From: a virus
Reading direction: 5' to 3' (one strand)
Length of the DNA: 40,131 nucleotides
Virus record (IMG/VR): IMGVR_UViG_3300046007_011723
Location: 1-40,131 of that record
Shown here: positions 1 through 40,131 of the stretch, piece after piece
Position numbering within the stretch: position 1 is the stretch's first letter
Layout of the letters: each line of letters starts with the position of its first letter
Notes under the pieces: generated by a model
Databases searched by the model: none
Told to the model about the DNA's origin: nothing
What the model saw: only the letters and a program-made list of their open reading frames with translations
Position numbers and translations under genes: made by a program

Positions 1-1950
1 AGCAAAGAAACCCCTAGCTTCTTGCATCAGGCCAAGCGTCTGCATCAGCAAGGCTATCAGCATCTGGTCATGGTGGCTGGTTCGGATCGGGTACAGGAAT
101 ATCACGACACTCTGCACAAGTACAATGGACATCCAGACTTTTATAATTTCAAAAGCATCCGTGTGCCCAATGCCAAGGAAATGCACAAGCTGGCTGGAGT
201 AAGTCTAGAGAGAGATCCTGACAGCGAAGGTGCCGAAGGCATGAGTGCCAGCAAGATGCGAGCTCATGCTGCCAACAATGACTATGCAGAATTCCGCAAA
301 GGCGTACCTGCGCATTTCAGCGATGCTCAGGCTCGTGAGCTGTACAACGATGTGCGTCAAGGCCAAGTCCGAAAAGAAAGTCGTGATCTCCGTCAGATCT
401 ATGTCAACGGAGAAATATATAATCTAGGCGACCGAGTCAATTGCGGTAAGCAGCTTGCAGAGATAGTATACAGGGGTTCGACCTATGTAACTTTGCAGCT
501 AGAAGACCACACCACGGAGAAATATTGGATAGCCGATCTCGAAGAACGATCGGGACAATACTATACCAAAACCGGAAGGTTAAAGCAAAACCCAACAAAT
601 CCTAGTGGGCTGTCTAAGAAATATTCGGGCGAACTATCTCATGCTACGCAGTTAGCTCGTCGCCAACATTTCAAGAAACATGGTGCCAAGGCCAGCTCTG
701 ATGCCAGCGCCTATGTACCTGCGCCTGGCGACACTGAAGCCACCACTAAACTCAGCAAATACACCAAACGCTATCACGAACGATATCGTGTTCGTGAACA
801 ACATCTGCCCTGGATACTCATGTCAGCCGAACAGCGCATGATCATCAAGGAATCCGAACAGCAATTAAGTTTCAATGGCTATACAACGGTCAACCTAGAT
901 CTTTGTCCAGGTGCAGTGATCACCCTCAAACAGGTCATAGACAATCCTGCTCTGAATCCCGAATTTGTCATCAAAGCCATACAGGCTACGGATGCCATGC
1001 TGGGTGTAGAACGCGAAGCCATGAATCAGGGTTTTGCCACCACAGAACTCATACATGATTTTACCATGTACATGGGCATAGCTCATGATACCCTGCACTT
1101 GTTGGGTTTGACCGATGCCGACTTTGCCACCAAATACGGCAAGAATTGGTTTGAAACGCACATGCGTAAAATGTCAGAGCTGGGCATGCACAACGATGGC
1201 ATCATGATGCAGCAATATGGAACGCATCTGCCCGTAGAGCAAGGAGAGGTTGAAGAAAGCATGAAACCCATAAAAAGCACTCACGCCGTGCAGAGCATTC
1301 TTTTGCACCGAACCGATGGCAAAACTATCAAACGCCATAACTTAGTCAAGAAACTAGACTTCAAAGACGATACGGAAAACAGCAAAATGGATACAGAAAT
1401 CAAAGAAGCTGCTGATGCCGCTCTTAGCAAAAAAGCATCTGAGAGTGGTGTTAGCCTGGGTACCTTGCGTCAGGTCTACAAGCGTGGCGTAGCGGCCTGG
1501 CGCACTGGCCACAGACCCGGAACTACTCCGCAGCAATGGGGCATGGCCAGAGTCAACAGCTACATCACCAAAGGCAAAACCTATCACACTGCAGACAAAG
1601 ACCTGCGTGAAGCCGAAGAAGCCCAGAATTTGCCTGACAATCAAAACATTAAAAAAATGGGTCCCTACAAGCACATGGGCGATCCACAGCGCGATGAACG
1701 CGATATTAATTTTAACGATGGCAAAGACGTTTTTCATGGCATAGACAAAGCCGTGACCGACGAAGTTGGTTTCGATGGCAAGCCCGTAGGATTTGTTAGC
1801 TTCAAGAGTTTCATGCACGAGCCTGAAAACATCAAAACAACTGCTCAACACGATGCTGCACGAGCCAGCATTCATGCAGCTCAGGTTACTGATTTCGCCC
1901 AGCACGGTCCAGCCTATAGAGCCCAAGTCAAAGCACGTAAAATGGAGTAG
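1..1950 (+). CDS. Nucleotidyltransferase-like N-terminal part fused to phage structural-type domain (5' partial)
   Basis: The frame is open from base 1, so the true start lies outside the window; 649 codons are visible. Residues 1-120 look like the end of a cytidylyltransferase-type nucleotidyltransferase domain: a strand and loop VMVAGSDR, then MSASKMR at about residues 81-87, which matches the ISSTxxR-like nucleotide-binding motif of that superfamily. T4-like phages of aquatic bacteria often carry such proteins. The middle is a basic, Lys/Arg-rich linker. Around residues 481-525 lies a conserved phage domain (GVSLGTLRQVYKRG, then TGHRPGTTPQQW) that resembles DUF5824 from memory. The gene precedes the Dps gene by 2 nt and the internal-head cassette, so a virion role is plausible; substrate and activity cannot be told. 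Confidence 0.75.
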   Translation, partial: SKETPSFLHQAKRLHQQGYQHLVMVAGSDRVQEYHDTLHKYNGHPDFYNFKSIRVPNAKEMHKLAGVSLERDPDSEGAEGMSASKMRAHAANNDYAEFRKGVPAHFSDAQARELYNDVRQGQVRKESRDLRQIYVNGEIYNLGDRVNCGKQLAEIVYRGSTYVTLQLEDHTTEKYWIADLEERSGQYYTKTGRLKQNPTNPSGLSKKYSGELSHATQLARRQHFKKHGAKASSDASAYVPAPGDTEATTKLSKYTKRYHERYRVREQHLPWILMSAEQRMIIKESEQQLSFNGYTTVNLDLCPGAVITLKQVIDNPALNPEFVIKAIQATDAMLGVEREAMNQGFATTELIHDFTMYMGIAHDTLHLLGLTDADFATKYGKNWFETHMRKMSELGMHNDGIMMQQYGTHLPVEQGEVEESMKPIKSTHAVQSILLHRTDGKTIKRHNLVKKLDFKDDTENSKMDTEIKEAADAALSKKASESGVSLGTLRQVYKRGVAAWRTGHRPGTTPQQWGMARVNSYITKGKTYHTADKDLREAEEAQNLPDNQNIKKMGPYKHMGDPQRDERDINFNDGKDVFHGIDKAVTDEVGFDGKPVGFVSFKSFMHEPENIKTTAQHDAARASIHAAQVTDFAQHGPAYRAQVKARKME

Positions 1951-1952
1951 TA

Positions 1953-2387
1953 ATGGAAGAATTAATTCAAGCATTAAGACAAACGTTGGCCAATACCTTT
2001 GGCATGTATTTCCAGGCTCATAGCGGTCACTGGAATGTCGAAGGACCGGACTTTGCTGAGTATCATGATTTCTTGGGCGAGCTCTATGAAGAGTTGCACG
2101 GAGCCGTAGATCCCATAGCCGAGTACATCAGAATACTAGATGCCTATGCTCCAGGCGACATCAGCGAAATGATGATGTCCACCAGCATTAGTGCCATGGG
2201 CGTTAAAAGCAACCCCAGGGACATTGTTAGCAGCCTAGTGGACAGCAACAACATCTGTCTTTTGACTCTCATGACAGCCTTTAAAGCCAGTGAAGCTGCT
2301 GGAGAAGTTGGTTTGTCAGACTTTTTAACACAACGCATCAATGCACACCAGAAACATGCCTGGCAGATGCGTAGCATGCTAAAATGA
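1953..2387 (+). CDS. Dps-like ferritin family protein
   Basis: This is a 144-residue protein of the Dps/ferritin-like family, which oxidises Fe(II) with hydrogen peroxide and stores it in a 12-mer shell; some members bind DNA. The ferroxidase set is complete and correctly spaced: H26 (in HWNVEG), H38, D53 and E57 match E. coli Dps H51, H63, D78 and E82 in spacing (12, 15 and 4 residues). It is shorter than the E. coli protein and lacks the Lys-rich N-terminal tail, so direct DNA binding is less likely. It overlaps the next gene by 4 nt (ATGA) and sits beside probable internal head proteins, so co-expression with late genes is likely. Whether it is packaged is inference. Confidence 0.85.
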   Translation: MEELIQALRQTLANTFGMYFQAHSGHWNVEGPDFAEYHDFLGELYEELHGAVDPIAEYIRILDAYAPGDISEMMMSTSISAMGVKSNPRDIVSSLVDSNNICLLTLMTAFKASEAAGEVGLSDFLTQRINAHQKHAWQMRSMLK

Positions 2388-2872
2388 AAAGCTTCGTAGA
2401 AATCATTTGGGAATCAAAATCCCAAGATGACGTTATTTCGGACACCGATCTCGAACAAATGGCCGAGGCTTTAACCTGGGACGACATTGCGGATCTTTAC
2501 GATGCCGATGAACTCATCGAAGTCGACGAAGCCGAAGAAGACATCAATGAAGCTCTAAGTGCTCAGGCTCGTCTGCGTAAGCGCATGACCTTTGCCAGAC
2601 ACAAGGCCAAGCGGGTGCAATTGCGTGGCATCAAGCTTCGCAGAGCCAGTGACTTTGCCACTCTCAAGAAACGTGCCACCAATGCTGCACGCAGATCCAT
2701 AACCAAAAGATTGCTCAGAGGTCGTGACAAAGCGTCTCTGAGTCCAGCGGAAAAAGATAGAATAGAGCAACAAGTACGTCGCATGAAGAACATACAGAAC
2801 ATTCTGGCTCAGCGAATGATTCCCAAGATTAAAAAGATTGAGCAGGGTCGTCTGTACAAGAAACGCAAATGA
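2384..2872 (+). CDS. Basic putative internal head protein
   Basis: This is a 162-residue protein. Its first residues, MKSFVEIIWES, resemble the capsid-targeting peptide of T4 internal proteins (MKTYQEFIAEA). Residues 12-60 are acidic (many D/E, with EALTWDDI), and residues 60-162 are strongly basic and helical (RRKR-rich, ending YKKRK), as expected for a protein that contacts packaged DNA. I have seen similar basic tails in hypothetical proteins of T4-like aquatic phages, but no function is known to me. Start and stop overlap both neighbours by 4 nt, so it is translationally coupled in the late cassette. Function is inferred only from the N-terminus, charge and position. Confidence 0.7.
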   Translation: MKSFVEIIWESKSQDDVISDTDLEQMAEALTWDDIADLYDADELIEVDEAEEDINEALSAQARLRKRMTFARHKAKRVQLRGIKLRRASDFATLKKRATNAARRSITKRLLRGRDKASLSPAEKDRIEQQVRRMKNIQNILAQRMIPKIKKIEQGRLYKKRK

Positions 2873-3291
2873 AAAAATTCTTTGAACTAAGAAACGAACT
2901 CTATGAATCTGCTTGCCCTGTGGCTACGCAGCATCTGGACACCAACGTTAAAAATCGCCAGCATGCCATTGATGAATATCTGTACGGCCCAGCCAACCCC
3001 AACGAGCCCGGTGATCATTGGAATAAAATAGCCAAGGTCTGGAGCATCAGTGTAGAAAATGCCAAGACCATGACCTGTGGCAACTGTGCGGCATTTGATA
3101 TTTCGGACAAGATGCGCAAGTGCATAGAAGTGGGCATGCAAGGTAAAGAAAAATCGGCCGATGCTCTGGCCACCGCAGAAAAAGCAGACCTGGGTTACTG
3201 CAACATCTTACATTTCAAATGTGCTGGTACCAGAACCTGTAAGCTATGGTTGACCGACGGTCCCATAGATAATAAAGACCGAACCATGTAA
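2869..3291 (+). CDS. Cys-rich putative virion protein with capsid-targeting-like N-terminus
   Basis: This is a 140-residue protein that begins MKKFFELRNELYES, similar to its neighbours and to T4 internal proteins. The core has several cysteines: CGNCAAF at residues 68-74, then single Cys in RKCIEV, GYCNIL, FKCAG and RTCKLW. This spacing suggests a metal or iron-sulfur site, or disulphides. It is conserved in T4-like aquatic phages as a hypothetical protein, from memory. It overlaps the gene before by 4 nt and touches the next by 1 nt. No enzymatic motif is visible. Confidence 0.7.
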   Translation: MKKFFELRNELYESACPVATQHLDTNVKNRQHAIDEYLYGPANPNEPGDHWNKIAKVWSISVENAKTMTCGNCAAFDISDKMRKCIEVGMQGKEKSADALATAEKADLGYCNILHFKCAGTRTCKLWLTDGPIDNKDRTM

Positions 3292-3899
3292 TGTTCAGCA
3301 TTGCCAGAATCGATTTTATAACCGATCCTGTAATTAACGTAGGCATAGATGATGTTTTTTACAAGGATCCGCAGGCCATGGACTTCTTTGATAAAGATGG
3401 CTATGAGCTCACTAGACTCGAACAGACCTATTATGCCTGCCAGGGACTAGAAGTAAGTCGTTATACTGCTGGTCATCCCGGAGTATTTCAGCCCTGGATT
3501 GCCGTTGATCATGAATATTTGAGCATAGATCATAGCTGTGCCATGTATCGCTGCAATTTTGAGGGTATGGCCCTGGCACAGATTCAACGACAGACCAAGA
3601 AGTATCCCCGCGTAGGTTGGTTATTGACCTGCAAGAAGAAATGGGGGCTGGATTTAAACATAGATTATTGTGATGGCAACATAGCACTAGAAGTTATACA
3701 TCTAGAATGGGATAGTCCTAGTCTAGAGTACATAGAACAAGAAAGAGTCAAAGCCGAAGAATTAGTTAAGAATACAGATTGGGTGGATGCTGCCAAGCGA
3801 GTTTGGTCACTACGAGATGAATGGCAAAACCTCAAAGGCTGGTATGCGCAGGCTCATTGGAAAGCAACCTATTTTGGATTAGAAAGGCCCTGGTATTAA
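3291..3899 (+). CDS. Hypothetical protein in internal-head cassette
   Basis: This is a 202-residue protein that I do not recognise. It is Trp/Tyr-rich (for example WLLTCKKKWGLDL and WVDAAKRVWSLRDEW) and lacks the MKTF-type N-terminus shared by the surrounding genes. The C-terminal 60 residues look helical. No membrane segment or signal peptide is seen. It starts on the last base of the previous stop (TAATG) and the next gene begins directly after its stop, so it belongs to the same transcript. A role in the virion or assembly is suggested only by position. Confidence 0.65.
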   Translation: MFSIARIDFITDPVINVGIDDVFYKDPQAMDFFDKDGYELTRLEQTYYACQGLEVSRYTAGHPGVFQPWIAVDHEYLSIDHSCAMYRCNFEGMALAQIQRQTKKYPRVGWLLTCKKKWGLDLNIDYCDGNIALEVIHLEWDSPSLEYIEQERVKAEELVKNTDWVDAAKRVWSLRDEWQNLKGWYAQAHWKATYFGLERPWY

Positions 3900-6059
3900 A
3901 TGAAGACATTCAAAGATCTAAGAACTGTTCAAGAACAAGCATCACCCATGATCAAACCACCTACGAATGAGTTTGGTAAAAAAGAAGATGCCTTTGCCCA
4001 TGCCAAGCAACATGGTGGTAAGGTGTTTAAAAAGACATTTACCCATCCTACTTCTGGTATGAAGAATGTTAGTTATGTTGTTAGAGAAGATGCCGAACAG
4101 ATTGATGAGCTAAAAAGAACAACACTTGCCAATTATGTTAGCAAGGCAGCAGGTAGCTATGGTCGTGACAAACAGAACATAGGCAGAGAAAGCCCAGATG
4201 GTACCGTGGCCAAGGCTCGACCAGAACTCAAACGCGCAGTAAAGAATCGTCTAACTGGTATCAATCGTGCAGCCGAAAGACTGGCCAAAGAAGAAACCGA
4301 AATCGACGAAGCATCCAAGAAACCTAATGCCACTACTCGTCATCTAAGACAATATCCAGTTAGTGATAAGGACGTGGCTAAACCTGTTAAGCAGTCAGAG
4401 TATCAACATCATGTCGTATCAAAGTTAGATGGTAATGTTTTGGCCTCTTATAAATCACGGGAAGATGCGCATAAAAATGCTCATGGTAATCCAGTTGTTT
4501 CCGGTTCTCTAGAAACCATCGGTGATCGTAAATATGTTAGAGAGCAAAGTGAGTCTAAACCCGTAACATATTACTCATTAGTACATAAAGCAACTAATAA
4601 AGTACTAAGCACACATAAAGATTTAGAATCTGCTAAAGACGAACATAGGGGCATGGATCAGGGTGAACGAGCACATTACAGAATTGCCACGACAACAAAA
4701 GCGCCTAAGTCTTTTAGTATGAAAGAAGATGCCGAAGGTGTGGCGGAAGACATTTCCTCTACTAAAAAGAAAATATCAAAATACGAAGAACTTGCGTTGG
4801 CTGCGAATCGTGCTGGTGATGATGCAAAAAGCAAACAATATCAACAAAAGATTCAAGTACTTAAACAAAAAATGTCTCAAGGTGTGGCAGAAGAAAATAT
4901 TCTTGAAGGTGCATACGAAAAATCTGAAGAAAATAAACGTTCTGCTGATGCTGCTAAGAAGCAAGGTGATATGTTCGCCCATCACCTACACATGGCTGAC
5001 CATCACGATAATTTAGCTCAATGGCATGCTGAGAGAGGTCGTCATAGCGTAGCAGATAGTCATGCAGCCAAGGCTGAAGAACATCAAGAAAAGGCTATGG
5101 AACATAAAAAGCAAGGTGTGGCGGAAGCTGCATTCAAAGATCCTAGTCCTATGATGAAAGACAGCATCAAGCAAGATAGAATTCGCAGTCTAAAAAATCT
5201 TATTGCTGTTGCCAAAGTAAAAGGCGTCCATCATAAAGTCAAAGAATATGAATTAGAATTGAAAAAATTGAAGGAAACGACGGAAGTGACAGAAGCCGGT
5301 GCATTTTCCTATGGAGCTAAACCACCACGTAAAGGTTCGGTTGCCTACAATGCTCTCATGAAACGCAAAGAGCAGGATAAAAATCGTGTCAAAGAAATCG
5401 AAGCCATTGGTACTAAAAATCATCATGTAGGTGTAGCCAAAGTCACAAAAGCTGTGGCGGAAGGCTATACCGGTCGTGAAACCAAAGACGGAACCTGGCG
5501 TGTGTTCAAGGATGGGCAAGCGGTAGCAGTGGCGGGACCATTCAAGAGCAGAGATGAAGCACATGCCTGGATTAAAAAACACAAGCAAGGTGTCTCGGAA
5601 GCCAAAGATACTGAGATGTACAAGTACATAGATCAGTCTGGTGGTCATCAAATAAAAGGAAAATCAGGAACCTATGTAGGTTATACGCATTCTGCCACCA
5701 AAGGCAAGGGTGCCAACATTCTAAAGCATAACACGACAAAAAAGTATTATGCAGCAGGTGGTTCATCCACAGCATTTACTGCAAAAACTACTCTACACGA
5801 TACACCCCAAGCAGCAGCCAGGGCATATCACAAAGGTAACCTAGCCGAACAAGACGAAAAAGAAGCACAAGAGTATGATTACGAAGGCGACATGGCTAGA
5901 TCCGATCTGCGCAGCATTATATTCAATGCACAAGAGGTGCATGACATGCTGGAGCCCAACACCAATTTACCTGAGTGGGTACAGGCCAAGATTACCAAGG
6001 CCGAGGACTACATGAGTTCCGTAAGATCCTATATGAAGGCCGAAAATGAAGACCTTTAA
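3900..6059 (+). CDS. Modular prohead-core or ejection-type protein with repeated GVAE sites
   Basis: This is a 719-residue, Lys/Glu/Ala-rich protein. It starts MKTFKDLRTVQEQA, close to the T4 internal-protein capsid-targeting peptide. Its sequence is divided by short sites of the form [ILV]xE followed by a residue: IDE at 137, VAE at 283, 331, 409 and 521, VTE at 465, VSE at 567 and LAE at 650. T4 prohead protease gp21 cuts after [LI]xE, so these may be cleavage points between small modules. Residues 70-130 contain a motif common in such phage proteins (ELKRTTLANYVSKAAGS). Residues 284-400 are helical and His-rich. The GVAE codons are similar at the DNA level (ggtgtggcggaag), hinting at module shuffling. 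The last 14 nt overlap the next gene. Confidence 0.7.
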   Translation: MKTFKDLRTVQEQASPMIKPPTNEFGKKEDAFAHAKQHGGKVFKKTFTHPTSGMKNVSYVVREDAEQIDELKRTTLANYVSKAAGSYGRDKQNIGRESPDGTVAKARPELKRAVKNRLTGINRAAERLAKEETEIDEASKKPNATTRHLRQYPVSDKDVAKPVKQSEYQHHVVSKLDGNVLASYKSREDAHKNAHGNPVVSGSLETIGDRKYVREQSESKPVTYYSLVHKATNKVLSTHKDLESAKDEHRGMDQGERAHYRIATTTKAPKSFSMKEDAEGVAEDISSTKKKISKYEELALAANRAGDDAKSKQYQQKIQVLKQKMSQGVAEENILEGAYEKSEENKRSADAAKKQGDMFAHHLHMADHHDNLAQWHAERGRHSVADSHAAKAEEHQEKAMEHKKQGVAEAAFKDPSPMMKDSIKQDRIRSLKNLIAVAKVKGVHHKVKEYELELKKLKETTEVTEAGAFSYGAKPPRKGSVAYNALMKRKEQDKNRVKEIEAIGTKNHHVGVAKVTKAVAEGYTGRETKDGTWRVFKDGQAVAVAGPFKSRDEAHAWIKKHKQGVSEAKDTEMYKYIDQSGGHQIKGKSGTYVGYTHSATKGKGANILKHNTTKKYYAAGGSSTAFTAKTTLHDTPQAAARAYHKGNLAEQDEKEAQEYDYEGDMARSDLRSIIFNAQEVHDMLEPNTNLPEWVQAKITKAEDYMSSVRSYMKAENEDL

Positions 6060-6351
6060 AGAACTCAGGGAAGCCACCTACAAGGGCAAGACCGTGCCCT
6101 TGAACAAGCCCATGGCTGGTGATATTAAAAAACGCAAGGTCTATGTTGATCCAGATGGTGACGGCAAAGCCAAGAAAGTAGAATTTGGTGATACTACGGG
6201 GCTGACCATCAAGACATCGGACCCCAATCGTCGCAGAAATTTCAGAGCGCGTCATAATTGTGACCAGAAGAAGGATAAAACAACAGCAGGATATTGGTCC
6301 TGTAAAGCCTGGAGTGCACCTACAGTCAAACAGGGACTGGGCACTAAATGA
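6046..6351 (+). CDS. Small conserved phage protein with capsid-targeting-like N-terminus
   Basis: This is a 101-residue protein starting MKTFKELREATYKG, the closest match in the window to T4 MKTYQEFIAEA, including an E-A pair where the T4 peptide is cut. The remainder carries KKVEFGD and then RRRNFRARHNCD and YWSCKAW, a motif I know from hypothetical proteins of T4-like aquatic phages; its two Cys may pair or bind metal. It overlaps the previous gene by 14 nt and the next by 4 nt. A packaged basic protein is the likely role, by inference. Confidence 0.75.
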   Translation: MKTFKELREATYKGKTVPLNKPMAGDIKKRKVYVDPDGDGKAKKVEFGDTTGLTIKTSDPNRRRNFRARHNCDQKKDKTTAGYWSCKAWSAPTVKQGLGTK

Positions 6352-7088
6352 AAACTCTAGCAGAGCTACGGGAAAAATGGTCCAACAAATACAAACGCAG
6401 CATAGATTGCAACGACCCTAAGGGCTTCAGTCAACGTGCGCATTGTCAGGGTAAAAACAAAACCAATGAAGGTGTTAGTACTTCATATAATAAGCCCGAT
6501 GAGCAAACTGGTGTAATGTCGTACCATGATCTAGAAGCTCATATCGGTAAACCAAAGGCTCTTTTGATTGCTAAGCACGAACAATTTCAAAAACATATGT
6601 TTCCGCAAATGAGTTTAGGGGCTCAGGTAGGTTTTAAGTTTGAAAGACGTCATGGTTTTGAACATGTTTATGCTGTTCATGGTCCCAATAAGTACGTTGA
6701 CAAAGAAAAGCCTGGATACAGAACCATGCTTAGATTTCATTTAAGTGGTAGTGGTAAAAAGGTTACTCAGGTTGATCGTTCTGTTAATCACAACAATGAA
6801 CGACATCATGAAGGTAGTCTAGTTTGGGATCATCGTGAGACCTGGGAACATCCGGTAAACAAACGTGAGGATAAACAAATAGCTAAGAGAATGGCTGCAT
6901 CTAAAGCTACTAATGAAAATTTTCAAGACGGACGTAATCCACAGGATCGGGGTGATAGTGCTAGACACGGCATACCCAAGGGAGCTACCATAGCTCTCCT
7001 AAAGAAAATTCGTAGCAGTCCCAATTCTAGTCCACGCAAGAAACAGCTTGCGCATTGGCAGATAAATATGCGAAAGGGTCGCACCTAA
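6348..7088 (+). CDS. Putative internal head protein with two conserved phage motifs
   Basis: This is a 246-residue basic protein. The start MKTLAELREKW again matches the cassette N-terminus. It is followed by KRSIDCNDPKGFSQRAHCQG, a motif often found in T4-like phage proteins. The last 60 residues (DGRNPQDRGDSARHGIPKG, then KKQLAHWQINMRKGR) form a second recurring phage module. The middle (residues 50-170) is rich in His and aromatic residues and is unknown to me. It is the last gene of the cassette; a 25-nt gap separates it from the fibre gene. Confidence 0.7.
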   Translation: MKTLAELREKWSNKYKRSIDCNDPKGFSQRAHCQGKNKTNEGVSTSYNKPDEQTGVMSYHDLEAHIGKPKALLIAKHEQFQKHMFPQMSLGAQVGFKFERRHGFEHVYAVHGPNKYVDKEKPGYRTMLRFHLSGSGKKVTQVDRSVNHNNERHHEGSLVWDHRETWEHPVNKREDKQIAKRMAASKATNENFQDGRNPQDRGDSARHGIPKGATIALLKKIRSSPNSSPRKKQLAHWQINMRKGRT

Positions 7089-7113
7089 ATTTTAATGACA
7101 AACTGAGAAAAGC

Positions 7114-7644
7114 ATGCCTAATCTTAAATTAAGTCAATTGCCTGTAGCCAACAATGCTGTAGCCGGTGATTATGTTTATCTTGTGCAAGGTGGTGTTAGC
7201 AAGAAACTAACTGCTTCGAATCTGTTAGTTGGTCTGAACATGAACATCATACCCAGCACCAATGATGTCTATAGCATGGGCAACAGCACCAATAGATTCC
7301 GAGCCATCTATGTTGCTTCGGATGGAATCTTCCTGGGCAATACCAACCTCAGAGCCGATGCCAATGGCAGTGTAACTTTTTCCGGCAATCTAGCAGCCAA
7401 TGCTTTTGTTTCATTGGGATCAGGCGTACCAACTTTGCGCAGCAATAGCAACATCAATCTTAGAGCAAATTCCAATGGCGGTGGTGGAGCGGTTGTCATC
7501 ACCAACAGTCCTCTGAGATTTACTGGTTTCACCACAACACAAAGAAATTCGTTGATTGGCGTAGCCAATGGTGATGTAATCTATAACACTACCACTAATA
7601 AACTTCAGGCCTATGTCAATAATAGCTGGACGGATTTACACTAA
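7114..7644 (+). CDS. Small tail-fibre-like protein
   Basis: This is a 176-residue, Asn/Ser/Thr/Gly-rich beta-type protein. It begins MPNLKLSQLPVANNAVAGDY, a fibre-type start shared with the protein at 12165. Residues 45-75 hold the module IIPSTNDVYSMGNSTNRFR, found again in other proteins of this window. It ends in NGDVIYNTTTNKLQAYVN and then SWTDLH, the terminal strand-and-knob style of many phage fibres and also the end of the next gene. It probably forms a trimeric fibre or baseplate decoration. The next gene starts inside its stop (TAATG). Confidence 0.7.
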   Translation: MPNLKLSQLPVANNAVAGDYVYLVQGGVSKKLTASNLLVGLNMNIIPSTNDVYSMGNSTNRFRAIYVASDGIFLGNTNLRADANGSVTFSGNLAANAFVSLGSGVPTLRSNSNINLRANSNGGGGAVVITNSPLRFTGFTTTQRNSLIGVANGDVIYNTTTNKLQAYVNNSWTDLH

Positions 7645-8174
7645 TGCCTGATAATTTAACCATTGATGCCTCATCAGCATCCGGAGCCGATACTACCTAT
7701 CTGGTAAAAGTCGATCCTGGATTGACCAGCAATCAGATCAGTATTGCCAATCTTCTGAACAGCACGAGTGGTAATGTCGGATTTACTACTAGCAATATCC
7801 ATACTTTGGGTAATACAAATCGTAAATTTCGCGGCATTTATCTGTCTCAGGAAATCAACGCCAACTCTCTGGTGATTAATGAGACTGCTGGAACCATCAA
7901 CTTCAAGTCCAATGTATCAGCCAATGGTTTTGAAATTGTTAACAGCACAGCGGAACCTGCCCTAAAAAGCTTGTTTGATTTGCGCATATATGCCAATGCC
8001 AACAGCAGAGGTGGCGCGGTTGTGGTTACCAATAGCCCTCTGAGGCTTGCAAGTTTTACTACGACCGATCGCGACAATCACATTATTTCACCAGCCAACG
8101 GTGATGTAATTTTAAACATAACCACCAATAAAATACAGGTGTTTGCTGATAAAGTTTGGACGGATTTACACTAA
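7644..8174 (+). CDS. Small tail-fibre-like protein, paralogue of the preceding gene
   Basis: This 176-residue protein has exactly the same length as its upstream neighbour and the same ending (PANGDVILNITTNKIQVF, then WTDLH). It shares GGAVVVTNSPLRL near residue 130 and the module HTLGNTNRKFRGIYL near residue 50. The pair therefore arose by tandem duplication and then diverged strongly at the N-terminus. Its composition (Ser, Asn, Thr, Ala) is that of beta-helical fibre proteins. Both junctions are TAATG overlaps, so translation is coupled. Confidence 0.7.
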   Translation: MPDNLTIDASSASGADTTYLVKVDPGLTSNQISIANLLNSTSGNVGFTTSNIHTLGNTNRKFRGIYLSQEINANSLVINETAGTINFKSNVSANGFEIVNSTAEPALKSLFDLRIYANANSRGGAVVVTNSPLRLASFTTTDRDNHIISPANGDVILNITTNKIQVFADKVWTDLH

Positions 8175-10147
8175 TGAGCACAGCCAACGTAATCTATAAT
8201 TTCCAAGGACACGAAGATCTTTTCAGATCAGATCTCTTTGCCCAGATTAATAATCTACCCCCTAATCTGTCTTCTGGTCACTTGTATAATCCTACGTCAG
8301 CAGATTTGGTGGATGGCAAACGTGAATATATTGTTATTGCGCACGATGGATGCCTAGAATCTCTTGAACAGGATCTAGAACTTGATACTACAGCCAACAA
8401 CGAAGTTGATGGCAACATTGTACCTGATAGGCCTGTAGAAGTTGCTAATCGCAGAATCACATCAGATATTCAAACACATTACTGGCTAACCGATCAAGAA
8501 GCTGCAAATCTTCAGTCTGATCCTAGAGTCCGATTTATTCATCCCACCATTGAACATGATACTGGTCTAGCTCTAACCCAGTTTGGTTTGGACTATCAGC
8601 CGTATTATTCATTTCAAAGCAGATACAATGTAATTCGCCAATCGATAAACTTTCCTGGCGGAGCTCGTAATTGGGCCCTGCACCTATGCGGTAATGGCAA
8701 TGTTGATTATGGTTCTGGTCTTACTAGTCCGTCTGATGATCGCACCTATCGTTACATATTGGATGGCGATGGTGTGGATGTGGTCATATCTGACGGTGGT
8801 CTTGATCCAGCGCACATGGAATGGTTGGATCCAACAGGTAGGGTTAGTAGATTCCAACGAGTTAACTGGTATACCCTTGCTGGCATCAGTGGAGCACAGG
8901 CTACAGCCCTACAGGCCAACATCAACAACGGTACATTTTACCAATCCGATGATGGTGGCCATGGCATGCACGTTGCCAGCATAACTGCAGGCAGAGTGTT
9001 TGGTTGGGCCAAACGGGCCAACATCTACAACATGAAATTTTTTGGCTTTGGCGCCATTGGTGTTGATGAAGGCCTAGATCTCATAAGACTCTGGCACAAA
9101 AATAAACCCATAGATCCCAAAACCGGACAAAAAAGACCCACCATAGTCAATGGAAGTTGGGGGGTATCTAGATTTGTTGCCATACCTAAGCAAAAGGGGT
9201 TTGAACATCCAAGTTTTTTCCCGGGTTCCGGTAATAAAGTTTACAGTGGTGTTGCCGCAGCCAACATTACCTACAGAGGTACTAATATTGGTACAGTCAA
9301 TGTATTCGATGATGTTGCCAATACTGGCCTTAACGGAACCACAAGATTAGATAATTTTGATGCGGGCTCAAATTCTTCGGGAGTTCCTATAACAATTAGA
9401 TTTTTTGGCTTCAATGGACAAGTTGGCTCTTGGGATACTTCAGCTGAATCAATGATCAAAGAGGGCGTAATCTTTGTACACGCCGCAGGTAACGATCATC
9501 ATAAACTAGATGTTCCAGGTGGTCCTGACTATAACAATCAAATTTCAGTTTGGTATACCCCAATATCTTTTCTTCCCCCAATTTTTCAACAATCTTATTA
9601 TTATCATAGACCAAGTAGCCCTGACCTTGGTAACGTCATACACGTGGGCAGTGTTAACAGCATATGTTCCCAAAAACCCAATATTTTAGAAAGCTCACCA
9701 TTCAGTGCCTGGGGACCAGGAGTAACTGTCTGGGCGCCTGGCTCGGCAATTGTAGCTGCTTATTCTGCCAAGTACGGTAATCTGCCGGCTAATGATGATT
9801 TTGTCTATAAAAATCCCACGACCGGAGCATCAGTCGCTGGCAACGCAATGGTAGCCTTGTCTGGTACCAGCATGGCTGCTCCACAGGTAACTGGGTTTTT
9901 GGCCCTATATCTGCAAGCCAACCCCGCAGCCAACCAGTTGGCCTGTTTGCAATGGTTACAAAATGTAGGCAGCAACAGCAACTTACTGTATACAGGCAAT
10001 GTTGATGATTATGCCAATGCCTACATAGTTGGTAATTCTGGTAAATTCATGTATACACCTTGGAAAACAGGCGTTGCTACGCAGTCTACGCAAGACAACA
10101 TAGAGGGTAGTTTGGTTCTAGAGAATTTAACCATCAACACCATCTGA
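8174..10147 (+). CDS. Subtilase (S8-type serine protease), putative virion protein
   Basis: This is a 657-residue protein with a full subtilisin-type active site: D207 in VVISDGGLD, H263 in GGHGMHVAS, oxyanion N440 in FVHAAGND and nucleophile S566 in SGTSMAAPQ. The first 170 residues hold no secretion signal and include VANRRITS and HYWLTDQEA, a region that may act as propeptide or attachment domain. I start it at the ATG at 8174, which overlaps the stop of the fibre gene, rather than at the TTG 18 nt upstream. It lies among fibre genes and ends just before a late-type promoter. Subtilase-fold virion proteins are known in some T4-like aquatic phages; the substrate (host surface protein or phage protein) is unknown. 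Confidence 0.85.
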   Translation: MSTANVIYNFQGHEDLFRSDLFAQINNLPPNLSSGHLYNPTSADLVDGKREYIVIAHDGCLESLEQDLELDTTANNEVDGNIVPDRPVEVANRRITSDIQTHYWLTDQEAANLQSDPRVRFIHPTIEHDTGLALTQFGLDYQPYYSFQSRYNVIRQSINFPGGARNWALHLCGNGNVDYGSGLTSPSDDRTYRYILDGDGVDVVISDGGLDPAHMEWLDPTGRVSRFQRVNWYTLAGISGAQATALQANINNGTFYQSDDGGHGMHVASITAGRVFGWAKRANIYNMKFFGFGAIGVDEGLDLIRLWHKNKPIDPKTGQKRPTIVNGSWGVSRFVAIPKQKGFEHPSFFPGSGNKVYSGVAAANITYRGTNIGTVNVFDDVANTGLNGTTRLDNFDAGSNSSGVPITIRFFGFNGQVGSWDTSAESMIKEGVIFVHAAGNDHHKLDVPGGPDYNNQISVWYTPISFLPPIFQQSYYYHRPSSPDLGNVIHVGSVNSICSQKPNILESSPFSAWGPGVTVWAPGSAIVAAYSAKYGNLPANDDFVYKNPTTGASVAGNAMVALSGTSMAAPQVTGFLALYLQANPAANQLACLQWLQNVGSNSNLLYTGNVDDYANAYIVGNSGKFMYTPWKTGVATQSTQDNIEGSLVLENLTINTI

Positions 10148-10163
10148 CCAAAAAATAAATACG

Positions 10164-10174
10164 GATAAATAAAC
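10164..10174 (+). promoter_or_regulatory. Late-type promoter, GATAAATAAAC
   Basis: The 11-nt string GATAAATAAAC stands 40 nt before the ATG at 10204 and is close to the T4 late promoter core TATAAATA, which acts as a lone -10 element read by a phage sigma factor. The same 11 nt occur 38 nt before the fibre gene at 21118. A second AATAAATAC lies at 10154-10162. A ribosome-binding site (GAGGAA) follows at 10193-10198. Confidence 0.6.
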
Positions 10175-10203
10175 GTATAACTAATTTCTGACGAGGAAAT
10201 AAC

Positions 10204-11247
10204 ATGTCCAATTTTGTTGCAAAAACCAGAGCCCTCATGGAGCAGATGTCTGAGGCTCAGGACAAGCCTGTAGACAAAGCGCATTTTTGTGCTACGCACG
10301 TCGAACATCTGCTTTTTGGTCCAGGGACCTGCATTAGCGAAGCTCATGCCGAGCCCGATGACAATGGACATGTCGCCTGGTACACTGTTCAGTTTACCGA
10401 TGGTGTGCGTAAAATTGACACCAAGGATCTAAAGGTTACCGAAGGCAAGAGCCACATGCACAAGAAGCCCATGAAGGAAGCAGAGGTTGCCGAAGCCAAC
10501 ATTAAACATCCCAATCAGCAGAAGCTCGATGTACATGAGCCCGAAAAGGATGAGCTAACAGCCAAGGACTTCGAAATGTTCCGCAAGGGCAAGAAAGTCG
10601 AAAAGACTGTTGACACAGAAAAAGAAGAACAGAAGATGACCAACGAAGCTCAGACAAGTGCTGCTGCTAGATACACCAAAGCTAAAATGAGTCATCAGGC
10701 ATCAACCACCATGAAACACATAGCCAATCCGACAGCAGGCGAAACTAAAGCTGCCAAGGACATCAAGCCTGGCATAGCTGGTTATCGTGACCGTATTGCT
10801 ATGCTTAAAAGTGCCCAAGCAAGAGGTGCTTTGAAAGCAGAAGAAGTCGAAACGGAAAATTTCGAATTGATTGATATTACTACAACCTATGAAATGACTG
10901 AACATGTTGCTATACCTAAAAATCCATCCTTTGAGAATTATTTGGATGCTGTAAGTTTTCTAATTAACAATGACAGCGAAGAAATTCAGAAAGAAATAAT
11001 TTCATTGGCTCAAGAAGCATTTGCCAACAAAGAAATTGATGTCCTTATCAAAGCCGAATTGCAGGCCATGAACGAAGCAGGCGCCATCAAGATGCCAACA
11101 GCAACAGGCATGCGCGTCATGGGCACACGTTACGGAAATAGTGCTGAGGCTGAACGTAATAGTACCAAGAAGTTCATAGACACAATGAAAGGCCCTAGCT
11201 CTGCGGCTATGGCTAAATTGGAAAAACCAGCCAAAGCCAAGAAATAA
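10204..11247 (+). CDS. Putative prohead-core or internal virion protein
   Basis: This is a 347-residue, Lys/Glu/Ala-rich, mostly helical protein. The N-terminal 80 residues contain CATHVEHLLFGPGTC and HVAWYTVQFTDGVRKI, a small beta-rich unit that recurs in T4-like aquatic phages. Possible prohead-protease sites of the [ILV]xE type occur at ISE 46, VTE 80 and VAE 97 (followed by A). The C-terminal third is helical and ends in Ala/Lys. It is the first gene after a late-type promoter, and an RBS (GAGGAA) precedes the start. The head role is inferred from composition and sites. Confidence 0.6.
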   Translation: MSNFVAKTRALMEQMSEAQDKPVDKAHFCATHVEHLLFGPGTCISEAHAEPDDNGHVAWYTVQFTDGVRKIDTKDLKVTEGKSHMHKKPMKEAEVAEANIKHPNQQKLDVHEPEKDELTAKDFEMFRKGKKVEKTVDTEKEEQKMTNEAQTSAAARYTKAKMSHQASTTMKHIANPTAGETKAAKDIKPGIAGYRDRIAMLKSAQARGALKAEEVETENFELIDITTTYEMTEHVAIPKNPSFENYLDAVSFLINNDSEEIQKEIISLAQEAFANKEIDVLIKAELQAMNEAGAIKMPTATGMRVMGTRYGNSAEAERNSTKKFIDTMKGPSSAAMAKLEKPAKAKK

Positions 11248-11263
11248 TCAAGGGGAAACCAAA

Positions 11264-12130
11264 ATGTCTCTATGGGGAATTTACGACGATAAGACCAGTG
11301 CCGGTACAGTCAATGTATGGGCCAACGGTCAGGTAGTAGGATCTAGCACATTCTTTGCTGATCCTACAGTTGCCAAGGTAGGCGACTACATTACCATTGA
11401 TGCAACAGGTCAGAATCTGTTGATCACTGAGATTACCAGCAACACCATTGCCACGGTGATAGCCGGTACAGCCGGTGAAAGTGTAGTTAATGTTAATGCT
11501 GGTGCTGCTTTTGCTCTCAGCGAAAAACCCAAGTATGTTAGCTATTATAGCATAGGCAGTACTGTGGGTCAGGGAGCTGCCAATGTATATGGTGTTAGCA
11601 ACGTCGAAATAGCAGCCAACAGCCACAATGCTGGCATTCAGCATGCTGGTTGGGTAAAAAGACTGGAAAGCGCAGGTCCTGGCGGTGTAGGTACACGTGT
11701 CCGCTACGAAACACTGGTGGCTACTCGTCGTATCAATGGCGATGCTCTTGACGACAGCATTCTTCTTGACTTCTATGCTGCCATTACCACACAGCCTAGT
11801 GCTACAACAGCCAACCTCATTGCCAATGCCAATCTACAGCCAACCTTTACGGTGGTCAACAGTGTAGCTCCAGCGACTGGCAACATTGGTTATTACTGGC
11901 AGATTAGTACCGATAATGGTGCTAACTGGGCAAACATCAGCAATGCTACAGCATATGCTGGTTTCTCAAGCAGCGGTCTTGGCAACACATCGTCAACACT
12001 CACTGTATTACAACCGCTGGGCAAAGACACTTATGAATATCGTGTCAAGATCTTTGCGGGCGATGGTTATGCATCAACTGGATTCAATGAAATAACCAGT
12101 ACCAATGTCATTCTGACCATCATCCAGTAA
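11264..12130 (+). CDS. Virion structural protein with C-terminal Ig-like domain
   Basis: This is a 288-residue protein. The N-terminal half ends in GIQHAGWVKRLE, then GGVGTRVRYETLVATRRI, a hallmark of a structural protein conserved in T4-like aquatic phages. Residues 185-288 look like an immunoglobulin-like beta sandwich (PTFTVV, YYWQISTDNGANW, STLTV, YEYRVKIFAG), a fold that phages use on capsids and tails to stick weakly to surfaces. An RBS (AAGGGG) lies 10 nt before the ATG. The exact position in the particle is unknown. Confidence 0.7.
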   Translation: MSLWGIYDDKTSAGTVNVWANGQVVGSSTFFADPTVAKVGDYITIDATGQNLLITEITSNTIATVIAGTAGESVVNVNAGAAFALSEKPKYVSYYSIGSTVGQGAANVYGVSNVEIAANSHNAGIQHAGWVKRLESAGPGGVGTRVRYETLVATRRINGDALDDSILLDFYAAITTQPSATTANLIANANLQPTFTVVNSVAPATGNIGYYWQISTDNGANWANISNATAYAGFSSSGLGNTSSTLTVLQPLGKDTYEYRVKIFAGDGYASTGFNEITSTNVILTIIQ

Positions 12131-12164
12131 TTGATGTTTAAATTTTCTACGCTAGGAGTATATA

Positions 12165-12872
12165 ATGGCCGATAGTAAGGTAAGTCAGCTAGCACCGGCT
12201 ACACAGGCCGCAGCAGCTGACCTCATGTATTTGGTACAATCCAATACCAGTAAACGACTTACCGTTGGTAATTTGTTTAGCAATGTTGCTGTGGACCTAG
12301 TGCCAACTGTGAACAATGCCAACAACATAGGTTCGGCTTCGTTCCGTTGGCGCCAGGTTTTTGCAGCCAATCTCAACATATCTACATCGGCCAGCATAGC
12401 CAATGCCAATCTTACAGGATTTGCCACTACCATTAGCAGCAATGTATTGCCTGCTGCTACTGGTGTATGGAGTTTGGGCAACACTGATTATAGATTTAGA
12501 TCCATCTGGTTAACGGGCAGCAGTTCCATCTACCTGGGCAGCAATACAGCCATTAGGTCTGATGATGAAGGTAATGTAACCATCAGCATGGGACAGAATA
12601 CCCTGTTTGCCAATGCCGATGGTTCAGTGAAGGTGGGTACATTCAGCATCAAACCTACCAATACAGCCAACGGTAGTCCAGTGCGTCCGTTGGTGTTTAC
12701 CAATGCCGAACTAGACATTTCCAATTTGCCCAACATAGCCAACGTTGACTTTGGTCGAGGGCCCAGCACCGTAGGAATGGGTCCGCTGGTAGGTGACCTA
12801 GCCTTCAATTTGACCACCAGTAAGCTCATGATCTATCTAGGAAACGTACTTGGTTTTGCCAATGTAGCATAA
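12165..12872 (+). CDS. Tail-fibre-like protein with two fibre modules
   Basis: This is a 235-residue, Asn/Ala/Ser/Thr-rich protein. Its start (DSKVSQLAPATQAAAADLMY) parallels that of the protein at 7114. Two copies of the fibre module are visible: LVPTVNNANNIGSASFRWR at about residue 45 and VLPAATGVWSLGNTDYRFR at about residue 92. The end (VGDLAFNLTTSKLMIYLG) resembles the ends of the other two small fibres. A good RBS (TAGGAG) precedes the start. Likely a trimeric beta-structured fibre or adhesin component. Confidence 0.7.
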   Translation: MADSKVSQLAPATQAAAADLMYLVQSNTSKRLTVGNLFSNVAVDLVPTVNNANNIGSASFRWRQVFAANLNISTSASIANANLTGFATTISSNVLPAATGVWSLGNTDYRFRSIWLTGSSSIYLGSNTAIRSDDEGNVTISMGQNTLFANADGSVKVGTFSIKPTNTANGSPVRPLVFTNAELDISNLPNIANVDFGRGPSTVGMGPLVGDLAFNLTTSKLMIYLGNVLGFANVA

Positions 12873-13261
12873 TGAATGTCATAGAATTGAATGATGAAAC
12901 CTTTATCATGTATGCCATTAAAAATTATGATAACCCAAACTGTACAGGACTCACAGAATTTCATGATGACGTACAGAGATTTAAATATCTAAAAAGATTG
13001 TTTCGCAAGGCCAATCGCGGTGAGCTCAAAGAAAGACTCATACTAAATCATCTGGTTGTCCTTTATAATTTGTTTGGTGCAGAAGCTGCGACACGCATGC
13101 TGTTCTACAAGATAGACAACATTGATTGGCCGCAGCTTAAAACCTTCTTGGTGTTTTTGAACTTCATGCCTGAAAATTTAGTTTTGGCTGATGGGTCAAA
13201 CATGCCCAGTGCAGACATAGCTCTTGTACCTGCACTCATAGATGTGCTAAGGAAAATTTAA
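12872..13261 (+). CDS. Conserved T4-like phage protein of unknown function
   Basis: This is a 129-residue helical protein with RFKYLKRLFRKANRGELKER and LNHLVVLYNLFGAEAATRML. I recognise this as a conserved hypothetical protein that accompanies structural and assembly genes in T4-like aquatic phages, but no function is known to me. There is no membrane segment. It begins on the last base of the fibre gene stop and ends on the first base of the next start, so it is tightly coupled to both neighbours. Confidence 0.7.
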   Translation: MNVIELNDETFIMYAIKNYDNPNCTGLTEFHDDVQRFKYLKRLFRKANRGELKERLILNHLVVLYNLFGAEAATRMLFYKIDNIDWPQLKTFLVFLNFMPENLVLADGSNMPSADIALVPALIDVLRKI

Positions 13262-13782
13262 TGGGACGTTTTGTAGACAACATCATAGCTTTTAGAATAC
13301 TGCGTCTGCTTACCACGCCCTTTGAAGAAACCGATGCATTCAAGCAGGGCATCATAGATGCTAAAGGGCGTGAACTTAAACGCATGCGTGATCTGCATAC
13401 CGATGCCGAGCTCGAAGCCTATACCCTATTGCATAGACTGGTGTTTAGACTCAAAAAAATCATTGAAAAAGTACCCATTGACAATAAAAAGATCGTTAGT
13501 TATGCTGCAGCCATAGCGTTAATTCGCGAACATCTGGACAACAATGTCGAGCCTGCTGATCTAGAAGCCAGATTTGTTGTCAAAATGCGTTCCGAACTTA
13601 CCGAAGAAATAAACTGGGTAAACGACAATCTAAATAAAGGTAGCTTGTTTACCTTCAAACAGTTCCGAGAAGATGCACCAGCTAACAATTCCATGGCTAC
13701 TGGTGGCATAGCAAGACCCGAAGGCAAACCCTTGTTTGGTAAAATGACTCGCAGGAGCAATGTAAATGTTAAAGTGGTTTAA
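13261..13782 (+). CDS. Conserved T4-like phage protein of unknown function
   Basis: This is a 173-residue protein, helical over residues 1-140 (AYTLLHRLVFRLKKIIEKVP, then KKIVSYAAAIALIREHL). The C-terminal 35 residues are Gly/Pro/Arg-rich and look disordered (TGGIARPEGKPLFGKM). It always seems to follow the preceding family in related phages, as far as I recall, which suggests that the two act together. It overlaps the next gene by 17 nt. Confidence 0.65.
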   Translation: MGRFVDNIIAFRILRLLTTPFEETDAFKQGIIDAKGRELKRMRDLHTDAELEAYTLLHRLVFRLKKIIEKVPIDNKKIVSYAAAIALIREHLDNNVEPADLEARFVVKMRSELTEEINWVNDNLNKGSLFTFKQFREDAPANNSMATGGIARPEGKPLFGKMTRRSNVNVKVV

Positions 13783-14026
13783 GACGTTATTTTTTGGACC
13801 CGAACCACGCCCGGTTACGGAGCCCGTCACACCCATGCCCCCGCCAGTGCCTGCACCTGTCATAGAGGAGCCCATGGTTACTGCTGCACCCGCAGAAACC
13901 AAAGCTCAACCCAAACCTGCAACACGGACCAAAACCACAGCAGTCAAGGCCAAGGCCAAACCGCAGCCTAAAAAGACTGAAACAAAACACTCTACCACTC
14001 GTGGCCGACCCAAGAAAAATGGATGA
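13766..14026 (+). CDS. Small Pro/Ala/Lys-rich protein with C-terminal AT-hook
   Basis: This is an 86-residue protein. It opens with a short amphipathic segment (MLKWFKTLFFG), continues as a Pro/Val/Ala-rich linker (residues 12-45) and a Lys-rich tail, and ends in TTRGRPKKNG. The RGRPKK core is a classical AT-hook, which inserts into the minor groove of AT-rich DNA. A DNA-binding or DNA-tethering role is therefore likely, but no homologue is recognised. It overlaps its neighbours on both sides. Confidence 0.65.
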   Translation: MLKWFKTLFFGPEPRPVTEPVTPMPPPVPAPVIEEPMVTAAPAETKAQPKPATRTKTTAVKAKAKPQPKKTETKHSTTRGRPKKNG

Positions 14027-14345
14027 AGCCTCTAGGATAGCCAAATTGGAAGCTCAAGTAGACGCCATCAAAGAAGACGTAAGTGAGCTTAAATCCGATG
14101 TACGTGACCTCCATTCCCGTATTACTACGGGCAATAGAGAAATCATGGAAAAGATTGACTCAAAATTCGATACCTTGACCAGCTCTGAAAAATCTGCTCA
14201 TGTAGAAATGATGCAGAGCGTTGACACTCTAAGTGAACGAGTCAACGTCCTGGAGCGCTGGCGCTGGATGATTGTTGGTGCTTCCATAGTAGCTGGCTAT
14301 GTAGTTGGTCAAATAGACATCAAAGCATTATTAAATCTGCACTAG
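14019..14345 (+). CDS. Coiled-coil protein with C-terminal membrane anchor (XhlA-like)
   Basis: This is a 108-residue protein. Residues 5-75 form a heptad-type coiled coil (AKLEAQVDAIKEDVSELKSD). Residues about 83-103 (WRWMIVGASIVAGYVVGQI) form a single membrane helix after a WRW interface. This layout resembles haemolysin XhlA-type lysis helpers; it could also be an inner-membrane or tail-tip factor. I chose the ATG at 14019, which overlaps the previous stop, over the GTG at 14001. Confidence 0.6.
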   Translation: MDEASRIAKLEAQVDAIKEDVSELKSDVRDLHSRITTGNREIMEKIDSKFDTLTSSEKSAHVEMMQSVDTLSERVNVLERWRWMIVGASIVAGYVVGQIDIKALLNLH

Positions 14346-14348
14346 GCA

Positions 14349-14377
14349 TTGACCCCTAGCCTCTAAGACTCTATAAT
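14349..14377 (+). promoter_or_regulatory. Sigma70-type promoter before the primase gene
   Basis: TTGACC at 14349-14354 and a perfect TATAAT at 14372-14377 are 17 nt apart, the ideal bacterial arrangement. The predicted start of transcription is near 14384, and GGAGG (14386-14390) is the ribosome-binding site for the ATG at 14397. Unlike the repeated promoters further right, it lacks the GGTGC block. Confidence 0.7.
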
Positions 14378-14385
14378 TAGAGTCT
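14366..14385 (+). repeat. 20-nt perfect inverted repeat over the -10 element
   Basis: AGACTCTA, then the loop TAAT, then TAGAGTCT forms a perfect 8-bp inverted repeat centred on the -10 box and ending at the ribosome-binding site. As DNA it would suit a dimeric repressor that blocks the promoter. As RNA on read-through transcripts it could fold next to the Shine-Dalgarno. No U-tract follows, so it is not a standard terminator. Confidence 0.6.
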
Positions 14386-14396
14386 GGAGGATCATA

Positions 14397-15419
14397 ATGT
14401 CGTTATACGTTGATATCAAATACCTAAGACTCATCAGCCACAGACTTGATAAATTCAAACAAAAGTCTGAGGACAAATTCAACTGCCGTTGTCCTATCTG
14501 CGGCGACAGTCAGGTCAAAACCAACAAGGCTCGTGGATACTTCTACCCCAGCCCCAACAGAAACGATCTCCAGTACAAGTGCCACAACTGCGGCGTAAGC
14601 ATGATGTTCGGTACCTTTCTCAAGCAACTGGACAGCAATCAATACGGCGACTATGTTGTAGAAAATTTTGGCGAACGACCCAAACGCAGCAATGCAACGG
14701 TCAAGTTGGAATACAGTCGGCCCATGCCCGAAGTTCAAACCACAACCAAAAGAAATCTTCTGGATGAACTGCTGCCCAGACTCAGCGCCCTGCCCACAGA
14801 CAACGAAGCCGTAGTGTTCTGCAAAAGCCGCCACATACCCGAACATTGTTTTGACTACTTGTACTTTGTAGACGATGTGCGCAAGATAGAACAGCTGAGC
14901 GACAAGTATACCAATAAATTACAGACCTCAGAGCCCAGATTGGTGCTGCCTTTCTACGATCATCGACTTCAACTAAGCGGCATAACCTGCAGAGCACTCA
15001 GAGGCGAAGCTCTCCGATATCTAACCATCAAGATCAAAGACAATGTTCCCTTGATCTTTGGCCTGGATCGCGTAAATGTCCGTAAACCCATTTTGGTGGT
15101 CGAAGGTCCCATAGACAGCCTGTTCTTGGACAACTGCATAGCCGTTGGCGGAACAGCCTTTGGCAAGATTCATGAACTTGGTCTGCCCGATGTCACGGTT
15201 ATCTTTGACAACCAGCCACGCAACCGTGAACTCACCAAGCTCATGTCAGCCATCATAGATAGCAATACCAAAGTGGTTGTGTGGCCACAAAAATACGAAG
15301 CCCACAAAGACATCAACGACATGGTGCTGGCCGGCATTGATGTACGTGCCATTGTCAGGCATCATACCTATCAGGGGCTCGAAGCTCGTTTAAAATTTAC
15401 AGCGTGGAAAAGATGCTAG
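14397..15419 (+). CDS. 61: DNA primase, T4 gp61 type
   Basis: This is a 340-residue primase that makes RNA primers for the lagging strand with the replicative helicase. The N-terminal zinc ribbon uses C32 and C35 (CPICGD) and C62 and C65 (CHNCG). The TOPRIM catalytic core shows E236 in VVEGPID, then D271 (VIFDNQPRN) and KDIND at 304-308, the acidic metal-binding positions. The length equals that of T4 gp61 (about 342). It has its own sigma70-type promoter and a strong RBS, and it opens the replication and nucleotide block. Its end overlaps the next gene by 7 nt. Confidence 0.88.
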   Translation: MSLYVDIKYLRLISHRLDKFKQKSEDKFNCRCPICGDSQVKTNKARGYFYPSPNRNDLQYKCHNCGVSMMFGTFLKQLDSNQYGDYVVENFGERPKRSNATVKLEYSRPMPEVQTTTKRNLLDELLPRLSALPTDNEAVVFCKSRHIPEHCFDYLYFVDDVRKIEQLSDKYTNKLQTSEPRLVLPFYDHRLQLSGITCRALRGEALRYLTIKIKDNVPLIFGLDRVNVRKPILVVEGPIDSLFLDNCIAVGGTAFGKIHELGLPDVTVIFDNQPRNRELTKLMSAIIDSNTKVVVWPQKYEAHKDINDMVLAGIDVRAIVRHHTYQGLEARLKFTAWKRC

Positions 15420-15694
15420 ACGAAAAACAACGTGAAACACTACTAATCATGCAAGAAGAATGTGCAGAAGTTATTCAGGCAGTCAGTAAGATTTTTAGAT
15501 TTGGTCCTGAAAATTTCAAGCCCGGTAAACCTCTGACCAATACAGAACATCTGGAAACTGAGCTAGGTGATCTTTTATGCATGATAGAAATTTTATATGA
15601 TCAGGGCATGATCAAAGCCGAAGCCATAGAACAGGCCATGCAGAACAAACGCGAAAAACTTAAAATTTACAGCAGGATTTATCATGAAAGTTAA
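15413..15694 (+). CDS. MazG-like nucleotide pyrophosphohydrolase
   Basis: This is a 93-residue all-alpha NTP pyrophosphatase of the MazG superfamily, which hydrolyses (d)NTPs to monophosphates. The metal-binding pattern is present: EECAEV in the first helix, KIFRFG after it, then ETELGDLLCMIEIL. I prefer the ATG at 15413 to the upstream GTG at 15404. It overlaps primase and thyX. Phage MazG proteins probably tune nucleotide pools; the substrate here is unknown. Confidence 0.8.
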   Translation: MLDEKQRETLLIMQEECAEVIQAVSKIFRFGPENFKPGKPLTNTEHLETELGDLLCMIEILYDQGMIKAEAIEQAMQNKREKLKIYSRIYHES

Positions 15695-16394
15695 ACTAAT
15701 CAGCTATTCACAGGCATCCAAGGAGATGCTAGAAACCTATGATAAGCACATTATACCCGATGTACAGGACCTCATTGCCTATTGCGCCCGAGTCTCGAAC
15801 CCAAACAACCAATCCAACACAGAAACCACGGACCGATTACTCAGATACCTCATCCGGAACCAGCACTGGTCACCCTTCGAAATGGTCAGCGCCTGTCTCG
15901 AAGTTACCACCACACGAGACATTGCCCGACAAATGCTCCGACATCGAAGCTTTACCTTCCAGGAGTTCAGCCAGCGATACGCTGACCCTACTAAGGACCT
16001 CGATTTTGTTCTTAGAGAAGCAAGGCTACAGGACACCAGCAACCGACAGAATTCCATCAAACTGGATCTCACAGACCCAGAAAGTCGAGAGCTGAACAAT
16101 CTCTGGATAGAAAAACAGCAAAAGGTTCTTCGAGTAGTCCGTGCTGCGTATGAATGGGCTACGTTCAACGGCATTGCCAAAGAGCAGGCCCGTGCAGTTT
16201 TGCCAGAGGGCTTGACAGTTAGCAGGTTATATATACATGGCACCATTAGAAGCTGGATTCATTATTGTGAACTACGTAGCGCTCATGGTACGCAGCTCGA
16301 ACATCAGGAAATCGCTCGGGCCTGTGCAGACGTTATATCTAAAGTATTTCCTTTGATGAATCATATCAGGAGTGATGATGAACACAAGGCTTGA
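15684..16394 (+). CDS. thyX: Flavin-dependent thymidylate synthase ThyX
   Basis: This is a 236-residue enzyme that methylates dUMP to dTMP with FAD, NADPH and methylene-tetrahydrofolate. The ThyX signature lies at residues 86-98 (RHRSFTFQEFSQR; consensus RHRxxSxNxxSxR, with T and Q in place of S and N). HWSPFE at 61-66 and the C-terminal SWIHYCELRSAHGTQLEHQE are also typical. An RBS (AGGA) precedes the ATG inside the end of the MazG gene. It replaces the T4 td-type ThyA and works with the RNR and dCMP deaminase genes of this window. Confidence 0.92.
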   Translation: MKVKLISYSQASKEMLETYDKHIIPDVQDLIAYCARVSNPNNQSNTETTDRLLRYLIRNQHWSPFEMVSACLEVTTTRDIARQMLRHRSFTFQEFSQRYADPTKDLDFVLREARLQDTSNRQNSIKLDLTDPESRELNNLWIEKQQKVLRVVRAAYEWATFNGIAKEQARAVLPEGLTVSRLYIHGTIRSWIHYCELRSAHGTQLEHQEIARACADVISKVFPLMNHIRSDDEHKA

Positions 16395-16758
16395 TGTGGC
16401 TACGTTTATGCGAGCCGGTCAACAGAATGTTGACACCATGAATGCTGGATTTTATCCGGGACGTTTGACTCAGGCCGATCTGTACATGGATCTAGTCACT
16501 GAGGAATTCAATGAATTAACTCAAGCAGTCATTAAAAAAGACATTGTCGAGACTGCCGATGCCTGTGCAGATCTAATCTGGGTAGTTGAAGGACTCATGT
16601 ACAGCCTGGGCATAGATCCGCAGACAGTATGGGACGAAGTAGCCCGTTCCAATCACAGCAAAACCGTCGATGGCATGCTCATCAAGCGTGAAGATGGTAA
16701 GGTACTAAAGCCTGCATCATATTCACCACCCAACATACAAAGAGTACTGGGACTATAA
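16378..16758 (+). CDS. MazG-like / phosphoribosyl-ATP pyrophosphohydrolase-like protein
   Basis: This is a 126-residue all-alpha NTP pyrophosphatase-type protein. The key acidic pattern is VTEEFNELTQAV and then ETADACADLIWVVEGL, matching ExxE and ExxD of the superfamily. The tail (SNHSKTVDG, REDGKVLKP, YSPPNIQ) is typical of phage and bacterial members that act on nucleotides. Three start codons stand in a row (GTG, ATG, ATG at 16372-16380); AGGAG just upstream favours the last. It is a second MazG-like gene within 1 kb. Confidence 0.8.
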   Translation: MNTRLDVATFMRAGQQNVDTMNAGFYPGRLTQADLYMDLVTEEFNELTQAVIKKDIVETADACADLIWVVEGLMYSLGIDPQTVWDEVARSNHSKTVDGMLIKREDGKVLKPASYSPPNIQRVLGL

Positions 16759-16761
16759 TAC

Positions 16762-17265
16762 ATGTGGCAAATCACCTATATGCTAGGGTTCTTACCCGAA
16801 TGGTTATGGACAGCTTTGTTCTTTGTTGGTGTTGCTCTGCTGATTGCAGCGCAATTTCTCCGAGCATTGCCCAGCATAGCTGCATATAGATATCCCATTG
16901 TTATGGTTGGTGGCTTCAGCCTCATGCTAAGCATCTGGCAATTGGGCGCAGCCAGCAATGAAGCCAAGTGGCAGGAACGCATCAAAGAAGTCCAAGCACA
17001 GCTAGATGCAGCCAAAGCAGAAAGTGCTGCCATCAACGATAAACTCAAGGCCGAACAAGCCGAAAAAGCCAAAATTGCCGAACAGAAAAGCCGAACCGTA
17101 GTACAGTATGTTGACAAATTCCGTGATCGTGAAGTACTCAAGACTGTCGAAGGTCCTGAGCGTGTCAAGATTGAAAAAGTCATAGAGTACGTTGAGAAAT
17201 GCCCAGTCCCCAAGGAGCTACTAGATGCACACAATGCAGCTGCCAAACGTGAGGGCATGAAATGA
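16762..17265 (+). CDS. Membrane protein with coiled coil, putative inner-membrane spanin
   Basis: This is a 167-residue protein. Two membrane helices are seen at about residues 12-33 (EWLWTALFFVGVALLIAAQF) and 44-66, then a long charged coiled coil (residues 70-135, Ala/Glu/Lys-rich) and the ending CPVPKELLDAHNAAAKR. Proteins of this plan are usually paired with a small lipoprotein in T4-like aquatic phages and act like Rz/Rz1 spanins, which join inner and outer membrane during lysis. The next two genes are lipoproteins, supporting this. Confidence 0.65.
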   Translation: MWQITYMLGFLPEWLWTALFFVGVALLIAAQFLRALPSIAAYRYPIVMVGGFSLMLSIWQLGAASNEAKWQERIKEVQAQLDAAKAESAAINDKLKAEQAEKAKIAEQKSRTVVQYVDKFRDREVLKTVEGPERVKIEKVIEYVEKCPVPKELLDAHNAAAKREGMK

Positions 17266-17546
17266 GAGCCATGATCATACTATTTTGCCTGTTATTTTCG
17301 GGTTGTAGCCTGTTCCAGAAGCAGCCTGTTCCCATGGTACCAGATTTTCCACAGCCCTACAGCACCGAAAAGTGCAAGCAGCTCATGACCATCGAAGGCG
17401 ATCAGGTACCCATGACCGATGTGCTTAAAGTAATCGTGGAAAACTACAAACTATATTATTATTGTTCAGACATGGTAGATGGCTGGAATGATTGGTACAA
17501 ACAACAGCGCGATGTCTACGAAAAGCTCGGTAAGGATAAGAAATGA
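17262..17546 (+). CDS. Small lipoprotein, putative outer-membrane spanin
   Basis: This is a 94-residue protein with an N-terminal lipoprotein signal: a hydrophobic stretch IILFCLLFSGC whose Cys15 would be lipidated (lipobox LFSGC). The mature part is short and polar and includes a Pro-rich start (QKQPVPMVPDFPQ). It overlaps the putative inner-membrane spanin by 4 nt. It fits an Rz1-like partner, although the Rz1 family is not conserved enough for a firm call. Confidence 0.65.
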   Translation: MRAMIILFCLLFSGCSLFQKQPVPMVPDFPQPYSTEKCKQLMTIEGDQVPMTDVLKVIVENYKLYYYCSDMVDGWNDWYKQQRDVYEKLGKDKK

Positions 17547-17800
17547 AAAAGCTCGTAATAGTATTCACAGCACTTATGCTTTCGGCCTGCGTTGTCAACA
17601 AAGAGCAGATGTATTATGATACGGCCAAGAGCATCAGCAAGGACAACACCATGGCTCAGACAGCTTGCTGGAGTGCCATCAGTGAAATAGCCAAAAGTGG
17701 CGATAGCGGTGCCAAGGTAGGAGCAGTTGCCCTGGCAGATAAATGTAAGAACGAACCCATTAAGATTGAAGCGCCCAAGCGTAACTGGCTGGGCTTGTGA
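17543..17800 (+). CDS. Small phage lipoprotein
   Basis: This is an 85-residue protein with signal MKKLVIVFTALMLSAC; lipobox LSAC gives a lipidated Cys16. The mature part is helical and ends IEAPKRNWLGL, an ending that I recall in lipoproteins beside spanins in T4-like phages. It overlaps the preceding lipoprotein by 4 nt. A lysis or outer-membrane role is likely but unproven; either lipoprotein could be the real spanin partner. Confidence 0.65.
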   Translation: MKKLVIVFTALMLSACVVNKEQMYYDTAKSISKDNTMAQTACWSAISEIAKSGDSGAKVGAVALADKCKNEPIKIEAPKRNWLGL

Positions 17801-17827
17801 TCTAGAAAAACAACAACGGAGCAGTAT

Positions 17828-19627
17828 ATGACCCCAGCTACGGTACATGGGATCAGGATGGATCTTTCTCGCGACGATCTGTTCGATGATCTGGGACGCA
17901 TGCGTCTCAAAGAAAGCTACATGCGTGAAGAAGAAAACAGTCCACAGGAAAGATTTGCATATGTCTCAGCAGCGTTTGGAAGTAATCCAGAGCACAGTCA
18001 GCGTCTTTATGATTATAGCTCTAAGCATTGGCTTAGCTATAGCACTCCCATACTATCATTTGGACGTTCAAAGCGTGGTCTCCCTATCAGTTGCTTTTTA
18101 CCTTATCTGGATGATAGTGCTGAAGGTCTGGTCGATACTCTATCAGAGGTCAACTGGCTCAGCATGCTCGGCGGAGGCATAGGCATTGGCATCGGTATTC
18201 GTAGTGCTGATGATAAGTCTGTTGGCGTTATGCCTCATCTACGCACATATGATGCTAGCTCGCTTGCCTACAGACAGGGCCGAACACGTCGTGGCTCATA
18301 TGCTGCTTATCTGGACATATCTCACCCTGATATTCATATGTTCCTGGACATGAGAAAGCCTACGGGTGATCCCAACATGCGAGCGCTTAATCTGCATCAT
18401 GGCATCAACATCACCGACGATTTCATGCACATCGTTGAACGATGCATGATGGATCCAACGGCCGATGACAGCTGGCATCTGCGTGATCCCAACAATGGCG
18501 AAATACGAGAAACCGTAAGTGCTCGTCAGCTCTGGCAAACCATTCTAGAACTCAGAATGCACACCGGTGAACCCTATCTGCATTTCATTGATACCAGCAA
18601 TCGACACATGCCAGAGTTTCAAAAGAAACTAGGACTGAGCATCAAACAAAGCAATCTATGCAGCGAAATCATCCTGCCAACAGACAAGGATCGCACGGCT
18701 GTATGCTGTCTGAGTTCAGTAAACCTAGAGTACTATGATGAGTGGAAAAACAATAAACAGTTCCTCCGTGATGTTGCTGAGATGCTTGATAATGTTTTAC
18801 AATATTTCATTGATCACGCACCTAGTTCCATTTCCCGAGCCGTTTACTCTGCTAGCCGTGAACGTTCTATTGGCATTGGAGCCCTAGGATTTCATGCTTA
18901 CCTCCAAAAAGTACAAGTCCCGTTCGAATCAGCCTTGGCTGTAAGTAAAAACAAACAGATGTTCAAACATATTCGTGAAGGATTAGATCATGCAAATATC
19001 GAACTGGGAAAAGAAAGAGGCGAGGCTCCTGATGCTGTTGGTACAGGTAAGCGTTTTAGCCACATGCTTGCCATTGCTCCTAATGCTTCAAGTTCCATTA
19101 TTATGGGCAACACTAGTCCCTCCATTGAACCTTATCGTGCTAATGCTTATAGACAAGACACTCTTTCAGGTGCTTTTCTGAATAAGAATAAGTGGTTAGA
19201 TTATATTATAAAGGAAAAATGTCATGCCGATGCTAAGTTGGACTACAACGAAATCTGGTCAAGTATCATCGCCAACGATGGAAGTGTTCAACATCTGGAG
19301 TTCCTTGACGACTGGACCAAAGATGTTTTCAAGACTTCCATGGAAATTGACCAAAGATGGGTCATACAACATGCCGCTGATCGCCAGACCCATATTGATC
19401 AAGCGCAAAGTGTCAATCTCTTTTTCAGACCCGACTCAAACATCAAATACATACATGCAGTACATTTCATGGCATGGAAGCAAGGACTCAAAACGCTTTA
19501 CTACTGCCGCTCAGAGAAGATTGGCAAAGCTGATAAAGTCTCTAAGCGCATCGAAAGACAGGTAATTCAAGAGATAGATATGAAGGCTCTGGCCGAAGGG
19601 ACTGACTGCCTAGCATGTGAGGGATAA
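17828..19627 (+). CDS. nrdA: Ribonucleoside-diphosphate reductase, large (alpha) subunit
   Basis: This is a 599-residue class I RNR alpha subunit that reduces NDPs to dNDPs. Active-site residues are present: C89 (LPISCFLPY), N276, C278 and E280 (NLCSE), the partner Cys at 293/294 (AVCCLSSVN), Y558 and Y559 (TLYYC) for radical transfer, and the C-terminal swinging pair C594 and C597 (CLAC). It is shorter than E. coli NrdA (761) because it lacks the N-terminal ATP-cone, so activity-site dATP feedback should be absent. A good RBS (ACGGAG) precedes the ATG. A thioredoxin gene and nrdB follow. Confidence 0.92.
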   Translation: MTPATVHGIRMDLSRDDLFDDLGRMRLKESYMREEENSPQERFAYVSAAFGSNPEHSQRLYDYSSKHWLSYSTPILSFGRSKRGLPISCFLPYLDDSAEGLVDTLSEVNWLSMLGGGIGIGIGIRSADDKSVGVMPHLRTYDASSLAYRQGRTRRGSYAAYLDISHPDIHMFLDMRKPTGDPNMRALNLHHGINITDDFMHIVERCMMDPTADDSWHLRDPNNGEIRETVSARQLWQTILELRMHTGEPYLHFIDTSNRHMPEFQKKLGLSIKQSNLCSEIILPTDKDRTAVCCLSSVNLEYYDEWKNNKQFLRDVAEMLDNVLQYFIDHAPSSISRAVYSASRERSIGIGALGFHAYLQKVQVPFESALAVSKNKQMFKHIREGLDHANIELGKERGEAPDAVGTGKRFSHMLAIAPNASSSIIMGNTSPSIEPYRANAYRQDTLSGAFLNKNKWLDYIIKEKCHADAKLDYNEIWSSIIANDGSVQHLEFLDDWTKDVFKTSMEIDQRWVIQHAADRQTHIDQAQSVNLFFRPDSNIKYIHAVHFMAWKQGLKTLYYCRSEKIGKADKVSKRIERQVIQEIDMKALAEGTDCLACEG

Positions 19628-19630
19628 ATC

Positions 19631-19834
19631 ATGAGTAAGATTGTTCTTTTAAAAGATGTCTATGAACTCAAAGAACAAAAAGAAAGAGAGCTGGCTTTTT
19701 ACAAGGAAAAGCTAGCCGAGCTGCAGGAGAAAATGTATTGGGTTGAGCGCGAACTGCGTTTAACCAAGGATATTATTAAGATGATCCAAGAAGAAAAACT
19801 AACCAACATAGAGGCGCGGGATGAAACTACTTAA
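19631..19834 (+). CDS. Small coiled-coil protein between nrdA and trx
   Basis: This is a 67-residue protein, almost wholly one charged helix (ELKEQKERELAFYKEKLAEL), so it probably forms a coiled coil. I do not recognise a family. It sits 3 nt after nrdA and overlaps the thioredoxin gene by 14 nt, so it is co-translated with the ribonucleotide reductase set. An accessory role in that complex is only a guess from position. Confidence 0.6.
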   Translation: MSKIVLLKDVYELKEQKERELAFYKEKLAELQEKMYWVERELRLTKDIIKMIQEEKLTNIEARDETT

Positions 19835-20075
19835 GTTTTACGGCGAGTGGTGCGGGCCCTGCAAGACGCAGAACAGCATCATAAAGAATTTAGGTTCTAG
19901 AGTAACCATACCCATCGAAGAAATAGACATAGACGAAAAATTTGATCTGGTAAAAAGCTACAAAGTAACCTCAGTACCCACCATGATCATCATCGATGAG
20001 AATGGCGAAGTAAAAAGACATACCGGTGTATTAAAAGAACAACAATTCCTAGAGTTCATCCAAAATGCCTCCTAA
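19821..20075 (+). CDS. Thioredoxin-like protein
   Basis: This is an 84-residue thioredoxin-fold protein with the active site WCGPC at residues 10-14 and the cis-proline P53 (SVPTMI). It is shorter than E. coli thioredoxin (109) and resembles phage mini-thioredoxin or NrdH/NrdC-like proteins. It lies between nrdA and nrdB and most likely re-reduces the C-terminal Cys pair of NrdA. An RBS (GAGG) precedes the ATG; both ends overlap neighbours. Confidence 0.88.
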   Translation: MKLLKFYGEWCGPCKTQNSIIKNLGSRVTIPIEEIDIDEKFDLVKSYKVTSVPTMIIIDENGEVKRHTGVLKEQQFLEFIQNAS

Positions 20076-21060
20076 AAAACCAGCCACACTGCTGACCAAC
20101 GAACGCAACAACTTTAAGCCCTTTGCCTATCCCTGGGCCTATGAAGCCTGGCTCAAACATGAGCAGAGTCACTGGCTGCATACCGAAGTACCCATGCTGG
20201 AAGATGTCAAGGACTGGAAAAATCGCCTCAACGAACACGAGCGCAAGTTCCTGACCAACATTTTTCGTTTCTTTACGCAGGGCGACATCGACGTAGCCGG
20301 TGGCTATGTTAAAAACTATCTGCCCTACTTTCCTCAGCCCGAAGTAAGAATGATGCTGTTGGGCTTTGCGGCTCGGGAAGCCCTGCACATTGCTGCCTAT
20401 AGTCATCTCATCGAGAGCCTGGGCATGCCCGATACCACCTACAATGAATTCCTGCAATATTCAGAGATGAAGGAAAAGCATGATTACCTTCTGGATCTCA
20501 GCTCGAAAAATGGTACTAAGGAATCTACAGCCGCACACATCGCAGCATTTAGCGCGTTTACGGAAGGCATGCAGCTCTTTAGTAGTTTTATCATGCTGCT
20601 TAATTTTCCTCGCCACGGAGTCATGCGTGGCATGGGTCAGATAGTGACCTGGAGCATTGTGGATGAGACACAGCACACCGAGAACATGATCAAACTGTTC
20701 CGTACCTACATCGAAGAAAACAAAGAGATCTGGAATGACGATCTTAAATCTCGAATCTATACCATTGCCACTAAGATGGTGGATCTGGAGGATAAGTTTA
20801 TTGACCTGGCATTTGGCGTGGCACCTATGGCTGATCTGGACCGTAGTGACGTTAAATCTTACATCCGCTATATTGCTGACCGTCGCCTTATTAGCCTGGG
20901 CCTTAAGGGAATCATGAAGGTTAAGAAGAATCCCTTGCCTTGGGTCGAAGAAATGATCAATGCTCCCACACATACTAACTTCTTTGAAAACCGTGCTACG
21001 GACTATGCCAAGGGTGCCCTGAGTGGCGATTGGTCGGACGTCTGGGGGCGTGCAGCCTAG
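20065..21060 (+). CDS. nrdB: Ribonucleoside-diphosphate reductase, small (beta) subunit
   Basis: This is a 331-residue ferritin-like RNR beta subunit that provides the radical to NrdA. Candidate di-metal ligands are D47, E105 and H108 (REALH), E167, E201 and H204 (DETQH). The radical tyrosine is Y112, four residues after H108 as in E. coli (H118 and Y122). The C-terminal tail (GDWSDVWGRAA) would dock on NrdA. It overlaps the thioredoxin gene by 11 nt and ends just before a late-type promoter. Confidence 0.92.
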   Translation: MPPKKPATLLTNERNNFKPFAYPWAYEAWLKHEQSHWLHTEVPMLEDVKDWKNRLNEHERKFLTNIFRFFTQGDIDVAGGYVKNYLPYFPQPEVRMMLLGFAAREALHIAAYSHLIESLGMPDTTYNEFLQYSEMKEKHDYLLDLSSKNGTKESTAAHIAAFSAFTEGMQLFSSFIMLLNFPRHGVMRGMGQIVTWSIVDETQHTENMIKLFRTYIEENKEIWNDDLKSRIYTIATKMVDLEDKFIDLAFGVAPMADLDRSDVKSYIRYIADRRLISLGLKGIMKVKKNPLPWVEEMINAPTHTNFFENRATDYAKGALSGDWSDVWGRAA

Positions 21061-21079
21061 ATCGGGCAAAGTTGTACCA

Positions 21080-21090
21080 GATAAATAAAC
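21080..21090 (+). promoter_or_regulatory. Late-type promoter, GATAAATAAAC
   Basis: This is the same 11-nt string as at 10164, here 38 nt before the ATG of the large fibre gene. It resembles the T4 late core TATAAATA. Identical sequence and near-identical distance at two structural genes support a real late promoter, although no -35 or experimental data are available. Confidence 0.6.
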
Positions 21091-21117
21091 TAATATACCC
21101 ATATCTGGAATGCTAAC

Positions 21118-24100
21118 ATGGATCTAAAAAAATTCATAGCCTTTAATTCCGAAGCCAAGTCCGAGGCGCATGATCCGGCAGTGCTCGAGAGCTATGCCCG
21201 TAGCCTGGAAGTTGTAAACGAGAACCTGGGCAAGATGCTGCTCATGAGTGCTGAGATTGAAAAGATCCGTGAAGATCTCAAGCATGTAGTCAAAGAAGGC
21301 GAATTCAAAGGCGCCATGGTGGCCCTGCTCAGTCAGATAGAACCCTTGCGAGAAGAAATTGCTCGCCAGGTCAATACCGAAGTGCAGGCCATCCGAGAAA
21401 GTTTTCGTACTCTAACCACCAAGACCACCAGTCTACAGAAGCTGGTCGACGAAGCCGTTGACCAGCAAAACCTCCGCATCATCAATCACTTTGAGACCCA
21501 GGAACAGAAGCTTCTGGATCTGCGCCAGGCCGTAGAAGACCGTGCCGATCTTGGTCCCATGAAGACCAAACTGGAGCACGTAGCCGAGGATGTCGACTAT
21601 CTCAAAAAGCTAGACATCTATGACAATCTCAATGCCACTCAAGAAGCCGCAGTGGCTCTGGGTCAGCACATAGACGACATCGATGGCAATGTGGTCAAGT
21701 TGGCCAAGGAAATACTAGAGTTCAAACAGGACATGCTGGACACCAGCCTGGTGCTGGAACGTTCAACCAATGCTCGCTACCAGGAAGCCCTGGAAGCTCT
21801 GGATGAGAATTTGCGCAATGTTACCACCCTGCAAGAAAATCTGCAGGACATAGAAAAGCGCTATGATGATCTAAACAAAGAGCTTACTGAAAGCAATCTA
21901 GCACATGATGTAGCCACCGCAGAGCTAGGCAAGGTGTTGGAGAACATTCAAAAGGCCAACCACGAACATGCTGAGGTACTGGACGAGCAGGTCACGCACA
22001 TTGTAGGCAACATTACCACACTCAAGCAAGAGCTAGATGCACTAGGTCAGGGACTGGATCAAGGCACCGAAGCTCATGCACAATCCGTAGCACGCATCCA
22101 AGAACTAACCACTCACATACCTCGCCTGGATGCCAGAATCGATGAGCATGTTGGTTTGGTTGAACAGGAAATAAAGAGTCTGAGCAAGACTCTATTAGAA
22201 CAAAATACTCGCATACAGGATTCACATCGTGACCTCAAGGCCCAGGTAGCCAAGGTCATTACCGATGGTAAAATGCTATTAGAACGAGAACAGTCTCGCA
22301 TCGACGGTGATACCTTGTTCGAAGATCGCTATGACCGCATCATCAAACGCGTTGAAGAAGTCGAAGGCATGCTGGCTGACATTGATGCCAAGACCGAGCA
22401 TAACGATGTAATCTATGAACACGTACGCACCAGTTCGGATCGTTTGGATGCTCATGCTGATAGATTGATGCAGAAACTGCAAGAGACTGCCAACCAATCC
22501 ATCAGTGATCTCAAGAAAAAGACCAAACTACTCAATGAAGCTGCCCCTACGGACATTGCAGGCATCAATGCCGGACTAGGCGTAGACACTCGCGACCTAG
22601 ACAAAAAGTTTGTTACCTTCCAGCAGCTCCGCGATCACTATAGACAGTTTGTGGATCGCGTACAACGTCAACTAGCCGAAAACATCGGCGGTGGCGGTGC
22701 TCAGTTCCTATGGGACCTGGACGATGTAGACATTAATACGGTTCGATATCCTGGCAATGGAGAATTGCTGATCTGGAGCGGCGCTCTTAGGAAGTGGATA
22801 TCAGGCAATGCCTTTACCATCAGTACAGTGCAAGGCAACTTGACTGTTCAGGAAAGCATCGAAGTGCTGGGCAATGCCAACATCTATGGGTTCCTGACTG
22901 TCGGTGGCAACATCATCCTGGGTGATGCCACTACGGATAATTTTACCCTAGGTGCCGATGTAAACAGCGACATCCTACCAGATGTAAGCAGCACGTATAA
23001 CCTTGGTTCAGTGTCACAGACCTGGGGCAACATACATGTTGACAGTGTTTATGTAGACAATCTTTGGGCTGCTGGCAACATCATGCCCGCAACCGATAAT
23101 GTGCATGATCTGGGCAATGCAACGCATCGTTGGCGAGACCTTTATCTAAGCGGCAATAGTTTGTACATTGGTACTACGTCGTTTCACGATACCGGGGCAC
23201 AACTAGAAATAAAATACAATGGTAACGTAGCACTTAGATCAGACACCACAGGCAACATCAGAGCCAACTTATTCATAGGCGACCTAGATGGTAGGGTCAG
23301 CAACATAGCCAACCACACCACAGATGCACTGCGAGAAGGTACAGCCAATCTCTATCATACTGTTGCTAGAGTCAGAACCAATATCTTTGCTGGTACGGGT
23401 GTACTGTACAACAATGTCACAGGTCAGATAAGAATCAGCCAGAACGTCGACCCTGAGGTAGACGTACAGTTTAGCAATGTTACCATTACGGGCAATCTTA
23501 ATGTCCTGGGTGCAGCAGCTAACTTCGAAGCAAATATCCTGAACGTTCAAGATCCCAGCATTATCTTTGGCGATGGCAATCCCAGCGATACCTATGATCT
23601 GGGCATACATGGAGAATATGTCAGCTCTGGTACACGTTACAGTGGATTGTTCAGAGATGCCAGTGCCGACGGACGCTGGAAACTCTATGCCAATCTTACC
23701 AACATGCCACAAAACTTTGTGGACACATCCAGCATCAGTTTTAATTTTGCCAACCTAGAACTTAATCACGTTCATGGCAGAGTTACTTTAATAGATAACT
23801 TTACTACTACGGATCTGGTCGAAGGGGCTAACCTATACTTTACCAATACCCGAGTATGGGCCAATGTAGGTACCAACATTGGTAACCTTAATAGCTGGGT
23901 CAGCTCCAACAGCAGCAACATTGGCAACATCAACAGCTGGCTGCGTACTACTAATAGCAATGTTGGCAACCTAAACGCCTGGACTAGTTCCAACAGCAGT
24001 AACATTGGCAACCTAAACGCCTGGACTAGTTCCAACAGCAGTAACATTGGCAACATCAACAGCTGGCTGCGTACAACCAACAGCAACATCGGCAACATCA

Positions 24101-24651
24101 ACGGTTGGGTAAGTTCCAATAGCACCAACATCGGTAACCTTAATGCCTGGACCAGTAATAATAGTGCCAACATTGGCAACATAAACACTTGGCTAAGAAC
24201 CATAACCACCACTGGCGTTGCCGAAGGTGCTAACCTGTACTACACTGATGATCGTGTATGGGGTAATGTTGGTACCAACATCGGTAACCTAAATGCCTGG
24301 GTCAGCTCTAATAGTACCAACATTGGCAACCTTAATAGTTGGGTTAGCTCCAACAGCAGCAACATCGGTAACCTAAATGCCTGGACTAGCTCTAATAGTA
24401 CCAACATCGGTAACCTAAACGCCTGGACTAGTTCCAACAGCAGTAACATCGGCAACCTAAATAGTTGGGTCACCAATGTATACACCAGCATACCCACCAG
24501 CGCCAACAACATCAACAGCATAACCACCCTGGCAGCTCCAGCTACTACGGGCGATGCTGGTACAGCTGGCGAAGTAAGATTTGATGGTAATTATTTCTAT
24601 GTGTGCATAGCCAGCAATACCTGGCGACGCGCTAACCTACATACCTGGTAA
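21118..24651 (+). CDS. Large tail-fibre protein: coiled-coil shaft, beta modules, 14-residue repeats
   Basis: This is a 1177-residue protein. Residues about 20-500 form a long charged coiled coil, a probable trimeric shaft. Residues 575-720 are Asn/Thr/Gly-rich with two fibre modules (ILPDVSSTYNLGSVSQTW and IMPATDNVHDLGNATHRWR). Residues 720-915 contain EGTANLYHTVARVRTNIFAG and a second LVEGANLYFTNTRV, common fibre motifs. Residues 920-1123 are thirteen 14-residue repeats. The end (GTAGEVRFDGNYFYVCIASN, then TWRRANLHTW) is a typical fibre tip. It is probably a long fibre that contacts the host. A late-type promoter stands before it. Confidence 0.85.
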   Translation: MDLKKFIAFNSEAKSEAHDPAVLESYARSLEVVNENLGKMLLMSAEIEKIREDLKHVVKEGEFKGAMVALLSQIEPLREEIARQVNTEVQAIRESFRTLTTKTTSLQKLVDEAVDQQNLRIINHFETQEQKLLDLRQAVEDRADLGPMKTKLEHVAEDVDYLKKLDIYDNLNATQEAAVALGQHIDDIDGNVVKLAKEILEFKQDMLDTSLVLERSTNARYQEALEALDENLRNVTTLQENLQDIEKRYDDLNKELTESNLAHDVATAELGKVLENIQKANHEHAEVLDEQVTHIVGNITTLKQELDALGQGLDQGTEAHAQSVARIQELTTHIPRLDARIDEHVGLVEQEIKSLSKTLLEQNTRIQDSHRDLKAQVAKVITDGKMLLEREQSRIDGDTLFEDRYDRIIKRVEEVEGMLADIDAKTEHNDVIYEHVRTSSDRLDAHADRLMQKLQETANQSISDLKKKTKLLNEAAPTDIAGINAGLGVDTRDLDKKFVTFQQLRDHYRQFVDRVQRQLAENIGGGGAQFLWDLDDVDINTVRYPGNGELLIWSGALRKWISGNAFTISTVQGNLTVQESIEVLGNANIYGFLTVGGNIILGDATTDNFTLGADVNSDILPDVSSTYNLGSVSQTWGNIHVDSVYVDNLWAAGNIMPATDNVHDLGNATHRWRDLYLSGNSLYIGTTSFHDTGAQLEIKYNGNVALRSDTTGNIRANLFIGDLDGRVSNIANHTTDALREGTANLYHTVARVRTNIFAGTGVLYNNVTGQIRISQNVDPEVDVQFSNVTITGNLNVLGAAANFEANILNVQDPSIIFGDGNPSDTYDLGIHGEYVSSGTRYSGLFRDASADGRWKLYANLTNMPQNFVDTSSISFNFANLELNHVHGRVTLIDNFTTTDLVEGANLYFTNTRVWANVGTNIGNLNSWVSSNSSNIGNINSWLRTTNSNVGNLNAWTSSNSSNIGNLNAWTSSNSSNIGNINSWLRTTNSNIGNINGWVSSNSTNIGNLNAWTSNNSANIGNINTWLRTITTTGVAEGANLYYTDDRVWGNVGTNIGNLNAWVSSNSTNIGNLNSWVSSNSSNIGNLNAWTSSNSTNIGNLNAWTSSNSSNIGNLNSWVTNVYTSIPTSANNINSITTLAAPATTGDAGTAGEVRFDGNYFYVCIASNTWRRANLHTW
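23875..24486 (+). repeat. Thirteen 42-nt tandem repeats in the fibre gene
   Basis: The coding repeats have period 42 nt (14 residues, type NIGNLNAWTSSNSS). Eight units run from 23875 to 24210, five from 24277 to 24486, split by a 66-nt insert that encodes VAEGANLYYT and a RVWGNVGT end. The same insert type (VEGANLYFT, RVWANVGT) also precedes the first block, so the array is two copies of a larger unit. Several 42-nt units are almost identical in DNA, so slippage or recombination is probably recent. Confidence 0.9.
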
Positions 24652-24659
24652 GGATGAAC

Positions 24660-25007
24660 ATGAGTTTTGTTGATGAACGTCTTAAAATCTGTAGCACCTG
24701 TCCTGAATATCGACCTCTGGCCCTGGGCATGTCACAATGCCAGGCCTGTGGTTGTGTGATCCAAATGAAGGCCCTGGTACCCTGGGCCAGCTGTCCAAAA
24801 AATCTCTGGCCTTCGTCTGACAACATCAAACAACAGGAAATCGATGACATCATCATCAACGATGTTGCCATGGGCCGCATGAACGGCGCACACGACACTC
24901 CCTATGGTCAGCACCTGGAACGACAGTTTACCGAACGTTTCGGAGCCAATGCCGACATCAACGCACTCTGGATGGACCTTGTTGATCGGAGAAGTCGTGC
25001 CAACTAA
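24660..25007 (+). CDS. Cys-rich zinc-ribbon-type protein
   Basis: This is a 115-residue protein. The first half holds a cysteine cluster (CSTCPEY, CQACGCVI, ASCPKNLW) of the kind that binds zinc and is found in small phage proteins; no enzyme is recognised. The second half is helical and acidic. TAAGGA upstream favours the ATG at 24660 over the one at 24654. It overlaps the start of the dCMP deaminase gene by 11 nt. Confidence 0.65.
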   Translation: MSFVDERLKICSTCPEYRPLALGMSQCQACGCVIQMKALVPWASCPKNLWPSSDNIKQQEIDDIIINDVAMGRMNGAHDTPYGQHLERQFTERFGANADINALWMDLVDRRSRAN

Positions 25008-25419
25008 GTGGGATGGTGCTCACATGCAGGCAGCACATGTCTATGCTGGCCTGAGCTCGGCTCGACGTTTGAAGGTGGGTTGTGTGTTGGTTCGAGACGA
25101 TCGCATCATTGGCATAGGCTACAATGGCATGCCCGCTGGCTGGGACAACAATTGTGAGTCTCTTGAACCCGATGGTTCCTTGCAGACCCGACCCGAAGTC
25201 CTGCACGCAGAATCAAACGCCATAGCCAAGCTGGCCCGATCAACCGAAAGCGCATCCGGAGCAACATGCTATGTTACGCATGCCCCGTGTCTGGACTGTG
25301 CCAAGTTGCTGTACCAGGCCGGCATAACAAGAGTGATCTATGGCATGGCCTACAGAGATACCAGGGGCATGGATTTTCTAGAACGTTGCAACATAGAGGT
25401 TGTGCAGCATGACCGTTAA
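24997..25419 (+). CDS. dCMP deaminase
   Basis: This is a 140-residue zinc-dependent deaminase that converts dCMP to dUMP, the substrate of the ThyX encoded here. The zinc and catalytic motifs are HAE at residues 70-72 and PCLDC at 97-101. KVGCVLVRDDRIIGIGYNG is the usual first strand region. I start it at GTG 24997, because GGAG lies 6-9 nt upstream and the N-terminus then matches the family; the longer open frame would overlap the preceding gene by about 100 nt. It overlaps the next small gene by 11 nt. Confidence 0.87.
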   Translation: MPTKWDGAHMQAAHVYAGLSSARRLKVGCVLVRDDRIIGIGYNGMPAGWDNNCESLEPDGSLQTRPEVLHAESNAIAKLARSTESASGATCYVTHAPCLDCAKLLYQAGITRVIYGMAYRDTRGMDFLERCNIEVVQHDR

Positions 25420-25558
25420 ACGCTACCATTGCTGGCATTGCGATGCCGAATACACAATGCGCTGGGACATGAACGAAGAATACTACGAAGCCCTGTACTG
25501 TGCATTCTGTGGTGAAAGCATAGACGATGACGACTACAGAACCGACGAAGAAGAGTGA
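25409..25558 (+). CDS. 49-residue zinc-ribbon protein
   Basis: The ATG at 25409 lies inside the end of the deaminase gene and encodes 49 residues with two CxxC knuckles (C8/C11 in HCWHCDAEY and C31/C34 in YCAFCGES), then an acidic tail. This is a typical mini zinc ribbon. It fills the space between two overlapping genes in the same style as its neighbours, which supports that it is real. The function is unknown. Confidence 0.65.
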   Translation: MTVKRYHCWHCDAEYTMRWDMNEEYYEALYCAFCGESIDDDDYRTDEEE

Positions 25559-26030
25559 CTGGCGGTTCCAGGGTCAGCTGTTTGATGATGCTGCTGATTG
25601 GTTGGGCTTTGTGTATGTCATTCACAACACCAGGGATGATCGAAGATACATAGGCAAGAAGCTGTTCAAGCAGACCCGCACAAGAATGGTCGGAGGTCGA
25701 CGTCGGCGCATGACCACAGAGTCAGACTGGCGCGCATACTGGGGATCAAATCCGCATGTTCACGCAGACAGAGACAGATTGGGCGTGGATGGCTTTCACA
25801 GACAGATTGTCTATCTGGTACGATCAAAGGGCGTGCTGAGCTATCTGGAAGCAAAAACGCAATTCGATGCCCATGTGCTGTTGCATCCTGACAGATTCTA
25901 CAATGGCATCATTAACTGTCGCATCAATGCTACGCATGTTCGCAGCATTCAGGACATAGCATGTGATCAACAATGCCTTGAGGAAATTCATCATGCAAAG
26001 ACATTTTTTGGAAACCCTGGGATGGGTTGA
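25527..26030 (+). CDS. GIY-YIG-like putative nuclease
   Basis: This is a 167-residue protein. GFVYVIHN at 27-34 and YIGKKLF at 41-47 match the spacing of the GIY-YIG motif. An Arg-rich loop, then WRAYWGSNP and SKGVLSYLEAKTQF follow, where the Glu may be the catalytic acid. Similar proteins are common in T4-like phages; they may be homing or repair endonucleases, or inactive relatives. The start overlaps the 49-residue gene by 32 nt and the end overlaps the oxygenase gene by 38 nt. Confidence 0.65.
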   Translation: MTTTEPTKKSDWRFQGQLFDDAADWLGFVYVIHNTRDDRRYIGKKLFKQTRTRMVGGRRRRMTTESDWRAYWGSNPHVHADRDRLGVDGFHRQIVYLVRSKGVLSYLEAKTQFDAHVLLHPDRFYNGIINCRINATHVRSIQDIACDQQCLEEIHHAKTFFGNPGMG

Positions 26031-26601
26031 GGATTGCATGCCGCAACGCATGCTACGATCACTGCAGACCTGGTGCAATGCACAGATTGCACAGAACTTC
26101 GCTGGCCTGCAGTCCCGACGTCAGGGTCTGGTGGGCCAGATCGAACACGAGTACGACGTACCCTGGGCAACGTGGATGAGCATCGAACCCTGGATCATGA
26201 AACTGGTGCAGAGCTATGCAGACCCTGAATTGACTCCGAACTTCGAAGGTTGTCGAACCAGAACTGGTCTGCAGCCCTGGATAAACTTTGCTAAACCCGG
26301 AGAATACAATCCCCTGCACGTACACGAAGGCAGCCTGAGCTGGGTGCTGTGGATCAACATTCCTCCACAAAAGCGGCCCGTAGCAGACAGCGTATTAGAG
26401 GGTCAGGTACGAAACCGAAGCTACTTTGGCTTTGTATGGGCCAGCACACGCAATGGTCTGGGTCTGGCTCAACGAGCTCTGGACGTTGATTCTGACTGGA
26501 TGGGTCGATGCATAGTATTCCCCAGTTGTCTGTCACATCATGTACAGCCCGCTAGTCACGAAGCAGGCTATCGCATCAGCATGGCTGGCAATGTGTGGTG
26601 A
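25993..26601 (+). CDS. 2OG-Fe(II) oxygenase-like protein
   Basis: This is a 202-residue protein with the layout of phage 2-oxoglutarate- and iron-dependent oxygenases. NPLHVHEGSLSWVLWINIP at 106-124 provides the first iron ligands (H109/H111). IVFPSCLSHHVQP at 174-186 provides the distal His (H182/H183). R194 in AGYRISMAGNV would bind 2-oxoglutarate. I choose ATG 25993, because GAGGA lies 8 nt upstream, rather than the upstream ATG at 25963. Aquatic T4-like phages carry many such enzymes; the substrate is unknown. Confidence 0.78.
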   Translation: MQRHFLETLGWVEDCMPQRMLRSLQTWCNAQIAQNFAGLQSRRQGLVGQIEHEYDVPWATWMSIEPWIMKLVQSYADPELTPNFEGCRTRTGLQPWINFAKPGEYNPLHVHEGSLSWVLWINIPPQKRPVADSVLEGQVRNRSYFGFVWASTRNGLGLAQRALDVDSDWMGRCIVFPSCLSHHVQPASHEAGYRISMAGNVW

Positions 26602-26663
26602 TGCTCTGAATGAGAATGTATTCGCAATAACTGTGATCGCACTCTAGACAATAGGGGTAAACC

Positions 26664-26969
26664 ATGGGCAGAAAGCGGAGAGAACCCAGAACATGTCCCC
26701 GATGCGGTATCATACACCAGCTACGTGGACCGTACTGTAGCCAGAGCTGCGGCAACGTACGCGAGTATACGCCCGAGCTACGACAGCAACGCAGCAACGC
26801 AGCGCGCGCCTACATGCAGGCCAATCCCGACGTAGCGCACAATCTGCAGAACATCCGACAGCTGCAACAGTCAAGCAACGGAGACATACGCACCTTCGAT
26901 GACTGGATGGTCGTACCGCCCCTTGACGACGATGATGAGCTCGCTGACTGGGACGTAAACAGTTACTGA
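26664..26969 (+). CDS. Zinc-finger protein with acidic tail
   Basis: This is a 101-residue protein. It begins with a basic stretch (GRKRREPR) and a four-Cys zinc finger, C11, C14, C25 and C29 (CPRCG, then YCSQSCGN), like that of small DNA-binding or ribosome-type zinc proteins. The C-terminus is strongly acidic (PPLDDDDELADWD). TAGGGG precedes the ATG. It is followed by paired AGAACGCATTCTCAGCA boxes and the first repeated promoter, so a regulatory role is possible. Confidence 0.6.
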   Translation: MGRKRREPRTCPRCGIIHQLRGPYCSQSCGNVREYTPELRQQRSNAARAYMQANPDVAHNLQNIRQLQQSSNGDIRTFDDWMVVPPLDDDDELADWDVNSY

Positions 26970-27029
26970 GAACGCATTCTCAGCAGGCACCCAGAGATGC
27001 TTTGGCTTAGTAAGAACGCATTCTCAGCA
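26966..27029 (+). repeat. Pair of 17-nt direct repeats, each a near-palindrome (possible operators)
   Basis: AGAACGCATTCTCAGCA occurs exactly at 26969-26985 and at 27013-27029, 44 nt apart (about four helical turns). The first copy extends to a perfect 7-bp stem, CTGAGAA and TTCTCAG around CGCA. The second ends 28 nt before the -35 box at 27058. A 14/17 match lies at 28570-28586, 12 nt before another -35 box, and a looser TGAGAATGTATTCGCA at 26611. No U-tract follows, so a terminator is unlikely; operator or activator sites are the better guess. Confidence 0.6.
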
Positions 27030-27057
27030 TTTCCCACCCAAACCAAAGACCCTTTGC

Positions 27058-27086
27058 TTGACTCGGGTATAGAACGGTGCTATAAT
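27058..27086 (+). promoter_or_regulatory. Repeated early promoter P1
   Basis: TTGACT, 17 nt, TATAAT, with the family block GGTGC directly before the -10. An ATG at 27093 falls at the predicted transcription start and is in frame with the AAA ATPase start at 27120. Confidence 0.85.
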
Positions 27087-27119
27087 CGTAGCATGTTAAG
27101 TGATAAAGGCCAAGTTCAA

Positions 27120-28037
27120 ATGCAAGCTACCAGTTCCATTAAGTTCGATGCTCAAAGTCGACAGTTCTATGCGTTCGTAGGCAGTAAGAAAGTGCGCAGC
27201 ACCCGCAGAGAATACGTTGAAATGCGCATCCTGCAGCTGGGTGGCAACATAGCACCCCAGGCTACGACAGCTGCCGTGAGTCAGGCAGCCACAGAGAGCT
27301 TTGGCATTACGGAACGCTTTGGCTTCGTAGAGCAGATGGTGCAGATGGTAAGCAGCCGTACCATGGCAAGTGCCATTGTCAGCGGTCCGGGCGGATTGGG
27401 CAAGACCCATACCGTGTTGCAGAGCCTTAGAAAGGTCGGACTTACAGATGTTACCGACATGGCTGACTTTGAGGTTGGGGCTAGAGTGAACCGCAGTCGT
27501 AGCTTCAGAGTCATCAAGGGCTTTAGCACAGCCAAGGGACTGTTCCGTAGCCTGCAGGAAGGCAATGGCATGACCCTGGTGTTCGATGATTGCGACAGCG
27601 TGCTCAAGGATCCCGTAGCGCTCAACCTGCTCAAGGGAGCCCTGGATAGCTACAGTGACCGTTGGATTTCCTGGAATGCAGATTTGAAGGACGACGATCT
27701 GGATCGTACCTTCAAGTTCACGGGATCGATCATATTCATTACCAACCGCAGTCTCAACGACATTGACCAGGCCATCCGCACCCGGGCCATGTGCGTGGAT
27801 CTAACCATGACTGCAGCTCAGAAGCTAGAGCGCATGACTACGATTGCCGGTAGTGCAGAGTTCATGCCCGAGGCTACGGATGCCGAGAAGACCGAAGCCC
27901 TGGAGTTGTTGAAGAGCTTTGTTGACAGCGTAGAGACCCTGAGCCTCCGCAGCCTGATCCAGGTTGTGAAGATTCGTCAGACCGCTGGTGATAACTGGAA
28001 GAACTTTGCCCGTTATGTCCTGACCCAGGGCGCCTGA
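27120..28037 (+). CDS. AAA-type ATPase
   Basis: This is a 305-residue ATPase: Walker A at 89-96 (GPGGLGKT), Walker B at 153-157 (LVFDD), sensor N209 (FITNRSL) and candidate arginine fingers R220/R222. It resembles small phage AAA proteins annotated as ATPases of unknown substrate; no protease or helicase domain is attached. The upstream promoter excludes the long open frame that begins at 26997. I choose ATG 27120, after AAAGG at 27105-27109; an in-frame ATG at 27093 coincides with the predicted +1 and could serve as a leaderless start. It probably remodels a host or phage complex early in infection. Confidence 0.8.
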   Translation: MQATSSIKFDAQSRQFYAFVGSKKVRSTRREYVEMRILQLGGNIAPQATTAAVSQAATESFGITERFGFVEQMVQMVSSRTMASAIVSGPGGLGKTHTVLQSLRKVGLTDVTDMADFEVGARVNRSRSFRVIKGFSTAKGLFRSLQEGNGMTLVFDDCDSVLKDPVALNLLKGALDSYSDRWISWNADLKDDDLDRTFKFTGSIIFITNRSLNDIDQAIRTRAMCVDLTMTAAQKLERMTTIAGSAEFMPEATDAEKTEALELLKSFVDSVETLSLRSLIQVVKIRQTAGDNWKNFARYVLTQGA

Positions 28038-28045
28038 GCCTAGGC

Positions 28046-28074
28046 TTGACAAAGGTTGGAAACGGTGCTAGAAT
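28046..28074 (+). promoter_or_regulatory. Repeated early promoter P2
   Basis: TTGACA, 17 nt, TAGAAT, with GGTGC before the -10. It starts 8 nt after the AAA gene. ATG 28082 is at the predicted +1 and in frame with the start at 28103. Confidence 0.85.
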
Positions 28075-28102
28075 CAAGGTTATGATGATAAAGGAAATTG
28101 CG

Positions 28103-28288
28103 ATGAGAAAAATCATGGGTACAGCAGGTCTGATTGTGGGTATGCTGGTGTTGATCGGCATCGCTGGTCATGTTACCGAGCTAGGTCCCGAGGCTGGCAT
28201 CAACGAAGCGCTGAATGTGCTGGCAACCTTGCTGGTCACGGGCTGTCTGATCAATCTAAGCTGGTTCATGATAGAACACGACGTCTAG
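28103..28288 (+). CDS. Small membrane protein, two helices
   Basis: This is a 61-residue protein with two hydrophobic helices, residues about 6-23 (GTAGLIVGMLVLIGIAG) and 38-56. AAGGA lies 8 nt before ATG 28103. An in-frame ATG at 28082 coincides with the predicted transcription start and would add MMIKEIA. No family is recognised. The own promoter suggests an early role at the host membrane. Confidence 0.6.
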   Translation: MRKIMGTAGLIVGMLVLIGIAGHVTELGPEAGINEALNVLATLLVTGCLINLSWFMIEHDV

Positions 28289-28487
28289 GCTGATATCCAG
28301 CAGGTCGGGAGATCTGCTTGGAAAAAAGTGCTTGTAAATCAATGACTTAGCTACGGGGATTTCTGTGTTTTTCATGAAAATCCTCTGAATCTACGTTTGC
28401 TTAGGGGCTAGTGTATCAAGCCCCATGCAGGAACATTTGAAGCCAAGCAAACACGGGGATCATTATAGATGTTAAAAACCCCTTGAT
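28289..28487. other. Non-coding stretch with several inverted repeats
   Basis: About 200 nt without a credible gene on either strand. It holds a 7-bp hairpin at 28300-28317 (GCAGGTC, loop GGGA, GATCTGC with one G-U), a perfect 12-nt palindrome TTTTCATGAAAA at 28369-28380, and the nested structure at 28395-28452. The open frames on the - strand here are shadows of the promoter repeats. No terminator-like U-tract follows the hairpins. Confidence 0.6.
28395..28452. other. Nested inverted repeats, candidate structured RNA or DNA element
   Basis: GTTTGCTT (28395-28402) pairs perfectly with AAGCAAAC (28445-28452). Inside, GGGGCT (28404-28409) pairs with AGCCCC (28419-28424). The result is a hairpin enclosed by an outer 8-bp stem in an otherwise gene-dense genome. 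Orientation is unknown. It could be a small RNA, a processing site or a protein-binding site; it resembles no family that I know. Confidence 0.45.
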
Positions 28488-28516
28488 TTGACTCTGGTAT
28501 AGATTGGTGCTAGTAT
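28488..28516 (+). promoter_or_regulatory. Repeated early promoter P3, no gene directly behind
   Basis: TTGACT, 17 nt, TAGTAT, with GGTGC before the -10. The spacer is identical to that of P4. No ATG lies at the predicted start, and no gene lies between P3 and P4, so the first 110 nt of its transcript are untranslated and contain a tRNA-T-arm-like GGTTCGAATCC. Confidence 0.75.
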
Positions 28517-28598
28517 GTAGTTGTGGTTCGAATCCGACACGGAGGGGTGGACGGCGGGGGTTCTTCGCAAAAACGCATTCTGTGCAAAGACCCGTTGC

Positions 28599-28627
28599 TT
28601 GACTCTGGTATAGATTGGTGCTAGACT
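28599..28627 (+). promoter_or_regulatory. Repeated early promoter P4
   Basis: TTGACT, 17 nt, TAGACT, with GGTGC before the -10. The -10 is the weakest of the family. ATG 28635 is at the predicted +1 and in frame with the start at 28656. An AAAACGCATTCTGTGCA box ends 12 nt upstream of the -35. Confidence 0.8.
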
Positions 28628-28655
28628 GTATGTTATGATGACAAAGGAAATGAAA

Positions 28656-28880
28656 ATGATCCGCGATACCGTATATGTTAGCCCATTCTTCGGACACGTT
28701 TGCCGCATCCCAGCAGCAGCTGTCAAGACCTACATGGAGCGTGATGCAGCCCTAACCAAGATGCGTGAGCTGGGTGGAATTCATGCAGCTCCCAGTCCTG
28801 CGATGCTGAAGCTTCGTGCTAAGATGCTCCGCTGCAAGCGCCGGATCGAGCGCGAAGGCTGGTACAGCGTAATCCTCTGA
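28656..28880 (+). CDS. Small basic hypothetical protein
   Basis: This is a 74-residue protein with a basic C-terminal helix (KLRAKMLRCKRRIEREGWY). AAAGGA lies 7 nt before ATG 28656; the in-frame ATG at 28635, at the predicted transcription start, would add MMTKEMK. I know no family. As an early gene with its own promoter it may target a host process. Confidence 0.6.
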   Translation: MIRDTVYVSPFFGHVCRIPAAAVKTYMERDAALTKMRELGGIHAAPSPAMLKLRAKMLRCKRRIEREGWYSVIL

Positions 28881-28892
28881 AAGACCCGTTGC

Positions 28893-28921
28893 TTGACTCG
28901 GGTATAGATTGGTGCTATAAT
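28893..28921 (+). promoter_or_regulatory. Repeated early promoter P5
   Basis: TTGACT, 17 nt, TATAAT, with GGTGC before the -10 and AAGACCCGTTGC before the -35. The previous stop codon directly precedes the conserved block. ATG 28928 is at the predicted +1 and in frame with the start at 28958. Confidence 0.85.
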
Positions 28922-28957
28922 CAAGACATGTTAAATAAGAAATTGAAGGAAAAGCCG

Positions 28958-29182
28958 ATGTTCGAAAGTCGTTATGGAATGTTCAGTGCCGAAGGTGATG
29001 AAGCAGTGTCAAGAGTCATTGACACCGCAAAGAACTTCAACATGACCTGGGACCGGGTCGTTGATTTCATTGACAGCATTTGCACCATGCGTCCCAATGT
29101 ACGTGAGATGCGTGACACCGCAGTGCTCGAAGAAATCTTCGACGCCATTGGCTACGACGAATCCGTTGACTTTTACCAGTGA
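28958..29182 (+). CDS. Small acidic hypothetical protein
   Basis: This is a 74-residue acidic protein (MFESRYGMFSAEGDEAVSRV, with a C-terminal LEEIFDAIGYDESVDFYQ). GAAGGA lies 8-9 nt before ATG 28958; the in-frame ATG at 28928 would add ten residues beginning MLNKKLKEKP. The family is unknown to me. It overlaps the open frame of the next gene but not its chosen start. Confidence 0.6.
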   Translation: MFESRYGMFSAEGDEAVSRVIDTAKNFNMTWDRVVDFIDSICTMRPNVREMRDTAVLEEIFDAIGYDESVDFYQ

Positions 29183-29190
29183 GATTGACG

Positions 29191-29400
29191 ATGTCTAGAA
29201 TGAAAGACCTATACATGGACATCATGGAAGAGCTTGAGTTAGCTGAGCTGAATTTCCATGAGATTGCAGCCAAGTTTGGTGTGACCCATGAAGATGTCTG
29301 CATAGTCTGGGATGAGCTCAGCCTGCAGCATGAAGAACTATTGTCAGATCGTCACAGGCCCATAGAGGCTGACGCAAGCTGGTACGATCTCGAATACTAG
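29191..29400 (+). CDS. Small helix-turn-helix-like protein
   Basis: This is a 69-residue acidic protein. LNFHEIAAKFGVTHEDVCIV at about residues 22-41 has the spacing of a helix-turn-helix (EIAAKFGVT), as in small phage proteins that also end in acidic, aromatic tails. The net negative charge argues against strong DNA binding. I choose ATG 29191 over GTG 29179; the RBS is weak. Confidence 0.6.
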   Translation: MSRMKDLYMDIMEELELAELNFHEIAAKFGVTHEDVCIVWDELSLQHEELLSDRHRPIEADASWYDLEY

Positions 29401-29415
29401 AATGCAGGAGCAACC

Positions 29416-29643
29416 ATGGGAATGTGGACCACAGAACTTCAGGACGAGATGAAGACCGTCGTAGCCGAGCTCAGTAACGCCAGCCAGGCCTGCTACGGAA
29501 ACCACAGTTATGCTGCGGGTTACCTGGAAAGCGTTGTCGTAGACCTGCTTCGACACGCACCCAAGCGTCGACAGCGAGCGTTAATCAGCGACCTGTGTCG
29601 AGTCTCCCAGGAGCTCAGAGCTCGGGCTCAGAACCATGTATAA
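29416..29643 (+). CDS. Small conserved phage protein
   Basis: This is a 75-residue helical protein. NHSYAAGYLESVVVDLLRHA followed by a basic stretch (PKRRQRALISDL) is a pattern that I recall from hypothetical proteins of T4-like phages. AGGAG lies 6-7 nt before the ATG. The function is unknown. It overlaps the 46-residue gene that follows by 8 nt. Confidence 0.6.
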   Translation: MGMWTTELQDEMKTVVAELSNASQACYGNHSYAAGYLESVVVDLLRHAPKRRQRALISDLCRVSQELRARAQNHV

Positions 29644-29776
29644 GGTTCAGCTCATAAACTTTGGTACGACCCGAGAGTTTCAGACCCTGGAAGCTGCTCT
29701 GACCTGGGCTCGTTCCACGGGTTTCGAATGCAGCATCTGGGCCGGATCTGAATACTTGCAGATGGTTAGACCCTAA
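29636..29776 (+). CDS. 46-residue hypothetical protein
   Basis: The ATG at 29636, inside the end of the previous gene, encodes 46 residues with an alternating beta-alpha-beta look (YKVQLINFG, then LEAALTWARSTGF, then CSIWAGSEYLQMV). This small fold occurs in many tiny phage proteins. Its stop lies 4 nt before the conserved block of promoter P6, as for other genes here. No RBS is obvious apart from coupling. Confidence 0.5.
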   Translation: MYKVQLINFGTTREFQTLEAALTWARSTGFECSIWAGSEYLQMVRP

Positions 29777-29787
29777 AGACCCGTTGC

Positions 29788-29816
29788 TTGACTCGGGTAT
29801 TCGAAGGTGCTAGAAT
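29788..29816 (+). promoter_or_regulatory. Repeated early promoter P6
   Basis: TTGACT, 17 nt, TAGAAT, GGTGC before the -10 and AAGACCCGTTGC before the -35. The core is identical to that of P7 over all 29 nt. ATG 29824 lies at the predicted +1 but opens a separate 36-codon frame. Confidence 0.85.
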
Positions 29817-29823
29817 GATTGTT

Positions 29824-29934
29824 ATGGTGAAGACGAAACCGAACAGACAAATTGCAGAGGGTAGTCCGAAGCAGATGAGTTTCGTTGGATCCAGCCAAGC
29901 AATTGGTGCTGGGCAAAGAAATTTTACAGCGTAA
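29824..29934 (+). CDS. 36-codon leader-like open frame
   Basis: The ATG at the predicted transcription start of P6 opens 36 codons (start MVKTKPNRQIAEG), which end 14 nt before the next gene. There is no Shine-Dalgarno; it could be translated only from a leaderless mRNA. Unlike the other promoters of the family, the frame is not continuous with the downstream gene. It may be a leader peptide, a decayed gene or chance. Confidence 0.3.
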   Translation: MVKTKPNRQIAEGSPKQMSFVGSSQAIGAGQRNFTA

Positions 29935-29948
29935 TCAGGAGCTCGTCC

Positions 29949-30215
29949 ATGCGTAATCGTCTAGTCGTAGGTCTAAAGAATAGCCAGAAGATCCGAGTCA
30001 TCGTCAATGGCGTAGCGTTTCACACCACAGTAGCTGGTGCCCTGGAAGGCATGACGTTCGTGGATCAGCGTCTCGCAGTAAGCCATGTTCTGACCGAGCT
30101 GGGCTTGGGGCAGTTCAACCATACCGATCGACCCATGGGCATAGCCAAACCCGTCCGAGTCTACAATCACAAGAATGAGCGTGTTACCATAGATGTTCAG
30201 GTTGATTTAGTCTAG
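29949..30215 (+). CDS. Small hypothetical protein
   Basis: This is an 88-residue protein, basic and beta-rich at the start (RNRLVVGLKNSQKIRVIVNG). The middle (ALEGMTFVDQRLAVSHVLTE) is helical. No family is recognised. AGGAG lies 7 nt before the ATG. It belongs to the P6 transcript together with the next gene. Confidence 0.6.
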   Translation: MRNRLVVGLKNSQKIRVIVNGVAFHTTVAGALEGMTFVDQRLAVSHVLTELGLGQFNHTDRPMGIAKPVRVYNHKNERVTIDVQVDLV

Positions 30216-30223
30216 GAGCAGAT

Positions 30224-30409
30224 ATGGACTTTCTTATTCGAGCGGAAAAGTATGCTGAGGCCCGAGGCCACGATGCCTTTTTCAAATGGATCTATGTGAA
30301 TCACCGCGAATCCAACGGAGTCACGGATAGTGTGTGGAAATCATTAAGTTATCTTTATGGTGATGACGTGGCTCATGGGCTAGAATTCCCTGAATACCCC
30401 GTTGCTTGA
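30224..30409 (+). CDS. Small hypothetical protein with DDVAHGL motif
   Basis: This is a 61-residue helical protein. Its YLYGDDVAHGLEF resembles YMKADDVAHMLDL in the protein at 30462, so the two may be distant paralogues. GGAG lies 7-8 nt before the ATG. Its stop codon TGA is inside the -35 box of P7, which shows how tightly coding and promoter sequences are merged. Confidence 0.6.
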   Translation: MDFLIRAEKYAEARGHDAFFKWIYVNHRESNGVTDSVWKSLSYLYGDDVAHGLEFPEYPVA

Positions 30410-30434
30410 CTCGGGTATTCGAAGGTGCTAGAAT
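30406..30434 (+). promoter_or_regulatory. Repeated early promoter P7
   Basis: TTGACT, 17 nt, TAGAAT, GGTGC before the -10; same 29-nt core as P6. The -35 contains the stop codon of the gene before. ATG 30441 is at the predicted +1 and in frame with the start at 30462. Confidence 0.85.
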
Positions 30435-30461
30435 ACATGTATGATGAATAAGGAATCCAAG

Positions 30462-30641
30462 ATGACCATAGACCCGGATGTTCGTAGTTACGCCCTAGAC
30501 CTGGTTGCCCAGGGTGTCGTAGACACAGAAGTGTTGCTCAGAGCCTGTTTGGGCTACATGAAAGCCGATGATGTAGCTCACATGCTGGACCTCAACGAAC
30601 TCAGCCCCCGTTTCATGTCAGAGGCTATCGAAAATGTCTGA
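30462..30641 (+). CDS. Small hypothetical protein with DDVAHML motif
   Basis: This is a 59-residue acidic, helical protein (YMKADDVAHMLDLNELSPRF). AAGGA lies 8-9 nt before ATG 30462; the in-frame ATG at 30441, at the predicted +1, would add MMNKESK. Small phage proteins with DDV and DLNELS segments are frequent, but no function is known to me. It overlaps the next gene by 8 nt. Confidence 0.6.
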   Translation: MTIDPDVRSYALDLVAQGVVDTEVLLRACLGYMKADDVAHMLDLNELSPRFMSEAIENV

Positions 30642-30819
30642 CCAGATCATTACTAGAGTCATTAAGTATTTCACTGATGCTGGCGAAGCAGGCTTCGATC
30701 GTGAAGCCAGTCCTGGCAACGGAAGCTATTACGTAGCCCTCTATGATGGAAGCTACGATGCTACAGGCTTCGACACTCTGGCCGAGGCCATTGAGGAACT
30801 TCGATACGCTACAGAATGA
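30634..30819 (+). CDS. Small hypothetical protein
   Basis: This is a 61-residue protein. SYYVALYDGSYDATGFDTLA followed by EAIEELRYATE gives a small beta-beta-alpha look, as in many phage mini proteins. It is acidic and probably soluble. The start overlaps the previous gene by 8 nt. The stop lies 8 nt before the P8 -35 box. Confidence 0.6.
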   Translation: MSDQIITRVIKYFTDAGEAGFDREASPGNGSYYVALYDGSYDATGFDTLAEAIEELRYATE

Positions 30820-30827
30820 CCCGTTGC

Positions 30828-30856
30828 TTGACTCGGGTATTCCCTGGTGCTAGAAT
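30828..30856 (+). promoter_or_regulatory. Repeated early promoter P8
   Basis: TTGACT, 17 nt, TAGAAT, GGTGC before the -10. It starts the longest transcript of the right arm, with the first member of the MNERI/HFGVEE family. ATG 30863 is at the predicted +1 and in frame with the start at 30887. Confidence 0.85.
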
Positions 30857-30886
30857 AGTGGTATGGTAAACAACAAGGAGCAAGCG

Positions 30887-31201
30887 ATGAACGAACGAAT
30901 TAGACAACTTGCTGAACAAGCGGGTATTCCTGCCATCGACGGTGTATGGGACTACAATGACAGAAATCTTTTAGTAAAAGATGGCGGTGAATGGCGGACG
31001 GCTGTGCCATCTGAAATCATCGGCACCATGATCAACTCTGAAAAAGGACTCGAAAAGTTCGCAGAGTTGATTGTAAAGGAATGTGCCGAAATTTCAGAAC
31101 AAAGTCAATGGAGTGAAGCCAAGGGCGAATATTATGAAGGCTTTAATGAGGCTATGATTTATGTTTCCAATAAGATTAAAGAACATTTTGAGATTAGTTA
31201 A
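30887..31201 (+). CDS. MNERI-family protein, copy A
   Basis: This is a 104-residue member of the family repeated ten times in this arm. The N-terminus is MNERIRQLAEQAG, the core LEKFAELIVKECAEI and the end IKEHFEIS. Between the conserved ends lies a 30-residue stretch private to this copy. The family is common and often multicopy in T4-like phages, with no function known to me. AAGGAG precedes ATG 30887. An in-frame ATG at 30863 would add MVNKEQA. Confidence 0.75.
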   Translation: MNERIRQLAEQAGIPAIDGVWDYNDRNLLVKDGGEWRTAVPSEIIGTMINSEKGLEKFAELIVKECAEISEQSQWSEAKGEYYEGFNEAMIYVSNKIKEHFEIS

Positions 31202-31410
31202 TGAATAACGACAGCGACCAAACTATGAAACTAGTGGGGATGTACGACGCCCATGTCATCACCTGCCCCAAGCATGGCGAACACCCGCACTGCATCATCA
31301 GCAACATCAAAGGCCACGAAGGTGTGTGGTGTCAGATTTGCTGGCTGGAGAGCCTTGGCACGCCATTTCCCATGCAAAAGAAACGACTGCCTTTTGGAGA
31401 TGGAACATGA
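31201..31410 (+). CDS. Small Cys/His-rich zinc-binding-type protein
   Basis: This is a 69-residue protein with a CPKHGEHPHC segment and WCQICWLES, so four Cys and several His can bind zinc. Similar mini proteins are common in phages of proteobacteria. The start overlaps the previous stop by 1 nt (TAATG) and the end overlaps the 29-residue gene by 4 nt. Confidence 0.65.
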   Translation: MNNDSDQTMKLVGMYDAHVITCPKHGEHPHCIISNIKGHEGVWCQICWLESLGTPFPMQKKRLPFGDGT

Positions 31411-31496
31411 ACCCTAATCCAACCTGTGAGTTGAATTGTAGATTTATATATGGGCACGTTGCCAAAAAGATTCCTAAATATTTAGAAATTGAATAA
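31407..31496 (+). CDS. 29-residue fragment related to the protein at 39419
   Basis: The ATG at 31407 opens 29 codons: NPNPTCELNCRFIYGH parallels HPNPDCDRHCKFVYGY at the start of the 73-residue protein at 39419. The zinc-ribbon C-terminal part (CIECH) is absent, so this looks like a truncated copy or a minimal version. Overlaps of 4 nt and 1 nt with its neighbours mean that it is still set up for translation. Confidence 0.5.
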   Translation: MNPNPTCELNCRFIYGHVAKKIPKYLEIE

Positions 31497-31813
31497 TGAA
31501 TGATGAAAAGCTATTAGAGCTGGCTGCTAAAGCTATAGGTGAGCCCTACTATGAACATGTGCCTGGTGGCGGACTATATTTGTCTAATGGGGTGTATTGG
31601 AACCCACTCACCGACGACGGGGATGCGCTGCGGCTAGCGGTGAAGTTAGAGGTGCAGGTTGTCATTCCTGGCGACAACAAAGATGTATATGCTGGAAAAC
31701 TCTTGTTTGACGCTTTTGAGCCAGTAAATGGGGACCCCTACGCCGCCACCCGCCGAGCCATCGTCCGCGCTGCTGCCGATATGGCAAAAGCAGAGGGTTG
31801 GGTTCAATCGTGA
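31496..31813 (+). CDS. Phage ABA-sandwich-type protein
   Basis: This is a 105-residue protein with WNPLTDDGDALRLAVKL at about residues 36-52 and YAATRRAIVRAAADMAKAEG near the end. This is a widespread phage protein, from memory the Pfam phage ABA sandwich family, common in phages of Beta- and Gammaproteobacteria. Part of the DNA (31739-31780) is much richer in G+C than the surroundings, which suggests recent acquisition. The function is unknown. Confidence 0.7.
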   Translation: MNDEKLLELAAKAIGEPYYEHVPGGGLYLSNGVYWNPLTDDGDALRLAVKLEVQVVIPGDNKDVYAGKLLFDAFEPVNGDPYAATRRAIVRAAADMAKAEGWVQS

Positions 31814-32052
31814 ACCCACGAATTAAACAACTTGCTGAACAGGCTTGGATTGATACTGAGGAAACCTTTGGTAGCTTTGTTGATGAAATTGGTGAAATAA
31901 ATTATACTTTTCTACATGCCTATGACCAAGAGTTCGCCCAGCTAATTATTTTGGACTGCCTAGAAATCTGCAAACAGCGAGAGCAAGCAAATCTTTATGG
32001 TGTTAAAGAGGCACTGGCCACAATTAGGGAACATTTTGAGGTTGAACTATGA
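31810..32052 (+). CDS. MNERI-family protein, copy B (divergent)
   Basis: This is an 80-residue member with start VNPRIKQLAEQAW (GTG), a diverged core EFAQLIILDCLEI and end IREHFEVEL. GTG 31810 overlaps the previous stop by 4 nt and matches the family start, so I prefer it to the TTG 12 nt upstream. It is the most diverged core of the array, with K to Q and the EC pair changed to DC. Confidence 0.7.
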   Translation: MNPRIKQLAEQAWIDTEETFGSFVDEIGEINYTFLHAYDQEFAQLIILDCLEICKQREQANLYGVKEALATIREHFEVEL

Positions 32053-32186
32053 TGGAGTTTTTTGTAATTGTTAGCAGCTTTTTAATGCTTTTGCTTAGCA
32101 TTATGTTGGTGTTTGTATTTGACGACTTAGTGTTAAATAAACATTTTACCAAGAAAGTACATAAGCTACTAGGAGTCGACGAGTGA
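32049..32186 (+). CDS. 45-residue single-helix membrane protein
   Basis: The ATG at 32049 overlaps the previous stop (ATGA) and encodes 45 residues: a hydrophobic helix (FFVIVSSFLMLLLSIMLVFV) and a short basic-acidic tail ending HKLLGVDE. It ends in a GTGA overlap with the next gene. It is a probable inner-membrane micro-protein. I know no family. Confidence 0.6.
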   Translation: MMEFFVIVSSFLMLLLSIMLVFVFDDLVLNKHFTKKVHKLLGVDE

Positions 32187-32413
32187 ACCCACGAATTCGA
32201 GAACTGGCTGAACAGGCTGGGTTTATTCCGGGTATTATGGGTCTGAACCGATTCACTTACTTTGATCCAGAAAAATTCGCCGAGTTGATTGTGAGAGAAT
32301 GTATGGATCTCTTGGAAGATTACACAACAGACGTCAACGTGGGTGGTATTCAATATAACGTATTGAGTGCCGATGAGACTTTGCAGAAACATTTCGGAGT
32401 TGAACGTGATTAG
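32183..32413 (+). CDS. MNERI-family protein, copy C
   Basis: This is a 76-residue member with start VNPRIRELAEQAGFI (GTG at 32183), core PEKFAELIVRECMDLL and end LQKHFGVERD. The GTGA overlap with the membrane micro-protein fixes the start. Family core and ends are well kept, and the middle (DVNVGGIQYNV) is private. The end overlaps the next gene by 8 nt. Confidence 0.75.
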   Translation: MNPRIRELAEQAGFIPGIMGLNRFTYFDPEKFAELIVRECMDLLEDYTTDVNVGGIQYNVLSADETLQKHFGVERD

Positions 32414-32555
32414 GTGGTACTGGCACAAGTTTATGCAGCATATTGGCTACAGAAAAGTCTGGTACTTTCCTACCCGACACATGTCAGGCCTAGGTGACTT
32501 TTGGTGCTGGGAATACAGACCTGACCTGAAGAAGGGTGTGTATTGCAGCAGATGA
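32406..32555 (+). CDS. Small Trp/Tyr-rich basic protein
   Basis: This is a 49-residue protein that starts with GTG 32406 inside the end of copy C. It is rich in Trp, Tyr and Arg (IRWYWHKFMQHIGYRKVWYF). It may be membrane-peripheral. No family is recognised. The start is uncertain, but the overlap matches the local pattern. A 22-nt gap separates it from promoter P9. Confidence 0.5.
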   Translation: MIRWYWHKFMQHIGYRKVWYFPTRHMSGLGDFWCWEYRPDLKKGVYCSR

Positions 32556-32577
32556 ACTTATAGTAATACCCCTTCAC

Positions 32578-32606
32578 TTGACTCGGGTATTGTTTGGTGC
32601 TATAAT
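32578..32606 (+). promoter_or_regulatory. Repeated early promoter P9
   Basis: TTGACT, 17 nt, TATAAT, GGTGC before the -10. ATG 32613 is at the predicted +1 and in frame with the start at 32637. Confidence 0.85.
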
Positions 32607-32636
32607 TCAAGTATGTTAGATAAAAAAGGAACTGCA

Positions 32637-32867
32637 ATGCGTATCATACGAGACCTGGGGCTAGTTCGAGTCATCAGTCTGCAACACGATCCCCGTCGTC
32701 ACGGAGCGGACATAGTGGTTCAGACCCGTGAAACTACTGATTCAGACTGGGTCGTAGCCTGCAAATTCAACAGTTTTACTTCGGACAGTGCGTATACCAA
32801 TGCTGTCGAAGCAGCCTTCGATTGTGTCAGGGAGCTGGCTCATAAAAAAGCTCGAGCTTTTGCTTGA
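32637..32867 (+). CDS. Small hypothetical protein
   Basis: This is a 76-residue protein, beta-rich at first (RDLGLVRVISLQHDPRRHGA, then IVVQTRETTDSDWVVACKF) and with a C-terminal helix. AAAGGA lies 7 nt before ATG 32637; the in-frame ATG 32613 would add MLDKKGTA. Its TGA stop lies inside the -35 box of P10. The family is unknown to me. Confidence 0.6.
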   Translation: MRIIRDLGLVRVISLQHDPRRHGADIVVQTRETTDSDWVVACKFNSFTSDSAYTNAVEAAFDCVRELAHKKARAFA

Positions 32868-32892
32868 CAACCGGTTGTGCTGGTGCTAGAAT
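32864..32892 (+). promoter_or_regulatory. Repeated early promoter P10
   Basis: TTGACA, 17 nt, TAGAAT, GGTGC before the -10; the spacer is otherwise different from the TTGACT members. No ATG at the predicted start; the leader runs to the RBS AAGGAG before 32923. Confidence 0.8.
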
Positions 32893-32922
32893 CGTAGTTA
32901 TTCAAAATCCAAGGAGTTCGTC

Positions 32923-33222
32923 ATGGCCAAGTTATTGATTGTTACCCAGGTTCTGGAAAATTATGGTTCTGAGGATAACCCCTGGTGGAAAGCCAAGGGC
33001 GGCAGCGAGTACGTCATTAAAAACTTTACAGCCTTCAACGCTGTCAACGCTACCGTGCAGAGTCTACGTCATGAAATCGAAATCGACAATCCCCTGTACT
33101 CTGAGTACATCATCAGCTGGGAAGTGGTTGCCGACGACTACCTGACCGACTTCGAACGTAGCCAGCTGGTGTACGAGGGTCGCATAGACTTCCCGGCCCA
33201 GGAACTTAGGATCACAGCATGA
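32923..33222 (+). CDS. Conserved phage protein (MAKLLIVTQVLENYG family)
   Basis: This is a 99-residue protein. The start AKLLIVTQVLENYG, the middle WWKAKGGSEYVIKNF and the end SWEVVADDYLTDFERSQL match a hypothetical family that I recall from many phages of proteobacteria. A strong RBS (AAGGAG) precedes the ATG. No function is known to me. Single gene behind P10, then small genes in series. Confidence 0.75.
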   Translation: MAKLLIVTQVLENYGSEDNPWWKAKGGSEYVIKNFTAFNAVNATVQSLRHEIEIDNPLYSEYIISWEVVADDYLTDFERSQLVYEGRIDFPAQELRITA

Positions 33223-33443
33223 TGAGCAACGAATCTCAGGCAAGATGGCATGCCACCAAGATAATCTGGACATACTTTAGCATCTTAGCGGCGTTATTGG
33301 TTATAGGCTATATCGATTTATTTTATATGGCTGTTGCAGTGGTTGTGATGCTTGCTTTAATCATAGCCATTGCCATATACAGGGATGCCTACCATGATAA
33401 ACTATGGGAGTTGAAGAGAAGTGACCAATCAAGAACTGATTAG
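33222..33443 (+). CDS. Small membrane protein, two helices
   Basis: This is a 73-residue protein with two hydrophobic helices, about residues 11-30 (IIWTYFSILAALLVIGYI) and 32-52 (YMAVAVVVMLALIIAIAIY), then a charged tail. It could start at ATG 33219 or 33222. The first ATG overlaps the previous stop. It is a likely inner-membrane early protein; a holin is possible by form but improbable by its position in the early region. Confidence 0.6.
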   Translation: MSNESQARWHATKIIWTYFSILAALLVIGYIDLFYMAVAVVVMLALIIAIAIYRDAYHDKLWELKRSDQSRTD

Positions 33444-33464
33444 TGCCCTCGATGGAGACAAGCA

Positions 33465-33812
33465 ATGAGCCTGGACATTCGTCTCATGGTCATGCGACCC
33501 ACTGCTATCTTTGATGAAAACATTACCCATAATCTGGGCCCTATGGCCAGTGAGGTAAAATTGGACCATGGACTGACCCTGTACAACATTCTCTGGCGTC
33601 CAGACGAATGCGAACCTCCCTTGCACAAAGCCAGCGACATCGCAGAGCTGCTGGACCAAGCCCTGAATATTCTGATTCAGGACAAGGATCGTCTTAAACA
33701 GTATAATCCGGTGAATAGTTGGGGCAATTACTATAGTCTGGCCGAACTGGTGATTAAATACAGAAATGCTGCCAGAGCAGAACCCCAGGCTGATATCGAG
33801 GTTTGCCGATGA
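33465..33812 (+). CDS. Conserved phage protein (MSLDI family)
   Basis: This is a 115-residue protein. MSLDIRLMV, ENITHNLGPMASEV, YNILWRPDE and NSWGNYYSLAELVIKY are the conserved blocks of a phage family present in many tailed phages as a hypothetical protein. The Asn/His pair in the second block is invariant in memory and could be functional, but no activity is known to me. It overlaps the next gene by 4 nt. Confidence 0.75.
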   Translation: MSLDIRLMVMRPTAIFDENITHNLGPMASEVKLDHGLTLYNILWRPDECEPPLHKASDIAELLDQALNILIQDKDRLKQYNPVNSWGNYYSLAELVIKYRNAARAEPQADIEVCR

Positions 33813-34027
33813 CATATACCATACACATCAGACGTGGTCGATTGGTCATAGATGATCCGCAACGACGCTGTTACAATGGCTGCTATTTTGCATCACACAT
33901 GGAATGGTCTGACTGGGAACCATGGTTTCAAAATGATTTTTATGCTACCCGAGAAGCAGCAGAATATACAGCTCGATTATTTGAACGGGATGACCAACAG
34001 TTTAAAGTTGTGGAGGTAGCAGCATGA
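33809..34027 (+). CDS. Small hypothetical protein
   Basis: This is a 72-residue protein, Trp/Arg-rich and beta-like at the start (TYTIHIRRGRLVIDDPQRRC). FYATREAAEYTARLFERDD is a helix, and QFKVVEVAA the last strand, a beta-alpha-beta plan frequent in phage mini proteins. ATG 33809 in an ATGA overlap is the likely start. It overlaps copy D by 4 nt. Confidence 0.6.
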   Translation: MTYTIHIRRGRLVIDDPQRRCYNGCYFASHMEWSDWEPWFQNDFYATREAAEYTARLFERDDQQFKVVEVAA

Positions 34028-34236
34028 ACGAACGAATTCGACAACTGGCTCTTGAGGCTGGATATCAAGCAGATATGTTTGGCTTTGGCCATTGGGACCA
34101 GCCCGAATGCCAAAAGTTTGCCCTGTTGATTGTCAAGGAATGTGCTGATGTGGCTAAAGAAACAAGATGGGCTGTGCCTCCTAGCCAAGAGCAGATTGCC
34201 AGAGGAATCCAACAACATTTCGGAGTTGAAGAATGA
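34024..34236 (+). CDS. MNERI-family protein, copy D
   Basis: This is a 70-residue member with start MNERIRQLALEAGYQADMFG, core CQKFALLIVKECADV and end IQQHFGVEE. Its last 98 nt are identical to copy I, while its first 45 residues pair with copy J (QADMFGxGHWDQPEC). It is thus a mosaic, pointing to exchange between copies. ATGA overlaps on both sides. Confidence 0.78.
   Translation: MNERIRQLALEAGYQADMFGFGHWDQPECQKFALLIVKECADVAKETRWAVPPSQEQIARGIQQHFGVEE
34139..34236 (+). repeat. 98-nt exact direct repeat, first copy
   Basis: This stretch, the 3' end of copy D with its stop codon, is identical base for base to 36165-36262 in copy I, 2026 nt downstream. Identity ends directly after the stop codon and two bases into the EC codons upstream. 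Lack of any silent change means a recent duplication or gene conversion. Confidence 0.92.
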
Positions 34237-34355
34237 CGGACGGTGACCGGGCCGGTTGGTGGGCCGTTGTATATCTACTTATGGTAGGTGCGGCCGCTTA
34301 CTTTACCATGTTTATGGTCATTTTCAGTTTTATTAAACAAATGTTTTGGAGTTGA
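34233..34355 (+). CDS. 40-residue membrane micro-protein
   Basis: The ATG at 34233 overlaps the stop of copy D. It encodes 40 residues with a hydrophobic helix from residue 9 on (WWAVVYLLMVGAAAYFTMFM and beyond) and a short basic end. The likely place is the inner membrane. No family is known to me. Confidence 0.55.
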   Translation: MTDGDRAGWWAVVYLLMVGAAAYFTMFMVIFSFIKQMFWS

Positions 34356-34357
34356 TA

Positions 34358-34480
34358 ATGAGCCAAGAATTTATCCGTAGTCAGGTAGAGTATTATAGAA
34401 AGCATTTGAACTGTGGTTCCAGTCGAGACTGGAATCTAATTCTGGGACTATATCATTATTATAAAGGATTACTTAAATGA
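34358..34480 (+). CDS. 40-residue hypothetical protein
   Basis: The ATG at 34358, 2 nt after the preceding stop, opens 40 codons: a polar, aromatic-rich helix (SQEFIRSQVEYYRKHLNCGS), then WNLILGLYHYYKGLLK. The end overlaps copy E by 4 nt. Small size means moderate certainty; the overlap pattern supports it. Confidence 0.5.
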   Translation: MSQEFIRSQVEYYRKHLNCGSSRDWNLILGLYHYYKGLLK

Positions 34481-34701
34481 ACAAACGAATTCAAAAACTT
34501 TTTAACGAGGCTGGTTTTCATCAGCCGGAAATGGAACGACTTGGTATTGAAGACAAGTTTGAAAAGTTCGCCCAGTTGATTGTTATGGAATGTGAGCGGG
34601 TAGTATGTGATAAGTTTGATGAGACTGAACCGTGGATGTATCCCGGCGATTTGATGAAACACTTTGGTATTAATAAAGAAGTAAAAAATGACAACGATTA
34701 A
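34477..34701 (+). CDS. MNERI-family protein, copy E
   Basis: This is a 74-residue member with start MNKRIQKLFNEAGF, core FEKFAQLIVMECERVV and end MKHFGINKEVKNDND. The C-terminus is extended and diverged compared with the HFGVEE ending. ATGA overlap at the start; 14-nt overlap with the next gene. Confidence 0.73.
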   Translation: MNKRIQKLFNEAGFHQPEMERLGIEDKFEKFAQLIVMECERVVCDKFDETEPWMYPGDLMKHFGINKEVKNDND

Positions 34702-34900
34702 AAATCCATTTCCCGGTGTTACTCGCTTAGAAAACGGTGATATTGTTTATGAGGATCATATCTGGTGGAGTGAAGAATATTACAACGCCGGTCGTAATCC
34801 AATTAGTGTAAACTTTGACGATCCCGTCAATTGTAGATTTACTTTTGATAAGGATGGAAACCTTAAAAATGTGGAAATGAAGAATGAACGAACGAATTAA
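34688..34900 (+). CDS. Small hypothetical protein
   Basis: This is a 70-residue protein, beta-rich (FPGVTRLENGDIVYEDHIWW, then VNCRFTFDKDGNLKNVEM). I do not recognise a family. Its last residues overlap the start of copy F by 17 nt, where the MNERI codons are read in another frame. Confidence 0.55.
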   Translation: MTTIKNPFPGVTRLENGDIVYEDHIWWSEEYYNAGRNPISVNFDDPVNCRFTFDKDGNLKNVEMKNERTN

Positions 34901-35126
34901 AGAACTAATTGAACAAGCAACAGAATCTACAGGCTTCTTGACCGCAGGCGATAGTGTTAAACCTTTACCCGTAAGAGAATTTAATAAAGAAAAGTTCGCC
35001 GAGTTGATTGTTCGGGAATGTATTGCTATCTGTAAAGATGTAGATGGCGAAGATAACATTGATGCTAGGTCAGGTAGACATGATTGTGCTGTAGAGATTC
35101 AAGAACATTTCGGAGTTGAAGAATGA
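34884..35126 (+). CDS. MNERI-family protein, copy F
   Basis: This is an 80-residue member with start MNERIKELIEQATES, core KEKFAELIVRECIAIC and end IQEHFGVEE, the most typical copy. The private middle is acidic (DVDGEDNIDARS). The end and copy G overlap by 4 nt (ATGA). Confidence 0.78.
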   Translation: MNERIKELIEQATESTGFLTAGDSVKPLPVREFNKEKFAELIVRECIAICKDVDGEDNIDARSGRHDCAVEIQEHFGVEE

Positions 35127-35341
35127 ACGAACGAATTATTAAACTAGGATTAGAGTCTGGAATGCTTAACTATATTGATAACGAGACTCCTCGGCATTAT
35201 TTTCTATGTGGAAACGCTGATGAACAATGCCTAGAAAAGTTTGCTGAGTTGATTGTACGGGAATGTTGCCAGAAACTGGAGAATGACGGCATGGTTGAAG
35301 TTGCCATGGAAATGAAACAACATTTCGGAGTTGAAGAATGA
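35123..35341 (+). CDS. MNERI-family protein, copy G
   Basis: This is a 72-residue member with start MNERIIKLGLESGM, core LEKFAELIVRECCQKL and end MKQHFGVEE. It follows copy F directly, so two copies stand in tandem. A private insert of 25 residues lies after the start (NETPRHYFLCGN). ATGA overlaps on both sides. Confidence 0.78.
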   Translation: MNERIIKLGLESGMLNYIDNETPRHYFLCGNADEQCLEKFAELIVRECCQKLENDGMVEVAMEMKQHFGVEE

Positions 35342-35652
35342 AACTAAGTGAGTTGCATCGTGTAGTAAATCTTTATCACCGTGAAGGTCATTACGAAGAC
35401 CCAGAGGTCATGATTATGATTAAACTGCCATATACAACTGTTGGTTCTCGTCCCATGGTCGCTGTACGAAGTACAAACATGGGATTTGATTGGGAAAAGG
35501 GTAAGTTTATTATCACACCAGACGAAGACCTAACCCCCGCTGATAGGGACTTTGCTGAGAAAATGCGTGACATGCAAGAAAAATGCTCTCATGCTTTATT
35601 AGAGAATCGTCGTCTAAAGGCTGAAATTAAAAAGTTAAAGAGCAAGCCATGA
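35338..35652 (+). CDS. Conserved small phage protein
   Basis: This is a 104-residue protein. The first part (DPEVMIMIKLPYTTVGSRPM, then VAVRSTNMGFDWEKGKFII) is beta-like and resembles hypothetical proteins of other phages. The C-terminal 40 residues form a charged coiled coil (MRDMQEKCSHALLENRRLKA). Overlaps of 4 nt on both sides join it to copies G and H. The function is unknown. Confidence 0.65.
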   Translation: MKLSELHRVVNLYHREGHYEDPEVMIMIKLPYTTVGSRPMVAVRSTNMGFDWEKGKFIITPDEDLTPADRDFAEKMRDMQEKCSHALLENRRLKAEIKKLKSKP

Positions 35653-36047
35653 ACGAAGAACTATTACAACGATTAGAGAGAGAGGCAGAAAAGATCACTC
35701 TGGACATGCCAGCAAGCCTTGATGATACTGAATTTACCAAGATATTCAATCTAGAGTTTGCTCGGTTAATTGTTGCTGAATGTATTGATACTGTATTGGA
35801 TTCCAGCGTAGAATATACCACCAGACCCCGCATAGCACAGGAACTAAGTCAGCATTTCGAATTAGTTAACGATAACAAATTACCCAATCCACCGACTAAT
35901 TATGGTACATTTAATCAGGGTGTCATGTCCGAGCGTAATCGCATCGTAAATTTATTAATGATTCAACACGAGATGGCCAAGGATCGACATAATTATTGGA
36001 AGGTTGCTGCAGAATTAATTCAGGCCGATGTAGCGAGTGACACATGA
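35649..36047 (+). CDS. MNERI-family protein, copy H, with C-terminal extension
   Basis: This is a 132-residue protein, the largest member. Start MNEELLQRLEREAEK, core LEFARLIVAECIDTV, then LSQHFELVND, after which 55 extra residues follow (FNQGVMSERNRIVNLLMIQH, then a helix). The extension resembles another common phage mini-protein and may be a fusion of two once separate genes. ATGA overlaps on both sides. Confidence 0.7.
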   Translation: MNEELLQRLEREAEKITLDMPASLDDTEFTKIFNLEFARLIVAECIDTVLDSSVEYTTRPRIAQELSQHFELVNDNKLPNPPTNYGTFNQGVMSERNRIVNLLMIQHEMAKDRHNYWKVAAELIQADVASDT

Positions 36048-36262
36048 ATAAAAATATTGAAAACTGCCTATATCAAGCAGGGCTAACAGCACAGGGCTGT
36101 TGGGATGAACTGGATGACTATGCTAGGGAAGGTATAGAAAAGTTCGCCGAGTTGATTGTTCGGAAATGTGCTGATGTGGCTAAAGAAACAAGATGGGCTG
36201 TGCCTCCTAGCCAAGAGCAGATTGCCAGAGGAATCCAACAACATTTCGGAGTTGAAGAATGA
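36044..36262 (+). CDS. MNERI-family protein, copy I
   Basis: This is a 72-residue member with diverged start MNKNIENCLYQAGL, core IEKFAELIVRKCADV and end IQQHFGVEE. The last 98 nt are identical to copy D, including the stop. The upstream half is different, so the shared tail was copied recently. ATGA overlaps on both sides. Confidence 0.78.
   Translation: MNKNIENCLYQAGLTAQGCWDELDDYAREGIEKFAELIVRKCADVAKETRWAVPPSQEQIARGIQQHFGVEE
36165..36262 (+). repeat. 98-nt exact direct repeat, second copy
   Basis: This is the second copy of the 34139-34236 sequence, covering the 3' end and stop codon of copy I. Direct orientation. Recombination between the two would delete about 2 kb with seven whole genes in between. 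Confidence 0.92.
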
Positions 36263-36471
36263 ACACCATTAGATTATGTAAGCGAGAAATAGAGAGAATT
36301 AAAGAACTGTTTGATACTATTCATACCACTGGCAATGTAGGATTTGTTACTCTGACTCAACATGATGAAGACTCTGGTATTGGCTATGAACTCAGAGCAA
36401 CCTTTCAGATTACTCACAAGAATACCGATGGTGATTTTGTTGTCACCATTACTGACCACAGGGACTGGTAA
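36259..36471 (+). CDS. Small hypothetical protein
   Basis: This is a 70-residue protein: a helix (KREIERIKELFDTIHTTGN), then beta strands (GFVTLTQHDEDSGIGYELRA, FQITHKN, DFVVTITDH). This looks like a small alpha-beta unit of phage type. No family is recognised. It overlaps copy I by 4 nt and the next gene by 1 nt. Confidence 0.6.
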   Translation: MNTIRLCKREIERIKELFDTIHTTGNVGFVTLTQHDEDSGIGYELRATFQITHKNTDGDFVVTITDHRDW

Positions 36472-36635
36472 TGGGAAATACCTACGAAGTTAAAGCCTGG
36501 GAATCCGCAGTGAACAGTGACCACTTCTACTGGTTAGAGATATACCGAGGCGAGAGCTTGCTAAAAGCGTTATACCGTGTTTGGTGGTGTAAGCGCAATG
36601 GTTGGAAGTGCATCAAACTGGAATATCGTCCATGA
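36471..36635 (+). CDS. 54-residue conserved phage protein (NTYEVKAW type)
   Basis: The ATG at 36471 (TAATG overlap) encodes 54 residues. NTYEVKAW, FYWLEIYRGESLLKALY and CIKLEYRP match the plan of a mini protein that I recall from several T4-like and siphophages (beta-beta-alpha-beta). The end overlaps copy J by 4 nt. Confidence 0.65.
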   Translation: MGNTYEVKAWESAVNSDHFYWLEIYRGESLLKALYRVWWCKRNGWKCIKLEYRP

Positions 36636-36838
36636 ACGACCGAATTCGAGAACTTGCTCTCCAGGCCGGATACCAGGCAGACATGTTCGGCCTGGGTCAT
36701 TGGGACCAGCCCGAATGCCGAAAGTTCGCTGAATTGATCGTAGAAGAATGCTGTGCACAACTGCTGGACCGTGGTCCATACAGCAACGGTGATTGGGCCA
36801 AATATCGTATTCGAAAACACTTTGGACTCATGGAATAA
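36632..36838 (+). CDS. MNERI-family protein, copy J
   Basis: This is a 68-residue member with start MNDRIRELALQAGYQADMFG, core CRKFAELIVEECCAQL and end IRKHFGLME. Its first 45 residues match copy D (GHWDQPEC shared), but the C-terminal half is private. I start it at ATG 36632 in the ATGA overlap; the longer open frame from 36602 is not needed. Confidence 0.76.
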   Translation: MNDRIRELALQAGYQADMFGLGHWDQPECRKFAELIVEECCAQLLDRGPYSNGDWAKYRIRKHFGLME

Positions 36839-36843
36839 CCAAC

Positions 36844-37092
36844 ATGCATAATTTTTTTCACCATTGTCCGGACTGGGACTTCATGCAGATTGATAGGCAT
36901 GATCCTGAATTTACAAGTTGCATGTGCAATCTTTCAGATATTCCTGTTGTGCTGGAAGTTCTTGATGATCTTATGGGTTACAGTGGCATAGGCTCTGACG
37001 GCAATCCATACGACACTCCCTCCTGGAACGCTGCTTTGCGTGCTGCCCGAGACGTGATCCAACAACGCTTGGGGCTTGACAACCTAGCATAG
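36844..37092 (+). CDS. Conserved small phage protein (DCPDWD type)
   Basis: This is an 82-residue protein. HHCPDWDFMQIDRHDPEFTS followed by CMCNL is a pattern known to me from many tailed phages (CPDWDxM, then CxC), possibly a metal site. The rest is helical. I choose ATG 36844, 5 nt after copy J. Its last codons form the -35 and spacer of promoter P11. Confidence 0.65.
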   Translation: MHNFFHHCPDWDFMQIDRHDPEFTSCMCNLSDIPVVLEVLDDLMGYSGIGSDGNPYDTPSWNAALRAARDVIQQRLGLDNLA

Positions 37093-37104
37093 GTGTGCTA
37101 CAAT
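37076..37104 (+). promoter_or_regulatory. Repeated early promoter P11 (divergent member)
   Basis: TTGACA, 17 nt, TACAAT; GGTGTGC replaces GGTGC before the -10. It lies 4.2 kb from P10 and within the end of the preceding gene. GTG 37113 is near the predicted start and in frame with ATG 37131. Confidence 0.7.
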
Positions 37105-37130
37105 CAGACATCGTGAACCATGGAGAATAT

Positions 37131-37337
37131 ATGATCAGCATCGAAGGTTTGACCCCCACCCAATGCACCATCGCAGACAGACTCTGGACTGCTGAGAGTG
37201 CCGATGCCATCACAGCACTCATGCTGGTATTTGGCAAAGAACAAGTAAACATTGTCATGGAAATGATGACGCTGGCTGCTTTGGATACAATCGAACCTGA
37301 CCTTGACGCAGTTGCCGACTACCTGAGGAAGTTCTAA
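37131..37337 (+). CDS. Conserved small phage protein
   Basis: This is a 68-residue helical protein. ISIEGLTPTQCTIADRLWTA followed by FGKEQVNIVMEMMTLAALD is a plan that I recall from other phages as a hypothetical family (IADxLW, then GKEA). The promoter P11 lies inside the longer open frame that begins at 37095, so ATG 37131 is chosen. The RBS is weak (GGAGA). Confidence 0.65.
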   Translation: MISIEGLTPTQCTIADRLWTAESADAITALMLVFGKEQVNIVMEMMTLAALDTIEPDLDAVADYLRKF

Positions 37338-37622
37338 ATGAAATTCAAATACCTTTTTAAGAAACCCGATCGAGATCAGCTATGGGGCATGTCTCCAAGT
37401 CAGTTTAAGACTTTACTCAAGCGTCGAGGGTTTGAAGTTGACAGAGACTTCTTCAAGATGGGTGCCATGGCTAAGAAAGGCAATCGGCTGTATCGCTTTC
37501 GTTACTGGGCATTCCCCGACTTCTTTGTAGACATCAGCTGCCCTCTGAATGAATTTGATCGTTGGGCCAACAGTGTTGATCGTACCATAAACTTTTATAA
37601 TTTTCTTGAGAGCTCGAAATGA
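37338..37622 (+). CDS. Small hypothetical protein
   Basis: This is a 94-residue basic, aromatic-rich protein (LYRFRYWAFPDFFVDISCPL, then FDRWANSVDRTINFYNF). I do not recognise a family. It starts directly after the previous stop and overlaps the next gene by 4 nt. Confidence 0.6.
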   Translation: MKFKYLFKKPDRDQLWGMSPSQFKTLLKRRGFEVDRDFFKMGAMAKKGNRLYRFRYWAFPDFFVDISCPLNEFDRWANSVDRTINFYNFLESSK

Positions 37623-37837
37623 ACAAAGTCTGGATTCTGGAACAGTTCGATCACAATGCCGAAGCTAGTGCTCAGAGCACCATTCTCAACGTTTTTGCAA
37701 ACCGAGCCAGTGCCGAGGCCTGGCGTGATCGTTACATACGAGAAGAGTTTGACATTGCTGATGATTTTGATGGTGACCTCGAGGCCGAAGTTCCTGACCT
37801 GGAGTTCAGTATCCATGCTTACTATGTTCTAGACTGA
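37619..37837 (+). CDS. Small hypothetical protein
   Basis: This is a 72-residue acidic protein: strand KVWILEQFDHN, helix FANRASAEAWRDRYIREEF, and end strand FSIHAYYVLD. This beta-alpha-beta plan, as at 33809, is frequent in phage mini proteins. ATGA overlap at the start; 1 nt gap to the next gene. Confidence 0.6.
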   Translation: MNKVWILEQFDHNAEASAQSTILNVFANRASAEAWRDRYIREEFDIADDFDGDLEAEVPDLEFSIHAYYVLD

Positions 37838-37838
37838 C

Positions 37839-38141
37839 ATGGCCGCCAGAATAGAGCGATACTTTATTGTAGCAGGCAATCACTCTGAGTATAAAGACTG
37901 GGTCTTTAAAAACCGTTCAAGATTCCCTGACATCAATCTAAATGATTTTATCTGGGTCCATAGTTCAATCATATTCCGGGGGTATGCTAACCCCCATGGA
38001 TTTTTTGTGGGCACTTTTGGATCTAGAGCCGACCTCTATGATATTGTACAGACCATAATCATGTGTAGTCATGACATGAGCAATCAAATCAAATCCGATT
38101 TAATCAACCGTGTTTTACCACCAGCGTATCCTGCACCATGA
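37839..38141 (+). CDS. Small hypothetical protein
   Basis: This is a 100-residue protein, possibly alpha-beta: RIERYFIVAGNHSEYKDWVF, then IWVHSSIIFRGYANPHGFFV, then a helix DLYDIVQTIIMCSH. I recognise only a faint likeness to phage hypothetical proteins. It overlaps the next gene by 4 nt. Confidence 0.6.
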   Translation: MAARIERYFIVAGNHSEYKDWVFKNRSRFPDINLNDFIWVHSSIIFRGYANPHGFFVGTFGSRADLYDIVQTIIMCSHDMSNQIKSDLINRVLPPAYPAP

Positions 38142-38320
38142 CCTATGAAGACCAAGTAATCGAAATAGCTCGATCTAGTATGACCCTTGTTCCTGGCATG
38201 GAACTGCTATTACGTACTGTATACCGAGCTGGTTATAATGAATGCCTTAGAAACATCAAAGAAAAACATTATACCAGTTATACTGATTGTATTTCCGATG
38301 GCGGAATGGATCCAAGATGA
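38138..38320 (+). CDS. Small hypothetical protein
   Basis: This is a 60-residue mainly helical protein (YEDQVIEIARSSM, LLLRTVYRAGYNECLRNIKE). AGYNE near the C-terminal part is often seen in small phage proteins. ATGA overlaps on both sides. Confidence 0.6.
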   Translation: MTYEDQVIEIARSSMTLVPGMELLLRTVYRAGYNECLRNIKEKHYTSYTDCISDGGMDPR

Positions 38321-38559
38321 AATGGTATTCATATAATGAATATGATCCAGACCATCCAGAAGCAGATGACACTGGCGGTTACATTGTAACTATTTCTGAA
38401 GATGAAATTAAACGGACATACTGGCCTTATTGGTATGAAAGAATGTGCAAGAAATTTGGTAAGACCGAAGTTGATGCCAAGTTTAGTTTTAAAGATTGTT
38501 TGGAAGATTGGATAATTGTCAATTGGGCCTGGGAGAGTACATGTGATGACAAAATTTGA
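38317..38559 (+). CDS. Conserved phage protein (YNEYDPDHPEAD type)
   Basis: This is an 80-residue acidic, aromatic protein. MKWYSYNEYDPDHPEADDTG, GYIVTISEDEI, YWPYWYERMCKKFG and DCLEDWIIVNWAWES are the conserved blocks of a phage family with no known function. I choose ATG 38317 in the ATGA overlap; the longer open frame from 38287 overlaps the preceding gene by 34 nt. Confidence 0.72.
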   Translation: MKWYSYNEYDPDHPEADDTGGYIVTISEDEIKRTYWPYWYERMCKKFGKTEVDAKFSFKDCLEDWIIVNWAWESTCDDKI

Positions 38560-38641
38560 GATGCGATGTACCCTAGCCATAGCCGTTGTATTTGTTGTAT
38601 ATGTTGCCATTTTGATGTGGATGCGATATGACGTTGGTTAA
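38546..38641 (+). CDS. 31-residue membrane micro-protein
   Basis: The ATG at 38546 overlaps the previous gene by 14 nt and encodes 31 residues: a short charged start (TKFEMR) and a hydrophobic helix (LAIAVVFVVYVAILMW). The end overlaps the next micro-protein by 14 nt. It is small, but it fits a series of tiny membrane proteins here. Confidence 0.45.
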   Translation: MTKFEMRCTLAIAVVFVVYVAILMWMRYDVG

Positions 38642-38750
38642 GTTTTTGCTTAGGTTAAGCTTTGTTGTAGCGCTTATGCTGGCATCCTATGTCCTGGGGC
38701 GCATGGATGCTGTTGTGTACGAAATTTATCATGAGTGTACCAGAACATGA
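38628..38750 (+). CDS. 40-residue membrane micro-protein
   Basis: The ATG at 38628 encodes 40 residues with one hydrophobic helix (FLLRLSFVVALMLASYVLG) and a polar end (YEIYHECTRT). It overlaps the 31-residue gene upstream by 14 nt and the next gene by 4 nt. The unbroken overlap chain supports translation. Confidence 0.5.
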   Translation: MTLVKFLLRLSFVVALMLASYVLGRMDAVVYEIYHECTRT

Positions 38751-39076
38751 ATACAGAATATCTAGATGAGGATGGTTATCCGACTGAACAAGCACTTGAA
38801 CACATAAAGAACTGGTCCTATAATGATCCTAGAGGTTGGTTCAAGTTTATTGCAAACATCTGGCATTTACGTAGTTGGGGATGGTCAGAAGGTTATTTTA
38901 AGGAAAATGAATCTGATCCAGCAGACAAATATCAATATCACATCAGCACCGCTGGTTGGTCTGGTAATGAGGACATCATAAGGGCCATGCAAGAGAATAA
39001 CATTCTTTGGTTTGATACCTGGGTACAGAGTCGTCGAGGCGGGCACTATATTTTTGAGGTGAGAGATGAGAACTAA
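38747..39076 (+). CDS. Conserved phage protein (DEDGYPTEQAL type)
   Basis: This is a 109-residue protein. LDEDGYPTEQALEHIKNW, the block YHISTAGWSGNEDIIRAMQE and FDTWVQSRRGGHYIFEV are conserved in a phage family of unknown function that I know from many tailed phages. I choose ATG 38747 (ATGA overlap) over GTG 38735. Confidence 0.77.
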   Translation: MNTEYLDEDGYPTEQALEHIKNWSYNDPRGWFKFIANIWHLRSWGWSEGYFKENESDPADKYQYHISTAGWSGNEDIIRAMQENNILWFDTWVQSRRGGHYIFEVRDEN

Positions 39077-39422
39077 ACAAGAAATTATTACTGCAATGTG
39101 TGTTACTTTTAGGCATGATTATGGACTACCTAAAGAAAATTATAGAATAGAAGGTACCCATAATCCACTGTCACCTGGAATGACCAAGCAAGAGCAGGAA
39201 ACTCTTTATAATACAATGCTAAAGATTTACACTAATGCCATAGAACCGTATATGGTAATCAGGGGTGAAGCATATATTCCACAACCCGATAAAGATGCAG
39301 TACTCGAGCGAGAGAAATATCATTATCAAATTCGATTCTTAGAAGAACGATTAGAAATTTCTGAAGAGCATTTAGATAAGGCTATGGATATGTTACGTAA
39401 TCTAATTACTAAATTGAAATGA
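39066..39422 (+). CDS. Conserved phage protein (RHDYGL type)
   Basis: This is a 118-residue protein. MRTKQEIITAMCVTFRHDYG and PGMTKQEQETLYNTMLKIY match phage hypothetical proteins with a T(W/F)RHDYGL block. The C-terminal 45 residues are a charged coiled coil. Overlaps of 11 nt and 4 nt tie it to both neighbours. Confidence 0.7.
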   Translation: MRTKQEIITAMCVTFRHDYGLPKENYRIEGTHNPLSPGMTKQEQETLYNTMLKIYTNAIEPYMVIRGEAYIPQPDKDAVLEREKYHYQIRFLEERLEISEEHLDKAMDMLRNLITKLK

Positions 39423-39640
39423 AACATCCGAATCCTGATTGTGACCGTCATTGTAAATTTGTGTATGGATATAGCGTGACTACTGCCATGTACTATAATC
39501 CTGTCTATGACAAGCATGGTAATAATTTGAATCCAGACGGCAATATTACAAGTGGAACCATTGACTGTATAGAGTGCCATAAACGATGGTCATACTCTAC
39601 ACAATATGATAAAACAACATTTAGTGAGGTTATACAATGA
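39419..39640 (+). CDS. Small zinc-ribbon-like protein
   Basis: This is a 73-residue protein. KHPNPDCDRHCKFVYGYSVT at the start and IDCIECHKRWSYST near the end provide two Cys/His pairs for zinc. The start is related to the 29-residue frame at 31407. The function is unknown. ATGA overlaps on both sides. Confidence 0.65.
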   Translation: MKHPNPDCDRHCKFVYGYSVTTAMYYNPVYDKHGNNLNPDGNITSGTIDCIECHKRWSYSTQYDKTTFSEVIQ

Positions 39641-40104
39641 ACAACTACGAAAAACATGCCATGATAGAATTTAGAGCAGCAGGTTGGACTGATGAGCATG
39701 GTAAATTTAAAGATGAAATGCAGGAAGCTATTTGCAAGCATGTTCTAGAGTTACTAGATGTCTTTCATGGAGAAGGACATTCTGGAACTACTGCGCCTTA
39801 TACTATTGATCTATTCAAGAAACTTGCTATGTTCGAACCTATTGTTCCTTTGACTGGTGAAGATTGGGAATGGGTAAATGTAGCAGAACAGAATGGCGGA
39901 CCTTTGTGGCAAAACAAGCGTTGCAGTCATGTGTTCAAAGATAACGATGGTGCATATGATATCAATGGCATCGTTTTCTATGATTGGTATGTGAATGAAA
40001 AAGGTGAGATACGTAAAAGTTATTTCACTGGCCAAGGAAGCCGAGTGCCAGTAACTTTTCCCTATGTACCTAAGTCTGAGTATAGAGAAAGACCCAACGA
40101 ATGA
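39637..40104 (+). CDS. Conserved phage protein (FEPIVPLTGEDWEW family)
   Basis: This is a 155-residue protein. EMQEAICKHVLELL, HSGTTAPYTIDLFKKLAMFE, PIVPLTGEDWEWVNV, NKRCSHVFKD and the final TFPYVP are hallmarks of a widespread phage protein without known function. It is among the best-conserved genes of the right arm. ATGA overlap with the next gene. Confidence 0.8.
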   Translation: MNNYEKHAMIEFRAAGWTDEHGKFKDEMQEAICKHVLELLDVFHGEGHSGTTAPYTIDLFKKLAMFEPIVPLTGEDWEWVNVAEQNGGPLWQNKRCSHVFKDNDGAYDINGIVFYDWYVNEKGEIRKSYFTGQGSRVPVTFPYVPKSEYRERPNE

Positions 40105-40131
40105 AGATAGCAATCTGTAGCGACCTACATC
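40101..40131 (+). CDS. Start of a probable metallophosphoesterase (3' partial)
   Basis: Only ten codons are visible: MKIAICSDLH. The SDLH block is the first metal-binding motif (DxH) of calcineurin-like phosphoesterases, including the SbcD/gp47 nuclease group. Which subgroup this is cannot be told. ATGA overlap with the gene before. Confidence 0.55.
   Translation, partial: MKIAICSDLH

Follow-up and report, generated by a model that had tools for sequence, protein, structure and literature searches.

Two-module composition of a multi-copy family of small proteins in uncultured phages

Array of ten copies

The window, that is, the whole stretch of 40,131 nt analysed here, contains ten paralogous genes, A to J. 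All are on the plus strand, have the starts given in the first-pass annotation and lack internal stops. A profile built from the ten copies recovers ten ORFs in the window, the weakest at E = 8.9e-21 and the next best ORF at E = 0.42; these copies are the profile's own training set, and independent support comes from hundreds of relatives elsewhere. A search of 29500-38500 found no RNA family, and the window has no tRNA.

In all ten copies one can parse an N-anchor, a module V1, the core FAELIVREC, a module V2 and the C-anchor HFGVEE, in this order. The common start, core and end described in the first-pass annotation are recognisable throughout; however, copy H is divergent and the weakest case, and an exact HFGVEE end is missing in A, B, C, E, H and J. 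In place of the single variable centre described there, two variable segments flank the core. The modules are mostly 10-45 aa long, and the proteins about 70-100 aa.

Copy A (30887..31201) has V1 at 30926-31054, the core at 31055-31084, V2 at 31085-31180 and the end EHFEIS at 31181-31198. Its V2 is 100% identical in locus L044, joined there to another V1; its V1 occurs at 0.56 identity in L009 with another V2, and the V1 DNA is identical in L054. Copy B (31810..32052, GTG start; V1 31849-31929, core 31930-31959, V2 31960-32028, end EHFEVEL 32029-32049) has modules that are weakly matched elsewhere, V2 at 0.52 in L176. In copy C (32183..32413, GTG start; V1 32222-32272, core 32273-32302, V2 32303-32386, end KHFGVERD 32387-32410), V1 and V2 are both matched at 0.82, in L085 and L017 respectively, with a different partner in each. 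The modules of copy D (34024..34236; V1 34063-34113, core 34114-34143, V2 34144-34212, end QHFGVEE 34213-34233) recur at an identity of at least 0.5 in 20 (V1) and three (V2) other members. Copy E (34477..34701) consists of V1 34516-34563, core 34564-34593, V2 34594-34656 and the end KHFGIN with a tail, 34657-34698; its V1 is 100% identical in L255 and L241, joined to other V2 modules.

Copy F (34884..35126; V1 34923-34991, core 34992-35021, V2 35022-35102, end EHFGVEE 35103-35123) overlaps the start of copy G by ATGA and has its V2 at 0.85 in L037 with another V1. The V2 of copy G (35123..35341; V1 35162-35236, core 35237-35266, V2 35267-35317, end QHFGVEE 35318-35338) occurs at 0.94 in L087 and L085, joined to other V1 modules. 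The divergent copy H (35649..36047; V1 35688-35753, core 35754-35783, V2 35784-35849) deviates in its motifs (MNEELLQRL, FARLIVAEC, QHFELV) and ends in QHFELV with a long C-terminal extension (35850-36044) that overlaps the start of copy I by ATGA; its V1 is matched at 0.82 in L164 and its V2 at 0.64 in L180. Both modules of copy I (36044..36262; V1 36083-36139, core 36140-36169, V2 36170-36238, end QHFGVEE 36239-36259) are found at 100%, V1 in L244 and V2 in L009, with another partner in both. Copies D and I have identical V2 DNA; D and J have the stretch from N-anchor through V1 to core in common (81% DNA identity over 120 nt). Copy J (36632..36838; V1 36671-36721, core 36722-36751, V2 36752-36814, end KHFGLME 36815-36835) is the only one of the ten with V1 and V2 found together elsewhere among the 568 members compared, in L017, between homologous flanks.

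Among these 568 members of other, non-redundant loci, eight of the ten V1 and nine of the ten V2 modules recur at an identity of at least 50%, the V2 of copy B being counted at 0.52 only. For nine copies a module at 0.5 or more is certainly joined to another partner elsewhere; for B this holds only at 0.52. The middles, which the first-pass annotation took to be private, are thus diversified but recurrent.

AlphaFold2 models of copies D and A, the two that were folded, have helices 1, 2 and 3 in common. V1 lies between helices 1 and 2, mostly as a loop in D and as a three-stranded sheet in A; V2 corresponds to the later part of helix 2, the turn and the start of helix 3. The models support the earlier suggestion of a common scaffold carrying differing surfaces. 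As for the diversity, its source is not a set of private middles that vary freely: each module is conserved and reused with other partners.

Distribution of the family

Sequence and fold searches yielded no Pfam, PHROG, NCBIfam or PDB relative of the family; scattered single-member matches to Pfam, PHROG and NCBIfam were rejected as noise. The family is abundant in uncultured IMG/VR phages, many copies being kept per genome. In 50,697 deposited phage records it is almost missing: four tblastn queries gave only one match beyond noise, the metagenomic genome MW202520.1 (profile match 1.1e-10). The presumed occurrence in other T4-like phages therefore applies to uncultured ones, gp23 being present in 13 of 25 long contigs chosen from loci already known to hold a family copy, but hardly to deposited records. 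A search of genome contigs with copy F alone found two loci, a low estimate from a single copy rather than the profile. The plasmid search gave noise only. In BFVD, copy D has its best eight Foldseek matches at a probability of 0.97-1.00 and an identity of 28-36% (e.g. A0A6J7WSW9); these uncharacterized proteins of uncultured Caudovirales phages are probable members. Distant single-copy relatives in bacteria (L315-L320) match the whole scaffold with E from 2e-8 to 5e-7 per genome. Besides MAG G026, three genomes out of 399 from a single bacterial family contain such a relative, with one match per genome, and two of these three matches lie in long contigs; their neighbours look like metal-transport genes.

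The first set of family genes contained 527 complete distinct genes, of which 497 were parsed and 488 remained after 90% dereplication. The second started from 1,025 hits; parsing was possible for 946, and the 631 distinct complete genes were reduced to 619. Through its bait, the first scan was biased towards V1 modules like that of copy D (a cluster of 22), whereas the third scan had a module-free scaffold as its query and the scan with the core-DNA pattern has no preference for any module. Among the 488 full-length proteins, 485 have a unique V1-V2 combination, and this may be why the family is missing from databases. No description of it was found in open-licence PMC papers, the literature searched.

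Independent inheritance of the two modules

The linkage analysis covered 578 members, which come from 201 of the 211 non-redundant loci and were not dereplicated as proteins. V1 is alike in 504 pairs and V2 in 296, but both in only seven; permutation gave a mean of 0.89 such pairs and a maximum of five in 500 runs. As an internal control, the two halves of a module stay together, V1a with V1b in 375 of 448 pairs (84%) and V2a with V2b in 251 of 332 (76%). Dereplicated sets agree with this result. The seven pairs against 0.9 expected represent a small linkage residue. Sharing of one module within a single locus (10 of 1,011 pairs) is in no clear excess. The comparison shows that the joining of V1 to V2 is close to random association. 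The dN/dS ratio is 0.07-0.11 in both modules (pairs picked by DNA identity of 0.7-0.97), which shows purifying selection on V1 and V2 alike.

Joints between the modules

The anchors are uniform as DNA, over about 36 nt at the start, 30 nt in the core and 21 nt at the end. In pairs sharing V1, DNA identity is 0.80-0.87 from the ATG as far as mid-core, but no higher than background upstream of the ATG; in pairs sharing V2, it is about 0.8-0.85 from the core to HFGVEE and 0.35-0.30 past the stop. As these pairs were selected to differ in the other module, the informative features are the position of the drop and the outer edges. Sequence comparison shows that each module is inherited whole, the breakpoints lying at the anchors, both between paralogues and between phages.

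In random pairs, codons for the same amino acid are identical in 0.69-0.77 of anchor positions versus 0.45-0.49 expected. With one member taken per locus, TTG makes up 88% of leucine codons in the core versus 28%, and GAG 89% of glutamate codons versus 22%. This uniformity is alike in low- and high-GC contigs. In pairs sharing V1, codon identity in the anchors is modestly above that in V1 (0.72-0.78 vs 0.65). The uniformity may come from constraint, homogenisation or recent spread.

Two events can be seen directly. L017 has two tandem copies where L012 has one, in which the first V1 is joined to the second V2 at the core; the flanks are 97% and 95% identical. Between L153 and L154, V1 has been replaced and V2 kept, with flanks of 86% and 83% identity. 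Crossover points are scattered, and exact identity breaks off within 2-20 nt from the core in most of the recent sharings. Of 67 recent sharings, 41 link loci that have, over the sequence retrieved, less than 100 nt of other homology. The V2 module MDLLEDYTTD might have marked a single syntenic position common to the window and L012, L015, L017 and L060; this was rejected, as only L017 and L012 have the downstream flank in common.

Translational-coupling layout at the C-anchor

The C-anchor holds GGAG and an overlapping start that usually serves an unrelated next gene; the overlap with the next start is 4 nt in 497 of 619 genes. Outside detected members, C-anchor DNA occurs in 40 places, compared with seven for the N-anchor and three for the core. 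Part of the conserved end is therefore better read as the ribosome-binding site of the next gene, together with, in most cases, its start. The same layout is seen upstream of copy C: an unrelated small hydrophobic ORF ending in LLGVDE, identified from the sequence (32049..32186, plus strand; repeat family D4), has GGAG and overlaps copy C by GTGA. This ORF (searched as 32052-32183) had no Pfam match.

Origin of the modular structure

Ten tandem paralogues with variable middles in one phage could suggest ordinary duplication and divergence, with tolerant loops drifting apart. However, this is contradicted by the V1-V2 linkage test, as the two modules have different histories while halves of one module travel together, and at a dN/dS of about 0.1 the modules are conserved; we regard drift of this kind as extremely unlikely. 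Just as unlikely is an assembly artefact. The anchors are indeed short near-identical repeats at which metagenome assemblers might join wrong halves, but comparable V1-V2 pairs agree in 24 of 24 cases (one L038 member being counted twice) between seven chosen near-identical contig pairs with different metagenome numbers, the swaps lie between homologous flanks, and exact identity around the core is, in most recent sharings, too short for long k-mers. That the genes are kept as carriers of ribosome-binding sites, their peptides mattering little, would fit the composition and spread of the C-anchor; it is quite unlikely given the low dN/dS of both modules, the conservation of helical core residues and the rarity of the N-anchor and core outside the family.

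The cassette layout with conserved joints also recalls a dedicated site-specific or retroelement system (a shufflon, an integron-like system or a DGR). In 29 records, many of them fragments, neither RVT_1 nor a tyrosine integrase was found, and the single resolvase match was below the cut-off; moreover, breakpoints are scattered and no locus has copies on both strands. Such a system is very unlikely, and from the scattered crossovers and the lack of these enzymes in the records searched we infer that ordinary homologous recombination is the likeliest route. The modules would be exchanged when phages co-infect a cell, through recombination or annealing at the short anchors, and this exchange would keep the anchor DNA alike. 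Of 25 long contigs, 13 have a RecA/UvsX match at E <= 0.001, in 12 of them above the cut-off; the remaining contigs may be fragments or use another recombinase. The sharings between loci with little other homology could mean that the cassettes are selfish, spreading by readily recombining anchors with little benefit to the phage, but each module is under purifying selection and many copies are kept per genome, making this unlikely.

The explanation we consider probable as a whole is that the array consists of modular cassette genes, each encoding a small acidic helical protein made from two independently inherited modules, with V1 and V2 exchanged at the anchors. The phage would benefit from new combinations in small proteins that are probably made early and attach to host or defence proteins, each module presumably supplying one binding surface. 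Host-directed binding is the best inference for function, and the proteins may have anti-host or anti-defence activity. A bolder version, possible but rather doubtful, is that uncultured phages share a community-wide library of two-part adaptor proteins in which any V1 may join any V2, each binding its own host target, so that a crossover would create a new bivalent inhibitor or matchmaker. Such a library would comprise about a thousand or more modules of each kind, V1 and V2, with joints at the DNA level, each new cassette coming with a ribosome-binding site for the next one. If the explanation by modular cassettes is right, the family is a natural combinatorial protein library and suggests that novelty in small phage genes is strongly selected; the handle for assigning function to this part of phage dark matter would then be the identity of the modules rather than of whole genes.

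Comparison with known systems

Phage tail fibres and endolysins, and HsdS in bacteria, are known to swap domains. HsdS, the specificity subunit of Type I restriction systems, has about 400 aa in the order conserved, variable 1, conserved centre, variable 2, conserved, and its variable parts are exchanged through recombination within the conserved ones. The array family has the same alternation and swaps at conserved parts, but its proteins are much smaller, mainly helical and present in many copies per phage. Neither the ten copies nor 87 aligned members matched any restriction family in Pfam. To our knowledge, no other multi-copy family of 70-100-aa phage proteins has two conserved modules near random association across many contigs, with joints uniform as DNA.

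Structural comparison with the PDB gave no relative. Copy A aligns with 7uq2_D, which, from the PDB title, we take to be the CBASS-related T4 Vs.4, with Z 3.9 and rmsd 9.1 over 66 residues, within noise. The best VIA-align matches (copy A, Z 5.2, rmsd 5.2, 81 residues; copy D, Z 3.7, rmsd 5.5, 62 residues) were rejected as relatives because such scores are common for helical models.

Lambda Ea22/Ead is described (PMC10834534) as a small early phage protein with mosaic genes. It resembles the array family in size and mosaicism, but its description includes a coiled coil at the centre and a separate domain at the C-terminus; none of the 87 members matched the Ead/Ea22 profile at E <= 0.01. Smug et al. 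2023 (PMC10684548) describe fragments common to otherwise different phage proteins, together with recent exchange across lineages, using a minimum shared fragment of 50 aa and RefSeq phages as the set. The array family would escape that analysis because of both the minimum and the phage set. The mosaicism described there concerns at least 50 aa in otherwise unrelated proteins, whereas here the modules are mostly shorter than that and the scaffold is held in common.

Module assortment

The ten paralogous genes A-J proposed by the first-pass annotation (window 30887-36838) were all found intact on the plus strand. Each protein parses into an N-anchor, a module V1, the core FAELIVREC, a module V2, and the C-anchor HFGVEE. 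The two modules are almost freely re-paired. Modules were considered alike at identity of at least 60%. Across 578 members of 201 non-redundant loci, the largest set not dereplicated at the protein level, V1 is alike in 504 pairs, V2 in 296, and both in 7, compared with a mean of 0.89 and a maximum of 5 when V2 was shuffled among members (500 runs). As a control, the first and second halves of one module were compared: for V1 they stay together in 375 of 448 pairs, for V2 in 251 of 332. Smaller or dereplicated sets agree. The 488 members analysed for combinations contain 485 of them, nearly all seen once and three found twice. Shared modules are infrequent between copies of the same genome: among 1,011 pairs within one locus, five share only V1, five only V2, and none both. 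The Chao1 estimates are about 1,005 V1 and 1,143 V2 modules, which are lower bounds for what the scans sample. This combinatorial reassortment is more interesting than the paralogue array itself.

The modules themselves are conserved. For pairs picked by DNA identity in the ranges 0.7-0.8, 0.8-0.9 and 0.9-0.97 (below 0.7 synonymous sites are saturated), dN/dS is 0.07, 0.10 and 0.11 for V1 and 0.11, 0.10 and 0.07 for V2. Each module is under purifying selection, and new pairings of modules contribute more novelty than does unconstrained mutation within them.

Module boundaries and exchange

In pairs sharing V1, DNA identity upstream of the ATG is 0.27-0.37, the level of random pairs; it is 0.80-0.87 between the ATG and mid-core, still 0.74 where the core ends, and then falls to 0.38 and 0.29 in V2. 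In pairs sharing V2, identity ahead of the core is 0.28-0.29; the core and V2 reach 0.78-0.85 and HFGVEE 0.84, with 0.35-0.30 past the stop codon. As the former pairs were chosen to differ in V2 and the latter in V1, the drop into the other module is partly built in, whereas its position and the outer edges are not.

The anchors are uniform at the codon level, far above the genes' own codon usage. In one member per locus (218), Arg-4 is encoded by CGA in 89% of cases (background 18%), the core Ala by GCC in 86% (20%), Glu by GAG in 89% (22%) and Leu by TTG in 88% (28%), and the C-anchor Gly by GGA in 97% (25%). Low-GC (76) and high-GC (39) members each show the pattern. In random pairs, equal amino acids in the anchors have equal codons with frequency 0.69 to 0.77, compared to the expected 0.45 to 0.49. 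This may reflect constraint, homogenisation by exchange, or recent spread; in V1-sharing pairs, anchor codon identity (0.72-0.78) exceeds that in V1 (0.65) so modestly that the three are not told apart.

Several exchanges can be traced between related loci. Locus L017 has two neighbouring copies, and L012 has in their place a single gene that combines V1 from the first copy with V2 from the second. Flanking identity is 97% upstream and 95% downstream. This is a core-to-core crossover removing the intervening piece or, read in reverse, a crossover adding it. In L153 and L154, one gene with flanks 86% and 83% identical has kept V2 and differs in V1. Several shared modules occur in new pairings in L067 and L254 (94% over 9.2 kb), and in L254 and L291 (88% over 8.0 kb). 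Among recent module sharings between loci (DNA identity of at least 95%), 41 of 67 join loci whose retrieved stretches otherwise have less than 100 nt of homology. Recent sharings of V2 (29) and of V1 (41) have ends of identity scattered over the core.

The V1-V2 combinations are unlikely to be produced by assembly errors, as all 24 comparable combinations agree in seven chosen near-identical contig pairs. Movement of the modules by a retroelement or a shufflon is not supported either: 29 records, many of which are fragmentary, contain no reverse transcriptase or tyrosine integrase, and a single resolvase match is below the cut-off. RecA matches occur in 13 of 25 long contigs. The simplest mechanism would be general homologous recombination or annealing.

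Gene tails as candidate ribosome-binding sites

The sequence CATTTCGGAGTTGAAGAATGA encodes HFGVEE and also provides GGAG seven bases ahead of an ATG overlapping the stop codon. Judging by sequence, the C-anchor DNA doubles as a ribosome-binding site. A 4-nt overlap with the next start is present in 497 of 619 genes, the next gene being a detected member in 121 of the 497. The Gly codon is GGA in 438 of 463 overlapping genes and in 82 of 100 non-overlapping ones, so the overlap is not the sole explanation of GGA use.

In 211 loci, tail DNA (two mismatches allowed) occurs at 330 places in detected members and at 40 outside, e.g. in L176 (8497), L087 (8646) and L151 (3527). At three mismatches, the counts are 344 and 7 for N-anchor DNA, and 436 and 3 for core DNA. 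Sorted by inspection, 24 of the 40 outside tails have an upstream in-frame ATG, including unrelated-looking and some hydrophobic ORFs; the other 16 lack one and could represent remnants, truncated genes or simple leaders. The next gene is a family member in 17 of the 40. Outside the family, the C-anchor DNA can be read as a transferable ribosome-binding-site tail. In the window, copy C is preceded by a small hydrophobic ORF (32049-32186) that is not related to the family but has the layout of its tail, ending in LLGVDE with GGAG and a GTGA overlap.

Genomic context and distribution

The virus record of 40,131 bases has phage-family matches to primase, NrdA, NrdB, ThyX and dCMP deaminase. The phage is probably T4-like, since it has 1.2 kb in common (85%) with L002, whose contig (G020) contains gp23 capsid and RecA-like genes. 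No Pfam match was found in ten small ORFs neighbouring the copies. A promoter-like repeat TTGACTCGGGTATT...GGTGCTAGAAT, perhaps the early promoter, precedes small genes at 29774, 30392, 30814 and 32564, and in a weaker form at 32880. A large ORF (8156-10147) matches phrog_9158, the protease phrog_3677 and, at a weak level, a tail fibre family; by its sequence it resembles a subtilisin-type protease. A fibre-like ORF of 1,177 aa (21118-24651) contains many NIGNLNAWTSSNSS-type repeats, over which antisense frames are open.

The ten copies belong to no Pfam or PHROG family, and comparison of relatives with Pfam (87), NCBIfam (39) and PHROGs (39) gave none or scattered single weak matches. Of the candidates listed in three IMG/VR scans, at least 393, 465 and 465 were confirmed as relatives, and at least 120 stretches contain an exact match to a 20-nt piece of core DNA. 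The 25 long contigs, chosen from loci found in these scans, carry 1 to 18 copies each. As 12 of them have no gp23 match (13 do; the records may be fragments), the family probably is not confined to T4-like phages. None of 314 loci has copies on both strands. Four tblastn queries against 50,697 deposited phage records produced MW202520.1 (E 5e-3 and 0.2), with a single copy confirmed by profile at 1.1e-10, and one noise match.

Besides the MAG G026, distant relatives were observed in three genomes out of 399 from a single bacterial family. Each of the three has one match (L318 5592-5930, minus strand; L319 5584-5832 and L320 5384-5632, plus strand), in a bacterial contig next to genes resembling those for metal transport. 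Rhodoferax and Bacteroidetes MAGs also include contigs with family copies (L081, L082), perhaps phage contigs inside the bins.

Predicted structure and possible function

The AlphaFold2 model of copy D (87 sequences; mean pLDDT 86.9, pTM 0.72) has helices at 3-12, 27-45 and 55-66. That of copy A (66 sequences; 83.7 and 0.63) has a helix at 3-11, V1 strands at 20-22, 27-32 and 35-38, and helices at 41-72 and 81-101. In these models the anchors map to helix 1, to a section of helix 2 and to the last stretch of helix 3, with V1 able to adopt either a loop or a small sheet. The first-pass annotation had suggested a common scaffold with different surfaces and private middles, an interpretation supported in part: the shared helical frame agrees with the former, whereas the middles are conserved, re-paired modules. 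Foldseek found no PDB relative; its BFVD matches are proteins of uncultured Caudovirales phages.

The many copies, the small acidic proteins (median length 76, median net charge -5.5 in the linkage set), their place among small genes with promoter-like repeats, and the purifying selection seen in each module are most consistent with candidate host-directed binding proteins, including anti-defence ones. Free assortment suggests that V1 and V2 act independently. This would fit two-target adaptors, a role we consider rather improbable.

Domain mosaicism of phage proteins as a general phenomenon is already in print (PMC10684548), and Ea22 is described in PMC10834534 as a small early phage gene with mosaic structure. 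The family is not an Ea22 member by Pfam search, and no description of it was found among open-licence PMC papers. HsdS proteins undergo domain swapping; the family is not an HsdS member by Pfam search, but its module reassortment works in the same manner.
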